Shown here piece by piece: positions 1 to 64,000 of a stretch of DNA of 64,000 nucleotides (the stretch's first letter is position 1; each line of letters starts with the position of its first letter). The stretch lies in assembly GCF_004300825.1 (NCBI RefSeq), contig NZ_CP036250.1:62001-126000 (forward strand). The letters are read 5' to 3'. The position numbers and the translations under genes are program-made. The stretch is from Egicoccus halophilus. Lineage in GTDB: Bacteria; Actinomycetota; Nitriliruptoria; Nitriliruptorales; Nitriliruptoraceae. A model generated the notes under the pieces. That model did no database searches. It worked only from the letters and a program-made list of their open reading frames with translations, and had not been told where the DNA came from.

Positions 1-418
1 CCGCCTCGATCGCCCGTCGGATGCCGTAGTAGCCCGTGCACCGGCAGAGATTGTCCACGTCCTCGGTCTCGCGACCGTTTCGCAGCCGCCAGTACGCCGC
101 GACCAGATGTCCCGGGGTACAGAAGCCGCATTGGAAGCCACCGTGTTCTGCGAAGGCTCGACGCAGATCACACATCTGCGGTTCCTCGAGCATCCCTTCA
201 AGCGTCTGCACCGCCCTCCCATCGAGCTGACCGATCAGCAGGCAGCACGAGCTGACGAGTTCGCCATCGACGAGGACACTGCACGCGCCGCAGACCCCGA
301 TCTCGCAAGACGGCTTGGCCGCGGTGAGATCGAACTCCTCCCGCAGCACGGTGAGGAGCGAACGATCCGGCGGTCCGGAATAGCTCGTGTCCTGACCGTT
401 GAGGTCGAAGGTGACCAT
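1..418 (-). CDS. Partial (2Fe-2S)-binding subunit of a molybdenum hydroxylase (CoxS type)
   Basis: Translating the minus strand from the ATG at 416-418 gives an open frame to the window edge, so the C-terminus is missing. The visible motifs are CEIGVCGACS (plant-type 2Fe-2S centre), then CGFCTPG and CRCTGY (second 2Fe-2S centre). These are diagnostic of the small subunit of xanthine dehydrogenase/CO dehydrogenase-type molybdenum hydroxylases, which passes electrons from the Mo site to FAD. The FAD and Mo subunits would lie beyond position 1 and are not visible. It is the first gene downstream of the 2-hydroxyacid dehydrogenase (24 bp gap) and may be co-transcribed with it. The substrate cannot be inferred from this subunit. 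Confidence 0.9.
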   Translation of the reverse strand, partial: MVTFDLNGQDTSYSGPPDRSLLTVLREEFDLTAAKPSCEIGVCGACSVLVDGELVSSCCLLIGQLDGRAVQTLEGMLEEPQMCDLRRAFAEHGGFQCGFCTPGHLVAAYWRLRNGRETEDVDNLCRCTGYYGIRRAIEA

Positions 419-441
419 GCCTGGCTCCTCTGGCGGGCGGC

Positions 442-1389
442 TCAGTACCCGCGGTCGAGATCGATGACCCCAAGTGGACGTTCGCCCTGGCGCAACCGGC
501 GCAGGTTCTCCCGTACCCGGCTGGCGTAGTGGGGCAACAGGACGGGTGGTGGGCAGGCGACGTGCGGTGTGATCAACACCCGTGCGTGCGACCACAGGGG
601 ATGGTCTTCGGGCAACGGCTCCGGATCGGTGACGTCAAGCGCTGCGCCAGCGATGCGACCGTCGTCGAGGGCGGCGAGGAGGGCGCCGGTATCGACCAGG
701 GAGCCACGCGCCAGGTTGTGCAGCCACGCGGTGGAGCGCATCGCCTCGAGTTCCGCCGCGCCCACCAAGGAGCGCGTCGCGTCCGTCGCCGGTGCGAGCA
801 GGACCACGTGATCGACGATGGGCCAGAGCTCGTTCAGTTGTGACGCAGCCAGACTGCGTGTCGCTCCCTCCACGGTCCTTCCGCTGCGGGTGACCGCAAC
901 GACACTCGCCCCGAGCGGCCGCAGCAGCGCGAGGAGACGTTCGCCGATCCCGCCACAACCGACGATGCCGACGACCGAGCCGTCGAGAGAGGTCCCCGCC
1001 CGCTCCCACCGCTTCCCCCAGTCCGAGGCACGGGCGCACTCATGGAGGCGTCGGCAGGCGGCAAGCAGCAGCGCCAGGGCGTGCTCTGCCACCGGGGCGG
1101 CATAGACACCAGCGGCAGCCGCGTAGGTCCAGCGAGCATCGATACTGCCCTCGGCCACCCACCGGTCGATGCCGGCGAATGGCAACTGGACCAGGGCGAT
1201 GTCGTCGTGGCGTGCATCGAGGAACCCGTCGCCGTCGATGTTGGCCCAGACGATGACGTTCGCGTCAGCGGCGTCCGCGACGAGCGTCGCCTCCGAGGTG
1301 ACGGCCTCGACGAGTTCCGGTGGCGCGCCGGGCTGCAGATACACCCGTGGCGGCACATTCGCCGGCAAGGCGATGACTCCTGAGGTCAC
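442..1389 (-). CDS. D-isomer-specific 2-hydroxyacid dehydrogenase
   Basis: This is a 315-residue NAD(P)-dependent dehydrogenase predicted to interconvert a D-2-hydroxyacid and a 2-oxoacid in the cytosol. The Rossmann motif GCGGIG lies near residue 145. The catalytic Arg is in LARGSLVD, the Glu in DPEPLPEDHP and the His in ITPHVA, so the active-site triad is intact. It starts with GTG overlapping the stop of the upstream GntR gene (GTGA), indicating translational coupling to its likely regulator. The substrate is unknown. The paralogue at 36778-37791 has a different sequence and is not a recent copy. Confidence 0.9.
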   Translation of the reverse strand: MTSGVIALPANVPPRVYLQPGAPPELVEAVTSEATLVADAADANVIVWANIDGDGFLDARHDDIALVQLPFAGIDRWVAEGSIDARWTYAAAAGVYAAPVAEHALALLLAACRRLHECARASDWGKRWERAGTSLDGSVVGIVGCGGIGERLLALLRPLGASVVAVTRSGRTVEGATRSLAASQLNELWPIVDHVVLLAPATDATRSLVGAAELEAMRSTAWLHNLARGSLVDTGALLAALDDGRIAGAALDVTDPEPLPEDHPLWSHARVLITPHVACPPPVLLPHYASRVRENLRRLRQGERPLGVIDLDRGY

Positions 1390-2159
1390 GAGCGACCCTT
1401 CAGATCCTCGAGCCGCCGGTTCAGACGCTGCGTCTGCCGTTTCAGGTGGTGCTGCATGATCTCGACCGCCTGGCCCTCGTCCCGCGAGGAGATCGCGGTG
1501 ACGATGTCGCGGTGCTCGTTCCGGTCGGGCCCGATCCCGTAGTCCTGCGACCCTTCCTTGGCCTCCGCGAGCGAAACGAGCATCGGCCAGTAGAGCGCCT
1601 CCACGACCAGGGCGAATGCCGGGTTGTGGCTTGCCGCGGCCAACCGAACATGGAACTCTGCCGACAAACGGATGTCGTAGTCGCCACTCTCGATTGCGGC
1701 GTCCCGGCGCGCACAGATGTCGAACAGTTCGTCGATGTCGTCGTCGGTGGCCCGGGTACAGGCGAGCCGGACGGCCTCCACCTCCAAGGCGAGTCGCACC
1801 TCGGTCACATCCATGGCGGTGACATCCGACAGGATCAACAGGTTCGCCAGGCCTTCGCGCAGCATCGTCGGGGGCGGCGTCGTCACGAACGCCCCGCCCT
1901 TCGCGCCTGCGCGGATGCGGATCAGCCCCTTGGCCTCCAGCACCCGCAACGCGTCACGCACGGTGACCCGACTCACGCCGGACTGTTCGGCGAGTTCGCG
2001 TTCCGGCGGCAGACGCTCGCCCACCTGCAAACGGCCAGAGATGATCGCCGACTCGGCCTGTCGGACGATCGCGCCAGAGACGCGACCCGTCTGCACCGGC
2101 TGGAAGATCACTTCGCTCGCCTGCGCCGGTGGAGCCTGAACTTCATTCTTGTTGACCAT
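1386..2159 (-). CDS. GntR-family (FadR/FCD) transcriptional regulator, copy 1
   Basis: This is a 257-residue regulator. The N-terminal winged helix-turn-helix covers roughly residues 25-95 and includes LPPERELAEQSGVSRVTVRD. The C-terminal FCD effector domain covers about 115-245 and has the typical metal/ligand residues around EFH170, EHRD and MQHH. The family usually represses catabolic genes and releases DNA on binding an organic acid. The ATG follows an AAGGGG ribosome site. Its stop overlaps the start of the 2-hydroxyacid dehydrogenase. It differs from copy 2 mainly at residues 143-158, plus S60F, W191G and the last few residues. The DNA target is unknown; candidate palindromes in this window are listed separately. 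Confidence 0.93.
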   Translation of the reverse strand: MVNKNEVQAPPAQASEVIFQPVQTGRVSGAIVRQAESAIISGRLQVGERLPPERELAEQSGVSRVTVRDALRVLEAKGLIRIRAGAKGGAFVTTPPPTMLREGLANLLILSDVTAMDVTEVRLALEVEAVRLACTRATDDDIDELFDICARRDAAIESGDYDIRLSAEFHVRLAAASHNPAFALVVEALYWPMLVSLAEAKEGSQDYGIGPDRNEHRDIVTAISSRDEGQAVEIMQHHLKRQTQRLNRRLEDLKGRS

Positions 2160-2282
2160 GCTCGGCCCCTTGTGTCGAACTGCGTCGTGCTCCGACCGAG
2201 GAAGGAGCCACCTGCATCCAGGCCTCTATCGGTCGTCGCTTCAGCCGGTGCTGCGCGAACGCCGCTGAGTTTCGACCATTCA

Positions 2283-2293
2283 ACCAGTTTGGT
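2283..2293. promoter_or_regulatory. Inverted repeat ACCA-N3-TGGT upstream of GntR copy 1
   Basis: ACCAGTTTGGT is a perfect 4-bp inverted repeat with a 3-bp spacer, about 125 bp upstream of the start codon. Copy 2 has ACCACTCTGGT at the equivalent place, so the arms are kept while the spacer has changed. That pattern suits an autoregulatory operator, but binding is inferred. Confidence 0.4.
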
Positions 2294-2735
2294 CTGAAAG
2301 TTACACCCTGGCGGGGTTGCCGCACCCTCCGGCGTCAGGCAGGCGAGCGGAAGAATGGATCGAGGGCAGCCGAACTCGACCGCGGCCACGCGTCGACGCC
2401 CCTGCCGCCACCGCGAGTCGGTGACCAGGGGGCGCGGTGCGACTCTCAAGCTGCCGGGTCAGCGTGGCGCGACATTAGCCGACGCCGTCCGTGCCCCGCG
2501 GGCTATCGCTTGCCTTGCTCTTCTCGGCGGGCTTGCCGTCGGGATCGTTCTCGAGGACCTGGGCGGCGCCGCGGCAGGTGATCCCGATCAGGCCACCTCA
2601 CCTTGACGCGCCCCGAGTGACGAACATGCTGTCGCGCACGTCCGTCGACAAACCATGACCGTCGTCGGCCAACACACGCTGTGGCCCACACGAGGACGAC
2701 CGCATCAGCAGCATGTTGCGAGGCGCATCGCCTCC
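2294..2735. other. Intergenic stretch between the two GntR copies, no gene recognised
   Basis: This interval of about 440 bp holds only short frames without a convincing ribosome site or recognisable motif. The minus strand near 2484-2600 reads as a short peptide-like stretch that could be the tail of a decayed gene, but nothing identifies it. The last bases before 2736 correspond in position to the start of the dehydrogenase gene after copy 1. They diverge within about 15 nt, so copy 2 appears to have lost its dehydrogenase partner. Confidence 0.4.
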
Positions 2736-2739
2736 GAGG

Positions 2740-3513
2740 TCACGAACCGCCCTTCAGGCCGTTGAGCCGTCGGTTCAGGCGCTGCGTCTGCCGTTTCAGG
2801 TGGTGCTGCATGATCTCGACCGCCTGGCCCTCGTCCCGCGAGGAGATCGCGGTGACGATGTCGCGGTGCTCGTTCCGGTCGGGCCCGATCCCGTAGTCCT
2901 GCGACCCTTCCTTGGCCTCCGCGAGCGAAACGAGCATCGGCCCGTACAGCGCCTCCACGACCAGGGCGAATGCCGGGTTGTGGCTTGCCGCGGCCAACCG
3001 AACATGGAACTCCGCCGACAACCGGATGTCGTAGTCACCGGTCTGGAGGGCGGACTCCGTACGCGTGCAGATGTCCAGGAGCGCCCGGATGTCGTCGTCG
3101 GTGGCCCGGGTACAGGCGAGCCGGACGGCCTCCACCTCCAAGGCGAGTCGCACCTCGGTCACATCCATGGCGGTGACATCCGACAGGATCAACAGGTTCG
3201 CCAGGCCTTCGCGCAGCATCGTCGGGGGCGGCGTCGTCACGAACGCCCCGCCCTTCGCGCCTGCGCGGATGCGGATCAGCCCCTTGGCCTCCAGCACCCG
3301 CAACGCGTCACGCACGGTGACCCGACTCACGCCGAACTGTTCGGCGAGTTCGCGTTCCGGCGGCAGACGCTCGCCCACCTGCAAACGGCCAGAGATGATC
3401 GCCGACTCGGCCTGTCGGACGATCGCGCCAGAGACGCGACCCGTCTGCACCGGCTGGAAGATCACTTCGCTCGCCTGCGCCGGTGGAGCCTGAACTTCAT
3501 TCTTGTTGACCAT
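2740..3513 (-). CDS. GntR-family (FadR/FCD) transcriptional regulator, copy 2
   Basis: This 257-residue paralogue of the regulator at 1386-2159 has the same winged-helix and FCD architecture. An upstream in-frame ATG would extend it to 3663. I choose the ATG at 3511-3513 because it matches copy 1, has AGGGG upstream, and the extra stretch is the duplicated promoter region. About ten substitutions fall in residues 143-158 of the FCD domain (for example D143R, E144A, A150T, R152T), while the DNA-binding domain differs only at S60F. The two proteins would therefore be expected to bind the same DNA but may sense different ligands. It is transcribed divergently from the MFS gene at 3727. Confidence 0.93.
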   Translation of the reverse strand: MVNKNEVQAPPAQASEVIFQPVQTGRVSGAIVRQAESAIISGRLQVGERLPPERELAEQFGVSRVTVRDALRVLEAKGLIRIRAGAKGGAFVTTPPPTMLREGLANLLILSDVTAMDVTEVRLALEVEAVRLACTRATDDDIRALLDICTRTESALQTGDYDIRLSAEFHVRLAAASHNPAFALVVEALYGPMLVSLAEAKEGSQDYGIGPDRNEHRDIVTAISSRDEGQAVEIMQHHLKRQTQRLNRRLNGLKGGS

Positions 3514-3635
3514 GCTCGGCCCCTGTGTCGAACTGCGTCGTGCTCCGACCGAGGAAGGAGCCACCTGCATCCAGGCCTCTATCGGTCGTCGCTTCAGCCG
3601 GTGCTGCGCGAACGCCGCTGAGTTTCGACCATTCA

Positions 3636-3646
3636 ACCACTCTGGT
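3636..3646. promoter_or_regulatory. Inverted repeat ACCA-N3-TGGT upstream of GntR copy 2
   Basis: ACCACTCTGGT lies in the divergent interval between GntR copy 2 and the MFS gene at 3727. It is the counterpart of 2283-2293 with a different spacer. A role as operator for either gene is inferred. Confidence 0.4.
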
Positions 3647-3726
3647 ATGAAGTTTGCACCCATGCCATCGGCGGCTGCCCGCAGCGGAGGCGGACGCCAA
3701 CGCTAGTCGGCACCGGAGGACCGGCC

Positions 3727-4935
3727 ATGCCTGCACCTGTTCTGCAGGGCGGTGGCGGTGGTCGGGGCGCCCTGGCGGGCAGCCTCGCGCTCGCCATGGG
3801 CGTGGCTCCGCTCGCCAATCTGAGCATTGCCGCGCTCAGTCCGCTGATCGTCACGGACCTCGGGATCTCGACGGCGCAGGTTGGCCTGCTGCTCGTCATT
3901 CCCCACCTGTTCACGGCCACGATCGCCGCCCAGGGGGGTCGGCTGACGGATCGATGGGGGCCGCGGCACAGCCTCCTCGTCCTGTTCGCGTTCGGTGGCG
4001 GCGCCGTGCTCGCAACCGGACTGGCGCCGACGTTTCTCTGGATGGCGGTCGCACTGAGCCTCTCCGGAGCTGCCCAGTCGCTGTCGAACCCTGCCACCAA
4101 CCATGCGGTGGTGAGCTATCTACCCGCCGGTCAACGCGGACATACCCTCGGGATCAAACAGTCGGGCGTGCAACTGTGTCAGTTCCTGGTCGGCGCGTGC
4201 CTGCCGAGCGTCGCCGTGTGGTACGGCTGGCGGACCGCCATCATGAGCAGTGCCGTTCTCGCGGGCATCGGCGCGGTGCTGACGATCCGGGTCCTGCCCG
4301 CGACGCCGCGTACCGAGAGTTCTCGCCGGTTGCCGCGCCGTGATCGGCCGCCGCCCACCCCACTGCCCGACTTCGTGCGCTGGCTGACCGCCTACGCGCT
4401 CCTGATCGGATGCGGTGTGCAAGCCACCAATGCGTATCTCCCACTCTACGCCTTCAGCGACATCGGTTTCGACCCGGTCGCAGCCGGTGCGACCGCTGGC
4501 GCACTCGGCGGTCTGGGGATGGCGGCTCGCGTCGTCTGGGGGCGATGGTCGGAGCAACTCGACGCACCGAGTTCGCTGCTCTTCATCGCCTGCGGTGCGC
4601 TCGTCGGGGTGCTTGCCCTTCTGGGCGCGCGTCACACGTGGTGGCTCATCTGGGTGGGTGTTTCCGTCCATTCCTTCACCGCGCTCGCAGCAAACGTCGT
4701 CATCATGATGACGCTCGTACGGCGCATCCGAGCGGGAGACCTCGGTCGGGCCTCCGGTGTCCTGTCCATCGGCATGTACGTCGGCTTCACCTCCGGCCCC
4801 CTGCTCTTCGGACTGATCGCCGATCTCCGTGCCTCCTATGTCCCGAGCTGGGCGTTTCTGATCATCGTGTACGTGCTTGCCATTCTCACCGCGGCCCACG
4901 GTCGGCGACGAGCACGGCCCGTTCTCACGGGATGA
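3727..4935 (+). CDS. MFS transporter
   Basis: This 402-residue, very hydrophobic protein has the spacing of a 12-helix major facilitator. The conserved loop 2-3 signature appears as GGRLTDRWGPRHSL near residue 70. The ATG is preceded by GGAGG at good spacing. It is divergent from GntR copy 2, which makes it a likely target of that regulator, and its 3' end converges on the Gfo/Idh gene. It most probably carries an organic anion across the cytoplasmic membrane by proton symport; the substrate is not evident. Confidence 0.9.
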   Translation: MPAPVLQGGGGGRGALAGSLALAMGVAPLANLSIAALSPLIVTDLGISTAQVGLLLVIPHLFTATIAAQGGRLTDRWGPRHSLLVLFAFGGGAVLATGLAPTFLWMAVALSLSGAAQSLSNPATNHAVVSYLPAGQRGHTLGIKQSGVQLCQFLVGACLPSVAVWYGWRTAIMSSAVLAGIGAVLTIRVLPATPRTESSRRLPRRDRPPPTPLPDFVRWLTAYALLIGCGVQATNAYLPLYAFSDIGFDPVAAGATAGALGGLGMAARVVWGRWSEQLDAPSSLLFIACGALVGVLALLGARHTWWLIWVGVSVHSFTALAANVVIMMTLVRRIRAGDLGRASGVLSIGMYVGFTSGPLLFGLIADLRASYVPSWAFLIIVYVLAILTAAHGRRRARPVLTG

Positions 4936-4946
4936 CAGGCCCGGTC

Positions 4947-5993
4947 TCAGTTCGGATGCGATCCATCACCCTCGACGGTTTCCCAACCTCCGGAGTGCAG
5001 GCTGCGGTGGACCGCATCCGTGAATGCCGTGTACCGCAGCGCGTCCTCAAGGGTCGTGCGCCGGACGGGCGCCTGATCGACGATGGAGTCGAGGAACTCG
5101 CCGATGACTCGCCGTGGGTGGCGCTCATGGTCGGGCACCACCACCTCGACCAGTTCTCCCGCGTCCTTGCGACCGAGGTAGATCTGCTTTGATGCCCCGT
5201 CGAACAGCACCGTTGCATCACGGCCGAAGATGCGCACCGTCGGCGCTGGCCCATGTCCCGTCACCGTACTCATCGTCAGCGTCAGCTGAGCCCGGCCGGG
5301 ATAGCGCCCGAGCACAGACAGCACGTCCGGAAGCCTCAACGCGTGCATTTCGTTCGTCGACGGATCGCGGCGCTCGCGCACCACGACCTCGCCGGCGGCA
5401 ACAACCTCACGGACGTGGGGCAGCCAGCGCAGCAACACCTCGTAGCGACGACCGAGCGTCATCATGTTGATCCCGACACGGCGTGCGTCCTGCCGCCAAT
5501 GCAGCGGTGCCGACTCGTCAGCGAAGTCGCCGTCGTGAAACGTGCCCTCGACGCTGATGAGTTCGCCGAGCTCGTCCTCGACCAGGCGCTTCATGGTCAG
5601 GTCCTGCTCGAGGCTGAAGCCGGCTGGCACGACCTGGACGACCTGTTGCGGGTGGGCTCGGACGGCGTCGCGTAGGGCGAGCGCGTCAGCGAGGCTGGAG
5701 GCCAGTCGCGCCTCGACCAGGACGTGTGCGCCGGCCTGCAGCGCAGCGATAGCGATCTCCACATGCTGGTCCGGCCACGTACCGATGACGACAGCATCGA
5801 GGTGCGCGCGCTCGAGAAATTCGCGCCAGTTCGCGTAGACCTCCGGCACATCGAACCGGTCGCCTACCGCTCGACCGGACTCGAGACTGCGGTTCGCGAC
5901 CGCCACGAGTTCGGCACGGCCGTCCGCCACGATGTCGGGGAGGTGCTTCTCCCGAGCGTTGCGTCCTGCACCGATGACGCCTATGCGAAGCAT
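4947..5993 (-). CDS. Gfo/Idh/MocA-family oxidoreductase
   Basis: This is a 348-residue protein with an N-terminal Rossmann fold (IGVIGAGRNAREKHLP) and the C-terminal alpha/beta domain of the family. The usual EKP catalytic motif near residue 95 reads VEARLA, so the Lys is absent. The family includes sugar dehydrogenases and also LigC, the 4-carboxy-2-hydroxymuconate semialdehyde dehydrogenase of protocatechuate 4,5-cleavage, which likewise lacks EKP. Given ligAB in this window a LigC-like role is possible, but overall similarity is not obvious by eye. It is the last gene of the minus-strand run containing the TTT transporter (51 bp downstream of tctB). Confidence 0.8.
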   Translation of the reverse strand: MLRIGVIGAGRNAREKHLPDIVADGRAELVAVANRSLESGRAVGDRFDVPEVYANWREFLERAHLDAVVIGTWPDQHVEIAIAALQAGAHVLVEARLASSLADALALRDAVRAHPQQVVQVVPAGFSLEQDLTMKRLVEDELGELISVEGTFHDGDFADESAPLHWRQDARRVGINMMTLGRRYEVLLRWLPHVREVVAAGEVVVRERRDPSTNEMHALRLPDVLSVLGRYPGRAQLTLTMSTVTGHGPAPTVRIFGRDATVLFDGASKQIYLGRKDAGELVEVVVPDHERHPRRVIGEFLDSIVDQAPVRRTTLEDALRYTAFTDAVHRSLHSGGWETVEGDGSHPN

Positions 5994-6044
5994 GCAGTAT
6001 CCCCGTACCGGTCGATGGATGGCGTCAAGACGCCGCCGGACATG

Positions 6045-6593
6045 TCAAGCCCAGAAGGCGGCCGGCAGACGCAGGTTGTAGAGGCGTTCGAGTGTGACGA
6101 AGACCACGACGAGCGCGCCGGCTCCGGCGATGGCGAAGGGCCAGCGGAGCTCGCCACGGAGCAGGAGAAAGCCAGCGACGAACCCGAAGCTGGCGAGGTG
6201 GAAACCCACCAGGAAGATCATGAGGAGGTAGCCGGCGAAGACGCCCCAATAGGCCAGCGATGCGCCCAGCTCTCCGGATGAGAGGGGGTCTGTGCCTTCG
6301 TCGGATTGGCCGCCGGGTGGCCCTGGTTCGTGCGCGACGCCCGAGATGTCGATGTGATCGGCTGTCGCCTCCCGTCCCGGAACGTCACGGATCGGTCGGC
6401 GACGCCACCACTGCATGCCTCGTCCGATCAGGAGGGTCGACGTGACGAAGACGCCGGAGCCGCCCAAGAAGAGTGGTAACGGCCGTGACTGAGACCGGAA
6501 GCCGCCGGCTTGGAGCCCCGCAAGGATGAACAGCAGGAGCAGTGCCCACAGGACCACGGCCTGAGCTGCATCACGCTTGTCACCGTGCGCCAT
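6045..6593 (-). CDS. tctB: Tripartite tricarboxylate transporter small permease (TctB)
   Basis: This is a 182-residue membrane protein with about four hydrophobic helices, two near residues 12-60 and two in the C-terminal half, separated by a polar loop rich in Asp, Gly and Pro. That is the TctB layout. The ATG at 6591-6593 has GGAG six bases upstream, so I prefer it to the GTG at 6644 that overlaps tctA. It partners TctA and the periplasmic receptor TctC to import carboxylates using the ion gradient. Confidence 0.87.
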   Translation of the reverse strand: MAHGDKRDAAQAVVLWALLLLFILAGLQAGGFRSQSRPLPLFLGGSGVFVTSTLLIGRGMQWWRRRPIRDVPGREATADHIDISGVAHEPGPPGGQSDEGTDPLSSGELGASLAYWGVFAGYLLMIFLVGFHLASFGFVAGFLLLRGELRWPFAIAGAGALVVVFVTLERLYNLRLPAAFWA

Positions 6594-6636
6594 CTGGGTC
6601 TCCTGGCTGTTGTCTCGAATCACGCGTCGTCCGACG

Positions 6637-8103
6637 CTAGACACGGTTGCGCCGACGAACGAGCGGAATGCCGACGGTCAGGACCACGATCACGAGGCCG
6701 AGACCGATGACACTCGGCTCTCTGAGGAATCCCCACTGATACAGGCCGCGCGTGAGGAACAGGTACCGCTCCGCACTGACGGAGAGCACAAAACCGATCA
6801 GCATGGGTGGGCGTGGGATTCCTACGTGGTTGAGCACCCAGCCGAGCAGGCCGATGACGAGCAGGGCGATGATGTCGCCGATGCGGCCACTGCTCTGGTA
6901 GGCCGCCATTGCCACCAGCACCAGGATGAACGGCATCAACCGGGACGCTCGGATTGTCGTCAATCGAGCGATGGGCCGGATGAAGATGAAGCAGGCCAGA
7001 ACACCGACGACATTGGCGAGGGCGAGCGTCCAGGCCACACTAATCGTGAAGGACAGGTCTCGTTCAAGCATGCCGGGCCCGACCTGAAGCCCAAGAAGGG
7101 TCAGGCCGCCGATCATGACGGCCATGACCCCGCTGCCGGGGATGCCGAACACGAGCGTCGGTAGGAATGACCCGCCCTCCTTGGCATTGTTGGCGCTCTC
7201 GGGGGCGATGACCCCTCGGATGTCGCCCTTGCCGAAGTTTTCGCTGTCCCGATAGGTCTGTTGCGCGACGCCGTAGACGAGCCAGTCGACGACCGCCCCG
7301 CCCAAGCCCGGAACCGCTCCGACCGCCATTCCCATGACGGAACTGCGCAGGATCAGCCAACGGTGCTGCAGAGCGGCGCGTACTCCGGCAGCGATGCTGC
7401 CTTCGAGCCGTCCTTGGCTCGCGACCGAAGACCCCTTGGCCAGGAGGTTGATGATCTCCGGCATGCCGAACAGGCCCAGTGCGAGGACGGCCAGTGGTAT
7501 GCCGTCCGTGAGGTAGGCCGTCCCGAACGTGTAGCGGGGGAAACCATCCACGGGTGCGACACCGACGACCCCGAGCAGGGCGCCCAGCAGCGCGGACAGC
7601 AGACCCAGTCCGGGCGCCTTCTGGCTGAGCACGCCGACGAGGCTCAGTCCGAGCAACGTGAGCATGAGCAGTTGTGGGGACCGCAACTGCAACAACAGCG
7701 GCCGCGCGACGCCGAGCACCGCCAGAAGGGCAAAGGCTCCGAACAAGCCGCCAAGGACCGAGGCCGTGAACGCGGCGGCCAGGGCCTCCTTGGCGCGGCC
7801 CTGCCGGGCCAAGGGGTAGCCGTCCATGATCGTGGCTTGGGCGCCAGCAGACCCTGGGACACCGATGAGCACGGCGGGGAACGTGTCGCTGGTGGACCCG
7901 ACCGCGACCGCGCCGGTAAGCAGCGCCAGCCCGTTGACCGGATCCATGCCGAAGATGAACGGCAGGATCATCGACATACCGACGATGCCGCCGAGGCCCG
8001 GAATGAGTCCGATGGTGAGCCCGAGGCTCACCCCGAGCAGCAGGAATCCCAGATAGCCGGGCGTCGCGATGTACTGCAGCGCCTCGACGGATGCTTCGAG
8101 CAT
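6637..8103 (-). CDS. tctA: Tripartite tricarboxylate transporter large permease (TctA)
   Basis: This is a 488-residue protein with many hydrophobic helices and the family-typical segments TIGLIPGLGGIVGMSMILPF near residue 30 and GSAGAQATIMDGYPLARQG near residue 100. A mirrored PGLGGAVVDW and FGIPGSG lie in the second half. The ATG at 8101-8103 follows GGGAG and leaves out a 14-residue polar extension. It is the transport channel of the TTT system. Confidence 0.95.
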   Translation of the reverse strand: MLEASVEALQYIATPGYLGFLLLGVSLGLTIGLIPGLGGIVGMSMILPFIFGMDPVNGLALLTGAVAVGSTSDTFPAVLIGVPGSAGAQATIMDGYPLARQGRAKEALAAAFTASVLGGLFGAFALLAVLGVARPLLLQLRSPQLLMLTLLGLSLVGVLSQKAPGLGLLSALLGALLGVVGVAPVDGFPRYTFGTAYLTDGIPLAVLALGLFGMPEIINLLAKGSSVASQGRLEGSIAAGVRAALQHRWLILRSSVMGMAVGAVPGLGGAVVDWLVYGVAQQTYRDSENFGKGDIRGVIAPESANNAKEGGSFLPTLVFGIPGSGVMAVMIGGLTLLGLQVGPGMLERDLSFTISVAWTLALANVVGVLACFIFIRPIARLTTIRASRLMPFILVLVAMAAYQSSGRIGDIIALLVIGLLGWVLNHVGIPRPPMLIGFVLSVSAERYLFLTRGLYQWGFLREPSVIGLGLVIVVLTVGIPLVRRRNRV

Positions 8104-8208
8104 TGCTTCTCGTCTCCCAGCTTCCGCCTGAATGCTCGTGACCACTCCCGTCGACCAGCACCCACGCCTTCGCGGTCACGCCCGGAGGTCTGGACGCGCC
8201 CAGTCAAC

Positions 8209-8252
8209 GGCCGGAGCCGGTGCGGCACGAAAGCGTCCCGCCGGCTCCGGCC
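8209..8252 (-). terminator. Strong intercistronic stem-loop between tctC and tctA
   Basis: There is a perfect 12-bp inverted repeat (GGCCGGAGCCGG and its complement) around a 20-base loop, just after the tctC stop and before the tctA start. There is no T-run on the minus strand, so it is better read as a processing or stability element, or partial attenuator, that would give more receptor than permease. Confidence 0.6.
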
Positions 8253-8270
8253 ACCGTTCGTCCGGCGCTG

Positions 8271-9443
8271 TTATCGCTCGAAACCGTAGCCCTCCAGCCA
8301 CGTCAGCCAAGCCTCGAGAGCCTCGTCCGGGACGTCCAGCAGGGCAAACAGTTCCTGTGCTTCGTCCCCAGCGCTTGGCACCTCGTCCCCGGTCGCCTCG
8401 AACAACTCGGCACCGAAGTCCTCGTCCTGTTCGAGGGCCTGGAAGCCATCCCGGATCGCATCCAGGACCTCCGGAGGCGTCCCGGCCGGTGCGAACAGGC
8501 CCTTCTGCAGGCCGTATGCGACGGCATGCAGACCTCGGAAGACCTCCCATTCGAACATGTCGGTGCCGTCCTCACCATAGACGGCCTCCCACAGTTCCTG
8601 CGCCGACGGTACGTCGGGTATCCGCTCGGGCCGAACGAGGTCGCCGCCTTCGAGCAGGCCAGGGTTCACGACGGGGATGACCTCACCGGCCTCGATCTGG
8701 CCCTGCATAGGAGAATCGAGGAACTGCGCCGTCGGAGGGTTGTAGAGATTCAACTCCCCCTGCTCGAACGCCGTGCCGATCGCCCCCGTCCCGTCGAAGC
8801 CGGGCAGGAAGTTAAGGTCCGCCCCGAGCTGGTCGAGCAGGTAGTAGACCGCGGTCGGCGCGGAGACGTAGTCGGTCGCGCCGCCGAGGAACGTGGCGTC
8901 TTGAATGGACGTGAGGTCGTCGGGGTCGTAGCCGGTGCCGGGCACGGTGACGTACATGCCAGCGGTCTGCAGGGCCGCCAACACCTCCCACTCCCGGAAG
9001 TCGTACTCGACCAGCTCGTTGCCGATCAGGGCGTTGAACACGACCGGGCTCGAAGTGAGCAGCCAGGTGTAGCCGTCGGCTTCCGCCCGAGCGAACTGGT
9101 TGGAGCCGACGATCCCGCCACCGCCTTCGACGTTCACGACCTGCACGTTCGGGTTCCCCGGGATGTACTGCCCCACGTTGGCTGCCATCAGCCGGGCAAG
9201 GGTGTCGGTCCCACCGCCCGTCGAGTACGGCACGATCAGCTCGATCGTCTCGCCCTCGAAGTACGCGGCGATGTCGTCTTGTGCCTCGGTCTCATCGGCG
9301 CCACCGTCGGCGTCATCACTGCCGGCTGCGGGCTCGGTCGGGCCCGTCTCCGGCTGCGTGTCGGCCTCGGTGCCGCAGGCCGACACCAACAGGGCGATCG
9401 CGCCGAGCGCGGCCAGCCAACGGGACGTGCGGGTCGGCATCAT
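8271..9443 (-). CDS. tctC: TTT-family solute receptor lipoprotein (TctC/Bug type)
   Basis: This is a 390-residue extracytoplasmic receptor. The signal segment WLAALGAIALLVSAC ends in a lipobox with Cys near residue 22, followed by an acidic, low-complexity linker. The Bug-type fold starts at ETIELIVPYSTGGGTDTLAR. Two adjacent ATGs (9443 and 9440) are possible; a GGGAGAAGAG run lies upstream. It heads the tctC-tctA-tctB run and is separated from tctA by a strong stem-loop. Such receptors bind di- and tricarboxylates or aromatic acids such as terephthalate; the ligand here is unknown. Confidence 0.92.
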   Translation of the reverse strand: MMPTRTSRWLAALGAIALLVSACGTEADTQPETGPTEPAAGSDDADGGADETEAQDDIAAYFEGETIELIVPYSTGGGTDTLARLMAANVGQYIPGNPNVQVVNVEGGGGIVGSNQFARAEADGYTWLLTSSPVVFNALIGNELVEYDFREWEVLAALQTAGMYVTVPGTGYDPDDLTSIQDATFLGGATDYVSAPTAVYYLLDQLGADLNFLPGFDGTGAIGTAFEQGELNLYNPPTAQFLDSPMQGQIEAGEVIPVVNPGLLEGGDLVRPERIPDVPSAQELWEAVYGEDGTDMFEWEVFRGLHAVAYGLQKGLFAPAGTPPEVLDAIRDGFQALEQDEDFGAELFEATGDEVPSAGDEAQELFALLDVPDEALEAWLTWLEGYGFER

Positions 9444-9525
9444 CTTGTGCTCTTCTCCCATTCGTGGTGTCGTGTGTGATCCGCGACCTGCCGTCAGCGG
9501 GTCGGGTGCTCCCCCGGTCCGGCGG

Positions 9526-10584
9526 CTACCGCAGACAATCCATCGGACCGCTGCTGCCCTCGGATGTGGTCGGTTTCTCCTGCCCGGCCCTCGCGGTCGA
9601 CAAGAGGGCCTCCATCCAGGCCTCGACGTCATGCGTTGTCAGTCGGTTCTTCGCGAGTTCGCCGGCGACGGCGCTCACATGAGCGACTTCGGATATCCCG
9701 ATGACGGGGCTGGTGATGGTCTCCGCCGCGAGCGAGAACGCCGTCGCGAGTTCGGGGATCCGGCAGCCCTTCGAGCCGCACCAGTCGTCGAGGAGCGCGG
9801 TCACGGCAGGCGTCCACTGGACGTCGTTGTCCGGGACGCGGGCGCCCGGTGGAGGCGAGGTGCCATCACCCGACCGTGCCGAGAGATACCCGCCGGCCAA
9901 CGGCCGGATGCCCAGGACGGCCAGCCCCCGCGTCTGGGCGAAGGCCCCGACACCCTCGTAGTCGTACGCGTCCCAGTCGGGGCCGCCGGCTCGGGCGACG
10001 GTCGGGTTCAGTAGATGGAAGGACGCATTGATCGCGTCGAGCAGTCCCAGGTCGATGACGCGGCGGATCTCGGCCGAAGCACCGCCATAGGTGGTGACCC
10101 CGATCGCTCGCACCTTGCCGCTGTCCCGCAGCTCACGCAGTTGGTCGCCAACCCCGCCGGGCATCGAGAAATCGTCGAGAGCGAGCGTCGGAAGACGCCC
10201 GTCGAGTGCGATCCTCACGCCAGAGGGGGCGATCCGGTTGTGCACCTGGTAGAGATCGATGTGGTCGCGGCCAAGTCGACGCAGGCTTTGTTCGCACGCA
10301 CGGAGTACACCGCCGGGGTCGGCTGCATCCGCCTGAACGCTCACCTTCGAGGCGACGGTCACGTCGGCTGGGCGGAGTTTGTGCAGTACCCGACCGAGCG
10401 CCTCCTCCGAGGCGCCGTCGCCGTACTTCGCGGCGGTGTCGAAAGTCGTGATCCCGGCCTCGATCGCCTGCGCGATCACCTGTGTCTGCTGCTGCTCATC
10501 GCCCGCGACCATCAGGCCTGCGTTGTCACCACACCCGAAGATGACGGACGAAACCACCACACCGCTGCGCCCAATGGTCGGCAC
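9526..10584 (-). CDS. Aldo/keto reductase
   Basis: This is a 352-residue (beta/alpha)8 oxidoreductase. The AKR catalytic tetrad is visible: Asp and Tyr in TTFDTAAKYGDG, Lys in VASKV and His in LYQVHNR. It starts at GTG with AGGGAGAGCG upstream. It lies 67 bp downstream of Rieske oxygenase copy 1 and 82 bp upstream of tctC, all on the minus strand, which suggests a shared transcript. It probably reduces or oxidises a carbonyl intermediate with NADPH; the substrate is unknown. Confidence 0.88.
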   Translation of the reverse strand: MPTIGRSGVVVSSVIFGCGDNAGLMVAGDEQQQTQVIAQAIEAGITTFDTAAKYGDGASEEALGRVLHKLRPADVTVASKVSVQADAADPGGVLRACEQSLRRLGRDHIDLYQVHNRIAPSGVRIALDGRLPTLALDDFSMPGGVGDQLRELRDSGKVRAIGVTTYGGASAEIRRVIDLGLLDAINASFHLLNPTVARAGGPDWDAYDYEGVGAFAQTRGLAVLGIRPLAGGYLSARSGDGTSPPPGARVPDNDVQWTPAVTALLDDWCGSKGCRIPELATAFSLAAETITSPVIGISEVAHVSAVAGELAKNRLTTHDVEAWMEALLSTARAGQEKPTTSEGSSGPMDCLR

Positions 10585-10608
10585 CGCTCTCCCTGTTCAC
10601 CGTGGCAC

Positions 10609-10640
10609 TGTCGCCGGCTCGACCAACCGAGCCGGTGACA
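10609..10640 (-). terminator. Stem-loop downstream of Rieske oxygenase copy 1
   Basis: A 13-bp inverted repeat (TGTCGCCGGCTCG / CGAGCCGGTGACA, one G-T pair) encloses a six-base loop. It starts 12 bases past the Rieske stop codon. No T-tract follows on the minus strand, so read-through into the aldo/keto reductase is likely. The Rieske copy 2 gene lacks this structure. Confidence 0.55.
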
Positions 10641-10651
10641 GCCAGGTTTTT

Positions 10652-11986
10652 CTACTCGTCGACGCCGACGGGTTCGACCTGCGCCCAGGCGACGTCCTCG
10701 TGCCACGGATTGTTCGCATCCATCGCTTCTGCAGCGCCGACGTCGAAGGGTGTGTCACGGTCGACGAGCAACCCGACCCCGCGGACGAAGTACGGGTCAC
10801 CGCCACCAGGCACCGACAGTTGGCCGTTCTTCTGAACCTCCTGGGCCTGCTTGAGCAGCAACCGTCGCGAATGGATGATCGCGGCATCCGACGTCGCCAG
10901 ACGCTCCTTGCTCCGGTCCACGATTGGCCCCATCGACACGGTCACGGACTGATCCTGGGTTGGGATGCCCTTGATGCCGCTGTAGGTCCCGCTGCGCTGC
11001 AGGCTGCGGTCGATCAGGAAGTCGTTCTCCAGCGTCTGCACCGGCCGATACGTGCCCGGCACCGTCTGCGGGAAGATGTTGCCGCCATGGCGGTACTCGT
11101 AGACCTCTTCGTCGGTCAACGGCTTCTGCGGGCGGTACTGGGTCCGGTAGAACATGTGGCGGTGGTCGTCGATCGGGATCCGCATGTTGCACTGCAACAC
11201 CGAACCCGCCTCACGCGGCGTGATCGAGAAGGCCGGGAACAACCACTGGGTGATCCGCCAGTAGTAGTGCTCGTCTCCGCCATACCGGCGCGCCGCGGCC
11301 ATGAACCCGTAGTCGGTGTCGATCAGGAAGAACTTCGGCGCCCGATCGATGAACGAGAACCGACGCAGACGCTCCTTGCGTGTCTTGTTCGCGCTGCCCC
11401 GGTCCACCGAGTCCTCGCCGACACGCCCGTGCAGGAAGGCGGTGTGGCTCGAATCGATGTCGCCTTCCATCGCCTGCGCGTAGTTGCAGTCGACCTCGAT
11501 CTTGGCCAGGAACCGATGCTCCTCAGGGACCAGGCTCCACTCCATCGCCGGCATCTGCGGCTCGTGCTCCTCCGGCCCCATGTAGGTCCAGACCGCCCCA
11601 CCCTGCTCCACAGTGGGATAGGCCTTGATGGTCACCTTCTCCTTGAACTGGGTGTCCGGCGGCTCGTTGGGCATGTCGACACACTGCCCATCACGATCGA
11701 ACTTCCACCCGTGATACGTGCACCGCAGACCGCAGTCCTCGTTGCGACCGAAGAACAACGACGCCCCCCGGTGAGGACACGCCTCGTCGACCAACCCCAC
11801 CTTGCCGGTCGAGTCACGAAACGCCACCAGATCCTCACCCAACAACCGCACCCGCACCGGCGCGCAGTCCGGCGCGGGCAACTCTTCCGACAGCAGCGCC
11901 GGAATCCAGAAGCGACGGAACACCTCCCCCATCGGGGTCCCCGGCCCGGTCCCGGACAACACCTCGTTCTGCTCTTGCCTCAACAT
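10652..11986 (-). CDS. Rieske non-heme iron aromatic oxygenase, alpha subunit, copy 1
   Basis: This is a 444-residue phthalate-dioxygenase-type oxygenase. The Rieske cluster ligands are C70, H72, C89 and H92 (CPHRGA and CTYHGW). The mononuclear iron site is in EGDIDSSHTAFLH, with H181 and H186. The ATG is preceded by AGGAG at five bases. The family hydroxylates or O-demethylates carboxylated aromatics and needs a separate reductase, which is not in this window. It is 1339 bp identical in extent to copy 2, with 5 mismatches outside and 18 mismatches inside a 31-bp block at 11378-11408, which encodes residues 193-203 just after the iron-binding His pair. It is likely driven by the promoter at 12029-12058. 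Confidence 0.93.
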   Translation of the reverse strand: MLRQEQNEVLSGTGPGTPMGEVFRRFWIPALLSEELPAPDCAPVRVRLLGEDLVAFRDSTGKVGLVDEACPHRGASLFFGRNEDCGLRCTYHGWKFDRDGQCVDMPNEPPDTQFKEKVTIKAYPTVEQGGAVWTYMGPEEHEPQMPAMEWSLVPEEHRFLAKIEVDCNYAQAMEGDIDSSHTAFLHGRVGEDSVDRGSANKTRKERLRRFSFIDRAPKFFLIDTDYGFMAAARRYGGDEHYYWRITQWLFPAFSITPREAGSVLQCNMRIPIDDHRHMFYRTQYRPQKPLTDEEVYEYRHGGNIFPQTVPGTYRPVQTLENDFLIDRSLQRSGTYSGIKGIPTQDQSVTVSMGPIVDRSKERLATSDAAIIHSRRLLLKQAQEVQKNGQLSVPGGGDPYFVRGVGLLVDRDTPFDVGAAEAMDANNPWHEDVAWAQVEPVGVDE

Positions 11987-11996
11987 CTGAACTCCT
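10658..11996. repeat. Direct repeat, Rieske copy 1
   Basis: This segment pairs with 12518-13856 at an exact offset of 1860 bp and without indels. It covers the gene from its ribosome site almost to its stop, but neither promoter. By direct comparison there are 23 mismatches in 1339 bp, and 18 of them are in 11378-11408. Confidence 0.95.
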
Positions 11997-12028
11997 CACG
12001 ATCAGGCGTTCCCGACCCCACCTCAATG

Positions 12029-12058
12029 GTTATACCTTCATGCCTTCCTGCGTGTCAA
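12029..12058 (-). promoter_or_regulatory. Sigma-70-like promoter for Rieske copy 1, with operator-like motif
   Basis: On the minus strand TTGACA (12053-12058) is followed after 18 bases by TATAAC (12029-12034). TGGTTATACCT (12027-12037), one mismatch from TGGT-N3-ACCA, overlaps the -10 box. The promoter sits inside the last codons and the stop codon of the small gene at 12030-12434. Confidence 0.6.
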
Positions 12059-12434
12059 CCGATGCTTGCCTCGACCGGAGCTCACGCACCCGTGCGGCGA
12101 ACTCCTCGTCGCCACGAAGTCGATCGACCTCCACGTCGAGAAATTTCCGGAGCGGGCCGAAGCCGGCCTCGTCCACGTGCCGCTCGACATCGACCCCGCG
12201 CCTGGCCGGTCGCGGGACGCGGACGTCGCCTCCGGCAGCGAGTCGGTCGACCAGATACCCCATCAAGTGCTCGTCGAGAGCGTCCATCGCGGTCCACGGC
12301 GACGCATCGATGGCGTAACAGTCCTCGAGTTCGGGGTACTCCGCCCGGCGAAGCCACGTGCCTTGCTCGTCCTGGACCGGACGTACGTGCATGACGTACG
12401 GCGTCGCGAGCAACTGTCGCAGGGTCACTGCCAT
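12030..12434 (-). CDS. HicB-like small protein between the two Rieske genes
   Basis: This is a 134-residue protein of unknown function. The ATG at 12432-12434 follows GGAG at good spacing; a longer frame exists but has a poor start. Residues 10-65 resemble the HicB/UPF0150 partial RNase-H-like fold: a strand pair followed by an E-P-E-L-like turn (AEYPELEDCYAIDAS) and an amphipathic helix. The rest is charged and helical. No HicA toxin lies alongside, so a toxin-antitoxin role is not supported. It lies 71 bp downstream of Rieske copy 2 and runs into the promoter of copy 1, so it could be an accessory protein or a regulator of the oxygenases. The fold call is by eye only. Confidence 0.6.
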   Translation of the reverse strand: MAVTLRQLLATPYVMHVRPVQDEQGTWLRRAEYPELEDCYAIDASPWTAMDALDEHLMGYLVDRLAAGGDVRVPRPARRGVDVERHVDEAGFGPLRKFLDVEVDRLRGDEEFAARVRELRSRQASVDTQEGMKV

Positions 12435-12505
12435 ACCTGACTCCAAGAGGGTCATTCGATCGAAGGGAGCACGGCCGCGCTGTCGAGGTCCGGCTCCTCC
12501 ATCGG

Positions 12506-13846
12506 TCATCCGGCGTGGTCGACGCCGACGGGTTCGACCTGCGCCCAGGCGACGTCCTCGTGCCACGGATTGTTCGCATCCATCGCTTCTGCAGCGCCGA
12601 CGTCGAAGGGTGTGTCACGGTCGACGAGCAACCCGACCCCGCGGACGAAGTACGGGTCACCGCCACCAGGCACCGACAGTTGGCCGTTCTTCTGAACCTC
12701 CTGGGCCTGCTTGAGCAGCAACCGTCGCGAATGGATGATCGCGGCATCCGACGTCGCCAGACGCTCCTTGCTCCGCTCCACGATTGGCCCCATCGACACG
12801 GTCACGGACTGATCCTGGGCAGGGATGCCCTTGATGCCGCTGTAGGTCCCGCTGCGCTGCAGGCTGCGGTCGATCAGGAAGTCGTTCTCCAGCGTCTGCA
12901 CCGGCCGATACGTGCCCGGCACCGTCTGCTGGAAGAGGTTGCCGCCATGGCGGTACTCGTAGACCTCTTCGTCGGTCAACGGCTTCTGCGGGCGGTACTG
13001 GGTCCGGTAGAACATGTGGCGGTGGTCGTCGATCGGGATCCGCATGTTGCACTGCAACACCGAACCCGCCTCACGCGGCGTGATCGAGAAGGCCGGGAAC
13101 AACCACTGGGTGATCCGCCAGTAGTAGTGCTCGTCTCCGCCATACCGGCGCGCCGCGGCCATGAACCCGTAGTCGGTGTCGATCAGGAAGAACTTCGGCG
13201 CCCGATCGATGAACGAGAACCGACGCAGACGCTCCTTCCAGAAGCGCGCGCCGCTGCCGTTGTCCAGGGAGTCCTCGCCGACACGCCCGTGCAGGAAGGC
13301 GGTGTGGCTCGAATCGATGTCGCCTTCCATCGCCTGCGCGTAGTTGCAGTCGACCTCGATCTTGGCCAGGAACCGATGCTCCTCAGGGACCAGGCTCCAC
13401 TCCATCGCCGGCATCTGCGGCTCGTGCTCCTCCGGCCCCATGTAGGTCCAGACCGCCCCACCCTGCTCCACAGTGGGATAGGCCTTGATGGTCACCTTCT
13501 CCTTGAACTGGGTGTCCGGCGGCTCGTTGGGCATGTCGACACACTGCCCATCACGATCGAACTTCCACCCGTGATACGTGCACCGCAGACCGCAGTCCTC
13601 GTTGCGACCGAAGAACAACGACGCCCCCCGGTGAGGACACGCCTCGTCGACCAACCCCACCTTGCCGGTCGAGTCACGAAACGCCACCAGATCCTCACCC
13701 AACAACCGCACCCGCACCGGCGCGCAGTCCGGCGCGGGCAACTCTTCCGACAGCAGCGCCGGAATCCAGAAGCGACGGAACACCTCCCCCATCGGGGTCC
13801 CCGGCCCGGTCCCGGACAACACCTCGTTCTGCTCTTGCCTCAACAT
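12506..13846 (-). CDS. Rieske non-heme iron aromatic oxygenase, alpha subunit, copy 2
   Basis: This 446-residue paralogue of the oxygenase at 10652-11986 has the same Rieske ligands (C70, H72, C89, H92) and iron site (H181, H186). It differs at residues 194-203 (copy 1 VDRGSANKTR, copy 2 LDNGSGARFW), at I/L and P/Q in the GGN-F-QT segment, and at the C-terminus. In the family this region follows the helix bearing the iron ligands, close to the substrate pocket, so altered substrate range is plausible. The AGGAG ribosome site is identical to copy 1. The promoter-like sequence is at 13916-13944. Confidence 0.93.
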   Translation of the reverse strand: MLRQEQNEVLSGTGPGTPMGEVFRRFWIPALLSEELPAPDCAPVRVRLLGEDLVAFRDSTGKVGLVDEACPHRGASLFFGRNEDCGLRCTYHGWKFDRDGQCVDMPNEPPDTQFKEKVTIKAYPTVEQGGAVWTYMGPEEHEPQMPAMEWSLVPEEHRFLAKIEVDCNYAQAMEGDIDSSHTAFLHGRVGEDSLDNGSGARFWKERLRRFSFIDRAPKFFLIDTDYGFMAAARRYGGDEHYYWRITQWLFPAFSITPREAGSVLQCNMRIPIDDHRHMFYRTQYRPQKPLTDEEVYEYRHGGNLFQQTVPGTYRPVQTLENDFLIDRSLQRSGTYSGIKGIPAQDQSVTVSMGPIVERSKERLATSDAAIIHSRRLLLKQAQEVQKNGQLSVPGGGDPYFVRGVGLLVDRDTPFDVGAAEAMDANNPWHEDVAWAQVEPVGVDHAG

Positions 13847-13856
13847 CTGAACTCCT
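12518..13856. repeat. Direct repeat, Rieske copy 2
   Basis: This is the second copy of 10658-11996, in the same orientation with no indels. The divergent block corresponds to 13238-13268. Confidence 0.95.
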
Positions 13857-13915
13857 GTCTCCCGTACGGGGCCGGACGCGCCAGCCTGGGGCGGCGAAGC
13901 CCTCGGCCCGCAATG

Positions 13916-13944
13916 GTCGTACCTTTATTCTCTCCGCGTGTCAA
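13916..13944 (-). promoter_or_regulatory. Promoter-like sequence for Rieske copy 2, with operator-like motif
   Basis: On the minus strand TTGACA (13939-13944) is followed after 17 bases by TACGAC, a weak -10. TGGTCGTACCT (13914-13924) matches the operator-like motif of the copy 1 promoter in place and sequence. Both promoters share TTGACACGC and AAGGTA followed by ACCATTG, although they lie outside the duplicated block. Confidence 0.5.
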
Positions 13945-13947
13945 CCG

Positions 13948-15264
13948 TCACGGATCTGCCGCGGCCGCCCGTGAATTGAGCGGAGCAGTCCGCAGCGCGG
14001 CAGCACTCATCAACAACGCGGCCGAGAGCACGAGGAAGATCGCCCCCGGCCCGAGCACGGCGGCCACGCCCCCGAACGTGGCCGGGACCACGACCTGGCT
14101 GAACCGGTTTCCGCTCATGCGCACCGCAAGCACCGTCCCGCGCTCCGCGCGTGGCGTCGTCTGCGTCAGCCACGCCATCGTCAACGGCGTAGCGATCCCA
14201 AGGCCGAATCCCATCACCGCGAGACAGATGCCGAGGCCGACGACCGAGCCGAGCGTTGCGATGCCGGCGAGCGAGACCGCGGCGGAGAGCATCGCCCCCA
14301 CGAGCAGGGTCCGACGCCGCAACCGGGTGATCAGGGCCGGCAAGGCGAGCCGGGATGCGAGCCCGGCACCGGCGCGGACGGCGAGCAAAGCTCCCACGGC
14401 CGACGGTCCGATCCCCCGGGCCTCACCGATGACCGGCAGATAGATGATGGAGAGATCCACGGTCGAGAGGGTCGCGATGCCGACGAGCAGCGCCTGGGGG
14501 ACCCCGGGACGCCGCAGCAACGTCGGGATGCTGCTCTGGTTGGCGGCCCCATCGGCCGACGAGCGATTCGACCGCAGTTCGACGTCCACAGGAATGACGA
14601 ACCACGCGATGACCGTCCCACCGAACGCAAACGCTGCCGCCATGAGGAACGCGGCCAGAGACGCACGTGTGGCGAAGATCCCGACGAGACCACCGTCCAG
14701 CACGACACCGGCGAGATACGGACCCAGCAACTGGCCGACGGAAGCCGCGACGGCCAGCCGCGCGAAGCCTCGGTCCCGGTCGCTGTGGCGGCGATTGGCG
14801 GTCATGGTCTGAAAACCGATCGCGGCCATGACCCACCCGCTCCCGACGAGCACCTGACCGAGGGCAAGCCAAGCGAGCCCCGGCGCGAAGGCACATGCGG
14901 CTGCCCCCAGGCCGGTCGAGAAGGTGCCCGTCAAGAAAAAGAACCGCGGGTCAGCGCGATCGACGGCCCGCCCGATCGGCACCGCGAGAAACATGGCCAC
15001 CGCGCCATACGAGGCAGCGACCAGACCGACGGCAACGACCGTGCCGCCGAGCTCGAGCGTCCGATAGGTGGCGGCGGGGCGGATCGCGTGGTTACTGACA
15101 CCGACGATGGCGAAGGCGACCAGGCCGCCGAGCGCGCCGTCGAGCCAGCCACTCGCCCGCGAGAGATGCACGCCACGCCCCTTCGGTTCGCGTGGGGCAT
15201 GCGCCTGTGCCCGCAATGGACGCAGCGGTCCCCTGAGACGCTTTCGACGACGGATCAAGAACAT
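13948..15264 (-). CDS. MFS transporter
   Basis: This is a 438-residue major facilitator with about 12 hydrophobic helices. Its first 40 residues are basic and hydrophilic, so a downstream GTG near residue 32 is an alternative start; no clear ribosome site precedes the ATG at 15264. It lies upstream of Rieske copy 2 on the same strand and is divergent from the aldo/keto reductase at 15381. It is probably an importer of the oxygenase substrate or an exporter of products. Confidence 0.87.
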   Translation of the reverse strand: MFLIRRRKRLRGPLRPLRAQAHAPREPKGRGVHLSRASGWLDGALGGLVAFAIVGVSNHAIRPAATYRTLELGGTVVAVGLVAASYGAVAMFLAVPIGRAVDRADPRFFFLTGTFSTGLGAAACAFAPGLAWLALGQVLVGSGWVMAAIGFQTMTANRRHSDRDRGFARLAVAASVGQLLGPYLAGVVLDGGLVGIFATRASLAAFLMAAAFAFGGTVIAWFVIPVDVELRSNRSSADGAANQSSIPTLLRRPGVPQALLVGIATLSTVDLSIIYLPVIGEARGIGPSAVGALLAVRAGAGLASRLALPALITRLRRRTLLVGAMLSAAVSLAGIATLGSVVGLGICLAVMGFGLGIATPLTMAWLTQTTPRAERGTVLAVRMSGNRFSQVVVPATFGGVAAVLGPGAIFLVLSAALLMSAAALRTAPLNSRAAAADP

Positions 15265-15274
15265 CGGGTGATGA

Positions 15275-15285
15275 TTGTCGGACCA
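15275..15285. promoter_or_regulatory. Near-match to the TGGT-N3-ACCA operator motif
   Basis: On the minus strand TGGTCCGACAA differs at one arm base from the FadR-type core TGGT-N3-ACCA. It sits in the 115-bp divergent region between the MFS and aldo/keto reductase genes. One-mismatch sites are expected by chance in 64 kb, so location is the main support. Confidence 0.35.
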
Positions 15286-15380
15286 TTGACCCTATACTAC
15301 GCCCGGGCCGACGTCCGCGATGCGCCCAGCCAGGCCACAGACCTGACCGCACCGGACGTCCGGTGCGTCACGGAGACCTC

Positions 15381-16292
15381 ATGAGCGACCTCCCCCGCCG
15401 CATGCTCGGAAACACGGGTGTGGAGATCAGCGCGCTCGGCTTCGGCGCCATGGAGCTACGGGGTGAGCCCAAGGGTCGCCCCGTCGATGAACGCCACGTC
15501 GGCCGCCTGCTGAATCAGACCCTCGATCTCGGGATCGATCTCATCGACACCTCCATCGACTACGGCGTGGCGGAGGAGCGGATCGGTCGACACCTGGCAG
15601 CGCGGCGGGACGAGTTCTTCCTCGCCACCAAGTGCGGCTGTCCGCATGATGCCGACCCGGCCACAGCCGGTGGGGGAACGCCGCACGACTACGGCGCAGC
15701 CAATATCGAGGCAGGTGTCGAGCAGAGCCTGCGGCGGATGCGGACCGACCACCTCGACCTGTTGCAGGTGCACATGTCTCCTTCGGTCGCGGAACTGGAG
15801 GCGGCCGCCACGATCAAGACTCTGCAACGGCTTCGCGCCGCCGGCAAGATTCGGTTCCTCGGCATGTCCGGGGAACTCCCCCACCTGGCGGACCACATCG
15901 CGCTCGGCGTGTTCGACGTGTTCCAGGTCCCGTACTCCGTGCTCGAGCCCGAACACGAGCCGTTGATCGCGCGCGCTGCCGAAGAGGGCGCCGGCATCGT
16001 CGTTCGTGGGGCCGTCGCAATGGGTGCGGTAGCGCCCACCGGCCCTGGCCGCCGCGGTCAAGCGCTCCTGCCGATCTGGGAGCAGGCCGAGCTCGACGAA
16101 CTCGCCGATGGCATGGACCGGACCGAGTTCCTTCTGCGGGCCACCATCGGCCTTCCGGGACTGTCGACGGCCATCATCGGCACGTTGAACGACGATCACC
16201 TCGTCGCCAATGCCGAGGCGGCCGCGCGGGGCCCACTCCCCGATGACGTCCGTCGGGAGGCGGTCCGGCGAGCTCTCGAGGTCCGCGAGTAG
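15381..16292 (+). CDS. Aldo/keto reductase
   Basis: This is a 303-residue AKR. Asp and Tyr lie in LIDTSIDYG, Lys in LATKCG and His in LLQVHMS, giving the complete tetrad. The ATG at 15381 follows GGAG at five bases; a GTG 18 bp upstream is less likely. It is followed after 50 bp by the FAD/Fe-S oxidase and is probably co-transcribed with it. The substrate is unknown. Confidence 0.88.
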   Translation: MSDLPRRMLGNTGVEISALGFGAMELRGEPKGRPVDERHVGRLLNQTLDLGIDLIDTSIDYGVAEERIGRHLAARRDEFFLATKCGCPHDADPATAGGGTPHDYGAANIEAGVEQSLRRMRTDHLDLLQVHMSPSVAELEAAATIKTLQRLRAAGKIRFLGMSGELPHLADHIALGVFDVFQVPYSVLEPEHEPLIARAAEEGAGIVVRGAVAMGAVAPTGPGRRGQALLPIWEQAELDELADGMDRTEFLLRATIGLPGLSTAIIGTLNDDHLVANAEAAARGPLPDDVRREAVRRALEVRE

Positions 16293-16342
16293 CACACGAC
16301 ACCCCGGCATCCCCGGTGCCCCGTAGACCCCAAGGGGACCCT

Positions 16343-19210
16343 GTGTCAGCCACCCAGGGCGGTTCCGACCTCACGAGCGAACTCGAGCACTGTCTTCGGC
16401 GTTCCGGCATCGACGAGGTCGACACGGACGCTCGGCGGCGAGCCGAATACTCCTCCGACGCCTCCCTCTACCGTGTCCCGCCACGCGCCGTCGCCTTTCC
16501 CCGGGACGGCTCGGACATCGAAGCGGCTGTCGAGGTGGCACGCACCATGGGGGTGCCGATCACCCCGCGCGGCGCCGGCACCTCCATTGCCGGGAACGCC
16601 GTGGGGCCTGGGATAGTCCTCGACACGCGACGCCACATGTCGAAGATCCTCGAGGTCGACCCGACGAGTCGTACGGCCCGCGTCGAACCGGGCGTCGTTC
16701 TCGACGATCTGCAGGTCGCCGCCGGAAGACACGGATTGCGTTTCGGCCCCGACCCCTCGTCACATGACCGCTGCACCCTGGGTGGCATGATCGGCAACAA
16801 CGCATGCGGCTCGCGAGCCCTGGGATACGGGCGCACCGTCGATCACGTCCTTGCCCTGGACGTCGTGACCGGAACGGGCGAACGCGTTCGACTCGAGTCG
16901 CGTCCGTCGCAGTCGTCGCCGGCGATCATCGAGACCGTGACCCACGCTCTCAGCGGGTATCGGCACGCGATCGAGCACGAACTCGACCGTTTCACGCGCC
17001 AGGTGTCCGGATATGCTCTCCACGAAATCTTTCGCGACGCCCCCGCCAAGGCGTTGGTCGGCAGCGAGGGCACCTGCGCCATCACGGTCGAGGCCGAACT
17101 CTCCCTGGTTCCCGATCCGCCGGTCCGAGCGCTTGCGGTGCTCGGATACGAGGACATGGCGGCAGCAGCCGACGCCGTCCCGCCGCTCCTCGACCACATG
17201 CTGAGTGCGTTGGAAGGCCTCGACTCCCGGATCGTCGACGTCGTAAGGCAACGGCGCGGCACATCTGCACTGCCCGACTTGCCACCGGGTGGCGGGTGGC
17301 TCTTCGCCGAGGTGGCCGGTGAGGATGCAGCGGAGGTCACCGCCCGCGCACGGCGCCTTGCGGATGGCGCCCAGTGCCGCGGCCACCGGGTCGTGACCGA
17401 TCCGGCCGAGATGAAGGCGCTGTGGCGCATCCGCGAGGATGGATCGGGACTGGTCGCCCGGAGCGGACCGCGGCCCGCGCACGCCGGTTGGGAGGACGCG
17501 GCCGTCCCACCAGAGCGACTCGGTGATTACCTGCGCGACTTCGATGCACTGTTGCTATCACATGATCTGATCGGCGTCCCGTACGGCCACTTCGGCGACG
17601 GTTGCGTGCACGTCCGGATCGATTTTCCCCTGGATGAGGCGGTGGGGCCCGCGACCTTCCGGCGCTTCCTCTTCGACGCCGCCCGTCTCGTCGCGAGTCA
17701 TGGAGGATCCATCTCCGGCGAGCATGGGGACGGCCGCGCCCGCAGTGAACTGCTGGCAGAGATGTATCCGCCGCACATACTCGAAGCATTCGCGGTCTTC
17801 AAGGGCGTCTTCGATCCCGACGAGATCCTCAACCCCGGCGTGCTGACCCGCCCCCAACCGGTGGACGCCAATCTGCGTTCCCTTCCGACGATCGATGATG
17901 CTGACGTCGACGGCTTCGGATTCGGACACGACCAGGGTTCGTTCGCCCGGGCGGTCCACCGATGCACCGGCGTCGGCAAGTGCGTCAGTACGCAGCACGG
18001 GCCGGGCCGGGTCATGTGCCCCTCGTACTTGGCGACTGGTGACGAGCGCGACTCGACTCGTGGACGCGCCCGCGTGTTGCAGGAGATGGTGGACGGTCGA
18101 CTCCTGGAGGGTGGTGCCTCGGATCCGGCGGTTCACGACGCACTGAAGCTTTGCCTCGCCTGCAAGGGCTGCCTCTCCGATTGCCCAACGGGTGTCGATA
18201 TGGCCACGTACAAGGCCGAAGTTCTCCACCGCACCTTCCGAGGGCGACTGCGACCGCGTACGCATTACACGCTCGGTCGGATCCCGCTGCTCGCTCGCAT
18301 CGCGTCGGCCGCGCCCACGATCGCGAATGCCATCGCCCGTACCCCATTCATCGGCGGGCTGCTGCGAACCCTGGCCGGGGTCGATGAACGCCGCGGTCTC
18401 CCGGAGTTGGCCAGCCGCGCCCGACAACGGCGCCTGCGGGACGCTGCTGCGCGAGCCCTGCCCTCACCGCCACGTGGCTCCCCCACCGCACTCCTGTGGA
18501 TCGACACCTTCACCCATCGGTTCTCACCCGAAACCGGAGTCGCAGCCTTGCGAGTCCTGAGGGACGCGGGCTATGCCGTCGAGGTCGCCGAAGACCTGTG
18601 TTGCGGGGTGCCGCTGATCTCCACCGGCCAACTGGATGCGGCGCGGCGCCGGCTCAGCCGGACCATCACTCGACTGCATCGAACCGCTGCGGACGGCGGC
18701 GTGATCGTCGGGCTCGAACCCTCGTGCACCGCCGTGCTCCGCGGCGAAGCTCCGGATCTGGTGGGGACCGACGCCGCACGACGTGTCGCTGCGGCGACGC
18801 GTACGTTGTCCGAAGCGTTGACTGCCCGCCGACCCCACTGGCGGCCGCCGGACCTCACCGGCGTGCAGGTGGTCGCCCAGCCACATTGCCACCACCATGC
18901 GGTAATGGGTTGGGCCGCCGACGAACGGCTGCTGCGTGCGGCGGGTGCGTCCGTGGAGATCGTCGGCGGATGTTGTGGCCTCGCCGGCAACTTCGGGATG
19001 GAACAGGGCAACTACGCCGTGTCCCAGACCATCGCCGAGACCGCCCTTCTCCCCGCGGTGAACCGGTTCCCCCACGCCACGGTCCTCGCGGACGGATTCT
19101 CCTGCCGGACGCAGCTGGCCGAGTTCGGCGACCGCCCCGGGCGACATCTGGCGGAACTGCTCGCAGATCATCTCGGGGAGAGCGCCGGGCAGCCCGGCCC
19201 GGGGTCCTAG
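16343..19210 (+). CDS. FAD-linked oxidase fused to a 4Fe-4S/CCG reductase (GlcD-GlcF-like)
   Basis: This is a 955-residue fusion. The N-terminal FAD-binding-4 domain (about 40-260) has PRGAGTSIAGNAVGPG and TLGGMIGNNACG. The FAD-oxidase C domain runs to about 510 and ends with HGDGRARSEL and NPGVL. A ferredoxin-like part has CTGVGKC and CLACKGCLSDCP. Two cysteine-rich CCG motifs follow, in DLCCGVP and GGCCGLAGN. The layout is that of D-lactate/glycolate/2-hydroxyglutarate dehydrogenases that oxidise D-2-hydroxyacids and pass electrons to the quinone pool at the membrane. The GTG at 16343 follows AAGGGGA. With two D-2-hydroxyacid dehydrogenases in the window, a role in hydroxyacid oxidation fits, but the substrate is not known. 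Confidence 0.92.
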   Translation: MSATQGGSDLTSELEHCLRRSGIDEVDTDARRRAEYSSDASLYRVPPRAVAFPRDGSDIEAAVEVARTMGVPITPRGAGTSIAGNAVGPGIVLDTRRHMSKILEVDPTSRTARVEPGVVLDDLQVAAGRHGLRFGPDPSSHDRCTLGGMIGNNACGSRALGYGRTVDHVLALDVVTGTGERVRLESRPSQSSPAIIETVTHALSGYRHAIEHELDRFTRQVSGYALHEIFRDAPAKALVGSEGTCAITVEAELSLVPDPPVRALAVLGYEDMAAAADAVPPLLDHMLSALEGLDSRIVDVVRQRRGTSALPDLPPGGGWLFAEVAGEDAAEVTARARRLADGAQCRGHRVVTDPAEMKALWRIREDGSGLVARSGPRPAHAGWEDAAVPPERLGDYLRDFDALLLSHDLIGVPYGHFGDGCVHVRIDFPLDEAVGPATFRRFLFDAARLVASHGGSISGEHGDGRARSELLAEMYPPHILEAFAVFKGVFDPDEILNPGVLTRPQPVDANLRSLPTIDDADVDGFGFGHDQGSFARAVHRCTGVGKCVSTQHGPGRVMCPSYLATGDERDSTRGRARVLQEMVDGRLLEGGASDPAVHDALKLCLACKGCLSDCPTGVDMATYKAEVLHRTFRGRLRPRTHYTLGRIPLLARIASAAPTIANAIARTPFIGGLLRTLAGVDERRGLPELASRARQRRLRDAAARALPSPPRGSPTALLWIDTFTHRFSPETGVAALRVLRDAGYAVEVAEDLCCGVPLISTGQLDAARRRLSRTITRLHRTAADGGVIVGLEPSCTAVLRGEAPDLVGTDAARRVAAATRTLSEALTARRPHWRPPDLTGVQVVAQPHCHHHAVMGWAADERLLRAAGASVEIVGGCCGLAGNFGMEQGNYAVSQTIAETALLPAVNRFPHATVLADGFSCRTQLAEFGDRPGRHLAELLADHLGESAGQPGPGS

Positions 19211-19221
19211 TCCGCGAGGTC

Positions 19222-19656
19222 CTACTCCTCGTCCGCCTTCACGGCGAGCACCGAACACTCGGCTCCGAGCAGGATGTCCTGCGAGTTGCTGCCCAGGATC
19301 AGCTTGCCCACGCGTGATCGCCGGCGAATGCCAACGACGATGAGGTCCGCCTCGTACTCGGCAGCGGCGCCCAGAACCGCATCGGCCGGCGTGCCCGCCG
19401 CTGCCGGGACGGAAACCGCGACGGTGACGTCGCGCGCACGGAACTCTTCGGCGAGCCGCTCGAGCTCCTCTTCGCGTTTGCGTAGATCATTCAGATAGTG
19501 GCCGGCCTCGTCCTCTCCCCGAGGCCGTGCGACGTGACCGACTAGCACGACCCGACCGCCAGCCTCGCGAACCAATTCCGTGGCCTCGTCGATCGCGGCC
19601 CGCCCCGCCGGCGTCAGGAGGGCGCCGACCACGACGGTCTTGGCTTGCTGTGTCAT
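19222..19656 (-). CDS. Universal stress protein (UspA family)
   Basis: This is a single 144-residue Usp domain. The ATP-binding-like signature near the C-terminus reads GIRRRSRVGKLILGSNSQ, followed by the usual CSVLAVK strand. It converges on the GlcD-GlcF gene with an 11-bp gap. Partner and trigger are unknown. Confidence 0.9.
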   Translation of the reverse strand: MTQQAKTVVVGALLTPAGRAAIDEATELVREAGGRVVLVGHVARPRGEDEAGHYLNDLRKREEELERLAEEFRARDVTVAVSVPAAAGTPADAVLGAAAEYEADLIVVGIRRRSRVGKLILGSNSQDILLGAECSVLAVKADEE

Positions 19657-19750
19657 CTTCTCACCTTGCTACGCCTCGGACCGTGTTCCGCTCGAGTGTC
19701 GGCGGCGACGGCACCTGCACGGACGCGAGGAACCGGTCACGCACAGATCG

Positions 19751-19933
19751 TCAGTCGCGGGCAAAGATCACCAGCAGATACCCCGTGGTCGAGGAGTTGT
19801 AGATGATGGGTTGGATCCCCTCTTGACGCCACCCGTCGGCCTCGAACTCGTTGAGTACTTCCGTAAGGCGATCTGCAACCACGTTCGGCATCACACCCGT
19901 CGCACGCACGTCAACGACCTTGTACTCGGCCAT
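19751..19933 (-). CDS. Small DUF4177-like protein
   Basis: This is a 60-residue protein starting MAEYKVVDVR, with a central helix containing LNEFEADGWRQEGI and a C-terminal YLLVIFAR strand. That is the compact pattern of DUF4177 proteins. The ATG is preceded by AGGAGG. It lies between the UspA gene and the alcohol dehydrogenase on the same strand. Function unknown. Confidence 0.72.
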   Translation of the reverse strand: MAEYKVVDVRATGVMPNVVADRLTEVLNEFEADGWRQEGIQPIIYNSSTTGYLLVIFARD

Positions 19934-20018
19934 CGATGGCCTCCTCTCGCTTGCTCCGTACCGGCACGCCCTTGATCCGGCGCGTCCGAGGCGGCCCCGG
20001 CGGGGACGGCCCCGGGTG

Positions 20019-21110
20019 TTACGACTTCTGCGGTTCTATCACCAGATGGACCGCGTCACGCGCCTGCAACCGCTCGAACGCTTCGGCGACGTTCTGCAAG
20101 CCATAGGTGGGCTCGTGCAGCGGCGCGATGTCGATGCGGCCCGACCCCAGCCAGGCGAGTGCCGTCTCGACGGCCTCAAAGCCGTGCCCGCGGACACCCC
20201 TGACCGTCACTTCCTTTGCCAGGATCGTCTTCAGTCCGGGCAACTCGTCGGCCGCGCCGGTCGCCGCCATCACGACCCGCCCGCCACGTCGGACCACGTC
20301 GAGTGCCACCGACATCGTCAGGGTTCCCGCCCCGGAGATATCGGCCACGACGTCGACGCCATCTGGCAGGCGCTTCAGGACCGCATCCGTGACGTCCTGC
20401 TCGTCCGCCACCAGCACCTCGTCGGCCCCGAGGACCGAGGCCAACTCCAGCCGATGGCGATCCTGAGCCAGCCCCGACACGATGATCGGGCCGCACCCGG
20501 CGGCCTTCGCCGCCATCAAGCAGGCCAGCCCCTGCTGGCCAGGCCCTTGGATCAACACCGATTCCCCCGCCCGAACACCGGCATCGATCGTCATCCACTG
20601 GACCCCGTTGCTCAATGGCAACGCGAACGTCGCGACATCCGCCGGCACACCTTCGGGTACCTCGTGGAGCACCGTGTTCGGGTGCAGGTATTGATGCTGC
20701 GCGAAGCCGCCCCACAGCTGCGGGGACCGGGTGATCGACGTCGTGCCGTAGCGCAACGCCTTCGGATCGCGGCTGTTCGTCTGGGCGCAGGCGCGATAGC
20801 GGCCGATCCGGCACGGTCGGCATGCGCCACAGGGGACATACTCCTCCATGAGGTAACGCCGCTCGGAATTCACACCCCACCGCGCGATGGTTGCCTCGTC
20901 GCCATCGATGACCCGTCCAACCGTTTCGTGGCCGAGGATCACCGGCGCCGGGAGGTCACCGAAGAACTTGGGTATATCCGCGCCACAGATGCCCGAGGCG
21001 TCGATCTCAAAGATGGCTCCGTCATCCGGATCGGGAACCGTGAACTCCCGGACCTCACTGTGTCTGGACGCCTGCGTGACGGCGGCCAGCGTCGACCGCG
21101 GCCTCACCAT
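20019..21110 (-). CDS. Zinc-dependent alcohol dehydrogenase (MDR family)
   Basis: This is a 363-residue medium-chain dehydrogenase. Catalytic zinc ligands are in GICGAD and GHETVG. Structural zinc cysteines are in CGACRPCRIGRYRAC. The NAD-binding motif GPGQQGLACL lies near residue 190. The start overlaps the end of Rieske oxygenase 3 by 7 bp, so the two are translationally linked. It probably oxidises an alcohol or dihydrodiol-like product of the oxygenase; this is inferred from context. Confidence 0.9.
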   Translation of the reverse strand: MVRPRSTLAAVTQASRHSEVREFTVPDPDDGAIFEIDASGICGADIPKFFGDLPAPVILGHETVGRVIDGDEATIARWGVNSERRYLMEEYVPCGACRPCRIGRYRACAQTNSRDPKALRYGTTSITRSPQLWGGFAQHQYLHPNTVLHEVPEGVPADVATFALPLSNGVQWMTIDAGVRAGESVLIQGPGQQGLACLMAAKAAGCGPIIVSGLAQDRHRLELASVLGADEVLVADEQDVTDAVLKRLPDGVDVVADISGAGTLTMSVALDVVRRGGRVVMAATGAADELPGLKTILAKEVTVRGVRGHGFEAVETALAWLGSGRIDIAPLHEPTYGLQNVAEAFERLQARDAVHLVIEPQKS

Positions 21111-22378
21111 CGGGCCACCAACTCGCCCTTGAAGTAATCCCGCCAGTCACCGTCTTCCTCGGTGAGGATGGCCTCCGCCGGACGGATCTGGCTGGTGATC
21201 TGACGGTCGGTACCCCGCAGCGGGCGGCCGGCCTGCACGTCCTCTATGGCGTCGAGCAGCAGGCGCCGGGCGGCGATGATCGCTCGATCCGAAGTTCCGA
21301 GGTGTTCCCGGCTCCGGTCGCAGATGGGATCCATCCCCTCCTGCAGAGCGAAGTCCTGGGTGTTGATGCCTTCGATGCCAGTGTAGGTCTGCGTCCGCTG
21401 GACTTCACGGTCGATCAGGTAGTCGTTCGAGGCATTCCGCTGCAGCCAGTACGTCTCACCGATGAAGTGCTCGGGCCCGCGCCCGGCGCGCGACTCCGAC
21501 CGTTCGAAGTCTTCGCGAGAGAGAGGGATGTCGAGGTCGGTCGGAGCCATGAAGTTGTAGACGGCCGTGGTGTAGTCGTCCATCGGCGCCCACAGATGCC
21601 CGTGCATGGTCGGCATGTCGTTTGGCTGCCCGTCCCACGCCACCGTGGCTGGCCGAATCTGCTGGAAGGGCATCACGAACTGATAAACCCGGATGTAGCG
21701 GCGGTTCTCGCTGATGCGGCGGATGCTGGCGTAGCGGAAGCCGTAGTCGGTGACCTCGACCTCGAGTTTTGGATGCGTGTCCTGCTGACGGAGCAGGGAC
21801 GTCGTCGAAAGGTCGTTGTTGTGCGCGAATGACGAGTGGGTCGTATCGATCCCACCTTCGAGAGCTTGCAGCCAGTTGGCGCGCTCGTTGGTACGCGAGA
21901 CGCCACCCCCGCCTTTGAAGGCACGCATCCACTCGTAATCGGGCGCCTCCGGCATCTCGGCCCGCGGCCCCAGGTAGGCCCAGACCACCCCGGCGGCCTC
22001 ATGCGTGGGGTAGGCCGTCATGTTGATCTTGGCCTTCAGCGGGCTGTCCGGCGGCTCGGACGGGAGGTCGACACAGTTGCCCGCGGTGTCGAACTTCCAG
22101 CCGTGGTAGACGCAACGCAGACCCGCTTCCTCGTTTCGACCGAAGAACATCGGTGCACGACGGTGCGGACACTTCGAGTCGATCAGCCCGACCTCGCCGC
22201 GGCTGTCTCGAAACGCGACGAGCGACTCGCCAAGCAACTGGACGCGGACGGGAGGCGAGTCGGGCTCGGCCACCTCCTGGGCTAGCAGTGCGGGCTGCCA
22301 GTACCGCCGCATCACCTCACCCATCGGCGTGCCGGGCCCGACGCGGGTGATTGCTTCGTTCTGTTCGGCCTTCAGCAT
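21104..22378 (-). CDS. Rieske non-heme iron aromatic oxygenase, alpha subunit (third)
   Basis: This is a 424-residue phthalate-type oxygenase. Rieske ligands are C70, H72, C89 and H92; iron ligands H181 and H186 lie in EGGIDTTHSSFAH. It shares length and motif positions with the two copies at 10.7-13.8 kb but is clearly divergent. The ATG at 22376-22378 follows GGGAG. An open frame continues upstream to 22921 but only as antisense of the SDR gene. It is divergent from the SDR at 22499 and coupled to the downstream alcohol dehydrogenase. No reductase gene is visible. Confidence 0.93.
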   Translation of the reverse strand: MLKAEQNEAITRVGPGTPMGEVMRRYWQPALLAQEVAEPDSPPVRVQLLGESLVAFRDSRGEVGLIDSKCPHRRAPMFFGRNEEAGLRCVYHGWKFDTAGNCVDLPSEPPDSPLKAKINMTAYPTHEAAGVVWAYLGPRAEMPEAPDYEWMRAFKGGGGVSRTNERANWLQALEGGIDTTHSSFAHNNDLSTTSLLRQQDTHPKLEVEVTDYGFRYASIRRISENRRYIRVYQFVMPFQQIRPATVAWDGQPNDMPTMHGHLWAPMDDYTTAVYNFMAPTDLDIPLSREDFERSESRAGRGPEHFIGETYWLQRNASNDYLIDREVQRTQTYTGIEGINTQDFALQEGMDPICDRSREHLGTSDRAIIAARRLLLDAIEDVQAGRPLRGTDRQITSQIRPAEAILTEEDGDWRDYFKGELVARW

Positions 22379-22498
22379 CGCTCGCTCCCTTTCAGTCGCG
22401 ACAGTCCAGCGGTCGTACGCGGCTTCCACCCACCGACTGCCTGTGTACCGTACCTTTGGTGTGGTGTAAAGGTCAGACCGTGGACAGAGGAGGGCATC

Positions 22499-23311
22499 GT
22501 GACAGAACTGCTGGCGGGAAGGATCGCGCTCGTCACCGGCTCCACGAGCAACATCGGTCTTGCCACAGCGCGTGAGCTGGCCGCACACGGCGCCCTCGTC
22601 GTCGTTCACGGACGCGACCCGGCGCGTGCCGAGCCCGTTGCCGCGGAGCTCGACGGCGACGTCGTCACCGGGGATCTCGCGAACCTCGACGAGATCGACG
22701 CCATGTTCGAGCAAATCGGGCGGCGCCATGGACGTCTCGACATTCTCGTGAACTCCGCGGCCACCACGTCGCGCACTCACCTGCTCGAGCTCGAACTGGA
22801 GGAGTGGACGCGCGCCATGGCCATCAACGCCACCGCCGTCCTGCGCACCATCCAGCAGGCCGTGCCCTTGATGCCCGACGGCGGCGCCATCGTCAATATC
22901 ACGACCTCTCTCGTCCCCCAACCAGCCATCGGGCGCGGCGCATATGCGGCGTCGAAGGCCGCAATGGACGCACTCACTCGTCAGGCGGCACTGGACCTGG
23001 CGGGTCGGGGCATCCGCGTGAACGCCGTCGTGTCGGGCCAGGTCGGGAGTCCTGTCGGGCAGCGCGAGCTCGGTCGCCGGTCAACGTCGACACCAACGAT
23101 CCCGCTGGGTCGGATCGGCCGCCCCGAAGAGATCGCGAGCGTCGTCCGGTTCCTGGCGTCGGACGACGCGAGCTATCTCACCAATTCGTTCGTCACCGTC
23201 GACGGCGGGCGCATGCACGCCGCCGCCGTCGACGGCTTCCCCGGCCCACGCGTCGGGGGCTCCCACGCGAATTCGTCGTCACCGACCGGGCGGGCCGGAT
23301 CCGGCCGTTGA
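22499..23311 (+). CDS. Short-chain dehydrogenase/reductase
   Basis: This is a 270-residue SDR with cofactor motif TGSTSNIG, NSAA in place of NNAG, catalytic Ser in NITTS and YAASK. It starts at GTG with AGGAGG upstream. The C-terminal 30 residues beyond the fold are low-complexity and polar. It is divergent from Rieske oxygenase 3 and upstream of an MFS gene. It likely acts on an oxygenase product; the substrate is unknown. Confidence 0.9.
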   Translation: MTELLAGRIALVTGSTSNIGLATARELAAHGALVVVHGRDPARAEPVAAELDGDVVTGDLANLDEIDAMFEQIGRRHGRLDILVNSAATTSRTHLLELELEEWTRAMAINATAVLRTIQQAVPLMPDGGAIVNITTSLVPQPAIGRGAYAASKAAMDALTRQAALDLAGRGIRVNAVVSGQVGSPVGQRELGRRSTSTPTIPLGRIGRPEEIASVVRFLASDDASYLTNSFVTVDGGRMHAAAVDGFPGPRVGGSHANSSSPTGRAGSGR

Positions 23312-23405
23312 CTCGTCGCCGGGGCCATCACGGCCTGGGGGCGAGCCGACGTCGGCGGTCACCCGGACCGGGTGCCGCCAACCCGTCGAGCAGCAGGGGG
23401 TGCAC

Positions 23406-24629
23406 ATGTCACGAGTCAGCGACAGCCCGGTCCGAGACCGCGACTTCCTGCTGTATTTCGCGGGTGTCACGCTCTCGGAGGTCGGCGTCCGTGGCACGCT
23501 TGCCATCAACCTCTACCATGTCTACCTGCTCACCGAGTCGAGTCTCTTCGTCGGCCTGGTCGGTCTGTTCCAGTTCGTGGCCGTCATCTCGCTCGGTCCC
23601 CTGGGCGGTGCCATCGCCGACCGTGTCGATCGCCGCACCCTCGTCCAGGTCATGCAGGGCGTGTCGCTCCTGACCAGCGCTGGACTGGCCGCGGCCACCT
23701 ACCTGGGCGTGGTCACCCCGCTACACATCTACGTGGCCGTCCTGCTCAACACCGGGGCGTCGACGTTCGACATGCCGGCCCGTCGGGCGCTCATACCCGG
23801 CATCGTCCCCCGACACCAGCTTGTCAAGGCCTTCGCGCTCGTCACCCCGGGTCGCGAACTCGCGTTCATGGTCGGCCCCGCCCTCGGCGGCGTGCTCGTC
23901 GCGATTGGCGGGCCGGGGCTGATGTATGCCGTCGATGCCGGGACCTACCTCGTACTCATCGTGAGTCTCGCGGTGCTGAAGATCACGCCGGCACCACGTC
24001 GCAGTGATCATCCGACTCTGGCGCGGAGCATCCTCGACGGCTTCGGGTACGTACGTCGTCGGCCGATCGTGTGGCAACTTTTGGGCATGGACGTCGTCGC
24101 CATGTTGTTCGGGGCCTACATGGCGGTGATCCCCGCGATCGCCGAGGACATCCTCGGTGTCGGCCCCACCGGCTACGGGTTGTTGATGTCGGCCGTCCCC
24201 GCGGGAGCGCTCCTCGGGTCCTGGTTCATCTTCCGGTCGATGCACCGGTTGCGAGGCGGGCACGTCGTCATCTGGTCCGTCGCTGCGTACGGGCTCGCGT
24301 GCATCATGTTGGCGCAGTCCCGGGGGTTGCTGCTGGCGATCGCGGCGGCCCTCGCCATCGGGGCGTTCGACGCGATGGGCTCGACCGTCAGGCAGGCGGC
24401 GGTACAGGTCGAGATCCCCGACGAACTCCGGGGCCGGGTGTCATCCATCCAGCAGATGGCGACGCGCGGCGGCCCGGCCTTGGGGACCCTGCACATCGGG
24501 GCCGTCGCCGGGGTCCTCGGGCCGACGCTCGCCCTGACCCTGGGTGGCGTGGTGCCCGTGCTCGTGGCCGGAGCCGTGGCCAAGTTCACCCGGACCCTGC
24601 CGGCCTACGACGTCCCGACGAGTGCGTAG
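23406..24629 (+). CDS. MFS transporter (EntS/MFS_3-like)
   Basis: This is a membrane protein of about 407 residues with roughly 12 helices and the MFS signature GGAIADRVDRRTLV in loop 2-3. The second half has PDELRGRVSS, typical of the MFS_3 'transmembrane secretion effector' group, whose characterised members export small molecules. I take the ATG at 23406 because AGGGG lies seven bases upstream; a GTG two codons earlier is possible. Its 3' end converges on the next SDR. Confidence 0.88.
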   Translation: MSRVSDSPVRDRDFLLYFAGVTLSEVGVRGTLAINLYHVYLLTESSLFVGLVGLFQFVAVISLGPLGGAIADRVDRRTLVQVMQGVSLLTSAGLAAATYLGVVTPLHIYVAVLLNTGASTFDMPARRALIPGIVPRHQLVKAFALVTPGRELAFMVGPALGGVLVAIGGPGLMYAVDAGTYLVLIVSLAVLKITPAPRRSDHPTLARSILDGFGYVRRRPIVWQLLGMDVVAMLFGAYMAVIPAIAEDILGVGPTGYGLLMSAVPAGALLGSWFIFRSMHRLRGGHVVIWSVAAYGLACIMLAQSRGLLLAIAAALAIGAFDAMGSTVRQAAVQVEIPDELRGRVSSIQQMATRGGPALGTLHIGAVAGVLGPTLALTLGGVVPVLVAGAVAKFTRTLPAYDVPTSA

Positions 24630-24659
24630 TCCCGGCGAGGCGCGACGACGCCGTGTCGG

Positions 24660-25496
24660 TCAGCGCAGGCGCCGATTCAGGACGCCGCCCTCCGCGGGCA
24701 CATCCTTGCCGGTCACGTACGCCGCCAGATCGGACAGCAGGAAGAAGGTGACCCCGACATAGTCGTCGAGCACCCCCCGCCGCCCGATCGGGATCGACTC
24801 GGCTCCGAGCGAAGCCGCGTTCGACGCGGGGCGCAGACGCGGCGAGCCCGGCGTGGCGTCGTGCGCGATGAGTGGCGTCGGGGTCTGGCCAGCACTCACG
24901 CAGTTCACACGAATGCCGTCCGGGCCGCCCTCGATCGCCAGCTGCGACGCGACCCGCAGGAGCGCCGCCTTGCTGGTCCCGTAGAGGAGCTTGCCGGGTT
25001 GGGCCCGGTACGCCTCGACGGAGCCGACGTGCACGATGCTGCCGCCCCCGCTCTCTCGCAGGGCCGGGAACGCCGCCTGGCTCAGGAAGATCGCGCCGAA
25101 GAGGTTCGGCCCCATGACCTGGTCGATCGCCGCGCGATCGATGGACCCGAACGGCAGGCCGGCGTCACTGACGGCGGCAGCGTTGACGACGCCCGTCAGA
25201 CCACCGAACCTCGCCACCGCGGCCTCGACGGCACGGCGGCCATCCGCCTCCGCGGCGATATCCCCCGCAACGATCGCGACGCGGTCCGGCGCAGCGATCA
25301 GATCGGCAGTCTCCTCGAGTCCGGGTTCGGTCCGTCCCATGAGGACGACGTTCCCACCGAGCGCCCCCAGAGCGAAGGCCACCCGCCGACCGATCGCGCC
25401 CCCAGCCCCGGCCACCAACACCGTCGATTCCGCGCCGAGGCCAGGCAGGACGACACGGTGCCAGTCGATCTCCAACGCATCGTCGGTGCGACTCAT
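24660..25496 (-). CDS. Short-chain dehydrogenase/reductase
   Basis: This is a 278-residue SDR. The glycine motif is GAGGAIG, the catalytic Ser is in VGSVEAY and the Tyr/Lys pair in YGTSK. An N-terminal tail of about 25 residues precedes the fold. The ATG overlaps the stop of the upstream epimerase gene (ATGA) with GGAGGG upstream, indicating coupling. Substrate unknown. Confidence 0.9.
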   Translation of the reverse strand: MSRTDDALEIDWHRVVLPGLGAESTVLVAGAGGAIGRRVAFALGALGGNVVLMGRTEPGLEETADLIAAPDRVAIVAGDIAAEADGRRAVEAAVARFGGLTGVVNAAAVSDAGLPFGSIDRAAIDQVMGPNLFGAIFLSQAAFPALRESGGGSIVHVGSVEAYRAQPGKLLYGTSKAALLRVASQLAIEGGPDGIRVNCVSAGQTPTPLIAHDATPGSPRLRPASNAASLGAESIPIGRRGVLDDYVGVTFFLLSDLAAYVTGKDVPAEGGVLNRRLR

Positions 25497-26470
25497 ACCA
25501 GCCCTCCACGGACGGCGCGTTCACGCGTCACGTAGTCGGCGACCCCGCTCACCCCGGGAAACGCCGGCTCATACCCGAGTTCACGCCGTGCGCGCTGAAT
25601 GTCCATCACGCCTTGCGTCGCACTCGCGATCTTCGTCTCGTCGTGGTCACCGAACTCCAGTCGATGATCGGGACACTGTCGCATCACCTCCTCGGCCCAC
25701 GCCCGTAGGGTCGTGAGTTGACCACTCGCGATGTTGAAAACCCCATCGGTCGATGGCGGCGCGAAGGCCGCGAGCACATGGCCGCGACCGACGTCGGCGT
25801 TGTACACGACGTCATCTGCGACGTCGGCATTGTCGATCCTCAGGTGACGGCCGGCGAGGGCGGCATCGACGATCTGTGCCTTCAGGCCGGCGTACCCCGC
25901 GTGCTGCCCCCCCTTTCCCGGACCGAACGTGGAACCGAGTCGTAGCGCGATGATCTCCAGGCCCCACAGCCTGCGACAGTGATCCGCAGCCGCCTCGAGT
26001 GCCTTCTTCGAGGCGCCGTACACGTGCATCGGCGTCCCCTCGACCCCCTCATGGATCGGGGCGAACTGCGGCGGGCCATGCTCGGCAGGCAGCCGTCCGT
26101 AGACGCCCTTCGTGGACGTGTAGACGACGCGGCCGATGCCCGCATCCCGCGCGGCCTCGAAGATGTTCAGGCTCCCGATGACGTTGGTCTCGTAGGCCAG
26201 ACGCGGGTCCTTCTCGGCACTGGACGAGAGTGCAGCCGCGCAGTGGATGACCCGGTCGATCGAGCTGGTGGCGAGTGCTCGGTCGATCGTCTCCCGGTCC
26301 AGGATGCTGCCCGCGACGTGCTGGACCGCGTCCCCCATCTCTGGAAGGAGACGAAGGTCACGACGCCGGCTGAACACCGTCACGTCATGGCCGTCCTCGA
26401 CCAGCAACCGTGTCACCCACGAGCCGATGGCGCCGAAACCGCCCGTGACGAGAATCTTCTCTGCCGTCAT
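25493..26470 (-). CDS. NAD-dependent epimerase/dehydratase (extended SDR)
   Basis: This is a 325-residue extended SDR with TGGFGAIG at the N-terminus, the catalytic YTSTKG segment and YGASKK. It starts at ATG with GGGAG upstream and is translationally coupled to the SDR that follows. Such enzymes act on nucleotide sugars, but many members reduce or oxidise steroid-like or aromatic alcohols. The catabolic context favours a small-molecule dehydrogenase, which is inferred. Confidence 0.88.
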   Translation of the reverse strand: MTAEKILVTGGFGAIGSWVTRLLVEDGHDVTVFSRRRDLRLLPEMGDAVQHVAGSILDRETIDRALATSSIDRVIHCAAALSSSAEKDPRLAYETNVIGSLNIFEAARDAGIGRVVYTSTKGVYGRLPAEHGPPQFAPIHEGVEGTPMHVYGASKKALEAAADHCRRLWGLEIIALRLGSTFGPGKGGQHAGYAGLKAQIVDAALAGRHLRIDNADVADDVVYNADVGRGHVLAAFAPPSTDGVFNIASGQLTTLRAWAEEVMRQCPDHRLEFGDHDETKIASATQGVMDIQRARRELGYEPAFPGVSGVADYVTRERAVRGGLV

Positions 26471-26537
26471 GTCGTTCTCCCTCGAGTTGCGCGCACGGCT
26501 GCCTCGCAGGCACCCGGGCGAGTCCGTGCAGGTCCAC

Positions 26538-27875
26538 TCACGATGTCGACGTCCGCGCCGTATGACGCACGAGGGTGACCGCCGCCCCCAGGGCGAGTGC
26601 CGCCGTGAGTCCGAACCCGACGTGCAGCGACGCGACGTCCGCGACGAGCCCGTTCACCGCAGCGGCGAACGGCCGGGTCCCCAGGAACGCGACGCCCCAC
26701 AGGGCCATCACGCGGCCGCGAAGCTGTTCAGGGACGATGAGTTGGATCCGCGTCGTCAGCGAACTCGTCGCGAGCAGGAAGCCGGTTCCGGCGATGAACA
26801 TCCCCAGCACCGACAACGCCGGAGACGCGATCACGACGAGCACGGCGTTGCCGCTGGCCAGGAGAAAGAACCCGGTCGCGCCGACACCCGCGATCCCGAC
26901 GCGCCGGCGGATCGCGGCGAAGACGGTGATAGACAGGAACGAGCCGATGCCGAATGCGGAGGCCATGACGCCGACCAGTACCTCGGACGCACCCAGGGCA
27001 TCGGCCAGTGGCGGTGTCAGGGTGATGACCGGGTCGACCACGATCCCGATGACCGCCACGCCCAGCAGCAACGCGCGCATCTCCCGATGGGACCAGGCGT
27101 AGCGGAGCCCCGCCCAGACCGAGCGTTCGGTGGCTGCATCGACGCTCGGGATATGGATGATCCACAGCACGGTGATGACGAAGAGGACGTGACCGGCCGC
27201 CGCCACGGTATAGCCGGCCGCCGGCCCGAGACCGGCGTAGAGCAGCGCCCCGAGCGCGGGCCCGACCGCACGGGCGATTGCCGCCGTGGTGGAGTTGAGT
27301 GCCACAGCGACCGGAAGGTCGCGGGCGCTCACCAGGCTCGGGATGATGGCCTGCATGGCAGGATTCGCCAAGGCCAGACCGACGCCGATGATGGCCGTCG
27401 CCACGAGTATGAGCAGTCCCCCAGCGAGCGCCTCGACACCGTCGAACCGGATGAGGGCCGCCAGCGTCAACAAGCTCCCCGAGGTCAGCAGCTTGCTCGC
27501 GCCAAGCACCGCGCGCCTCGGGTGGCGGTCGCTGAGGGCGCCTGCCCACGGTGCCAGCAGCGTCTGCGGGAGGAACTGCGCCATGCTGACCGCACCGACC
27601 ATTATGGCCGATCGCGTCAACTCGTACATCAGGATGGCGGACACGACGTTGGTGAGCCAGATCGCCGTGGAGGTCACGAGCTTGCTGGCGAAGAATGGCC
27701 CGTAAGCCCGGTCGAACACAAGCTGCCAGGCACTACGCGGCTCGGTCGCGGCTGATGTGCTCGGGCGGTCGTCTTCGCCGTCCGCCCGGCGCGACGCGGG
27801 TGGCGTGCCGGAGGACTTCGCGTCGAGGGGGCGCTTTCCCGCTCCCTCCGCTTCGGTTGGGCAGGGGTTGGTCAA
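26538..27875 (-). CDS. MFS transporter (MFS_3-like)
   Basis: This is a 445-residue membrane protein with about 12 helices, loop motif AGALSDRHPRRAVL and PEQLRGRVMALWG in the second half. The first 50 residues are polar. The likely start is a TTG overlapping the stop of the ABC permease (TTGA); no ATG or GTG occurs before the first helix. It is therefore probably the last gene of the ABC importer transcript. Confidence 0.85.
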   Translation of the reverse strand: MTNPCPTEAEGAGKRPLDAKSSGTPPASRRADGEDDRPSTSAATEPRSAWQLVFDRAYGPFFASKLVTSTAIWLTNVVSAILMYELTRSAIMVGAVSMAQFLPQTLLAPWAGALSDRHPRRAVLGASKLLTSGSLLTLAALIRFDGVEALAGGLLILVATAIIGVGLALANPAMQAIIPSLVSARDLPVAVALNSTTAAIARAVGPALGALLYAGLGPAAGYTVAAAGHVLFVITVLWIIHIPSVDAATERSVWAGLRYAWSHREMRALLLGVAVIGIVVDPVITLTPPLADALGASEVLVGVMASAFGIGSFLSITVFAAIRRRVGIAGVGATGFFLLASGNAVLVVIASPALSVLGMFIAGTGFLLATSSLTTRIQLIVPEQLRGRVMALWGVAFLGTRPFAAAVNGLVADVASLHVGFGLTAALALGAAVTLVRHTARTSTS

Positions 27876-29662
27876 CCTCGGGCCTTGAAGCCGAGCAAGC
27901 GTGCGACCAGGGCGACGCCCACGGTGCCGATCAGGATGAAGACACCCACCACCGAGGCGGCCTCGAGGTTGAAGTCAGCCATCTGGTTGAGCTGCAGGAT
28001 CGACAGTGGCTGGTTCCGACTGGTCGAGAGCAGGGCGACGTGGCCGGTCGTCTTGACCGCGGTGGAGAACGCCAAGACGCCGACCACCGCCAAGGTGGGC
28101 GCGATCAGCGGCAGCACCACGCGACGGAAGGTGTAGAACCAGTTTCCGCCGGACGCGCGCGATGCCTCTTCGAGTTCTGCGCCGATCTGGATCAGGCTGG
28201 CCTTGACCATCTGGGTGGTCAGCGTCATCGCACCGAGCGCGGCTACGACGATCAGGATCGACATCGTGCCGAACATCGGTCGCAGAAAGGGCACGTTGAT
28301 GAACAGGATCAGGTAGCCGAGGCTGATCACGATGCCCGGAAGCATCGATGGCAACCACACCATGTAGTCGAGGAAGACACGTCCCTTGAGTTGCGTCCGC
28401 ACGACCGTGTAGGCGATCACGGAGAAGATCACCATCGCCACGAAGGCCGTGCCGAACGACAGCACGGTGGAGTTCCACAGCGCGCCGGTGAACGCGCGGT
28501 TGTTGAGGATCGTCGTCCAGTTGTCGAGCGTCCAGGTCGGCGTCGCGTCGAAACGGCCGAAAATGTTCATGAACGTCCCCATGATGACCATCGCCATGGG
28601 AAAGATGGTCATGATGAAAACCATGCTCGCGATCAGCGCGAAGGTCGGCCACTTCCACTTGCCCAGCGGCCGGGGGACGTTGGTCGACTTTCCTGTCAGC
28701 GTGGCGTGCCCGCGACGTGCCGTGTAGATGCGTTGGAACACCACGGCGGGGAGCATGAGGACGAGCGAGATCATGCCGACGACGGTGGCGGTCGAGTACT
28801 GCGGAGTCGAACGCCGGACGAGGCGGTAGATCTCGGTGCTCAGGACGTCGATCCGACGTGGTGTCCCGAGGATGAGTTCGATCTCGAATGCTTCGAGTGA
28901 GCGAATCGTCCCGAGCACAAGCGCCACGAGCAGCGTGGGCGCCACCAATGGGATGACGACATGCCGCATCGTCTGCCCGCTCGTGGCCCCCGAGGAGCGC
29001 GATGCCTCCTCCAGCGCCGCGTCGAGGTTGCGGAACGCCGGGGTCAACAGCATGACCTTCACCGGCAGGGTCCCCGAGACCAGGTGAACCCAGACGATGC
29101 CCCACCAGGAGTAGATGTCGAACGGTCCGTTCTGGATGAAGGGCAGTGCTTCCAGTGCGCGGTTGGCGACGCCGTAGAAGGGGTCGAAGACCATGATCCA
29201 CGACAGCGTGACGGTCAGCCCGGGCAGGAATACGGCCACCCAGAAGCCATACTCGAGCACCTTCGCGTACGGCAGATCGGTGCGGGCGATCACCCACGAC
29301 AGCCAGACCCCGACGATCATCGCGATCGTTTGTCGCGTCAGCGAGATGTTGATCGTCGTCAACAAGGACGAGCGGATGCGGGAGTTGGCCATGACCTCCC
29401 GCCAAGCCTCGAAGCCATAGCCCGTGCTGGCACCGAAAGCTCCCTCCTGCAGCGAGATCTGCAGCATGATGAGGATGGGCCCGATGACGAGCAAGGCGAT
29501 GAAGGCGACAAGGACCAGGAACGGCACCGACCAGTGCTGGCCTGCGCCTCGGGTCACGCGCCCGAACAGCCGCTGACGCCAGCCGCGCTTGGGCGAGCCG
29601 ATACCATCGTGCGGCGTGAGCTCCTCGATTTCAGCCACCGTCTCTGGCGTGACTTGCGACAT
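27872..29662 (-). CDS. ABC transporter permease, fused two-domain (FbpB/ThiP-like)
   Basis: This is a 596-residue protein with two homologous sets of about six helices. Each half carries an EAA loop for contacting the ATPase: EEASRSSGATSG near residue 220 and EEASRASGGNWF near residue 505. The layout is that of importers for ferric iron, thiamine, 2-aminoethylphosphonate or small carboxylates. It is encoded between the receptor and an MFS gene and partners the lipoprotein at 29787 and the ATPase at 31098. Confidence 0.93.
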   Translation of the reverse strand: MSQVTPETVAEIEELTPHDGIGSPKRGWRQRLFGRVTRGAGQHWSVPFLVLVAFIALLVIGPILIMLQISLQEGAFGASTGYGFEAWREVMANSRIRSSLLTTINISLTRQTIAMIVGVWLSWVIARTDLPYAKVLEYGFWVAVFLPGLTVTLSWIMVFDPFYGVANRALEALPFIQNGPFDIYSWWGIVWVHLVSGTLPVKVMLLTPAFRNLDAALEEASRSSGATSGQTMRHVVIPLVAPTLLVALVLGTIRSLEAFEIELILGTPRRIDVLSTEIYRLVRRSTPQYSTATVVGMISLVLMLPAVVFQRIYTARRGHATLTGKSTNVPRPLGKWKWPTFALIASMVFIMTIFPMAMVIMGTFMNIFGRFDATPTWTLDNWTTILNNRAFTGALWNSTVLSFGTAFVAMVIFSVIAYTVVRTQLKGRVFLDYMVWLPSMLPGIVISLGYLILFINVPFLRPMFGTMSILIVVAALGAMTLTTQMVKASLIQIGAELEEASRASGGNWFYTFRRVVLPLIAPTLAVVGVLAFSTAVKTTGHVALLSTSRNQPLSILQLNQMADFNLEAASVVGVFILIGTVGVALVARLLGFKARG

Positions 29663-29741
29663 CCTCGGTCTCTTTCCGTGACGGCGGGGTGCGCCTCGCG
29701 ATGCGCCGACGCCACGACGTCTCGTGCGACATCTGGCCCTG

Positions 29742-29786
29742 GCTGCCCCCGCCGTCGCGTTGGATGGCGGGGGCAGCGGGACGGCT

Positions 29787-29796
<10 letters not shown>
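29742..29796 (-). terminator. Two stem-loops between the ABC receptor and permease genes
   Basis: The first hairpin (29779-29796) has 7-bp arms GGACGGC/GCCGTCC and contains the receptor stop codon in its loop. The second (29742-29777) is a perfect 12-bp inverted repeat, GCTGCCCCCGCC with its complement, around 12 bases. There is no T-tract, so transcript protection or partial termination is more likely than a full stop. The arrangement parallels the tctC-tctA junction. Confidence 0.6.
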
Positions 29797-31016
<1,220 letters not shown>

Positions 31017-31097
31017 GGGGTCTCTCCCTGTTGCCGACAACGCGTCGGGCGATCCGACGTGCGTACCACTGGTGTGGTCGTCCGACGATCGCGATCG

Positions 31098-32282
31098 TCA
31101 GACGACTCCCTCCATTGCTGCCTGGCGCTGCGCGCTCGACTGCTCCGTGCCGTCGATGTCGGTCACCGACCACACCTGCGTCCACTCGGGTGGCAATTCC
31201 ACGATGACGCGTTCGCCTTCGTGCCACTCCCGCTCCACACCGACGACCACCAAGAACTCCAGGCCCCACGAGGTCTTGAGTTGCAGTTCGTAGTGGTTGC
31301 CGATGAACAGCACGACCTCGACCTCGGCCGGCACGCCGGACGCGCCGCTGTCGCATGGGTGGATCTGGACCTTCTCGGGTCGGATGGCCACTTCGGCGCG
31401 GTTGCCCACCTCGAGCGTCTCACGGTGGCGGATCTGCCCGGAGACCTCGTCCCCGCTGGGGAACCGCACACGAGCGGTCTGCTCACCGACGCCGACCAGT
31501 TCTCCGGCGAGGATGATGGTGTGGCCGACGAAGTCGCGAACGAACTGTTCGGTCGGTTCGTTGTACATCGTCTTGGGATCGGCCACCTGGATGATCCTCC
31601 CCGTACGCATCAGCACGATCGAGTTGGACATGCTGAGGGCCTCGGTCTGGTCGTGGGTGACGAACAGGACCGTCAGTCCGAGGCGCCGCTGCAGCGATTT
31701 CACCTCGGCGCGCATGTGTTCTCGTAGCTGGGCGTCCAGATTGCTGAACGGCTCGTCGAGCAGCAGCAGTTTGGGTTCGTAGACGAGGGCGCGGGCGAGC
31801 GCGACGCGTTGCATCTGACCGCCACTGAGCTTCGTCCCAGGGCGGTCCTGCATGCCCTCCATGCCCACGAGCGCGAGCACCCGCTCGATGGCCGCGTCGA
31901 TCTCCTTCTTCGGACGCTTGCGCAGTTTGAGCGGGTACGCGATGTTCTTGGCGACCGTCATGTGCGGCCAGATGGCGTAGCTCTGGAACACCATCCCCAT
32001 CGACCGCTTGTGCGGCGGGACGAAACCATCGTCGGAATCCAAGACCTTGCCCTGGTACTCGATCTGCCCACCGGTGGCACGTTCCAGACCCATGACGAGC
32101 CGCAGTGTGGTGCTCTTTCCGCAGCCGCTCGGACCCAGAAGGGTGAGGATCTCGCCCTCGTGCACATCGAAGCTGACGTCGTTGACGGCACGGACGTCAC
32201 CGAACGCCTTCTCCACGTTGCGCAGGCGCAGCACTGGTGTCCGGGCCGCGTCGGCTCGATCGGTTTGATCTGGCTGTGGCAT
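31098..32282 (-). CDS. ABC transporter ATP-binding protein (PotA/FbpC/MalK class)
   Basis: This is a 394-residue ATPase with Walker A GPSGCGKST, Q-loop VFQSYAIWP, signature LSGGQMQRVALARAL, Walker B LLLLDEP and switch His in FVTHDQ. A C-terminal TOBE-type domain spans about 280-380. The ATG at 32282 follows GAGGGAGAAG. It is the first gene of the importer run (ATPase, receptor, permease, MFS) and divergent from the SDR at 32490, with a TGGT-N3-ACCA palindrome between them. Confidence 0.95.
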   Translation of the reverse strand: MPQPDQTDRADAARTPVLRLRNVEKAFGDVRAVNDVSFDVHEGEILTLLGPSGCGKSTTLRLVMGLERATGGQIEYQGKVLDSDDGFVPPHKRSMGMVFQSYAIWPHMTVAKNIAYPLKLRKRPKKEIDAAIERVLALVGMEGMQDRPGTKLSGGQMQRVALARALVYEPKLLLLDEPFSNLDAQLREHMRAEVKSLQRRLGLTVLFVTHDQTEALSMSNSIVLMRTGRIIQVADPKTMYNEPTEQFVRDFVGHTIILAGELVGVGEQTARVRFPSGDEVSGQIRHRETLEVGNRAEVAIRPEKVQIHPCDSGASGVPAEVEVVLFIGNHYELQLKTSWGLEFLVVVGVEREWHEGERVIVELPPEWTQVWSVTDIDGTEQSSAQRQAAMEGVV

Positions 32283-32407
32283 CCACTTCTCCCTCTGGCG
32301 CGGATACTGCGGGAAGCATCTGACGCGGTCTCGGGCGCGTGCGCCGTGTCCCTCCGGCCTCCCGTGCGGTCCCGTCGAGCAGCAGTCCACTCCCGGGGCA
32401 ATGGATT

Positions 32408-32420
32408 ATGGTCTAACCAT
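32408..32420. promoter_or_regulatory. Perfect palindrome ATGGT-N3-ACCAT (FadR/GntR-type operator candidate)
   Basis: ATGGTCTAACCAT has 5-bp arms and a 3-bp centre and contains the exact core TGGT-N3-ACCA known for FadR-subfamily GntR regulators. It lies in the 207-bp divergent region, 126 bp upstream of the ABC ATPase start and 70 bp upstream of the SDR start. Confidence 0.6.
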
Positions 32421-32489
32421 CGACTACCGTCAACCAACGCGGCCTGCGCTGGCAAGCCGCTCCGTGTCGCCGAGGCAGAGGATGGTCCG

Positions 32490-33275
32490 TTGGGTGCCCG
32501 ATCAGTCGCGTTGGTAACCGGCGCGAGCAAAGGGATCGGCCGAGCCTGCGCCGAAGCGCTGGCGGCCGATGGCTTCGATCTCTGCATAACGGGGCGAAGC
32601 GCAGGTTCGCTCGAGGCCGCAGCCGAAGAGCTCCGACGTCACGACGGTCGGGTCGTCCCCGTCGTCGCCGACGTGACGTCGGTCGACGACCTCAACCAGC
32701 TGGTGACCACCGTCGACGACCAGCTCGGGCGCCTCGATGCCATCGTCATCAACTCGGGCGGACCACCGAAGGGACTCGTCCAGGATCTGACCGACGCCGA
32801 ATGGCAGGACGGGTTCGAGGAACTGCTGCTCGGGCCCTTGCGTTACCTGCGCGCCTTTCTCGATCGACTCCGCGACTCGGCCCAGCCACGCTTCATCGTC
32901 ATCGGCTCGTCCAGCGTCGAACGACCGATCGAGCGCCTCTCGATTTCGAACGCACTACGACCCGCCCTCAAGGGCCTCGTCGCCTCGCTGGCCGTGGAAC
33001 TGGGCCCGGCGGGAATCACGTTCAATCTGGTCGGGCCCGGAAGAACCGACACCGAGCGTCTGCGCGCCACGGACGAGGCGACCGCCGATCGACGTGGTGC
33101 GACCTTGGAGGAGATCCGGCGCTCGTCCGCTGCGGCCATCCCCATGGGCCGGATCGCTCGACCCGAGGAGATAGGGGCCCTGGTCGCGTTCCTGGCGTCC
33201 CCCGAGGCCGGCTACATCACCGGGCAGACGATCCTCGTCGACGGAGGATTGACCCGGGGTCGACCCTGGGCGTGA
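32490..33275 (+). CDS. SDR-family oxidoreductase lacking the YxxxK motif
   Basis: This is a 261-residue SDR with TGASKGIG and the NSGGPPKG variant of the NNAG motif. The usual Tyr/Lys catalytic pair is replaced by SNALR in LSISNALRPALKG, as in a distinct group of FabG-like proteins bearing NSGGPP. No ATG or GTG fits the frame; TTG at 32490 has AGAGG eight bases upstream. It is divergent from the ABC ATPase. Substrate and catalytic mechanism are uncertain. Confidence 0.83.
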   Translation: MGARSVALVTGASKGIGRACAEALAADGFDLCITGRSAGSLEAAAEELRRHDGRVVPVVADVTSVDDLNQLVTTVDDQLGRLDAIVINSGGPPKGLVQDLTDAEWQDGFEELLLGPLRYLRAFLDRLRDSAQPRFIVIGSSSVERPIERLSISNALRPALKGLVASLAVELGPAGITFNLVGPGRTDTERLRATDEATADRRGATLEEIRRSSAAAIPMGRIARPEEIGALVAFLASPEAGYITGQTILVDGGLTRGRPWA

Positions 33276-33386
33276 TCGACCGAACCGCCCGCACCTCCGC
33301 CGCGTGGACGCCGCCTGACCAGGCCCCGGGACGTCTGGCCGCAGTCCTGACGCCCGGGGTGCCGAGTAACGAAGGCCGAACAGAAA

Positions 33387-35564
33387 ATGATCTCCGCCAT
33401 CGTGGACCCGCGACCGCTCGACTACCGCAGCAATCTGCTGTGCCGCGCGGCGCTCGGAACCTCCGTACGCGCCGAACTGGGGAACGCGGACGGGGAGGTG
33501 GTGAGGATCACGACCGAGCGCGGCCGCCAGGCGCTCTGCCGCGTGGCCGACGAGACCACCGCGCACGGCCGGTCGCTACGGATCGACCGCTTCACCCGTC
33601 AGGCGCTCAAGGCGTTCCCCCACGAGCAGATCGCGTTGGAGGTGGTCGAGCCCGGCTCGGCGACCGAACTCGGCCTGATCCCCGGTGTCGACCTCAGCGC
33701 GCACGGTGATTCGAACATCGTCAGCGCGTTGAAGCGCGAACTCGTCGAGCAACGCATCGCCGTGCGCTCGGGAATGATGCTCTACGTGCCGACCAGCGAC
33801 GCTTTGGCCGGCATCAACTTCCACGTCCATTTCGTCCAGGGAGACGAGCACAACGAGGGGGTCGTCACCGATCAGACCACGATCTGGCTGATCGATCAGG
33901 ACCACCACCATCACGGCGACTCGGACCACGACCACGACCACGACGCAGCGGCCGAGACGGTCATCGACACCACGTTCGAGGACGTGGGCGGGCTCGACCA
34001 GCAGATCCGGGAGGTCCGGGAGTTCGTCGAGCTGCCCTTGGTGTTCCCGCAGGTCTACCGTCAGCTGGGCATCGACCCGCCGAGGGGCGTGATCTTCTAC
34101 GGTGCGCCGGGGACGGGCAAGACGCTGCTCGCACGCAGCGTGGCCAACGAGATCAATGCCCAGCTCTTCTACATCAACGGCCCCGAGATCGTCGGGACAT
34201 TCTCCGGAGAGACCGAGGCGAACCTACGCAAGGTCTTCGCCGAAGCGAGCCTGAATCCGCCGTCGATCATCTTCATCGACGAGTTGGATGCGATTGCGCC
34301 GTTTCGACGAATGGCGTCCACGCAGTCCGACGCCCGCTCGGTGACCCAGTTGCTGGCGCTGCTGGACGGTCTCACGAGGGTCGAGGGCGTGATCGTGATC
34401 GGGACCACCAACCGGATCGACACCATCGATCCGGCGTTGCGGCGCGCGGGACGATTTGACCGGGAGGTATATTTCCCGACCCCGAGCACCGCTGCCCGAG
34501 AGCAGATCCTGCGCGTCAAGACGCGCGAGATGCCGCTCAGTGACGATGCGATCGACTCGCTTCCCGATGTCGCACGGCGCGCATACGGCTACGTCGGCGC
34601 CGACCTGATGGAGCTCGGACGGGAAGCCGGCCTCAACGCGCTTCGACGCGCGGCCTCGCGATTCGTGGAAGCGCCATCGGTCGCGAGCTATCCCGAGCCC
34701 GACGAACTCGTGGTGACCTCCGGCGACTTCCAGCACGCGCTCGAGCAGGTGCGGCCCTCGGCGATGCGCGAGTCGCTTCTCGCGTACCCGGAGATGACCT
34801 GGGACGACATCGGCGGACTGCATCGCGTCAAGCAGCGCCTACGCGAGCTGGTGGAAACGCCGCTCCAGCATCCTGAACTGTTCGCCGAGGCCGGTCTGTC
34901 CGCGAATGTCGGTGTCGTGCTCCACGGCCCCCCCGGCACCGGCAAGACCATGCTGGCTCAGGCGATCGCGCGGGAGTCCGGCGCCAACTTCATCCCGATC
35001 CAAGGGCCGGAGTTATTCTCCCAGTGGTTGGGCGAATCCGAGGAGAGCGTGCGGCACGTGTTCGGGGTCGCGCGGCGGGCGGCGCCGTCCGTGATCTTCA
35101 TCGACCAACTCGACGCCGTTCTTCCTATGCGTAGCGATCTCGAGCACGAAGGAACCCGTGCACCCCAGCGTGTCGTCAACCAAGTGCTTGCAGAGCTCGA
35201 TGGGATGGAAGACCGCGAACAGGTCATCGTGATCGGTGCCACAAACCGGCTGTCGCAGGTGGATCCGGCGGCCCTGCGACCGGGCCGCTTCGGCGTCCAC
35301 CTCCGGGTCGATCCGCCTGACGCGCAAGACCGTGCGGAGATCCTGGCACGCCACCTCGCCAAGGCCGACGTCGATCATCCCCGTGGCGTCGCGGCCGTGG
35401 TCGACGAGCTCGTGGCGCGTACGGACGGACTGGTGGGTGCCGACCTGGCATTCCTCTGCCAGAACGCGACGTTGCTGGCCTTGCAGGAGGCGGGTTTCCA
35501 ACGAAACACGCCGGTCAAGCTCACGCACTTCGCGCAGGCCCTCGAGGAGTTGCGGAGCCCGTAG
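33387..35564 (+). CDS. CDC48/VCP-like AAA+ ATPase with His-rich linker and D2 Walker-B Gln
   Basis: This is a 725-residue protein with an N-terminal double-psi-barrel-like domain (about 1-170), then two AAA modules. A linker at 172-186 is almost only His and Asp (DHHHH and repeated HD). D1 has Walker A GAPGTGKT (239-246) and Walker B IIFIDE (E299). D2 has GPPGTGKT (514-521) and pore-loop Trp in SQWLGES, but its Walker B reads VIFIDQ with Gln574 in place of the catalytic Glu. D1 is thus predicted to hydrolyse ATP and D2 to bind but hydrolyse poorly. CDC48-type ATPases unfold or remodel proteins. The next gene, convergent, encodes a metal-dependent cupin, and the His-rich linker may bind metal; any link is inferred. 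Confidence 0.9.
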   Translation: MISAIVDPRPLDYRSNLLCRAALGTSVRAELGNADGEVVRITTERGRQALCRVADETTAHGRSLRIDRFTRQALKAFPHEQIALEVVEPGSATELGLIPGVDLSAHGDSNIVSALKRELVEQRIAVRSGMMLYVPTSDALAGINFHVHFVQGDEHNEGVVTDQTTIWLIDQDHHHHGDSDHDHDHDAAAETVIDTTFEDVGGLDQQIREVREFVELPLVFPQVYRQLGIDPPRGVIFYGAPGTGKTLLARSVANEINAQLFYINGPEIVGTFSGETEANLRKVFAEASLNPPSIIFIDELDAIAPFRRMASTQSDARSVTQLLALLDGLTRVEGVIVIGTTNRIDTIDPALRRAGRFDREVYFPTPSTAAREQILRVKTREMPLSDDAIDSLPDVARRAYGYVGADLMELGREAGLNALRRAASRFVEAPSVASYPEPDELVVTSGDFQHALEQVRPSAMRESLLAYPEMTWDDIGGLHRVKQRLRELVETPLQHPELFAEAGLSANVGVVLHGPPGTGKTMLAQAIARESGANFIPIQGPELFSQWLGESEESVRHVFGVARRAAPSVIFIDQLDAVLPMRSDLEHEGTRAPQRVVNQVLAELDGMEDREQVIVIGATNRLSQVDPAALRPGRFGVHLRVDPPDAQDRAEILARHLAKADVDHPRGVAAVVDELVARTDGLVGADLAFLCQNATLLALQEAGFQRNTPVKLTHFAQALEELRSP

Positions 35565-35612
35565 CCCGCACAGACCGCTGAGGAACGGGTTCCGCAACAA
35601 CGACGGTCGGTC

Positions 35613-36686
35613 TCAGCGCGACGCGTCCGCGCCGGCCTGCGATTCGTCGTACTCCGGCGCATTCTCGAAGTAGTGGATGCGCGAGTACCCCAGCTGGTTG
35701 AACACGCGGTTGGACGCGCCGACGAGCTCGGCAGTCCCCTCGCCGGTGTTGAACCGCTGCACCACCGTGTTCTGCGGTACCCAGATCACATCGCCGGCCT
35801 TCCACTCCCATCTGGTCGGCTTCTTGGCGATGCGCGCGTAGAACTGGTCGTCGATCTCAACCTCGACGTCCCAGTGGAGGTCGTACCCTTCGCCTTCGAG
35901 CACGAGCAGCATCTCGTCGGGCATCCGCCAGCGCCGCCCGGAGCGGCTCCCCGCCGGGATGTGCTGCAGGTAGGCGTCGGTGCCCTTGATGCGCAGGGGC
36001 ACGCCTTCGCCGGCAATCTGTCGCGTGTACCCGAAAGGCCCCCACTCGAACGGGGTGGCCTCCGCTGGAAAGACCTTCGGAACCTCGGCATCGCCCTCCG
36101 GCCGGGCAGTGAGCCACTCCGAGCGGGGCTCCCACAGGTGATCGTTCTCCGGCTTGTAGCCGATTTTTCCCTGATAGGACAGACCGAGGAACAGCGACAG
36201 CGGCTTGGGCTTCATCACCAGGCAGACGGCGCGCTTCTCCGTATCGGGGTTGTTGTGCCAATGCACACAGTCGTTGTGGACGGCGACCGCGTCTCCCTTC
36301 TTCCAGTCGTAGCGCTTGCCGTCGTGGATCTCGTAGCCATGACCGTCGAGCACGTAGAACAAGGCTTCGTTCTGGTGCCCATGCCCGTCGTTGCGACCGT
36401 TGGGCTGGATGGTGACGAAGTGCAGGTGCAGCGTCTGCGAGCGGAAGACGTCGTCGCCAGGCTCGATGATGTGCCAGTTGTCGTGCAGCCCGTCGCCGAG
36501 CTGCGTCGTGATGACTCGCGGCACGGCCTCCAGTCGCTCACGCCGCTCCGCGGCGAGGCTGTAGCGGTTGCTGCCCACCTGGCGGACGTAGATCCGTTCC
36601 TTCTCGTAGTGCTCGGTGTAGACGTGGACGTTCTGTTTCGTCTGTTCCTTGCTCAGTGACTTCGTTCGCTCGGCATCCACGATCAT
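35613..36686 (-). CDS. Bicupin dioxygenase-like protein (gentisate dioxygenase family)
   Basis: This is a 357-residue two-cupin protein. The first barrel has metal-ligand candidates H102, H104 and E107 in GHGHQNE and a further His pair in DCVHWHNN (H142, H144). The equivalent positions of the second barrel read RRWRMPDE, without the HxH pair, so only one metal site is expected. Gentisate and hydroxynaphthoate 1,2-dioxygenases have this plan, but the sequence is not close enough by eye to assign a substrate. ATG at 36686 is only two bases after AAGGAG; GTG at 36680 has better spacing. It lies downstream of the D-2-hydroxyacid dehydrogenase on the minus strand. Confidence 0.8.
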   Translation of the reverse strand: MIVDAERTKSLSKEQTKQNVHVYTEHYEKERIYVRQVGSNRYSLAAERRERLEAVPRVITTQLGDGLHDNWHIIEPGDDVFRSQTLHLHFVTIQPNGRNDGHGHQNEALFYVLDGHGYEIHDGKRYDWKKGDAVAVHNDCVHWHNNPDTEKRAVCLVMKPKPLSLFLGLSYQGKIGYKPENDHLWEPRSEWLTARPEGDAEVPKVFPAEATPFEWGPFGYTRQIAGEGVPLRIKGTDAYLQHIPAGSRSGRRWRMPDEMLLVLEGEGYDLHWDVEVEIDDQFYARIAKKPTRWEWKAGDVIWVPQNTVVQRFNTGEGTAELVGASNRVFNQLGYSRIHYFENAPEYDESQAGADASR

Positions 36687-36732
36687 GTCTCCTTACCGTC
36701 GTCTTGTCGTTTCGTCAGCGTTCGATGATTGC

Positions 36733-36748
36733 CGTCCCGAGAGGGACG
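36733..36748 (-). terminator. Short hairpin between the dehydrogenase and cupin genes
   Basis: CGTCCC-GAGA-GGGACG forms a 6-bp stem with a GNRA-type tetraloop in the 91-bp gap. There is no T-tract; it is probably a minor processing element. Confidence 0.35.
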
Positions 36749-36777
36749 CCACCCGGGCCTCCTCGTGTTCTCTCCCC

Positions 36778-37791
36778 TCACCTGGTGCCCAGTTCCACGG
36801 GATTCCTCAGCGTCGCGCCCGCCCGGAACCGCTGCACGTTGTCGGCGATGAAGCGGATCGAACGCACCCGCGCTTCCCTGGTGGAAGCGGCGTAATGGGG
36901 CGTGGCCAGGACGTTGAGGTGCTGCCACGCCGGGTCTGGCTGCAGGCCGTCGGCGCCCTCGTCGTTGGCCCAGACGTCGAACGCCGCACCACCCAGGTGG
37001 CCGTCGGCGACGAGCTGGAACGCCGCCCGTTCGTCGATGACCCGTCCTCGCGCCACGTTCACGAGGCAGGCGCCCCGTGGCAGCAGGCGCAGACGCCTGG
37101 CGTCGAGGAGTCGTTCGGTCTCTCGACTCAGGGGCACGCAGACCACCAGATGGTCCGCCTGCTCGAGCGCCACCTCGATCTGCCCGCTCGGCAGACACGC
37201 GTCGATCGGCTCGTCCCGCAGGTCCCCGAGTGGCCGCCGCTTGACCGCCGTGACCCGCATCCCGAAGGCCGACGCCCGGCGAGCCACCTCCCGCCCGATC
37301 GTGCCGTAGCCGAGCACGACGAGATGGGAATTCTGGAGTTCACCGCCCCAGGCCCCGTCCATTCGCTGGCGACGCAACCCCGCGGACCGGTCGCCCCCCT
37401 GAAGGATCATCGCGGCGTGGGTGAGTGCCAGGCGTCGCGTCAGCGCGACGAGGCACATCATGACGAACTCGGCGATCGGCGGCCCAGCCTGGGCGGCAGC
37501 GGCGACCTGCACGCCGCGATCCCGCAGCCGCCGGACGATGTCCGGCCGCTCGAGACCGTCGACACCATGATTGGGCAGATGCACGAGCCGCAGCGCGGGG
37601 AGTGCATCGAGCAGGTCCGGGCTGATGTGACGGGCGAGCGCCGCGAGCGCATCGACGCGGTCCCACACAGGCGAGCGCTCACCGGCCGCCTCGAGGACCC
37701 GCCACTCGGGGAGACGGTCGAGTTCCGCACGTTCGAGCTCGTGCGGGTTCCAGGTCACCCCGAGCACGGGGGTCGGACCGGTCATGGACAC
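36778..37791 (-). CDS. D-isomer-specific 2-hydroxyacid dehydrogenase
   Basis: This is a 337-residue NAD(P)-dependent dehydrogenase with cofactor motif GYGTIG, catalytic Arg in NVARGRVID, Glu in the WANDEG segment and His in ATPHYA. GTG at 37791 follows GAGGGG at six bases. It lies between the MFS gene and the cupin in the minus-strand run that starts at the RraA-like gene. It may act on a 2-oxoacid from ring fission; the substrate is unknown. Confidence 0.88.
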   Translation of the reverse strand: MSMTGPTPVLGVTWNPHELERAELDRLPEWRVLEAAGERSPVWDRVDALAALARHISPDLLDALPALRLVHLPNHGVDGLERPDIVRRLRDRGVQVAAAAQAGPPIAEFVMMCLVALTRRLALTHAAMILQGGDRSAGLRRQRMDGAWGGELQNSHLVVLGYGTIGREVARRASAFGMRVTAVKRRPLGDLRDEPIDACLPSGQIEVALEQADHLVVCVPLSRETERLLDARRLRLLPRGACLVNVARGRVIDERAAFQLVADGHLGGAAFDVWANDEGADGLQPDPAWQHLNVLATPHYAASTREARVRSIRFIADNVQRFRAGATLRNPVELGTR

Positions 37792-37861
37792 ACGAGCCCC
37801 TCTCCCCGACGAGGCGCGGAGGGCATGCCGGGACGACAGGCGCAGACGTGACCGGCGCCGC

Positions 37862-39082
37862 TCAACGACTCGCCAGCCATCGGTGGAGGTGCAGAAGCGT
37901 CCCGCCGAGTAACAGGACGATGGCCGCGACGGTCCAGGCCGTCCGGTAACCGGAGGTCCTCACCAACCATCCGAAGGACACGGGACCGACGATCCCTCCG
38001 ATGTAGACACCAGTTTGGCTGATCCCGATCGCTGCGGCCGGACGCTCACGATGCTCGCGGACCACGGCGAAGTGCATCAGCCCTGGCCACCCCCAGCCCG
38101 CGCCGAATGCCGCGATGACGGCGATCGTCAAGACACCAATCGCAGTCACACCGCCGAGCGCGAACATGGCGAAGCTCCCGACGATCATCATCGACGCGAG
38201 CACACGGAACTGGTCGACCATGCTGCGATCCGCATACCAGCCCACGAACACTCTCGTCAGGATCGCGAACACGCTGCCCAGGCTCAGGAGCAAACCCGCG
38301 CGTGCCAGAGGTTGACCGGCAGCGGCGACCGACTCGACGGTGAAGGCGCCGAGCGAGTTCGCTGCCGCGGCGCCACAGCCACCGGCCACGGCGACGGCCA
38401 GGAGCCCGCGGGGCCGGTGGTCGCCTCGATGCGGACGGTTGGAACCTCGACGTCGTCTGGTCCTGACGGGTTTGGGCTCCGGGGCCAGGCCACGGGCGGC
38501 GACGGGCGCGAGCGGGAGAGCGGCCAGCGCGAGTACCCCGAACGCCCATCTCCAGCCCACGGTGAGCCCGACGACGGGGACCGCGAGGCCAGCGACCAAC
38601 GTGGCGACCGGGATCGCGGCCTGCTTCGCGCCGAAGGCCACGCCTTGACGCCTGACCCGCACGCCACGCGCCAAGGCGAGGTTCGCCGCCGGTTGCATGA
38701 GGGCGTTGCCCGCGCCGCCGACGAGCATGAAGCCGGCCAGCGCCGCCCACGATCGTGCCACGGTGGCGATGCCGAGGAGCGCGATGATGCTCAGTCCGAG
38801 GGCGAACGGAACCGCACGGCGTGAACCGATCCGGTCGGCCAGACTGCCAGCAGCGGTGGAGAACACCGCACAGGCAGCGAAGAAGCTACTCGTGATCAGG
38901 CCGAGGACGGCTTCGTCGAATCCGAGGTCTCGCCGAACGAGCGATGCCAGACCGCCAAGCAGGAAGATCGGGAGCACGCTGACCACGGTCGCCAACGTGG
39001 CGATCGTCGCCACGCGGCCCGACTGCCAGCCGAAATTTCCGTCATCACGGAAGGCTTCGGCTGGATTCGTCTCAACCGTCAT
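37862..39082 (-). CDS. MFS transporter
   Basis: This is a 406-residue major facilitator with about 12 helices and loop signature GSLADRIGSRRAVP. The central loop is basic (RTRRRRGSNRPHRG). The ATG lies 11 bp inside the 3' end of the pyruvate carboxylase gene, so it is translationally coupled. It probably imports a substrate of the adjacent 4,5-cleavage enzymes; inferred. Confidence 0.88.
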   Translation of the reverse strand: MTVETNPAEAFRDDGNFGWQSGRVATIATLATVVSVLPIFLLGGLASLVRRDLGFDEAVLGLITSSFFAACAVFSTAAGSLADRIGSRRAVPFALGLSIIALLGIATVARSWAALAGFMLVGGAGNALMQPAANLALARGVRVRRQGVAFGAKQAAIPVATLVAGLAVPVVGLTVGWRWAFGVLALAALPLAPVAARGLAPEPKPVRTRRRRGSNRPHRGDHRPRGLLAVAVAGGCGAAAANSLGAFTVESVAAAGQPLARAGLLLSLGSVFAILTRVFVGWYADRSMVDQFRVLASMMIVGSFAMFALGGVTAIGVLTIAVIAAFGAGWGWPGLMHFAVVREHRERPAAAIGISQTGVYIGGIVGPVSFGWLVRTSGYRTAWTVAAIVLLLGGTLLHLHRWLASR

Positions 39083-42000
39083 CGGTTGGCCCCAGGATCA
39101 TGAGCAGGTCGCCGGCCTCGACATGATCGCCGCTCGATGCCGCCAGCGTCACGACGGTGCCCGTGATCTGCGCGCCGACGGCCGATTCCATCTTCATGGC
39201 CTCGATCGTCGCGAGCCGTTGCCCCCGATCGACGCGATCCCCTTCGCCGACGTCGACCGTCACCACACCGGTGACCGGGGCGGCGACCTGACTGGCGTCG
39301 CTCGGATCGGCCCTCACGACGCTGGGCCGCTGGCCGCCGACCGCCTCGTCGAGCACCTCCACGAAACGCGTCTGCCCGTTCACCCGCAGGACGACCGTTC
39401 GGATGCCCCGTTCGTCTGCCGACGTGACCGCTTCGAGTTCGACGTACAGCCGAACGCCTGCACCGAGATCGACGCCGACCTCCTCGCCGACCTCGAGGCC
39501 GTAGAGGAACGCCGCCGTCGGCAGCACCGAGACGTCGCCGTAGGCCTCGAGATGCCGGACGTACTCGGTCGCCGGGCCGGGGAACAGCAGGTGGCTGAGC
39601 GCGGACTGACGTTCGCTGCCAGCCTTGACCTTGCGCAGCACGTCCGCGTCCGGTTGCTGGCCCGTGACCGATCGCCCGTGTGCATCGAGCACTCGTGACC
39701 GGAACGGCTCGGGCCACCCACCTGGCGGTTCTCCGAGATCACCGCGCAGGTAGTTCAACACGGACTCGGGAAGGTCGAACCGCTCCGGTTGGTCCTGCAA
39801 CAGGTCGGGGTCGATGTTGGCGGACGCAAGGTAGAGGGCGAGATCGCCGACCACCTTGCTGGTGGGGGTGACTTTGATTGGGCGCCCGAGAAGCCGGCTG
39901 CAGCGCGCGTAGAGCTCCTCGATCTCCTCGAACCGGTCGGCCAGGCCCATCGCCGCAGCCTGCTGGCGCAGGTTCGACAGCTGTCCCCCCGGGATCTCGT
40001 GCGTGTAGACGCGGCCGGTCGGCGCGACCAGGCCGGCCTCGAACGGCGCATACAGGGCCCGCACGGCTTCCCAGTACGGCTCCAGAGCGCCGACCGTCGC
40101 CAGATCGAGGCCTGTGGCGCGGCGGGTGTGGTCCGTGGCGGCGACGATGCCGGCCAGGCTGGGCTGGCTCGTTCCTCCGGCCATCGACGCGATGGCGCCG
40201 TCGACGGCGTCCACTCCTGCGTCGATCGCCGCAAGGTAGGTCGCGAGTTGGCCACCGGCGGTGTCGTGGGTGTGCAGGTGGACCGGCGCCGCGAAACGCT
40301 CACGCAAGGCCTCGACCAGCACCTGTGCCGCCGGCGGTCGCAGGAGCCCGGCCATGTCCTTGACGCAAAGCACCTGCGCCCCGGCCACTGTCAGCTTGTC
40401 GGCCACGCCGAGGTAGTGATCGAGATCGTAGGTCGTCTCGGCGGGATCGAGCATGTCGCCCGTGTAGCAGAGCGTCCCCTCGGCGACCCGTCCGGCGGCC
40501 ACGACCGCCGCGATGGCCGGCGCCATGCGGTCGGCGTCGTTGAGCGCGTCGAACACCCGGAAGATGTCGATGCCGCTCGCCACAGCCTCGTCTACGAACG
40601 CTTCGACGACCGGAGTGGGATAGGTGCCGTACCCGACCGTGTTCTGGCCGCGCAGAAGCATCTGCAGGCAGATGTCCGGTGACGCCTGTCGAAGCTGGCG
40701 AAGGCGCTCCCACGGGTCCTCGTGCAAGAACCGCAGCGCGACGTCGTACGTCGCGCCCCCCCAGACTTCGTGACTGAACAATCCCGGCAGCAGCCCGGCC
40801 TGGACCCGAGCGGCCGTCACCAGATCGAAGGTGCGGACGCGCGTGGCCAGAAGGGATTGGTGTGCGTCGCGGTAGGTGGTGTCGGTCACCGCGAGTGACT
40901 GCCGTTCCCGGAGGTGGGCGGCGAAGGCATCCGGCCCGAGGCGGTCGAGCAACACCCGGCTGCCCGCGTCCTCGGCAGGGCCGGCGTCCGTTCCGCGGCT
41001 GGTGACGACCGGAAGCTTCGGCACGGGGTCGGTCACCCCGGCCGGCCGTGCGCCGTTCGGATGGTTGACCGTGACCCAGCCGAGGAATTCCAGGAGCCGC
41101 GAGGTGCGGTCCCCGGAGGCGGCTGTACGGACCAGCGCCGGATGCTCATCGATGAACGCGGTCGTGGCGCGGCCTTCGAGGAAGTCAGGCTCGGAGAGCA
41201 CCGCGGCGAGGAACGCGGTGTTGCTGCGCACGCCGCGGACCCGGAACTCCGTCACCGCTCGACGCGCACGCCGGGCCGCCGACGCCAAGTCGGGACCTCG
41301 CGCGGTCAACTTGACGAGCAGGGGGTCGAAATACGGGGTGACCTCCATGCCAACCTCGACCGAGGCACTGTCGACCCGGATCCCGGCGCCCCCGACGTCA
41401 CGGACCGCCGAGACCCGACCCAGGTCGGGACGGAAATCGTTGGCGGGATCCTCCGTGGTGATCCGACACTGGATCGCGGTTCCGCGACACCGCACCGCCT
41501 CCTGCTCGAGGCCGAGCTCCGGGAGACTCGCGCCATCGGCCAGTCGCAGTTGTGTCTGCACCAGGTCGACGTCGGTGACCTCCTCGGTCACGGTGTGTTC
41601 GACCTGGATGCGGGGGTTCATCTCGATGAAGCGGTGGTCGCCCGCCTCGTCGACCAAGAACTCGACGGTGCCGGCGTTCTCGTAGCTCGTCGCACGCCCG
41701 AAGGTGACCGCGTCCTGCCAGAGCCGCTCTCGCAGCTCCGCGGCCAGTGCCGGTGCCGGAGCGACCTCGATGACCTTCTGGTGGCGGCGCTGGACGGAGC
41801 AATCCCGCTCGAACAGGTGGATGATGTTGCCCGCCGCGTCGCCGAGGATCTGAACCTCGATGTGACGAGGCCTGATCATCGCCTGTTCCAGAAAGACGGT
41901 CGGGTCGCCGAAGGCGCCTTCCGCCTCGCGGATGGCGGTCTCGACCGCGGAGACGAGCTCTCCAGGATCGGTCACCCGACGAAGGCCCCGTCCGCCACCG

Positions 42001-42482
42001 CCCGCCGCTGCTTTGACGAACACGGGATAGCCGAGGTCGGCGGCGGCGTCCACCGCGTCGGAGCCGCCGGCGACGGGAGCCGAGGCGCGCAGCACCGGCA
42101 GGCCGGCAGCCGCGGCGGAGTCCCGGGCCCGGGTCTTGTCGCCGGTCAAGCGCAGCGTCGCCGGCGTCGGCCCGACGAAGGTGACACCCGCCCGTGCGCA
42201 CGCTTCGGCGAGGTCGGCGCTCTCCGAGAGGAACCCATACCCGGGGTGCAGCGCGTCCGCGCCAACCCGCTCCGCAAGCCCGACGATGGCCTCGATGTCG
42301 AGGTACGACCGCACGGGGTGACCCGCGTCGCCGATTGCGTAGGACTCGTCGGCCTTCAGCCGGTGGAGCGAGGAACGGTCTTCGTGTGAATAGACGGCGA
42401 CGGTACGGATGTCCAGCTCGTTCGCCGCTCGCATGATGCGCACCGCGATCTCGCCACGATTGGCGACCAAGAGCTTGTCCAT
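39072..42482 (-). CDS. pyc: Pyruvate carboxylase
   Basis: This is a 1136-residue single-chain enzyme. The order is biotin carboxylase with ATP-grasp (about 1-450; MDKLLVANRGEIAVRI and a Gly-rich AAGGGGRGL loop), carboxyltransferase (HMGL-like, about 520-800, with YRDAHQSLLATR), conserved PYC/OADA domain, and a biotinyl domain at the C-terminus with EAMKMES, Lys near 1097. It converts pyruvate to oxaloacetate. The ATG at 42482 follows GGAGGTCACG. It lies in a run with the RraA-like aldolase, whose family splits 4-carboxy-4-hydroxy-2-oxoadipate to pyruvate and oxaloacetate, so local recycling of pyruvate is a reasonable inference. Confidence 0.96.
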   Translation of the reverse strand: MDKLLVANRGEIAVRIMRAANELDIRTVAVYSHEDRSSLHRLKADESYAIGDAGHPVRSYLDIEAIVGLAERVGADALHPGYGFLSESADLAEACARAGVTFVGPTPATLRLTGDKTRARDSAAAAGLPVLRASAPVAGGSDAVDAAADLGYPVFVKAAAGGGGRGLRRVTDPGELVSAVETAIREAEGAFGDPTVFLEQAMIRPRHIEVQILGDAAGNIIHLFERDCSVQRRHQKVIEVAPAPALAAELRERLWQDAVTFGRATSYENAGTVEFLVDEAGDHRFIEMNPRIQVEHTVTEEVTDVDLVQTQLRLADGASLPELGLEQEAVRCRGTAIQCRITTEDPANDFRPDLGRVSAVRDVGGAGIRVDSASVEVGMEVTPYFDPLLVKLTARGPDLASAARRARRAVTEFRVRGVRSNTAFLAAVLSEPDFLEGRATTAFIDEHPALVRTAASGDRTSRLLEFLGWVTVNHPNGARPAGVTDPVPKLPVVTSRGTDAGPAEDAGSRVLLDRLGPDAFAAHLRERQSLAVTDTTYRDAHQSLLATRVRTFDLVTAARVQAGLLPGLFSHEVWGGATYDVALRFLHEDPWERLRQLRQASPDICLQMLLRGQNTVGYGTYPTPVVEAFVDEAVASGIDIFRVFDALNDADRMAPAIAAVVAAGRVAEGTLCYTGDMLDPAETTYDLDHYLGVADKLTVAGAQVLCVKDMAGLLRPPAAQVLVEALRERFAAPVHLHTHDTAGGQLATYLAAIDAGVDAVDGAIASMAGGTSQPSLAGIVAATDHTRRATGLDLATVGALEPYWEAVRALYAPFEAGLVAPTGRVYTHEIPGGQLSNLRQQAAAMGLADRFEEIEELYARCSRLLGRPIKVTPTSKVVGDLALYLASANIDPDLLQDQPERFDLPESVLNYLRGDLGEPPGGWPEPFRSRVLDAHGRSVTGQQPDADVLRKVKAGSERQSALSHLLFPGPATEYVRHLEAYGDVSVLPTAAFLYGLEVGEEVGVDLGAGVRLYVELEAVTSADERGIRTVVLRVNGQTRFVEVLDEAVGGQRPSVVRADPSDASQVAAPVTGVVTVDVGEGDRVDRGQRLATIEAMKMESAVGAQITGTVVTLAASSGDHVEAGDLLMILGPTDDG

Positions 42483-42582
42483 CGTGACCTCCGAAATTTC
42501 CCGCGGCAAGTTTGGGGGGCTCGCGATGTCCCGTACGTGCGGACCTCGACGCAGCGTGGCGTCGGGCTCAGTCGGCTCAGCC

Positions 42583-43269
42583 CTACTCGTTCGCGCGTGA
42601 GCGCTCCAGCATCAGCTCGTAGCGGGAACCCAGGACCCGCGTGAGATCCTGGCCCTCATCGATCCCCTGCGCCATGGTGGCCTCGACGGCCGCGTTGTCG
42701 AGCGCCTGCTGGAGCACACGCTCGAGCGCCTCGGCGGGGACGACCGCGACCCCACCGGGAGCCGCGAACACGACGTCGTCCGGACGCACGGCAACTCCGC
42801 GGAAATCGATCGGCTGCTGCGTCGCGCGCTGCACCACCCGGGTGCGCGCGGTCCGTGACACGGTGGCCGTGCCGTAGATCGGCAACCCGATCTCGCCCGC
42901 CTCAAGGACATCACGCGCGGCACCATCGATGACGACGCCGCGTACTCCAGCGCGCTTGGCCGCGCGGCTGAGCAGACCGCCCCAGCCCGCCGCGTGCTCT
43001 CGCCCCCGGTGGTCGATCACGATCACGGCCCCCGGCCGTGCCTGCAGGATGGGGTCGACGCCCAGGTGGTAGGTGGAGTCGACCGGAAAGTCCCCGCAGA
43101 CCAACTCCATCGTCACCGCAGGACCGGCGAACGGCGGTGCGTCCGCCCACAGGGGGCCGAGCCCCGTGACGACACTTCCAACTCCCAACGCGTCGCACGC
43201 ATCGGAGATGGCCTCGAGGTCGAGCCCGCCGGGTCGACCGAAGTTCGAAAGTACTTCAGTGACGTCCAT
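42583..43269 (-). CDS. RraA/LigK-like aldolase (candidate 4-carboxy-4-hydroxy-2-oxoadipate aldolase)
   Basis: This is a 228-residue RraA-family protein. The signature GGLLSRAAKRAGVRGVVIDG followed by AARD supplies the Arg and Asp used by class II pyruvate aldolases of this family. The ATG at 43269 follows AAGGAG. RraA-family members are either RNase E inhibitors or aldolases; an actinobacterial island with ligAB favours the aldolase. It is divergent from ligA with the palindrome at 43310 in its promoter, and upstream of pyc. Confidence 0.85.
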   Translation of the reverse strand: MDVTEVLSNFGRPGGLDLEAISDACDALGVGSVVTGLGPLWADAPPFAGPAVTMELVCGDFPVDSTYHLGVDPILQARPGAVIVIDHRGREHAAGWGGLLSRAAKRAGVRGVVIDGAARDVLEAGEIGLPIYGTATVSRTARTRVVQRATQQPIDFRGVAVRPDDVVFAAPGGVAVVPAEALERVLQQALDNAAVEATMAQGIDEGQDLTRVLGSRYELMLERSRANE

Positions 43270-43309
43270 GCACTGATGCTCCTTGACGGACCGGAAGGCC
43301 AGTCTAATA

Positions 43310-43324
43310 TTTGGTCCTACCAAA
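43310..43324. promoter_or_regulatory. Perfect 15-bp palindrome TTTGGT-N3-ACCAAA (FadR/GntR-type operator candidate)
   Basis: TTTGGTCCTACCAAA has 6-bp arms and a 3-bp centre, 41 bp upstream of the RraA-like start. It overlaps an A/T-rich stretch that could serve as the -10 region. The core TGGT-N3-ACCA is the established FadR-subfamily recognition pattern. Regulation of the aldolase-pyc run and perhaps ligAB is inferred. Confidence 0.68.
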
Positions 43325-43410
43325 ACTCAACCCCACTCCCGGCGGCTCGGCGCCGGGATGCGGCTGGGATGCACGTCGCCACCATTTCACGTCACGCCAA
43401 CCCGCTGCTA

Positions 43411-43421
43411 TGGTTAGTCCA
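43411..43421. promoter_or_regulatory. Near-match operator TGGT-N3-TCCA upstream of ligA
   Basis: TGGTTAGTCCA has one arm mismatch and lies 71 bp before the ligA start, the same distance as the 32408 palindrome from the SDR start. Confidence 0.42.
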
Positions 43422-43491
43422 ATCGCGTCACGCGCGGTTGCGTGCCGGCGGAGTACGTGAACTGGCCCGCAGTCGACCGAGGGAGAGCGCC

Positions 43492-44701
<1,210 letters not shown>

Positions 44702-44709
44702 GCGTCACC

Positions 44710-45018
44710 ATGTTGATTTCACACGCACACGTAGAGACCGCAGCTGGGGCGCGGTACCGCAAGCAACTCGCATCACACCTCGGACGCAAGAATGAAATCC
44801 GAGAGTATGATGACCGCTGGGATCTCGTCTTTCCCTATGGGCGGTGTTCCATGCAGGTCCAGTCCGGAACCGGTTTGCTGACCCTCGTCGCGTCCGCGGC
44901 TACCAGCGAAGACCTCGAACACGTGCAACGTGTCATGGGCAACCACTTGGAACGTTTCGGTCGCCATGACGACCTTTCCGTCACGTGGCGCGGAGATCCA
45001 ATGAGCAACAGCGGATAG
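44710..45018 (+). CDS. DUF2218-family protein
   Basis: This is a 102-residue protein with the DUF2218 pattern: HAHVETAAGARYRKQLASHLGRK at the N-terminus, then a strand-rich middle with FPYGRCSMQV, and the closing HLERFGRHDDLSVTW. It starts 8 bp after ligB, so it is in the same transcript. The function of the family is not established. It is the last intact gene before the insertion-sequence region. Confidence 0.82.
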   Translation: MLISHAHVETAAGARYRKQLASHLGRKNEIREYDDRWDLVFPYGRCSMQVQSGTGLLTLVASAATSEDLEHVQRVMGNHLERFGRHDDLSVTWRGDPMSNSG

Positions 45019-45137
45019 CAAACTTGTGGCGCTTAAGCCTGCAGCCGTCTTCATGGAGACAGCCGTGCCTGTCGTTCTTGTCGCCGGTAGCAGCTCAGCC
45101 TGAATCCACCGATATGACGGCCGCGGTTGACGCGAAA

Positions 45138-45345
45138 GTGCCTCCGAAGCGGTCAGAATGGCGGTTCCTACGCCAACCAGTCCACCGCAACGGAGGCACC
45201 TTCAGGATGCCAGTCCTCGCAGAGCATCGACAGCATCGCGGTGAGGTTCGACGACGAGCGTGCGGTGGCCGATGCGGGGCTGCTGCTCACGGGCACGACG
45301 ATGGCACAGTTCCGTCTCGAGCAGGCGACCGATGGGCCTCCCCCC
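45138..45345 (+). pseudogene. IS1380-family transposase, N-terminal remnant
   Basis: The plus-strand frame near 45234-45338 reads VRFDDERAVADAGLLLTGTTMAQ, the N-terminal signature of IS1380-type transposases. It then breaks off at the IS3 element. Upstream, a 9-bp inverted repeat GTGCCTCCG (45138-45146) / CGGAGGCAC (45191-45199) may belong to the element end. The central part of a similar transposase is at 49925-50445. About 120 bp between the DUF2218 gene and 45138 contain nothing recognisable. Confidence 0.7.
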
Positions 45346-45379
45346 TGCGGCCGGACAGCCTGGATGACAGGATGTCCGC

Positions 45380-45711
45380 ATGGGACACGACAACGAACGA
45401 CGACAACCACGACCGCGCCGGAAGTTCTCCGAGGAGTTCAAGCGTGACGCGGTCGACCTGGTGGCGACCACCGGCAGGCCGGTCGCTGAGGTCGCTGCCG
45501 AGCTGGGGTCTACGACTCCACGCTCGGCAATTGGGTCCGCCGCCACCACGACGAGCAGGCCGACGGCGTCGGCGTGAGCGCTGACGAGCGGGCCCGGCTC
45601 AAGGAGCTCGAGGCGGAGAACGCCAAGCTCTGTATGGAGCGTGATCTGCTCAAACGAACCGTGGCCTTCTGGGTGAAGGAGTCGCCGCAGTTACGCGCTA
45701 TCGCTGCGTGA
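45380..45711 (+). pseudogene. IS3-family orfA, frameshifted
   Basis: The start reads MGHDNERRQPRPRRKFSEEFKRDAVDLV, a transposase_8 helix-turn-helix. After AAELG the frame shifts by one base (a short G-run) and resumes as VYDSTLGNWVRRHHDEQ, followed by the leucine-zipper-like coil with ERDLLKRTVAFWVKES. Repairing one base restores about 110 residues ending at TGA 45709-45711. Confidence 0.85.
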
Positions 45712-46537
45712 CCGCCCGGAAGGCCGAAGGGTTCAACGTCAACGCTGCCTGCGATGCCGCGGGGGTCTCCCGTTCGGCGTTCTACGCCTGGCTCGAGCGG
45801 CCCGCCGGGCCGACCGAGGCCGAGTGGGACGAGGCCCACCTGACCAACCAGATCCGCGACATCCACGCCGCATCGGACGGGACCTACGGCGAGCCGCGAA
45901 TCACCGCCGAACTGGTCGCAAGGGGTGGGTGGTCAACCGCAAGCGCACCGCCCGGCTGATGCGCCAGGAGGGCCTTGAGGGGCATCGTCCTCGCCGTCGT
46001 CGGTCGCTGACCCGCCCCGACCAGGGCGCGGCACCGATCGAGGATCTGGTCGGTCGCCGGTTCCAACCGTCGCTGCTCGACACCGTGTGGTGCGGCGACA
46101 TCACCTACATCCGCACCGGTCAGGGGTGGCTCTACCTGGCCACCGTGATCGATCTCGCCTCACGTCGGCTGATCGGCTGGTCGATGGGCGACCGGCACGA
46201 CGCGACCTTGGTCGTCGACGCGCTGCAGATGGCCGTCGCTGCCCGCGGCCGCAGCGCGATGGACGGCACGATCTTCCACCACGACCGCGGCTCGGAGTAC
46301 ACCTCGGACGCGTTCCGCACCACCTGCCGGCAGCTGGGGGTCACCCAGTCGTCGTCTCGGACCGGGTCGTGCCTCGACAACGCGGTCGCCGAGTCGTTCT
46401 TCGCGGCCTTGAAGGTCAAGCTGGTCCACCGGCTGCACTTCGCCTCACGGGCTGAAGCCCGCCGGGCGATCTTCGCCTGGGTCCACCGCTACAACCACCG
46501 ACGACGGCACACCACCATTGGGGGCCCTTCGAGATGA
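45708..46537 (+). pseudogene. IS3-family orfB (DDE transposase), frameshifted and 3'-truncated
   Basis: It begins with GTG overlapping the orfA stop. HTH_21-like sequence AACDAAGVSRSAFYAW is followed by a frameshift near 45930, then the integrase core with Asp in VWCGDITYI, Asp in HHDRGSEY and Glu in NAVAESFF. The tail RRRHTTIGG ends early at 46537, where ISL3-type sequence begins, so the 3' end is lost. It resembles the IS150-like group. Confidence 0.87.
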
Positions 46538-46594
46538 ACGTGGGTGGGCCGCTGCCGGGGATGCCGTGAGAGGGGTGTAGGGCCCGCGAGGATG

Positions 46595-46770
46595 GAGGTG
46601 TCTACGCCACCCATCCACGAGGCCCTACGTGACCCACGCTACCTGTCTGCTTGCCCTGCCCGAGTTCGAGATCGCCGACGTCTGGGAGTCGTCGAGGAGA
46701 CCATCGTCCGCATCGTGATGCCCCGCAGCGAGCGTCCCTGCACCCGTTGCGGCGTGCTCGCCCTGCAGCC
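46595..46770 (+). mobile_element. ISL3-family fragment (left end and transposase N-terminus)
   Basis: GAGGTGTCTAC at 46595-46605 is the inverted counterpart of 49853-49863. Downstream, plus-strand frames read HATCLLALPEFEIADV and then, in another frame, RPCTRCGVL, the zinc-binding N-terminus of ISL3 transposases. It stops abruptly at about 46770 inside a recombinase gene. Confidence 0.6.
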
Positions 46771-47447
46771 AGAGCTGGGAGATCTCAGCGAACGAGACCG
46801 CGCGTGGCGGGCGGGTGTCGTCTAGGCCGAGCATCGACGCGCGCCAGAGGTCGCGGGCGAACTCGCTCTCCGCGTCAGCGCCCTCGGCCAGGTCTTGCAG
46901 ATGCCGGTAGGCGTAGCGGAGCCGGCCGGCCGATGGTGCGAGACCCGGCCCGTGCTCGGCCGGTCTCGTTGGCTTCGGCCACCCAGTCCTGGATCGGGCG
47001 GTCCAGCAGCGACTCGACCCCGCCGTTGGACAGCAGTGCGACCAGCTGGTAGACCAGCACCGGGATCAGCCGCACCCGCCGTTCGTCGTGGCGGCGTTGG
47101 ATCGAGTAGGCGACCTCGAGCCGCAGCTGCAGGGGCAGCGCACGAAGATCGAACGCATCGGTGCGGTTCAACGTCTTGCCGCTGCGGATGGGGCCGGTCG
47201 TGGCGCAGTAGCCGGCCAGCGACGGCCGGCCCGCCAGCCGCCAGCGGTTGTAGTGAGCGTCGCACAGCTGCTTGGACCAGCCGCCCCGCTCACAGCCGAC
47301 GACCGTGCAGCGGCCGCGGGCGAACACCGGATGGTCAGGGTCGATGCGGATCAACTCGAGCTGGAACTCGGGGCGGACCGCAGCCAGAAGCTTGCCCAAC
47401 AGCGGTGAAGGGGCGGCGGGTCGGAGCGGATGGACCACGCTGCTCAT
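46771..47447 (-). pseudogene. Zinc-finger tyrosine recombinase, truncated and frameshifted
   Basis: The ATG at 47447 overlaps the stop of the upstream recombinase (ATGA). The N-terminus has a Cys/His cluster, CTVVGCERGG followed by LCDAHYNRWR, as in the larger partner of paired actinobacterial transposon recombinases. A frameshift near 46940 leads to RHLQDLAEGADAE and RAVSFAEISQLW, then the gene ends in ISL3 sequence at about 46770. The catalytic domain is missing. Confidence 0.65.
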
Positions 47448-48563
47448 CGGGGCTCCTCGGCCTGATCCCAGATGCCGACGCGGACGAGTTCGGCGCGGAC
47501 GTCCTCGACCGACAGGTGCAGGTACGTGTCGCAGGTCGTGGTCACCGAACGGTGGGTGAGCATCTTCGAGACGATCTCGATCGGGACCCCAGCCCGGATC
47601 AGCTCGGTCGCCCGCGTGTGACGCAGCAGGTGCGGGGTGAACGCGATCCCCGTGGTCGTCCGCAGCCAGCCGACCAGCTTGGCGACCGTCTGGTAGCGGA
47701 GCGGACGCCCCGCCGGTCCGGCCCACAGGTTGACGAACACGTAGTCGGAGTCGAGGTCGCCGTACTCGGTGTGCAGATAGCTCGAGTAGAGACCGACCAG
47801 CGGCGCGGAAACCGGCAGCGTGACCGCCGTGCGGGTCTTGGCTCGCGCGCCGTTGGCGTTGTCGGACCGCTGAACGATCGTGACCTCGCGCCGTCGCGAG
47901 ACGAAGTCGCCGTGACGTAGCCCCAGCGCCTGCCCGATCCGCATCCCGGTCTCGGCCAGCAACGCGAACAAGAACCGGCCGGTCACGCAGCCGCACGCAC
48001 GCGGCCAGGATCGTGGTGACCTCCTCGATCGTGAGGCTCCCCGGCAGCCGCCTCGGCGCTTTGAGCTTTACCGGCCGAGTCGGGATCGGCCGCCCCGCGG
48101 TGACGTGATGGAGGAACGGCTTGTAGGACCCGCGTGGGACCCGCCGCCACGCCACCAGGCTCTCGGCGAGCACCACGCCGCTACGGGCGTGGAAGTCGTA
48201 GAAGCCGAACACCGCGACCAGATGCCGGTTGACCGTGGACTCCGAACGGCGCGCGGCCGAGGCATCCAGCACGATCACGTTCTCCGCCGGGGCACGAAGC
48301 CAGCGGACGAACTCCGCCACGTCCTCGACCTCGGCGACATCCCAGGCGCGCAGCGCGAGCCACTCAAACCACAGCGCCAACGAGTGGGCGTAGGCCCGCA
48401 CCGTGTTCGGGGAACGCTCCAACGCTGCCAGGTGCGCGAGGAACCGCTCGGCCAGGGCGACCGTGGTCAGCTCGTCATCGAGCACCGTCCACGACTCGAC
48501 CCCGGTGACCGGCATCACCACCCGCTGCACCCGCACGTCCGTGCCTTCTGGCCCGGCCCACAT
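47444..48563 (-). pseudogene. Tyrosine recombinase/integrase with a CCGG-duplication frameshift
   Basis: The N-terminal SAM-like core-binding domain (ERSPNTVRAYAHSLALWFEWL) is followed by a catalytic domain with Arg in TGMRIGQALGLRHGD, HLLRHTRAT, LTHRS and the Tyr in CDTYLHL. The two parts are in different frames. Near 47975-47983 a repeated CCGG (CCGGCCGG) appears to add four bases; removing one copy joins RLRD to RFLFALLAETG. The gene pairs with the zinc-finger recombinase downstream, as in multi-recombinase transposons of the Tn554 type. Confidence 0.75.
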
Positions 48564-48619
48564 GGTGGTCGAGTTGACGAGGTCTACACCCGCGCCGCCG
48601 CCACGTGGGGGACGTCGAA

Positions 48620-49863
48620 CACGCGCTCCAGATAACGCGTCGTCGACGGGGCCGCACCGCTCCGTCAGCCACGTCGACGACACCCCGAACAGGACTCCCG
48701 ATAATCGCGGACTCGGTCGCCGCGTTGGTGGCGCGGGTGTCGAAGACCGCGAGCACCTCTTCCTGCCAGGTGTCGAGCGTGCGGGCCAGCCGCAGGATCT
48801 CGTCGATCTCGCCTCCACGGCCCACTCGTAGAAGGCGATCAGTCGGCGGTGGGCGGTGTCGCGGGTGCGGCGTACATCTGGCGGAGCAGGTCGACCGCGA
48901 TCCACGCGGAGCCGACCTCGTCGTCGGTGTCCGCGGCACGCAGCCGGTCGAGATCTTGGCGAGGCGGTCCTCGTCGAGGCGTTCACGGCCGACGCGCAAC
49001 ACACACCGGAGCTTGAACAGCGTATCGTCCTTGCGGCCGCGGTGGCCGTGGATCTGCTGCTGGCGACGTCGACGGACCTCGTCCATCATCTTCAACGCCA
49101 ACCGCACCAGATGGAACGCGTCGGCGACCACGACCGCGGCCTCGAGGGTGTCGGCGGCTGACTTGAACCCCGATGAACAGATCGCAGGCGACCACGGTCG
49201 CGTCGGGGGCGTGTTCGGCCAGCAACGCGGCCGCAAAGGCCTGGTCGCGGCCCTGGGTGACGGCGACGACCAGGCTGGTCTCCAGGCACCAGCGCGGTCA
49301 GAAACTGACGGTGGCGTCGGTGAGTCGACCAGTGGTCATCACCGTCTCGTCGATTCCCACCCGCGTCGGGTTGACCGGCACGACCAGGTCGGCGGCAGCG
49401 AGCACGGCCCGCATCACCGTCCACCACCCGACCCCGAACTCCTTGCGGATCTGGTCCACGGGGACGTTGCCAGCCGACATCGCCACGGCTGCCCGCGCCG
49501 CCGCTCGCGACCAGACTGCGCCGGGCGCGATCGACGCGGCCCGCTCGGCGAAGGTGCCGCAGCCCTCGATGCAGGCCAGCAGCCGCTTGTGCCACACCAC
49601 CCTCGTGGCGCGCCAGGCAACGGGCAGGTGACGGACGGTGTGACGTCGCCGGTCGTGGATGCGGTGCTCGTCCAGCACGCCGCAGCGGGTGCACGGCTGG
49701 ATGTTCCCAAGCTACCCCTGTTCAGGGTGGAGCGAGCTGCTGCTTGCCCTGCCCGAGTTCGTCCTGACCGACGCTCACATCGATGGTGACGACGAGCTCT
49801 TCGCCCATGTCGAGCTGCCCCGCGACGCGTACGGCCTCGGTAGCTCGGTGGGGTAGACACCTC
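48620..49863 (-). pseudogene. ISL3-family transposase remnant
   Basis: Minus-strand pieces in several frames give CTRCGVLDEHRIHDRR, then FGVGWWTVMRAV and RVGIDETVMTTGR, then DAFHLVRLALKMMDEVRRR with GHRGRKDDTLFKLR, and finally EILRLARTLDTWQEEVLAVFD and ATESAIIG. That is the order of an ISL3 transposase, broken by frameshifts. The inverted-repeat end is GAGGTGTCTAC at 49853-49863. Between 49740 and 49856 the plus strand carries LLALPEFVLTDAHID, an ISL3 N-terminus in the opposite sense, so two copies are spliced head to head. Confidence 0.75.
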
Positions 49864-49924
49864 GAGCATCGAGGCCGTACGTGTCTTCACCAAGCCTCCG
49901 AGACCGGCTCACCCACCACCGTGG

Positions 49925-50445
49925 CGAAGTCCCCACATTCGCCAGCTCGACCGTGTGACCGAGACGATGCTACCCGTGCGTGGGCCGCCGGAGCGGGACC
50001 GGGTGATGCCGACCTGATCGTGGACGTGGACTCCACGGTCTGTGAGGTCCACGGCTACGCCAAGCAGGGCGCCGCCTACGGCTACACCCACCAGCTCGGG
50101 CTGCCCCCGCTGCTGGCCACGCGCGCGGACACCGGCGAGGTCCTGCACGCCCGGATGCGCAAAGGGACGGCGAGCACCGGCCGGGGGGCGCAGCGGTTCG
50201 TGCGCGAGACCATCGGTCGCGTCCGACGTGCCGGAGCCACGGGCACGATCGTATTCCGGACCGACTCGGGGTTCTGGTCGGCGAAGGTCATCGAGGCGTG
50301 CACCAACCACGACGCGCAGTTCTCCATCACCGTGCGCCGAACCTCCAAGATCGTCGCGGCGATCGACGCCATCGACGATGAGCCTGGACCGACATCGCCT
50401 ACACCAAGGGCGGCAGAGCCCAGGTCGCGTGTGAGCGACGCGCCT
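49925..50445 (+). pseudogene. IS1380-family transposase, central remnant
   Basis: The plus-strand frame holds HIRQLDRVTE, then after a frameshift RAWAAGAGPGDADLIVDVDSTVCEVHGYAKQGAAYGYTHQ and TDSGFWSAKVIEAC. These are the catalytic-core segments of IS1380 transposases (Asp in DVDSTVCE and in FRTDSGFW). A further frameshift near 50385 leads to TDIAYTKGGRAQVA and the element ends. The N-terminal part is at 45.2 kb. Confidence 0.8.
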
Positions 50446-50464
50446 GACCGCCCGGGCGCCGCCG

Positions 50465-51487
50465 TCAGCGCCAGCCGAGCGCGGGCGCGACGTGGGTGAG
50501 GATGCTCTCGAGCACGTGGGCGTTGTAGTCGACGCCGAGCTGGTTGGGCACCGTCAGCAGCAGCGTGTCGGCGGCCTGGATCGCCTCGTCGGCACGCAGC
50601 TGCTCGACCAGCACGTCCGGCTCCGCGGCGTACGAGCGCCCGAAGATGGCGCGGGTGCGCTCGTCGAGCATGCCGACGTGGTCGCGCGAGGCGCCGCTGG
50701 CACCGAAGTAGGCGCGGTCGAGGTCGCTGGTCAACGCGAAGATGCTGCGGCTGACCGACACCCGCGGTTCGCTCTCGTGCCCGGCCTCGGCCCACGCCTG
50801 CCGGTAGACCTCGATCTGCTTGCGCTGCTGGACGTGGAACGGCTCGCCGGTCTCGTCGTCCTTGAGCGTGGAGCTCTGCAGGTTCATCCCGAGCCGAGCC
50901 GCCCACACGCCGGTCGCGTTGGACCCCGACCCCCACCAGATCCGCTCCCGTAGACCGGGTGCGTGCGGTTCGATCCGCAGCAGGCCGGGCGGGTTGGGGA
51001 ACATCGGCCGCGGGTTCAGCTCGGCGAAGCCTTCACCCTCGAGCGCCTCGAGCAGCACCTCGGCGTGCCGGCGACCCAGGTCGGCGTCCGTCTCGCCCTC
51101 GGCGGGCTCGTAGCCGAAGTAGCGCCACCCGTCGACGACCTGCTCGGGCGAGCCGCGGCTGATGCCCAGCTGCAGCCGTCCCCCGGCGATGAGGTCGGCG
51201 GCGCCGGCCGTCTCGGCGAAGTACAGCGGGTTCTCGTAGCGCATGTCGATGACACCGGTGCCGATCTCGATGCGCGAGGTCCGGGCACCGACCGCGGTCA
51301 GCAGCGGGAACGGCGAGGCGAGCTGCCGGGCGAAGTGGTGCACCCGGAAGTAGGCGCCGTCGGCGCCCAGCTCCTCCGCGGCGACCGCCAGCTCGACGGA
51401 CTGCAGCAGCGCGTCGGCGGCCGTACGCACGTGGGAGCCGGGCTGCGGCGTCCAGTGCCCGAACGAGAGGAATCCGATGGTCTTCAT
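50465..51487 (-). CDS. LLM-class flavin-dependent oxidoreductase
   Basis: This is a 340-residue bacterial-luciferase-like TIM barrel: GADGAYFRVHHFARQLASPFPLL near residue 45, EIGTGVIDMRYENPLY, and GRLQLGISRGSPEQVVDG with the phosphate-binding stretch. The ATG at 51487 has only a weak ribosome site. Members use FMN or F420; with fbiC nearby either is possible. It begins the backbone region right of the IS elements. Confidence 0.88.
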   Translation of the reverse strand: MKTIGFLSFGHWTPQPGSHVRTAADALLQSVELAVAAEELGADGAYFRVHHFARQLASPFPLLTAVGARTSRIEIGTGVIDMRYENPLYFAETAGAADLIAGGRLQLGISRGSPEQVVDGWRYFGYEPAEGETDADLGRRHAEVLLEALEGEGFAELNPRPMFPNPPGLLRIEPHAPGLRERIWWGSGSNATGVWAARLGMNLQSSTLKDDETGEPFHVQQRKQIEVYRQAWAEAGHESEPRVSVSRSIFALTSDLDRAYFGASGASRDHVGMLDERTRAIFGRSYAAEPDVLVEQLRADEAIQAADTLLLTVPNQLGVDYNAHVLESILTHVAPALGWR

Positions 51488-51610
51488 GGGCGGGACAACG
51501 GGAAACCGTGCCTGCGCTATTCCCATCCCGCTCCCCTCCGTCCGCCGCCGCGAGCGAATCGCCGCAAGAACGGTCAGGCGCGTCGGACGCTGGCGGGCGA
51601 CACTCGCCCC

Positions 51611-52584
51611 ATGACCGAGAACGGACGTGACCGTCTGCGCGAACTGCTCGACGCGGTCCTCGCAGGCACCGACGACGCCGACGCCGCGGCCGACGAGGAC
51701 CCGCGCCGCCTGGGCGACATGGCCGACGACGCCGCGAGCTCGCCGTACCACTTCAGCCGGTTGCTGTCGCAGGCCACCGGCGAGCCGCCGGTCGCCATGC
51801 GTCGGCGCGTACTGCTCGAGCGCGCCGCCTGGCAGCTGGCCGACGGCACGTCGGTGACCGACGCGGCCCGGACAGCCGGGTACGCGTCGCTCGAAGGGTT
51901 CAGCCGCGCGTTCGCCCGCGCCTTCGGTCGCCCGCCGTCCAGCCCGACGGTCGGGAGCCACTGGCTCCCGGCCCCCAACGGCATCCACTTCCACCCGCCC
52001 ACGTCGCTGTGGGTCCGAGCCGAGGCCCAGCCGATGAACCCGCTCGTGGAACAGCTCGTCGCCCACGACCTCGACGACACCCGGACGCTGCTCGAGATCG
52101 CCGAGGGCCTGACCGACGCGGAGCTGCCGCCGTGCGTGCGCCGGGAGCGGTCCTGCTGTCCTGGGACGGGCCGGAGGAGTCGATCGCGGCGGTGCTGGAC
52201 CACCAGGTCTTCACCAAGGAGGTCTGGCTCGCCGCGATCGAAGGACTCGACCTGCCGCCACGCGACGACGCACCCGACGCCGCCCGCCTGCGGCAGCGCC
52301 ACGACGCGGTCGCACCCCGCTGGCTGGCAGCGGTGCGCGACATCGAACGCCGCCGGACCTGGAACGACCGGCTCGTCGACGCGTTGTGCGATCCCCCCGA
52401 GAGCTTCGTGCTGAGCAGCGTCGTGGCCCACGTCCTGACCTACGCCGCCCACCGGCGCCAGTCGGTCCGCGCGATGCTGACCGCCGCCGGCCACGAGGTG
52501 GACGACGGTGACCCGATCCTGTGGCTGCGGGCCCGGCGAGGCGAGACCGAACGCCGGGAGACCCCGCGAGGAGCGATCACGTGA
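51611..52584 (+). pseudogene. AraC-type HTH regulator fused to a DinB-like domain, frameshifted
   Basis: It starts MTENGRDRLRELLDAV. The HTH has SSPYHFSRLLSQATGEPP and ARTAGYASLEGFSRAFARAFG (about residues 30-115). A DinB-like part follows, but the frame changes near 52131-52147: EGLTDAELPP continues only in another frame as RAPGAVLLSWDG and DHQVFTKEVWLAAIEG to the stop at 52584. One base change would restore about 324 residues. It could be a real lesion or a sequencing error. Confidence 0.75.
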
Positions 52585-53123
52585 GCCGCACGACGTACTA
52601 CACCGCGAGCAGCCTCGACGGGTACATCGCCGACGCAGAGCACTCGCTGGCGTGGCTGCTGCGTCAGGAGCACGACGCGTCGGGTCCGCTCAACCACGCC
52701 GCGTTCCTCGCCCGTGTCGGCGCCATGGTGATGGGCTCGACCACCTACGAGTGGATCCTGCGCCACGAGCGCGGCAGGTGGCCCTACCCGCTGCCGGCCT
52801 GGGTGATGACCACCCGGGACCTGCCGACGATCTCGGGGGACGTGCGCTTCGCCCGCGGTGACGTCCGCGGCGTCCACGCCGGGATGCTCGCCGCGGCGGA
52901 CGGCAGGGACCTCTGGGTCGTCGGCGGTGGTGACCTGGCCGGACAGTTCGCCGACGCCGGCCTGCTCGACGAGCTCGTCGTGTCCCTCGCGCCGGTGACG
53001 CTCGGTGCCGGCGCACCGCTGTTGCCACGCGCGCTCGACCTCCGGCTCGAGGAACTGGCGCGCAACGGGGCCTTCGCCTGTGCGCGCTACACCGTCCTCG
53101 ACGGCGGGTCAGCCGCCCGGTAG
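52581..53123 (+). CDS. RibD C-terminal/dihydrofolate-reductase-like protein
   Basis: This is a 180-residue protein with TTYYTASSLDGYIAD at the N-terminus, MVMGSTTYEWIL, and VVGGGDLAGQFADAGLLDELVVSLAPVTLGAGAPLL near the C-terminus. These are the hallmarks of RibD-C/YyaP-type reductases using NADPH. GTG at 52581 overlaps the preceding stop and has GAGGAG upstream. The AraC-DinB plus RibD-C pair is a common small operon. Substrate unknown. Confidence 0.9.
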   Translation: MSRTTYYTASSLDGYIADAEHSLAWLLRQEHDASGPLNHAAFLARVGAMVMGSTTYEWILRHERGRWPYPLPAWVMTTRDLPTISGDVRFARGDVRGVHAGMLAAADGRDLWVVGGGDLAGQFADAGLLDELVVSLAPVTLGAGAPLLPRALDLRLEELARNGAFACARYTVLDGGSAAR

Positions 53124-53185
53124 GCGAGACGGGACCGTGCAGGCGCGAGGCGTCAGCTCGATCGCGACCTGCGCAGCGTCGACGG

Positions 53186-54391
53186 TCAGCTCGACGCCGC
53201 CGTGAGGTGTGACACCACGTGCTCGGCGATCGCGAGACTCGACGTGGCCGCGGGCGAGGGGGCGTTGCGCACGCTGACGATGCCGTCCTCGGCGAAGATG
53301 CGGAAGTCGTCGACCAGTGCACCGTCGGGTTCCACCGCCTGGGCACGGATGCCGGCGCGGCTGCGGACGACGTCCTCGGGCCCGATCGCTGGGACGTAGC
53401 GTGATGCCTTGCGCATGTAGGCCTGCTTGGAGAGCGAGCCCCAGACCTCCTCGGCTCCGGTGCGCCAATGGGTCCGCGCCAGGTGCCAGAACCCGGGCCA
53501 CCGCACGATGTCCGCGACGTCGGCCGGTCGCACGTCGGTTCGCCCGTAGCCCTCGCGAGCGAGGGACAGGACCGCGTTGGGTCCGACCTCGAGATCGCCG
53601 TGCACCCGCCGGGTGAAGTGGACGCCGAGGAACGGGTAGCGGGGATCGGGCACCGGGTAGACCATGCCGCGCACGAGTTCCCGCTTCGCGGCCGAGACGG
53701 TGAGGTACTCCCCCTTGAACGGCACGATGCGCGGGCCCCGGGGGGCGGCGAACAGTTCGTCGACGCGGTCGGACTGCAAGCCGGCGCACAGCACCAGCGC
53801 ACCGACCCGCCGTACCCCGTCGGGGGTCCGGACCTCGAGGGCGCCGTTGCGCCGTCGCACGCCGGTGACGGGGCTCGAGCGCAGGATGCGGCCGCCGGCG
53901 GCCTCGATGTCGTCGGCGAACGCCCGGGCCACCGCGACGAAGTCGGTGATCGCGGTCGCCGGCGAGTGCAGGGCGGCGAGACCGACGGCGTGGGGTTCGA
54001 TCTCGACGATCTCCCGGGCATCGACGCGTCGCAGCCCGGGCACCCCGTTCTCCCGGGCCGTTGCCTCCAACGCGTCGAGCCGGCCCAGCTCGGCGCGGTC
54101 GACGGCGACCACGAGCTTGCCGCACGCCTCGTAGGGCAGGTCGCGCTGGTCGCAGAAGTCCTGCAGCAGCGAGCGCCCCCGGGTGCACAACGCCGCCTTC
54201 AAGGACCCGGGCCGGTAGTAGATGCCGGCATGGACCACGCCGGAGTTGTGGCCGGTCTGGTGCGTGGCGAGCTCGGTCTCCTTCTCGAACACGACCACCG
54301 GTCGGCCCGGGAACCGCCGCGTCAGTTCCCGGGCGACGGCGAGGCCGACGATGCCACCGCCGACGACGCCCATGGGAAGTTCGTTGCTCAC
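53186..54391 (-). CDS. lhgO: L-2-hydroxyglutarate oxidase
   Basis: This is a 401-residue FAD-dependent DAO-family oxidase: GVVGGGIVGLAVAREL at the N-terminus, then THQTGHNSGVVHAGIYY, the strongly conserved LhgO segment. Near the middle FKGEYLTV and VPDPRYPFLGVHFTRR are also typical, and FRIFAEDGIVSVRNAPSPAATSSLAI closes the FAD site. It oxidises L-2-hydroxyglutarate to 2-oxoglutarate at the membrane. GTG at 54391 follows GAGGTGAGCA. Confidence 0.95.
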   Translation of the reverse strand: MSNELPMGVVGGGIVGLAVARELTRRFPGRPVVVFEKETELATHQTGHNSGVVHAGIYYRPGSLKAALCTRGRSLLQDFCDQRDLPYEACGKLVVAVDRAELGRLDALEATARENGVPGLRRVDAREIVEIEPHAVGLAALHSPATAITDFVAVARAFADDIEAAGGRILRSSPVTGVRRRNGALEVRTPDGVRRVGALVLCAGLQSDRVDELFAAPRGPRIVPFKGEYLTVSAAKRELVRGMVYPVPDPRYPFLGVHFTRRVHGDLEVGPNAVLSLAREGYGRTDVRPADVADIVRWPGFWHLARTHWRTGAEEVWGSLSKQAYMRKASRYVPAIGPEDVVRSRAGIRAQAVEPDGALVDDFRIFAEDGIVSVRNAPSPAATSSLAIAEHVVSHLTAASS

Positions 54392-54558
54392 TGCTCACCT
54401 CGGAAAGGCGCATCGGACCCGACGTGGGCCGCGGCCGACGGGACCGCGCTGCCGGACGGACGGCTCCCGGTTCCGTTTCTCCGCGCGCCGATCGCGATCG
54501 TCGGCCACCCTAGCGACGACGGTCACCGGCGCACGTCGCGACCGACTCGCCGTCGGCC

Positions 54559-54602
54559 ATGGGCCGCGATCCGAGAGGCCATGGGCCGCGATCCGAGAGG
54601 CC
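54559..54602. repeat. Tandem duplication of 22 bp
   Basis: Two exact copies of a 22-base unit beginning ATGGGCCGCGATCCGAGAGG lie end to end in the leader of the HATPase gene. Each copy supplies an in-frame ATG, but neither has a ribosome site. Confidence 0.95.
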
Positions 54603-54687
54603 GGGGGCCGGGGGTGGGCCGTGGGCCGGGAGGTGGCGCCGGGCTAGGCTGCGGGGGCGTTCCCTGTCCGCCGACGACGGAGCTCCC

Positions 54688-55338
54688 GTGGATGCGGCCG
54701 ATCCGGCGACCGCCCAGGTGGCCGGCGTCGCCGTCCACGAGTTGCAGCACGACCTGGCGCGCGCCCGGGCGTTGCTCGACCAGGTCGTCCGTTCCGAGGG
54801 TGAGCTCGCCCGCCAGCGGACGGCGAGCTCCCTCGAGGACCTGCTGCGCCGCATGGAGCACTCCGTCGCCGGGCTGCTCGGCGGCGATGCCGACGTGGCG
54901 GACCGCCGGCCGACGCGGGTCGGAGAACTGGTCGAACGCCTCGTGCGGGCGCACGACCCCGCGGGCGAACGCGTGTCGGCGCAGGTGCCCTCGTTGCTGA
55001 TGAACGTCGATCCGGTGAAGGTCGAACGGATCGTCGACAACCTGCTGGCCAACGCCCTGCACCACACCCCGCCCGACGCCCAGGTCCGCCTGCGGGTCTC
55101 GGTCGACGGCGGCGCGGCGATCCTCCGGGTCGTCGACGACGGGCCGGGCATCCCCCACGAGGTGGTCGCCCGGCTCGAGGGCGGGGGGCTCGAGGACGGC
55201 AGCCAGGACACCGTCGAGGTCCCCCGTGGACTCGGGGTCGTGGCCCGTTTCGCCCGCGCCCACGGGGGCCGGATGTGGATCACCGGACCGGGCGCACGCG
55301 TACACGTCGAGCTGCCCCAGACCGGAGGCCCGGGGTGA
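54688..55338 (+). CDS. Soluble HATPase (histidine-kinase-like ATP-binding) protein
   Basis: This is a 216-residue protein without membrane segments. Residues 15-75 form a helical stretch with [18 protein letters not shown], where an H-box could lie. The GHKL ATPase part has an N-box [18 protein letters not shown]1 [11 protein letters not shown] and G2 [18 protein letters not shown] at 54688 follows GGAG. No response regulator is adjacent. It may be a minimal kinase, an anti-sigma-like switch, or a degenerate sensor. Confidence 0.8.
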
Positions 55339-55429
55339 GCGTCGCGGGTGGAGCGGACGTCCTCCGACACCTCGTACGACGCGGAGCCGACCCGCGGCTG
55401 CGCGAGCGCCGCCCGTCACAGGAGCGGAC

Positions 55430-57046
<1,617 letters not shown>

Positions 57047-57074
57047 CGACCGAGGAGCGGCGGTCGCGAGCGCG

Positions 57075-57875
57075 TCAGCGGAACTGTTCCTGCAGGATCC
57101 GGCGCTCGAGGGTGTGCTGCGGGTCGAACAGCAGGGTCAGCTGGCGGTCGACCGCCCGCTGGACCGTGACGGAGACGACCCGGCCGAGCTCGTGGTGGTC
57201 GGCCGCGGCCTGCACCGGACGCTTGCCCGGGTCGACCGCCTCGATGGCGATCCGCGTGGCCGCGTCCAGCAGGGCGCCGCGCCAGTGCCGCGGACGGAAC
57301 CCGGCGATCGGCGTCAACGCGACCAGTTCGGCCGACAGCGGCACGATCGGCCCGCCCGCCGAGCGGTTGTAGGCCGTGGAACCGGCCGCGGTCGCGACCA
57401 GCACGCCGTCCCCCTGCAGCTCGTCCACCTCGACCGCGCCGTCGTCGATCCGCAGCCGCACGTGGGCGGACTGGGCCGACGCCCGCAGCAGCGACATCTC
57501 GTTGATCGCCAGCGCCCGCAGGACGCTGCCGTCGGGCCCGACGGCGTCCACCCGCAGCGGGTGCAGCACCGCGGGCTGCGCCGAGGCGAGGCGCTCCTGC
57601 AGTCCGGAGGCGCGGTAGCCGTTGAGCAGGAAGCCGACCGTGCCGAGGTTGAGCCCGTACAGCGCGATGGTGGAGCCCGCGTCGAGCAGACGGTGCATGG
57701 TGCGCAGCATGAACCCGTCACCGCCGAGCACCACGGCGACGGTCGCCTCGTCCGCCGCGACGAACGGCACCTGGCGACGCAGCTCGCCGGCCGCCGTGGC
57801 GGCCGCCGGGTTCGTCCCGTCCCACAGCAACGTCACCCGCGCCGGGTCCGGACGCTGCGTCCCTGCGCCGGCCAT
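57075..57875 (-). CDS. nadK: NAD kinase
   Basis: This is a 266-residue ATP-NAD kinase with GGDGFMLRTMH (GGDG motif), GLNLGTVGFLLN, INEMSLLR (NE motif) and GDGVLVATAAGSTAYNRSAGGPIV. It phosphorylates NAD to NADP. The ATG at 57875 follows GGGAGGGCGAGG. It converges with pgm with a 28-bp gap. It is at the short end of the family but all core motifs are present. Confidence 0.93.
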   Translation of the reverse strand: MAGAGTQRPDPARVTLLWDGTNPAAATAAGELRRQVPFVAADEATVAVVLGGDGFMLRTMHRLLDAGSTIALYGLNLGTVGFLLNGYRASGLQERLASAQPAVLHPLRVDAVGPDGSVLRALAINEMSLLRASAQSAHVRLRIDDGAVEVDELQGDGVLVATAAGSTAYNRSAGGPIVPLSAELVALTPIAGFRPRHWRGALLDAATRIAIEAVDPGKRPVQAAADHHELGRVVSVTVQRAVDRQLTLLFDPQHTLERRILQEQFR

Positions 57876-57999
57876 CCCTCGCCCTCCCCTCGCCACGAGC
57901 GACGGCACCGGTCGCGCACGGGAACCGCCGGCGGCGACCCTACCGGCACGCCGTCACGACCGGACCGCCACGCGCAGGCAGGACGGCCCTGCACGCGAG

Positions 58000-58027
58000 A
58001 CGGCCCCGCGAACCTCCGCGGGGCCGT
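58000..58027. terminator. Rho-independent-like hairpin
   Basis: ACGGCCCCGCG and its complement form an 11-bp perfect stem around AACCTC. It lies between nadK and the aldehyde dehydrogenase scar. A weak GTCGTGGTG tail follows on the plus strand; on the minus strand it would terminate the lost dehydrogenase gene whose stop is at 58045. Confidence 0.65.
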
Positions 58028-58044
58028 CGTGGTGCACGTCCGGG

Positions 58045-58150
58045 TCAGAGTTCGGCGATGATCGTCTTGAGCTCGGTGAAGTCGTCGAGCCCGAACGCGC
58101 CCAGCTCGCGGCCCCAGCCCGATTCCTTGAAACCACCGCCGGAACGCGCG
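58045..58150 (-). pseudogene. C-terminal scar of an NAD-dependent aldehyde dehydrogenase
   Basis: The minus strand reads GGGFKESGWGRELGAFGLDD followed by FTELKTIIAEL and a stop. This is the unmistakable C-terminal tail of aldehyde dehydrogenases. Only about 32 codons remain; upstream of them the NlpC/P60 gene leader begins. The rest of the gene has been deleted. Confidence 0.8.
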
Positions 58151-58217
58151 GCGGAGCACGGGGTGCTCAAGACCCCTGCGCGACCGGCCGATGGTGTCGG
58201 GCGACCAAGGAGCAGCG

Positions 58218-59840
58218 GTGACCTTCGACACGACCCCCGGCCGGCGTGCGCCGCACCTGCTGCCCCGCACCGACCGTGCGCCGTACCCAGCCGCCCTGGT
58301 CCTCGCGCTCGCCGTCGCCCTCGTCGCGAGCCTCGTCGGTCCGGGGATCTCCCCGGCAGCGGCGTCGGCCCCCGCCCCGACCCGGGCCTGTCCCGCCACC
58401 TACACCGCGACCGCCGCCTTCGCCGACGTGTCCACGGCGCACACGCACGCGGCGAGCGTGACCTGCCTGGCGTCCTGGGGGGTCGTCTCCCCCGGCGACG
58501 GGCCGTACCGACCCGACGCGACCGCGACCCGCGCCGAGTTCGCCGCGGCGCTGCACGCCACCCTCGTCGCCGTCGGTCGCGCACCCACCCCGGCCACGCC
58601 GGCGTTCCTCGACGTCCCCACGGACCACCCGGACCGGGCCGCGATCGGTGCCCTCGCCGGCGCCGGCATCGTCGCCGGCACCACCGCCACCACGTTCGTC
58701 CCCGACGGAGCCGTCACCCGTGGGCAGCTCGCGACCCTGCTGGTGCGGGCCGACGGGCGCGTGTTCGGGCGTCAACGCCCGCTCGGGCCGACCTTCCCCG
58801 ACACGCGCGGCTCGACCCACGAGGACGCGGTGCGTCGCCTGGTCGGCACCGGTGTCACCCAGGGGTACGCCGACGGCAGCTACCGGCCTGGCGCGTCGAT
58901 GACGCGTGGCCAGCTCGCCACCTTCCTCGTCCGGTGGCTCGACCTGCTGGTCGTCGAGGCCTCGGCGCCCGCGCCGCTGGGTGACGTCGACCGCCTGCGG
59001 ATGCGCCGGCTGGACGCTCCCGCCCGCTCGGTCGTCGAGGACGCCGAGGGCCGCTGGGTCGCGACCTTCACCGACGGGGCCCGCACGGTCACTCTCGCCG
59101 GCCCCGCGCGGCGGTTCGAGGAGGCCACCGCCACCCACGGGGTGACGTCGACGACCTGGGTGCGGCTGCTGCCGGCGCCGTTCGACGGCCGCGTCGACGA
59201 ACGCTGGCTCCGTCAGGCCCGGACCGACCGGTCCGCCGACGTGCTGGCCACCTCGCTGCAGTACCTCGCCGGCGCCCCGGACGTCCGCAACGCCGCCGGG
59301 GTGCTGGTGGCCGGTGACGCGGCCTACGGGCCGCTGCTGGCCAACGGCGACCGGTCGCCGGGCTCGGACTGGCACGACTACCAGCAGGTGGTGGCGACCT
59401 ACGGCACCAGCCGGGTGTCCCCGCGTCCCGAGCGCGACCGCAGCGTCGACTGCTCCGGCTTCGTGCGGCTGCTGTTCGGCGTCCGGTTCGGGCTGCCCCT
59501 GGGCCGCCAGCCCGACGGCGGGGCGTCGCTGCCGCGTTCGTCGCAGCAGCAGGCCACCGACGCGCCCGGCGTCGTGCCGATCGCGAACCTCGGGACCCAG
59601 GTGACCGCGTTCGAGTCGCTCCAGCCGGGTGACCTGGTGTTCTTCGACGCCACCGTCGACCCGGCGAACACGATCGACCACGTCGGGGTCTACCTCGGAC
59701 GCGACGACGCCGGCCGCCACCGGTTCGTGTCCTCGCGCCGCTCGATCGACGGGCCGACGCTGGGCGACTTCCGTGGCGCGTCCCTGCTCGACGGCACCGG
59801 CCTGTACGCCCGCACCTTCCGCTCGACCCGCCGGTTGTGA
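58218..59840 (+). CDS. Secreted SLH-repeat and NlpC/P60 endopeptidase protein
   Basis: This is a 540-residue exported protein. Hydrophobic signal segment AALVLALAVALVASLVGPG lies at about 25-45. Three SLH-like repeats follow (about 60-240), recognisable by FADV/FLDV/FPDT starts and by YRPDATATRAEFAAAL, FVPDGAVTRGQLATLL and YRPGASMTRGQLATFL ends. The C-terminal NlpC/P60 domain (about 395-535) has Cys412 in VDCSGF and His488 in IDHVGVYLG. It probably sits in the cell envelope and cuts peptidoglycan stem peptides. GTG at 58218 follows AAGGAG. Confidence 0.92.
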   Translation: MTFDTTPGRRAPHLLPRTDRAPYPAALVLALAVALVASLVGPGISPAAASAPAPTRACPATYTATAAFADVSTAHTHAASVTCLASWGVVSPGDGPYRPDATATRAEFAAALHATLVAVGRAPTPATPAFLDVPTDHPDRAAIGALAGAGIVAGTTATTFVPDGAVTRGQLATLLVRADGRVFGRQRPLGPTFPDTRGSTHEDAVRRLVGTGVTQGYADGSYRPGASMTRGQLATFLVRWLDLLVVEASAPAPLGDVDRLRMRRLDAPARSVVEDAEGRWVATFTDGARTVTLAGPARRFEEATATHGVTSTTWVRLLPAPFDGRVDERWLRQARTDRSADVLATSLQYLAGAPDVRNAAGVLVAGDAAYGPLLANGDRSPGSDWHDYQQVVATYGTSRVSPRPERDRSVDCSGFVRLLFGVRFGLPLGRQPDGGASLPRSSQQQATDAPGVVPIANLGTQVTAFESLQPGDLVFFDATVDPANTIDHVGVYLGRDDAGRHRFVSSRRSIDGPTLGDFRGASLLDGTGLYARTFRSTRRL

Positions 59841-59889
59841 CCTTCCGAGACGGCGCCCGCCGGCCTTGACCGTCCCCGCGGGACGGACG

Positions 59890-61410
59890 TCACCGCGGGG
59901 TCGACGTCGCCTCGTCGCCGAACCGCAGCACGGCGTCGACCAGCCCGTCGACCTCGCGACGGGTCGTGCGCGGGTTGATGAAGCACGGCCGCAGCGCGTA
60001 AACGCCCCGGACCACGGTGCTGCTCGGCACGAACGGGGTCTCGCGGCGCAGCCGTTCGAGGACGCGGGCGGTGAGGACGTCACCGTCGACCCCCGGTGGC
60101 GGGGCGTAGCGGAAGCACACGATCGACAGTTGCGCGTCGCACAGCAGCTCGAGGCGAGGTTCGGCGGCGACCCGCGCGGCCAGGTGGCGGGCGAAGCCCA
60201 CGTGCCGGTCGATCCGGGCCGCGAGACCGGCGCGGCCGATCTCGCGCAGCACGGCCCACACCAGCACGCCACGGGGCGGCGCGGACAGCTCCAGGCTCTG
60301 GTCGGCCCACGCCCCCGCCATCAGGTCGAACTGGGAGGCGCCGTCCTCGGGCACGGTCGAGAACGAGCCCTCGAGGTAGGCAGCCTCCCCCTCGGCGAAC
60401 GCGCGCGTCAGCACGTCGGCGTCGCGGACGAAGGTCGCCCCCACCCCGACGCCGGTGGCGAGCCACTTGTGCGGGTCGACGATCCACGAGTCGGCGTCGC
60501 GCACCCCGTCGAAGGCCGGCGCCTGGGTGGGTGAGGCGTTGGCGAGCAGCCCGTACGCCCCGTCGACGTGGAGCCAGGTGTCGTGGCGGCGGGCGATCTC
60601 GACCAGCCGGGCGATCGGGTCGACCGAGCCGGTGTCGGTGGAGCCCGCCACCGCCACGATCGCGATCGGCACCAGTCCGGCGGCGCGGTCCTGTGCGAGG
60701 GCGGCCTCGAGCGCGTCGGGGTCGACCTGCCCGCCGGGCAGCGAAGGGATGCCGCGCACCGCGTCACGGCCGAGCCCCAGCACCGCGGCTGCACGGTGGA
60801 TCGTGCGGTGCCCACGGTCGGAGACGTAGATCCGGCCGCGCACACCGCCGGCCAGCCCGTCGGCGGCGACGTCGACGCCGAGGCGCTCGAACGCCGCCTG
60901 GCGGGCCGCTCCGAGGGCCAGCAGCTGGGCCGTCGAGCCGCCGCTGGACAGCACGCCGTAGGTGTCGGCCGGCAGTCCGCACAGCTCGGCGAGCCACCGG
61001 ATCCCGGTGCGCTCGAGCGCGTTGAACGCGTGCACCAGGTAGCGCTGCCCGCCGGCCAACGCCGTGGCCGTGGCGGCGGCGACCCCACTGGTCGTCGCGC
61101 CGGTCGTGATGAAGCCCACGAAGCCGGGGGCGCTGATCCGGCAGCCGTGCTCGACCGCGACGGCCAGCTCGTCGAGGGTCGCGTCGAGGCCGACGCCGTC
61201 GTCGGGCAGCGCCAGCGGCTCGGAGGGCACCGTGCCCGGCACGTAGGCGGGGAAGTGCGGCGCGTCGGCGGTGGCGTGGTAGCGCTCGAGCGCCGGCAAC
61301 AGCCGCGTGAGCGCCGCGGTGACCCGGCCGGTCACCGCCGCGTCCCCGGTCCCGGCGATATCACCACCTTCCTCGGGAACCACGGCGTCGCCCACCTCGA
61401 ACGTCTGCAT
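59890..61410 (-). CDS. PLP-dependent group II amino-acid decarboxylase-like protein
   Basis: This is a 506-residue fold-type I PLP enzyme: SSGGSTAQLLALGAAR (phosphate-binding turn), VAGSTDTGSVDPI, HVDGAYG and Lys in DSWIVDPHKWLATG. It is related to aromatic-L-amino-acid and tyrosine decarboxylases. The ATG at 61410 follows GGAGGTCGAGGCG. Substrate specificity is not readable from the sequence. It converges on the wall-hydrolase gene and is 137 bp downstream of fbiC. Confidence 0.88.
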   Translation of the reverse strand: MQTFEVGDAVVPEEGGDIAGTGDAAVTGRVTAALTRLLPALERYHATADAPHFPAYVPGTVPSEPLALPDDGVGLDATLDELAVAVEHGCRISAPGFVGFITTGATTSGVAAATATALAGGQRYLVHAFNALERTGIRWLAELCGLPADTYGVLSSGGSTAQLLALGAARQAAFERLGVDVAADGLAGGVRGRIYVSDRGHRTIHRAAAVLGLGRDAVRGIPSLPGGQVDPDALEAALAQDRAAGLVPIAIVAVAGSTDTGSVDPIARLVEIARRHDTWLHVDGAYGLLANASPTQAPAFDGVRDADSWIVDPHKWLATGVGVGATFVRDADVLTRAFAEGEAAYLEGSFSTVPEDGASQFDLMAGAWADQSLELSAPPRGVLVWAVLREIGRAGLAARIDRHVGFARHLAARVAAEPRLELLCDAQLSIVCFRYAPPPGVDGDVLTARVLERLRRETPFVPSSTVVRGVYALRPCFINPRTTRREVDGLVDAVLRFGDEATSTPR

Positions 61411-61547
61411 CGCCTCGACCTCCACGCCCGGCGTCGTCCGGCGTCGGCGGGACGAACGCCCATTGTCGTCGGCTCGCGCGTGCGACGGCAAGACGAGCCC
61501 GGTGCCGCGCCCAGACCCGCGCCAGACCCGCGCCGCCAAGGCCGGGG

Positions 61548-64000
61548 TCAGACCGGCAGGGCGGGCAGGCCGAGGCGTCGGCGGTCCACCGGCTGGTAGA
61601 GCGTGTCGCGTTCGGCGGCGGGGCGCCCGGCCGCGGCGGCGGTCGCGACGAGTGACTGCGGGTCCTGGCGCACCCCGTGGGTCGAGCCCGCCATGCGCGA
61701 GATCGTCTCCTCCATCAGGGTGCCGCCGAGGTCGTCGCAGCCGCCCTGCAACAGCGCGACCGCGCCCTCGAGACCGAGCTTCACCCACGAGCACTGCACG
61801 TGGTCGATCGCGCCGTGCAACAGCAGCCGCGCGACGGCGTGGACCCGCCGGGAATCCTCGAACGACGCGCCGGGACGGGCCACCCCGGCGAGGTAGATCG
61901 GCGCGAGCTGGTGCACGAACGGCAACGGCACGAACTCGGTGAACCCGCCGGTGTCCTCCTGGATCGCGCGCAGCAGCTTGAGGTGGGCGACCCAGTGCCG
62001 CGGCTCGTCGACGTGCCCGAACATCATCGTCGAGGTGGTCGGGATGCCCAGCTCGTGCGCCGTCGTGATGACCTCGATCCACTGGGCGGCGGGCAGCTTG
62101 CCCTTGGTCAGCACCCAGCGGACCTCGTCGTCGAGGATCTCCGCGGCGGTGCCGGGGACCGACCCGAGCCCGCGCCGCTTCGCCTCGGCCAGCCACTCGC
62201 GCACGGAGATGCCCAGCCGGGTCGCGCCGTTGACGACCTCCATCGGCGAGAACGCGTGCACGTGGATGCCGGGCACCCGCGCCGTGACCGCGTCGAGGAT
62301 CGCGAAGTAGTGGTCGCCGGGGAGGTCAGGATGGATCCCGCCCTGCATGCACACCTCGGTGGCGCCCTCGTCCCACGCCTCCTGGACCCGGTCGGCGATC
62401 TGGGTGAGCGAGAGGTTGTAGGCGTCGGGGTCGTCGCGGCGCTGCGCGAACGCACAGAACCGACAGCCGGTGTAACAGATGTTGGTGAAGTTGAGGTTGC
62501 GGTTGACGACGTAGGTGACGGTGTCGCCGACCGCGTCGCGGCGCAGCTCGTCCGCGGCGGCCGCCAGCGCCTCGAGCTCCGCACCGGTGGTGTCGAACAA
62601 CAGCAGCGCCTCGGCGTCGTCGAGGACCGTGCCGGCCTGCGCGCGGGCGAGCGCGGCCGCGACCTCGCGCCGGATGCTGCGCCGCGCCGGTCCTTCGACG
62701 CGCGGGGCGTTGGCGGCCAGCACGCCCGCAGCGATCTGGTGCAGGTCGCCGTAGACGGCCCGGTGCAGCGCGTCGTCGGCCGCGGCCGAGCGGGCGTTGC
62801 GACCGTCGGCGGCCGACCCACCGGCCTCGTCGCCGGCGATCACGGCCTCCATCGCCGCCGAGGTGGTGGTGACCGTCACCTCCGGGTCCTGCCACGGTTG
62901 CGGCTGCGGACGCACGCCCGCGCGGGCGAGCCCGGCCTCGTCGGCCAGCGCGGCGACCGGCGCGCGCATGCGCCCGGCCAGCCACGGGTCGGGGCGGGTC
63001 ACCCACTCGGGGTAGGTGCACAGCCGCTCGGTCAGCGCGAAGCCGTGCTCGGCACTGCGGGCGGCGAGCTCGTCGAGGTGGGGCCAGGGCGCCTCGGGGT
63101 TGACGTGGTCGGGGGTGACCGGCGACACCCCGCCCCAGTCGTCGATGCCGGCCCGCAGCAGGTCGCCGTAGGTGGCCGGCGACAGGTTGGGTGGGGCCTG
63201 CACGTGCACGGTCGGGCCGAGCACGATCCGGGCGGTGGCGACGGCCGACAGCAGCTCGTCGAACGGGGGCTCGGGGAAGGAGCGCATCGCCGTGTCGGGC
63301 TTGGCCCGGAAGTTCTGGACGATGACCTCCTGCAGGTGCCCGTAGCGCCGGTGCTGGTCCTTGAGCGCCAGCAGCGTGTCGGCCCGCTCCGCCTCGGTCT
63401 CGCCGATGCCGACCAGCAGCCCGGAGGTGAACGGCACGCTGAGCCGACCGGCGTCCTCGAGCGTGCGCAACCGGACCTCGGGGTCCTTGTCGGGCGCGCC
63501 GAAGTGGGCGTTGCCCTTGGCCAGCAGCCGCGTCGAGGTGGTCTCCAGCATGATCCCCATGGAGGCCGACACCTGCTTGAGGGTCGCGAGCTCCGCCCAC
63601 GACAGCACGCCGGGATTGAGGTGCGGGAGCAGGCCGGTCTCCTCGATCACGGCGATCGCGACCGCGCGCAGGTACTCGAGGGTGGTCGCGTAGCCGCGCG
63701 CGTCGAGCCAGGAGGCCGCCGCCGGATAGCGCAGTTCGGGCTTGTCACCGAGGGTGAACAGCACCTCCTTGCACCCCGCCTGCTGGCCGCGGCGGGCGAT
63801 GTCGACCACCTGCTCGGGCGCGAGGTAGGCCGGCACGTCCTTCTTCGGCGGCCAGGCGAACGTGCAGTAGCCACAGGTGTCCCGGCACAGGTGGGTCAGC
63901 GGCACGAACACCTTGCGGGAGTAGGTGACGCGCCGGGTGCCCTCGGCGGTGCGCCCCCAGGCACCCTCGGCGAACCACGGGGCGGCGTCGCGGGTGCGGG
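61548..64000 (-). CDS. fbiC: FO synthase (7,8-didemethyl-8-hydroxy-5-deazariboflavin synthase), 5'-truncated by window
   Basis: The frame is open to the window edge and codes for at least 817 residues, close to the usual length of about 860. It contains two radical-SAM domains: the CofG part with CRDTCGYCTF and the CofH part with CYTGCRFCAF. Together they make the deazaflavin FO from an amino-ribitylaminouracil and tyrosine, the precursor of coenzyme F420. The fused form is typical of actinobacteria. In-frame sequence continues upstream of 63911 (EGTRRVTYSRKV), so the true start lies beyond 64000. Confidence 0.96.
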   Translation of the reverse strand, partial: RTRDAAPWFAEGAWGRTAEGTRRVTYSRKVFVPLTHLCRDTCGYCTFAWPPKKDVPAYLAPEQVVDIARRGQQAGCKEVLFTLGDKPELRYPAAASWLDARGYATTLEYLRAVAIAVIEETGLLPHLNPGVLSWAELATLKQVSASMGIMLETTSTRLLAKGNAHFGAPDKDPEVRLRTLEDAGRLSVPFTSGLLVGIGETEAERADTLLALKDQHRRYGHLQEVIVQNFRAKPDTAMRSFPEPPFDELLSAVATARIVLGPTVHVQAPPNLSPATYGDLLRAGIDDWGGVSPVTPDHVNPEAPWPHLDELAARSAEHGFALTERLCTYPEWVTRPDPWLAGRMRAPVAALADEAGLARAGVRPQPQPWQDPEVTVTTTSAAMEAVIAGDEAGGSAADGRNARSAAADDALHRAVYGDLHQIAAGVLAANAPRVEGPARRSIRREVAAALARAQAGTVLDDAEALLLFDTTGAELEALAAAADELRRDAVGDTVTYVVNRNLNFTNICYTGCRFCAFAQRRDDPDAYNLSLTQIADRVQEAWDEGATEVCMQGGIHPDLPGDHYFAILDAVTARVPGIHVHAFSPMEVVNGATRLGISVREWLAEAKRRGLGSVPGTAAEILDDEVRWVLTKGKLPAAQWIEVITTAHELGIPTTSTMMFGHVDEPRHWVAHLKLLRAIQEDTGGFTEFVPLPFVHQLAPIYLAGVARPGASFEDSRRVHAVARLLLHGAIDHVQCSWVKLGLEGAVALLQGGCDDLGGTLMEETISRMAGSTHGVRQDPQSLVATAAAAGRPAAERDTLYQPVDRRRLGLPALPV

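Follow-up and report, generated by a model that had tools for sequence, protein, structure and literature searches.

Two adjacent genes for Rieske-type oxygenases in the 64,000-nucleotide stretch of the Egicoccus halophilus genome analyzed here (hereafter called the window) are 97% identical and differ chiefly in one block of 31 bp, which encodes part of a predicted lid of the active site. We consider it probable, at roughly two chances in three, that they are old tandem paralogs homogenized by gene conversion, with the lid left as an unconverted island. This interpretation is based on the synonymous differences within the pair and on the presence of the same mosaic signature in other gene pairs of the genome.

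Distribution of differences between the two genes

The ungapped comparison of the two repeat units (offset 1860, table 1) reveals 23 mismatches in 1339 positions, 18 of which lie within the block and five outside it (5/1308, at 10916, 10960, 10961, 11070, and 11077), exactly as counted in the preliminary description of this DNA. That description had also excluded random drift as the cause of such clustering, a judgment that our calculations uphold: the best 31-bp window never contained more than six differences in 20,000 random placements of 23 differences, and the Fisher probability is about 2e-28. The block runs from the third position of codon 193 to the first position of codon 203 and has equal length in the two copies. 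Its first half is recognizably homologous, with 13 of the 18 bases of codons 193-198 equal between copies, whereas 13 of the 15 bases of codons 199-203 differ and this second half seems unrelated. The resulting changes are V194L, R196N, A199G, N200A, K201R, T202F, and R203W, besides a synonymous change at S193. Outside the block, four of the five differences also change amino acids (I304L, P306Q, T343A, and D357E, the change at P342 being synonymous), and T343A is located two residues from the iron ligand D345. Overall, the proteins differ in 11 aligned residues, of which the lid accounts for seven, and at the very end of the C-terminus by a few residues, in line with the previous claim of two oxygenases that differ almost only at a loop.

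Near-identity reaches from 10 bp before the ATG, in the Shine-Dalgarno region, to a point 6 bp short of where the stop codon of copy 1 ends. Beyond these limits the flanks retain background similarity only and are unrelated between the copies: copy 2 is flanked by a transporter of the MFS type and the spacer ORF, copy 1 by the spacer ORF and an aldo/keto reductase. The 134-aa product of the spacer ORF has no match in Pfam, the PDB, or the genomes tested, and a HicB-like identity proposed by eye was dropped because nothing matched.

These different and unique flanks, together with the assembly of the genome in one contig (3.98 Mb, 97.5% completeness, 0.23% contamination), make a simple duplicated-contig artefact unlikely. 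More broadly, assembly or polishing might have homogenized two truly diverged copies or produced a false second copy, and the occurrence of several mosaic tandem pairs in a single assembly could mean a consensus problem. However, the single-contig genome with its low contamination, the separate flanks and intact reading frames of both copies, the sharp shifts from zero to 40-60% divergence, which are unlike those of mis-mapping, and a comparable mosaic pair in the genome of another species (see below) render artefacts of this sort very improbable.

Table 1. Features of the window relevant to the oxygenase pair and its surroundings
Feature	Position	Strand	Domain matches
Copy 1, Rieske oxygenase alpha subunit, 444 aa, block SVDRGSANKTR	10652..11986	-	LigXa_C 1.7e-44, Rieske 1.7e-19
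Copy 2, Rieske oxygenase alpha subunit, 446 aa, block SLDNGSGARFW	12506..13846	-	LigXa_C 4.7e-43, Rieske 1.7e-19
Presumed homogenized repeat unit, copy 1, 1339 bp, Shine-Dalgarno region almost to stop codon	10658..11996	-	
Presumed homogenized repeat unit, copy 2	12518..13856	-	
Divergent island, copy 1, codons 193-203, predicted active-site cover, 18 of 31 bases different	11378..11408	-	
Divergent island, copy 2	13238..13268	-	
Unique spacer between the repeats, without repeats elsewhere in the window	11997..12517	.	
Small spacer ORF, 134 aa, plausible Shine-Dalgarno sequence	12030..12434	-	
Aldo/keto reductase, directly downstream of copy 1	9526..10584	-	
MFS transporter, directly upstream of copy 2	13948..15264	-	
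TctB/TctA/TctC tripartite transporter genes, downstream, same strand	6045..9632	-	
Third LigXa-type Rieske oxygenase, 46% identical, without either block	21104..22921	-	
RraA-like aldolase	42583-43323		
LigB ring-opening dioxygenase	43838-44701		
GntR/FCD regulator copy A with upstream region, second mosaic tandem pair	1382..2308	-	
GntR/FCD regulator copy B, second mosaic tandem pair	2736..3661	-	
Divergent island in regulator copy A, codons 142-167, pS 0.57, pN 0.20	1659..1733	-	

The oxygenases and the position of the block

By the evidence of their sequences, both genes encode Rieske oxygenases of the LigXa/phthalate dioxygenase type with intact metal ligands. Rieske and LigXa_C domains are found in both copies above the Pfam cut-off, while the Rieske ligands C70, H72, C89, and H92 (C-x-H and C-x2-H), as well as the 2-His-1-Asp iron site formed by H181, H186, and D345, are invariant in an alignment of 55 sequences. 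The closest proteins of the PDB by sequence are isophthalate dioxygenase, a Cupriavidus Rieske oxygenase, and phthalate dioxygenase; the best Foldseek matches of both models are isophthalate dioxygenase (9ina/9ioy), 7fhr, and phthalate dioxygenase (7v25/7fjl). The conserved R244 matches R244 of phthalate dioxygenase in the alignment, and R208 aligns with its R207 within a gapped region. Both arginines are common to the two copies and may correspond to the carboxylate-binding pair R207/R244 of phthalate dioxygenase (PMC12445078).

Because a tripartite transporter, GntR regulators, a third LigXa-type oxygenase, a LigB dioxygenase, and an RraA-like aldolase are nearby, we may reasonably infer that the genes of this neighborhood would serve the degradation of aromatic acids. 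No cognate reductase was found among the window genes scanned with Pfam. About 1 kb beyond the LigB dioxygenase lies a gene for an IS3-type integrase (rve, 45824-46537, + strand), which possibly marks a mobile boundary of the catabolic cluster.

The block starts seven residues past the second iron-ligand histidine, and codon mapping agrees with its earlier placing in residues 193-203, after H181 and H186. Within the family alignment, no other internal stretch is as variable and as gapped as that around 195-213, and the equivalent region forms an active-site cover that consists of two helices in isophthalate dioxygenase and is disordered in phthalate dioxygenase and others (PMC12445078). The structure prediction suggested in the preliminary description has now been carried out with AlphaFold, producing models that average near 90 pLDDT in both copies; residues 193-200 of copy 1 and 194-198 of copy 2 are the only internal stretch with pLDDT <50, and the helix that follows starts at 203 in copy 1 and at 200 in copy 2. 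Homology and modelling thus support a position of the block within the flexible active-site cover. The block is predicted to be a flexible, surface-exposed lid adjoining the pocket, rather than a fixed wall of the pocket itself. To judge from their residues, the two lids differ in character, that of copy 1 being polar and basic (NKTR), that of copy 2 aromatic (ARFW). In Rieske oxygenases, substrate entry and selectivity are believed to be guided by the lid loop, yet enzymes of this kind found in nature usually differ at hundreds of positions besides the lid. The pair is a near-isogenic natural loop swap, the comparison of which would test the role of the lid almost in isolation.

Probable gene conversion and its alternatives

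Outside the block pS is 0.0033 and pN 0.0040; inside it they are 0.59 and 0.53, respectively, the block values being approximate because some of its codons carry several changes. Were the outside synonymous rate as high as its upper 95% bound, the block would be expected to hold 0.6 differences, versus the 18 observed. Since synonymous sites act as a clock, the block was not made by point mutation after the rest of the genes became identical, and the contrast between a pS of 0.003 outside and about 0.6 inside indicates a different ancestry, either older or foreign. A freshly duplicated gene could also have acquired the block by a burst of point mutations under positive selection, a diversity-generating retroelement, or a local template switch, any of which would suit differences that are mostly amino-acid-changing. 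This possibility is extremely slim: the synonymous change within the block and the saturated synonymous islands of a regulator pair (see below) argue for age; the retroelement is rejected because the differences are not adenine-directed (coding-strand A at 6/18 sites in copy 1 and 2/18 in copy 2), and the template switch because no nearby direct or inverted template exceeds the shuffled expectation.

Other gene pairs of the genome show the same type of mosaic. The tandem GntR/FCD regulators, 95% identical and located 8-9 kb from the oxygenase pair, have one mismatch in 1738-2286, 22 in 1659-1733, and nine in 1392-1425. Outside the islands they show no differences at 168 synonymous sites, whereas pS reaches 0.57 in codons 142-167 and 0.42 in codons 245-257; near-identity extends to ~130 bp upstream of the start of copy A. 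In the regulator island pN is well below pS, unlike the oxygenase block, in which the two are about equal. A third mosaic tandem pair, 2.9 Mb away near 3.016 Mb, encodes secreted PKD-domain proteins that are 93% identical (L123:15744-17533 and 18079-19868, G000:C1 about 3,015,744-3,019,868), in which 892 bp of uninterrupted identity adjoin strongly diverged stretches having up to 43 differences in 150 bp. These pairs come from about 744 kb of the genome sampled in stretches, which include the window and about 680 kb elsewhere. Of note, a 262-bp direct repeat with 97.7% identity, its copies 1.9 kb apart (L142:18581-18842 and L143:508-766, G000:C1 about 2,518,581-2,520,766), is possibly a fourth homogenized pair. 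One mosaic pair was present in 400 kb sampled from another member of the phylum (G134); the repeat matches in G010 mostly resemble internal repeats, and the tandem regulator pairs of relatives, which are not necessarily orthologous to the GntR pair, are strongly diverged.

Gene conversion is favored because the same mosaic signature appears in the unrelated GntR pair and in the third pair elsewhere, and it also explains why identity stops at the gene ends. In the oxygenase, GntR, and PKD pairs, tracts of near-zero synonymous divergence abut saturated tracts, as conversion predicts; it equally predicts the confinement of identity to the homologous segment between unrelated flanks that is seen in the oxygenase pair. 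The homologous first half of the block appears, on sequence grounds, as expected for a relic of old divergence. The process that we infer would start from old tandem paralogs encoding alpha subunits of the LigXa/phthalate dioxygenase type in one gene cluster; recent conversion would then have homogenized their whole shared gene length except for the 31-bp island, in which residues 193-203 of the lid would keep the divergence that preceded conversion. The outcome would be a pair of enzymes that share their scaffold, their metal sites, and almost every pocket residue. With their lids distinct, they may be expected to let in or retain different substrates within one class of aromatic acids. A single tract of conversion would have taken in the block as well, so that its escape would require either two tracts or selection against its conversion. 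The age of the duplication can only be deduced, because an orthologous oxygenase pair was not found in any relative examined.

The preliminary description had offered either gene conversion or the swapping in of a foreign segment. In the latter case, a recent duplication of gene length would have been followed by the replacement of a short segment of one copy from an outside oxygenase gene, which would fit the youth of the sequence outside the block and the apparently unrelated second half of the block. Yet neither block has a donor in its own genome at up to three mismatches, the only hits being the copies themselves, and no relative above about 53% full-length identity was found among GTDB genomes, plasmids, viral contigs, and some 500 genomes of the class and phylum. 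Moreover, one would not expect a recent duplication to break off at the two gene ends and leave the flanks wholly unrelated, and the first half of the block is homologous, with its length preserved. We consequently regard such import as unlikely. A survey of 299 genomes from the family of locus L002 and of 396 from the phylum brought up no further LigXa-type pair in tandem. Given the lack of close relatives, the ancestral block cannot be polarized: profile scores slightly favor copy 1 (562 bits vs 555 bits for copy 2), whereas the block of copy 2 holds more of the glycine-aromatic motif of the family, so that the two indications point in opposite directions and we call neither block ancestral.

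Returning to gene conversion, the oxygenase mosaic is fairly ordinary in a genome in which other pairs are patched likewise, and islands need no special function, since the regulator and PKD-protein pairs also keep them. It is plausible that the two lids were kept distinct by selection for different substrates. On the other side, islands persist in the other two pairs, where they are not known specificity elements; a hypervariable lid would be a natural barrier to conversion, and the probability that a chance island would land on the lid is estimated very roughly at 0.1. In a tentative sub-case of the favored explanation, the likelihood of which overlaps with that of the whole and which we hold at somewhat below even odds, the island survives only because it is too dissimilar for heteroduplex extension, without selection on substrates. 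The high variability of the family around 195-213 and the equal survival of islands in regulators and secreted proteins agree with this sub-case; against it, pN and pS are about equally high in the block, which is not so in the regulator island, and most differences outside the block also change amino acids, one of them near D345, features that are weak pointers to selection. It is rather doubtful, though conceivable, that the pair works as a loop-swap system, in which frequent conversion keeps the scaffold identical while selection protects the lid, thereby obtaining two specificities from one cluster. If so, improvements of the scaffold would be common to both oxygenases, and paired regulators and other proteins of the genome may follow the same strategy. 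With its recurring mosaics, this genome lends itself to measurements of gene conversion among tandem paralogs in a bacterial lineage that has received little study.

Comparison with known systems

The cat/pca IJF genes of Acinetobacter are near-identical paralogs of catabolic clusters that are kept alike by conversion; they encode different enzymes and, to our knowledge, no retained specificity island has been described for them. The isophthalate (9ina/9ioy) and phthalate (7fjl/7v25) dioxygenases of Comamonas testosteroni KF1 resemble the oxygenases of the window in fold (TM 0.87-0.88 to 9ina and about 0.8 to 7v25), in Rieske and iron ligands, and in the flexible cover after the second histidine. 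T182, R208, and R244 of the window enzymes align with S182, R207, and R244 of phthalate dioxygenase, the match of R208 falling in a gapped region. These Comamonas enzymes, however, have about 35-42% identity to those of the window and are encoded by single genes.

A close parallel is provided by the PpoC alpha subunits of Phenylobacterium immobile E, Rieske oxygenase paralogs of the same genome that differ mainly in one loop (PMC7907043, PMC7889853). This variable segment near the catalytic iron is equivalent to loop 1 of cumene dioxygenase (residues 236-264) and to the epsilon-loop of naphthalene dioxygenase (PMC7907043, PMC7889853). The PpoC proteins share 64-89% identity, are encoded at scattered places in their genome, and depend on a beta subunit, whereas the present pair is 97% identical and in tandem, belongs to the LigXa/phthalate dioxygenase class, and has a mosaic of the conversion type at the DNA level. 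Paralogs differing mainly in a loop have thus already been reported, and the pair described here is a more extreme, tandem, and apparently conversion-patched example in another class of oxygenases.
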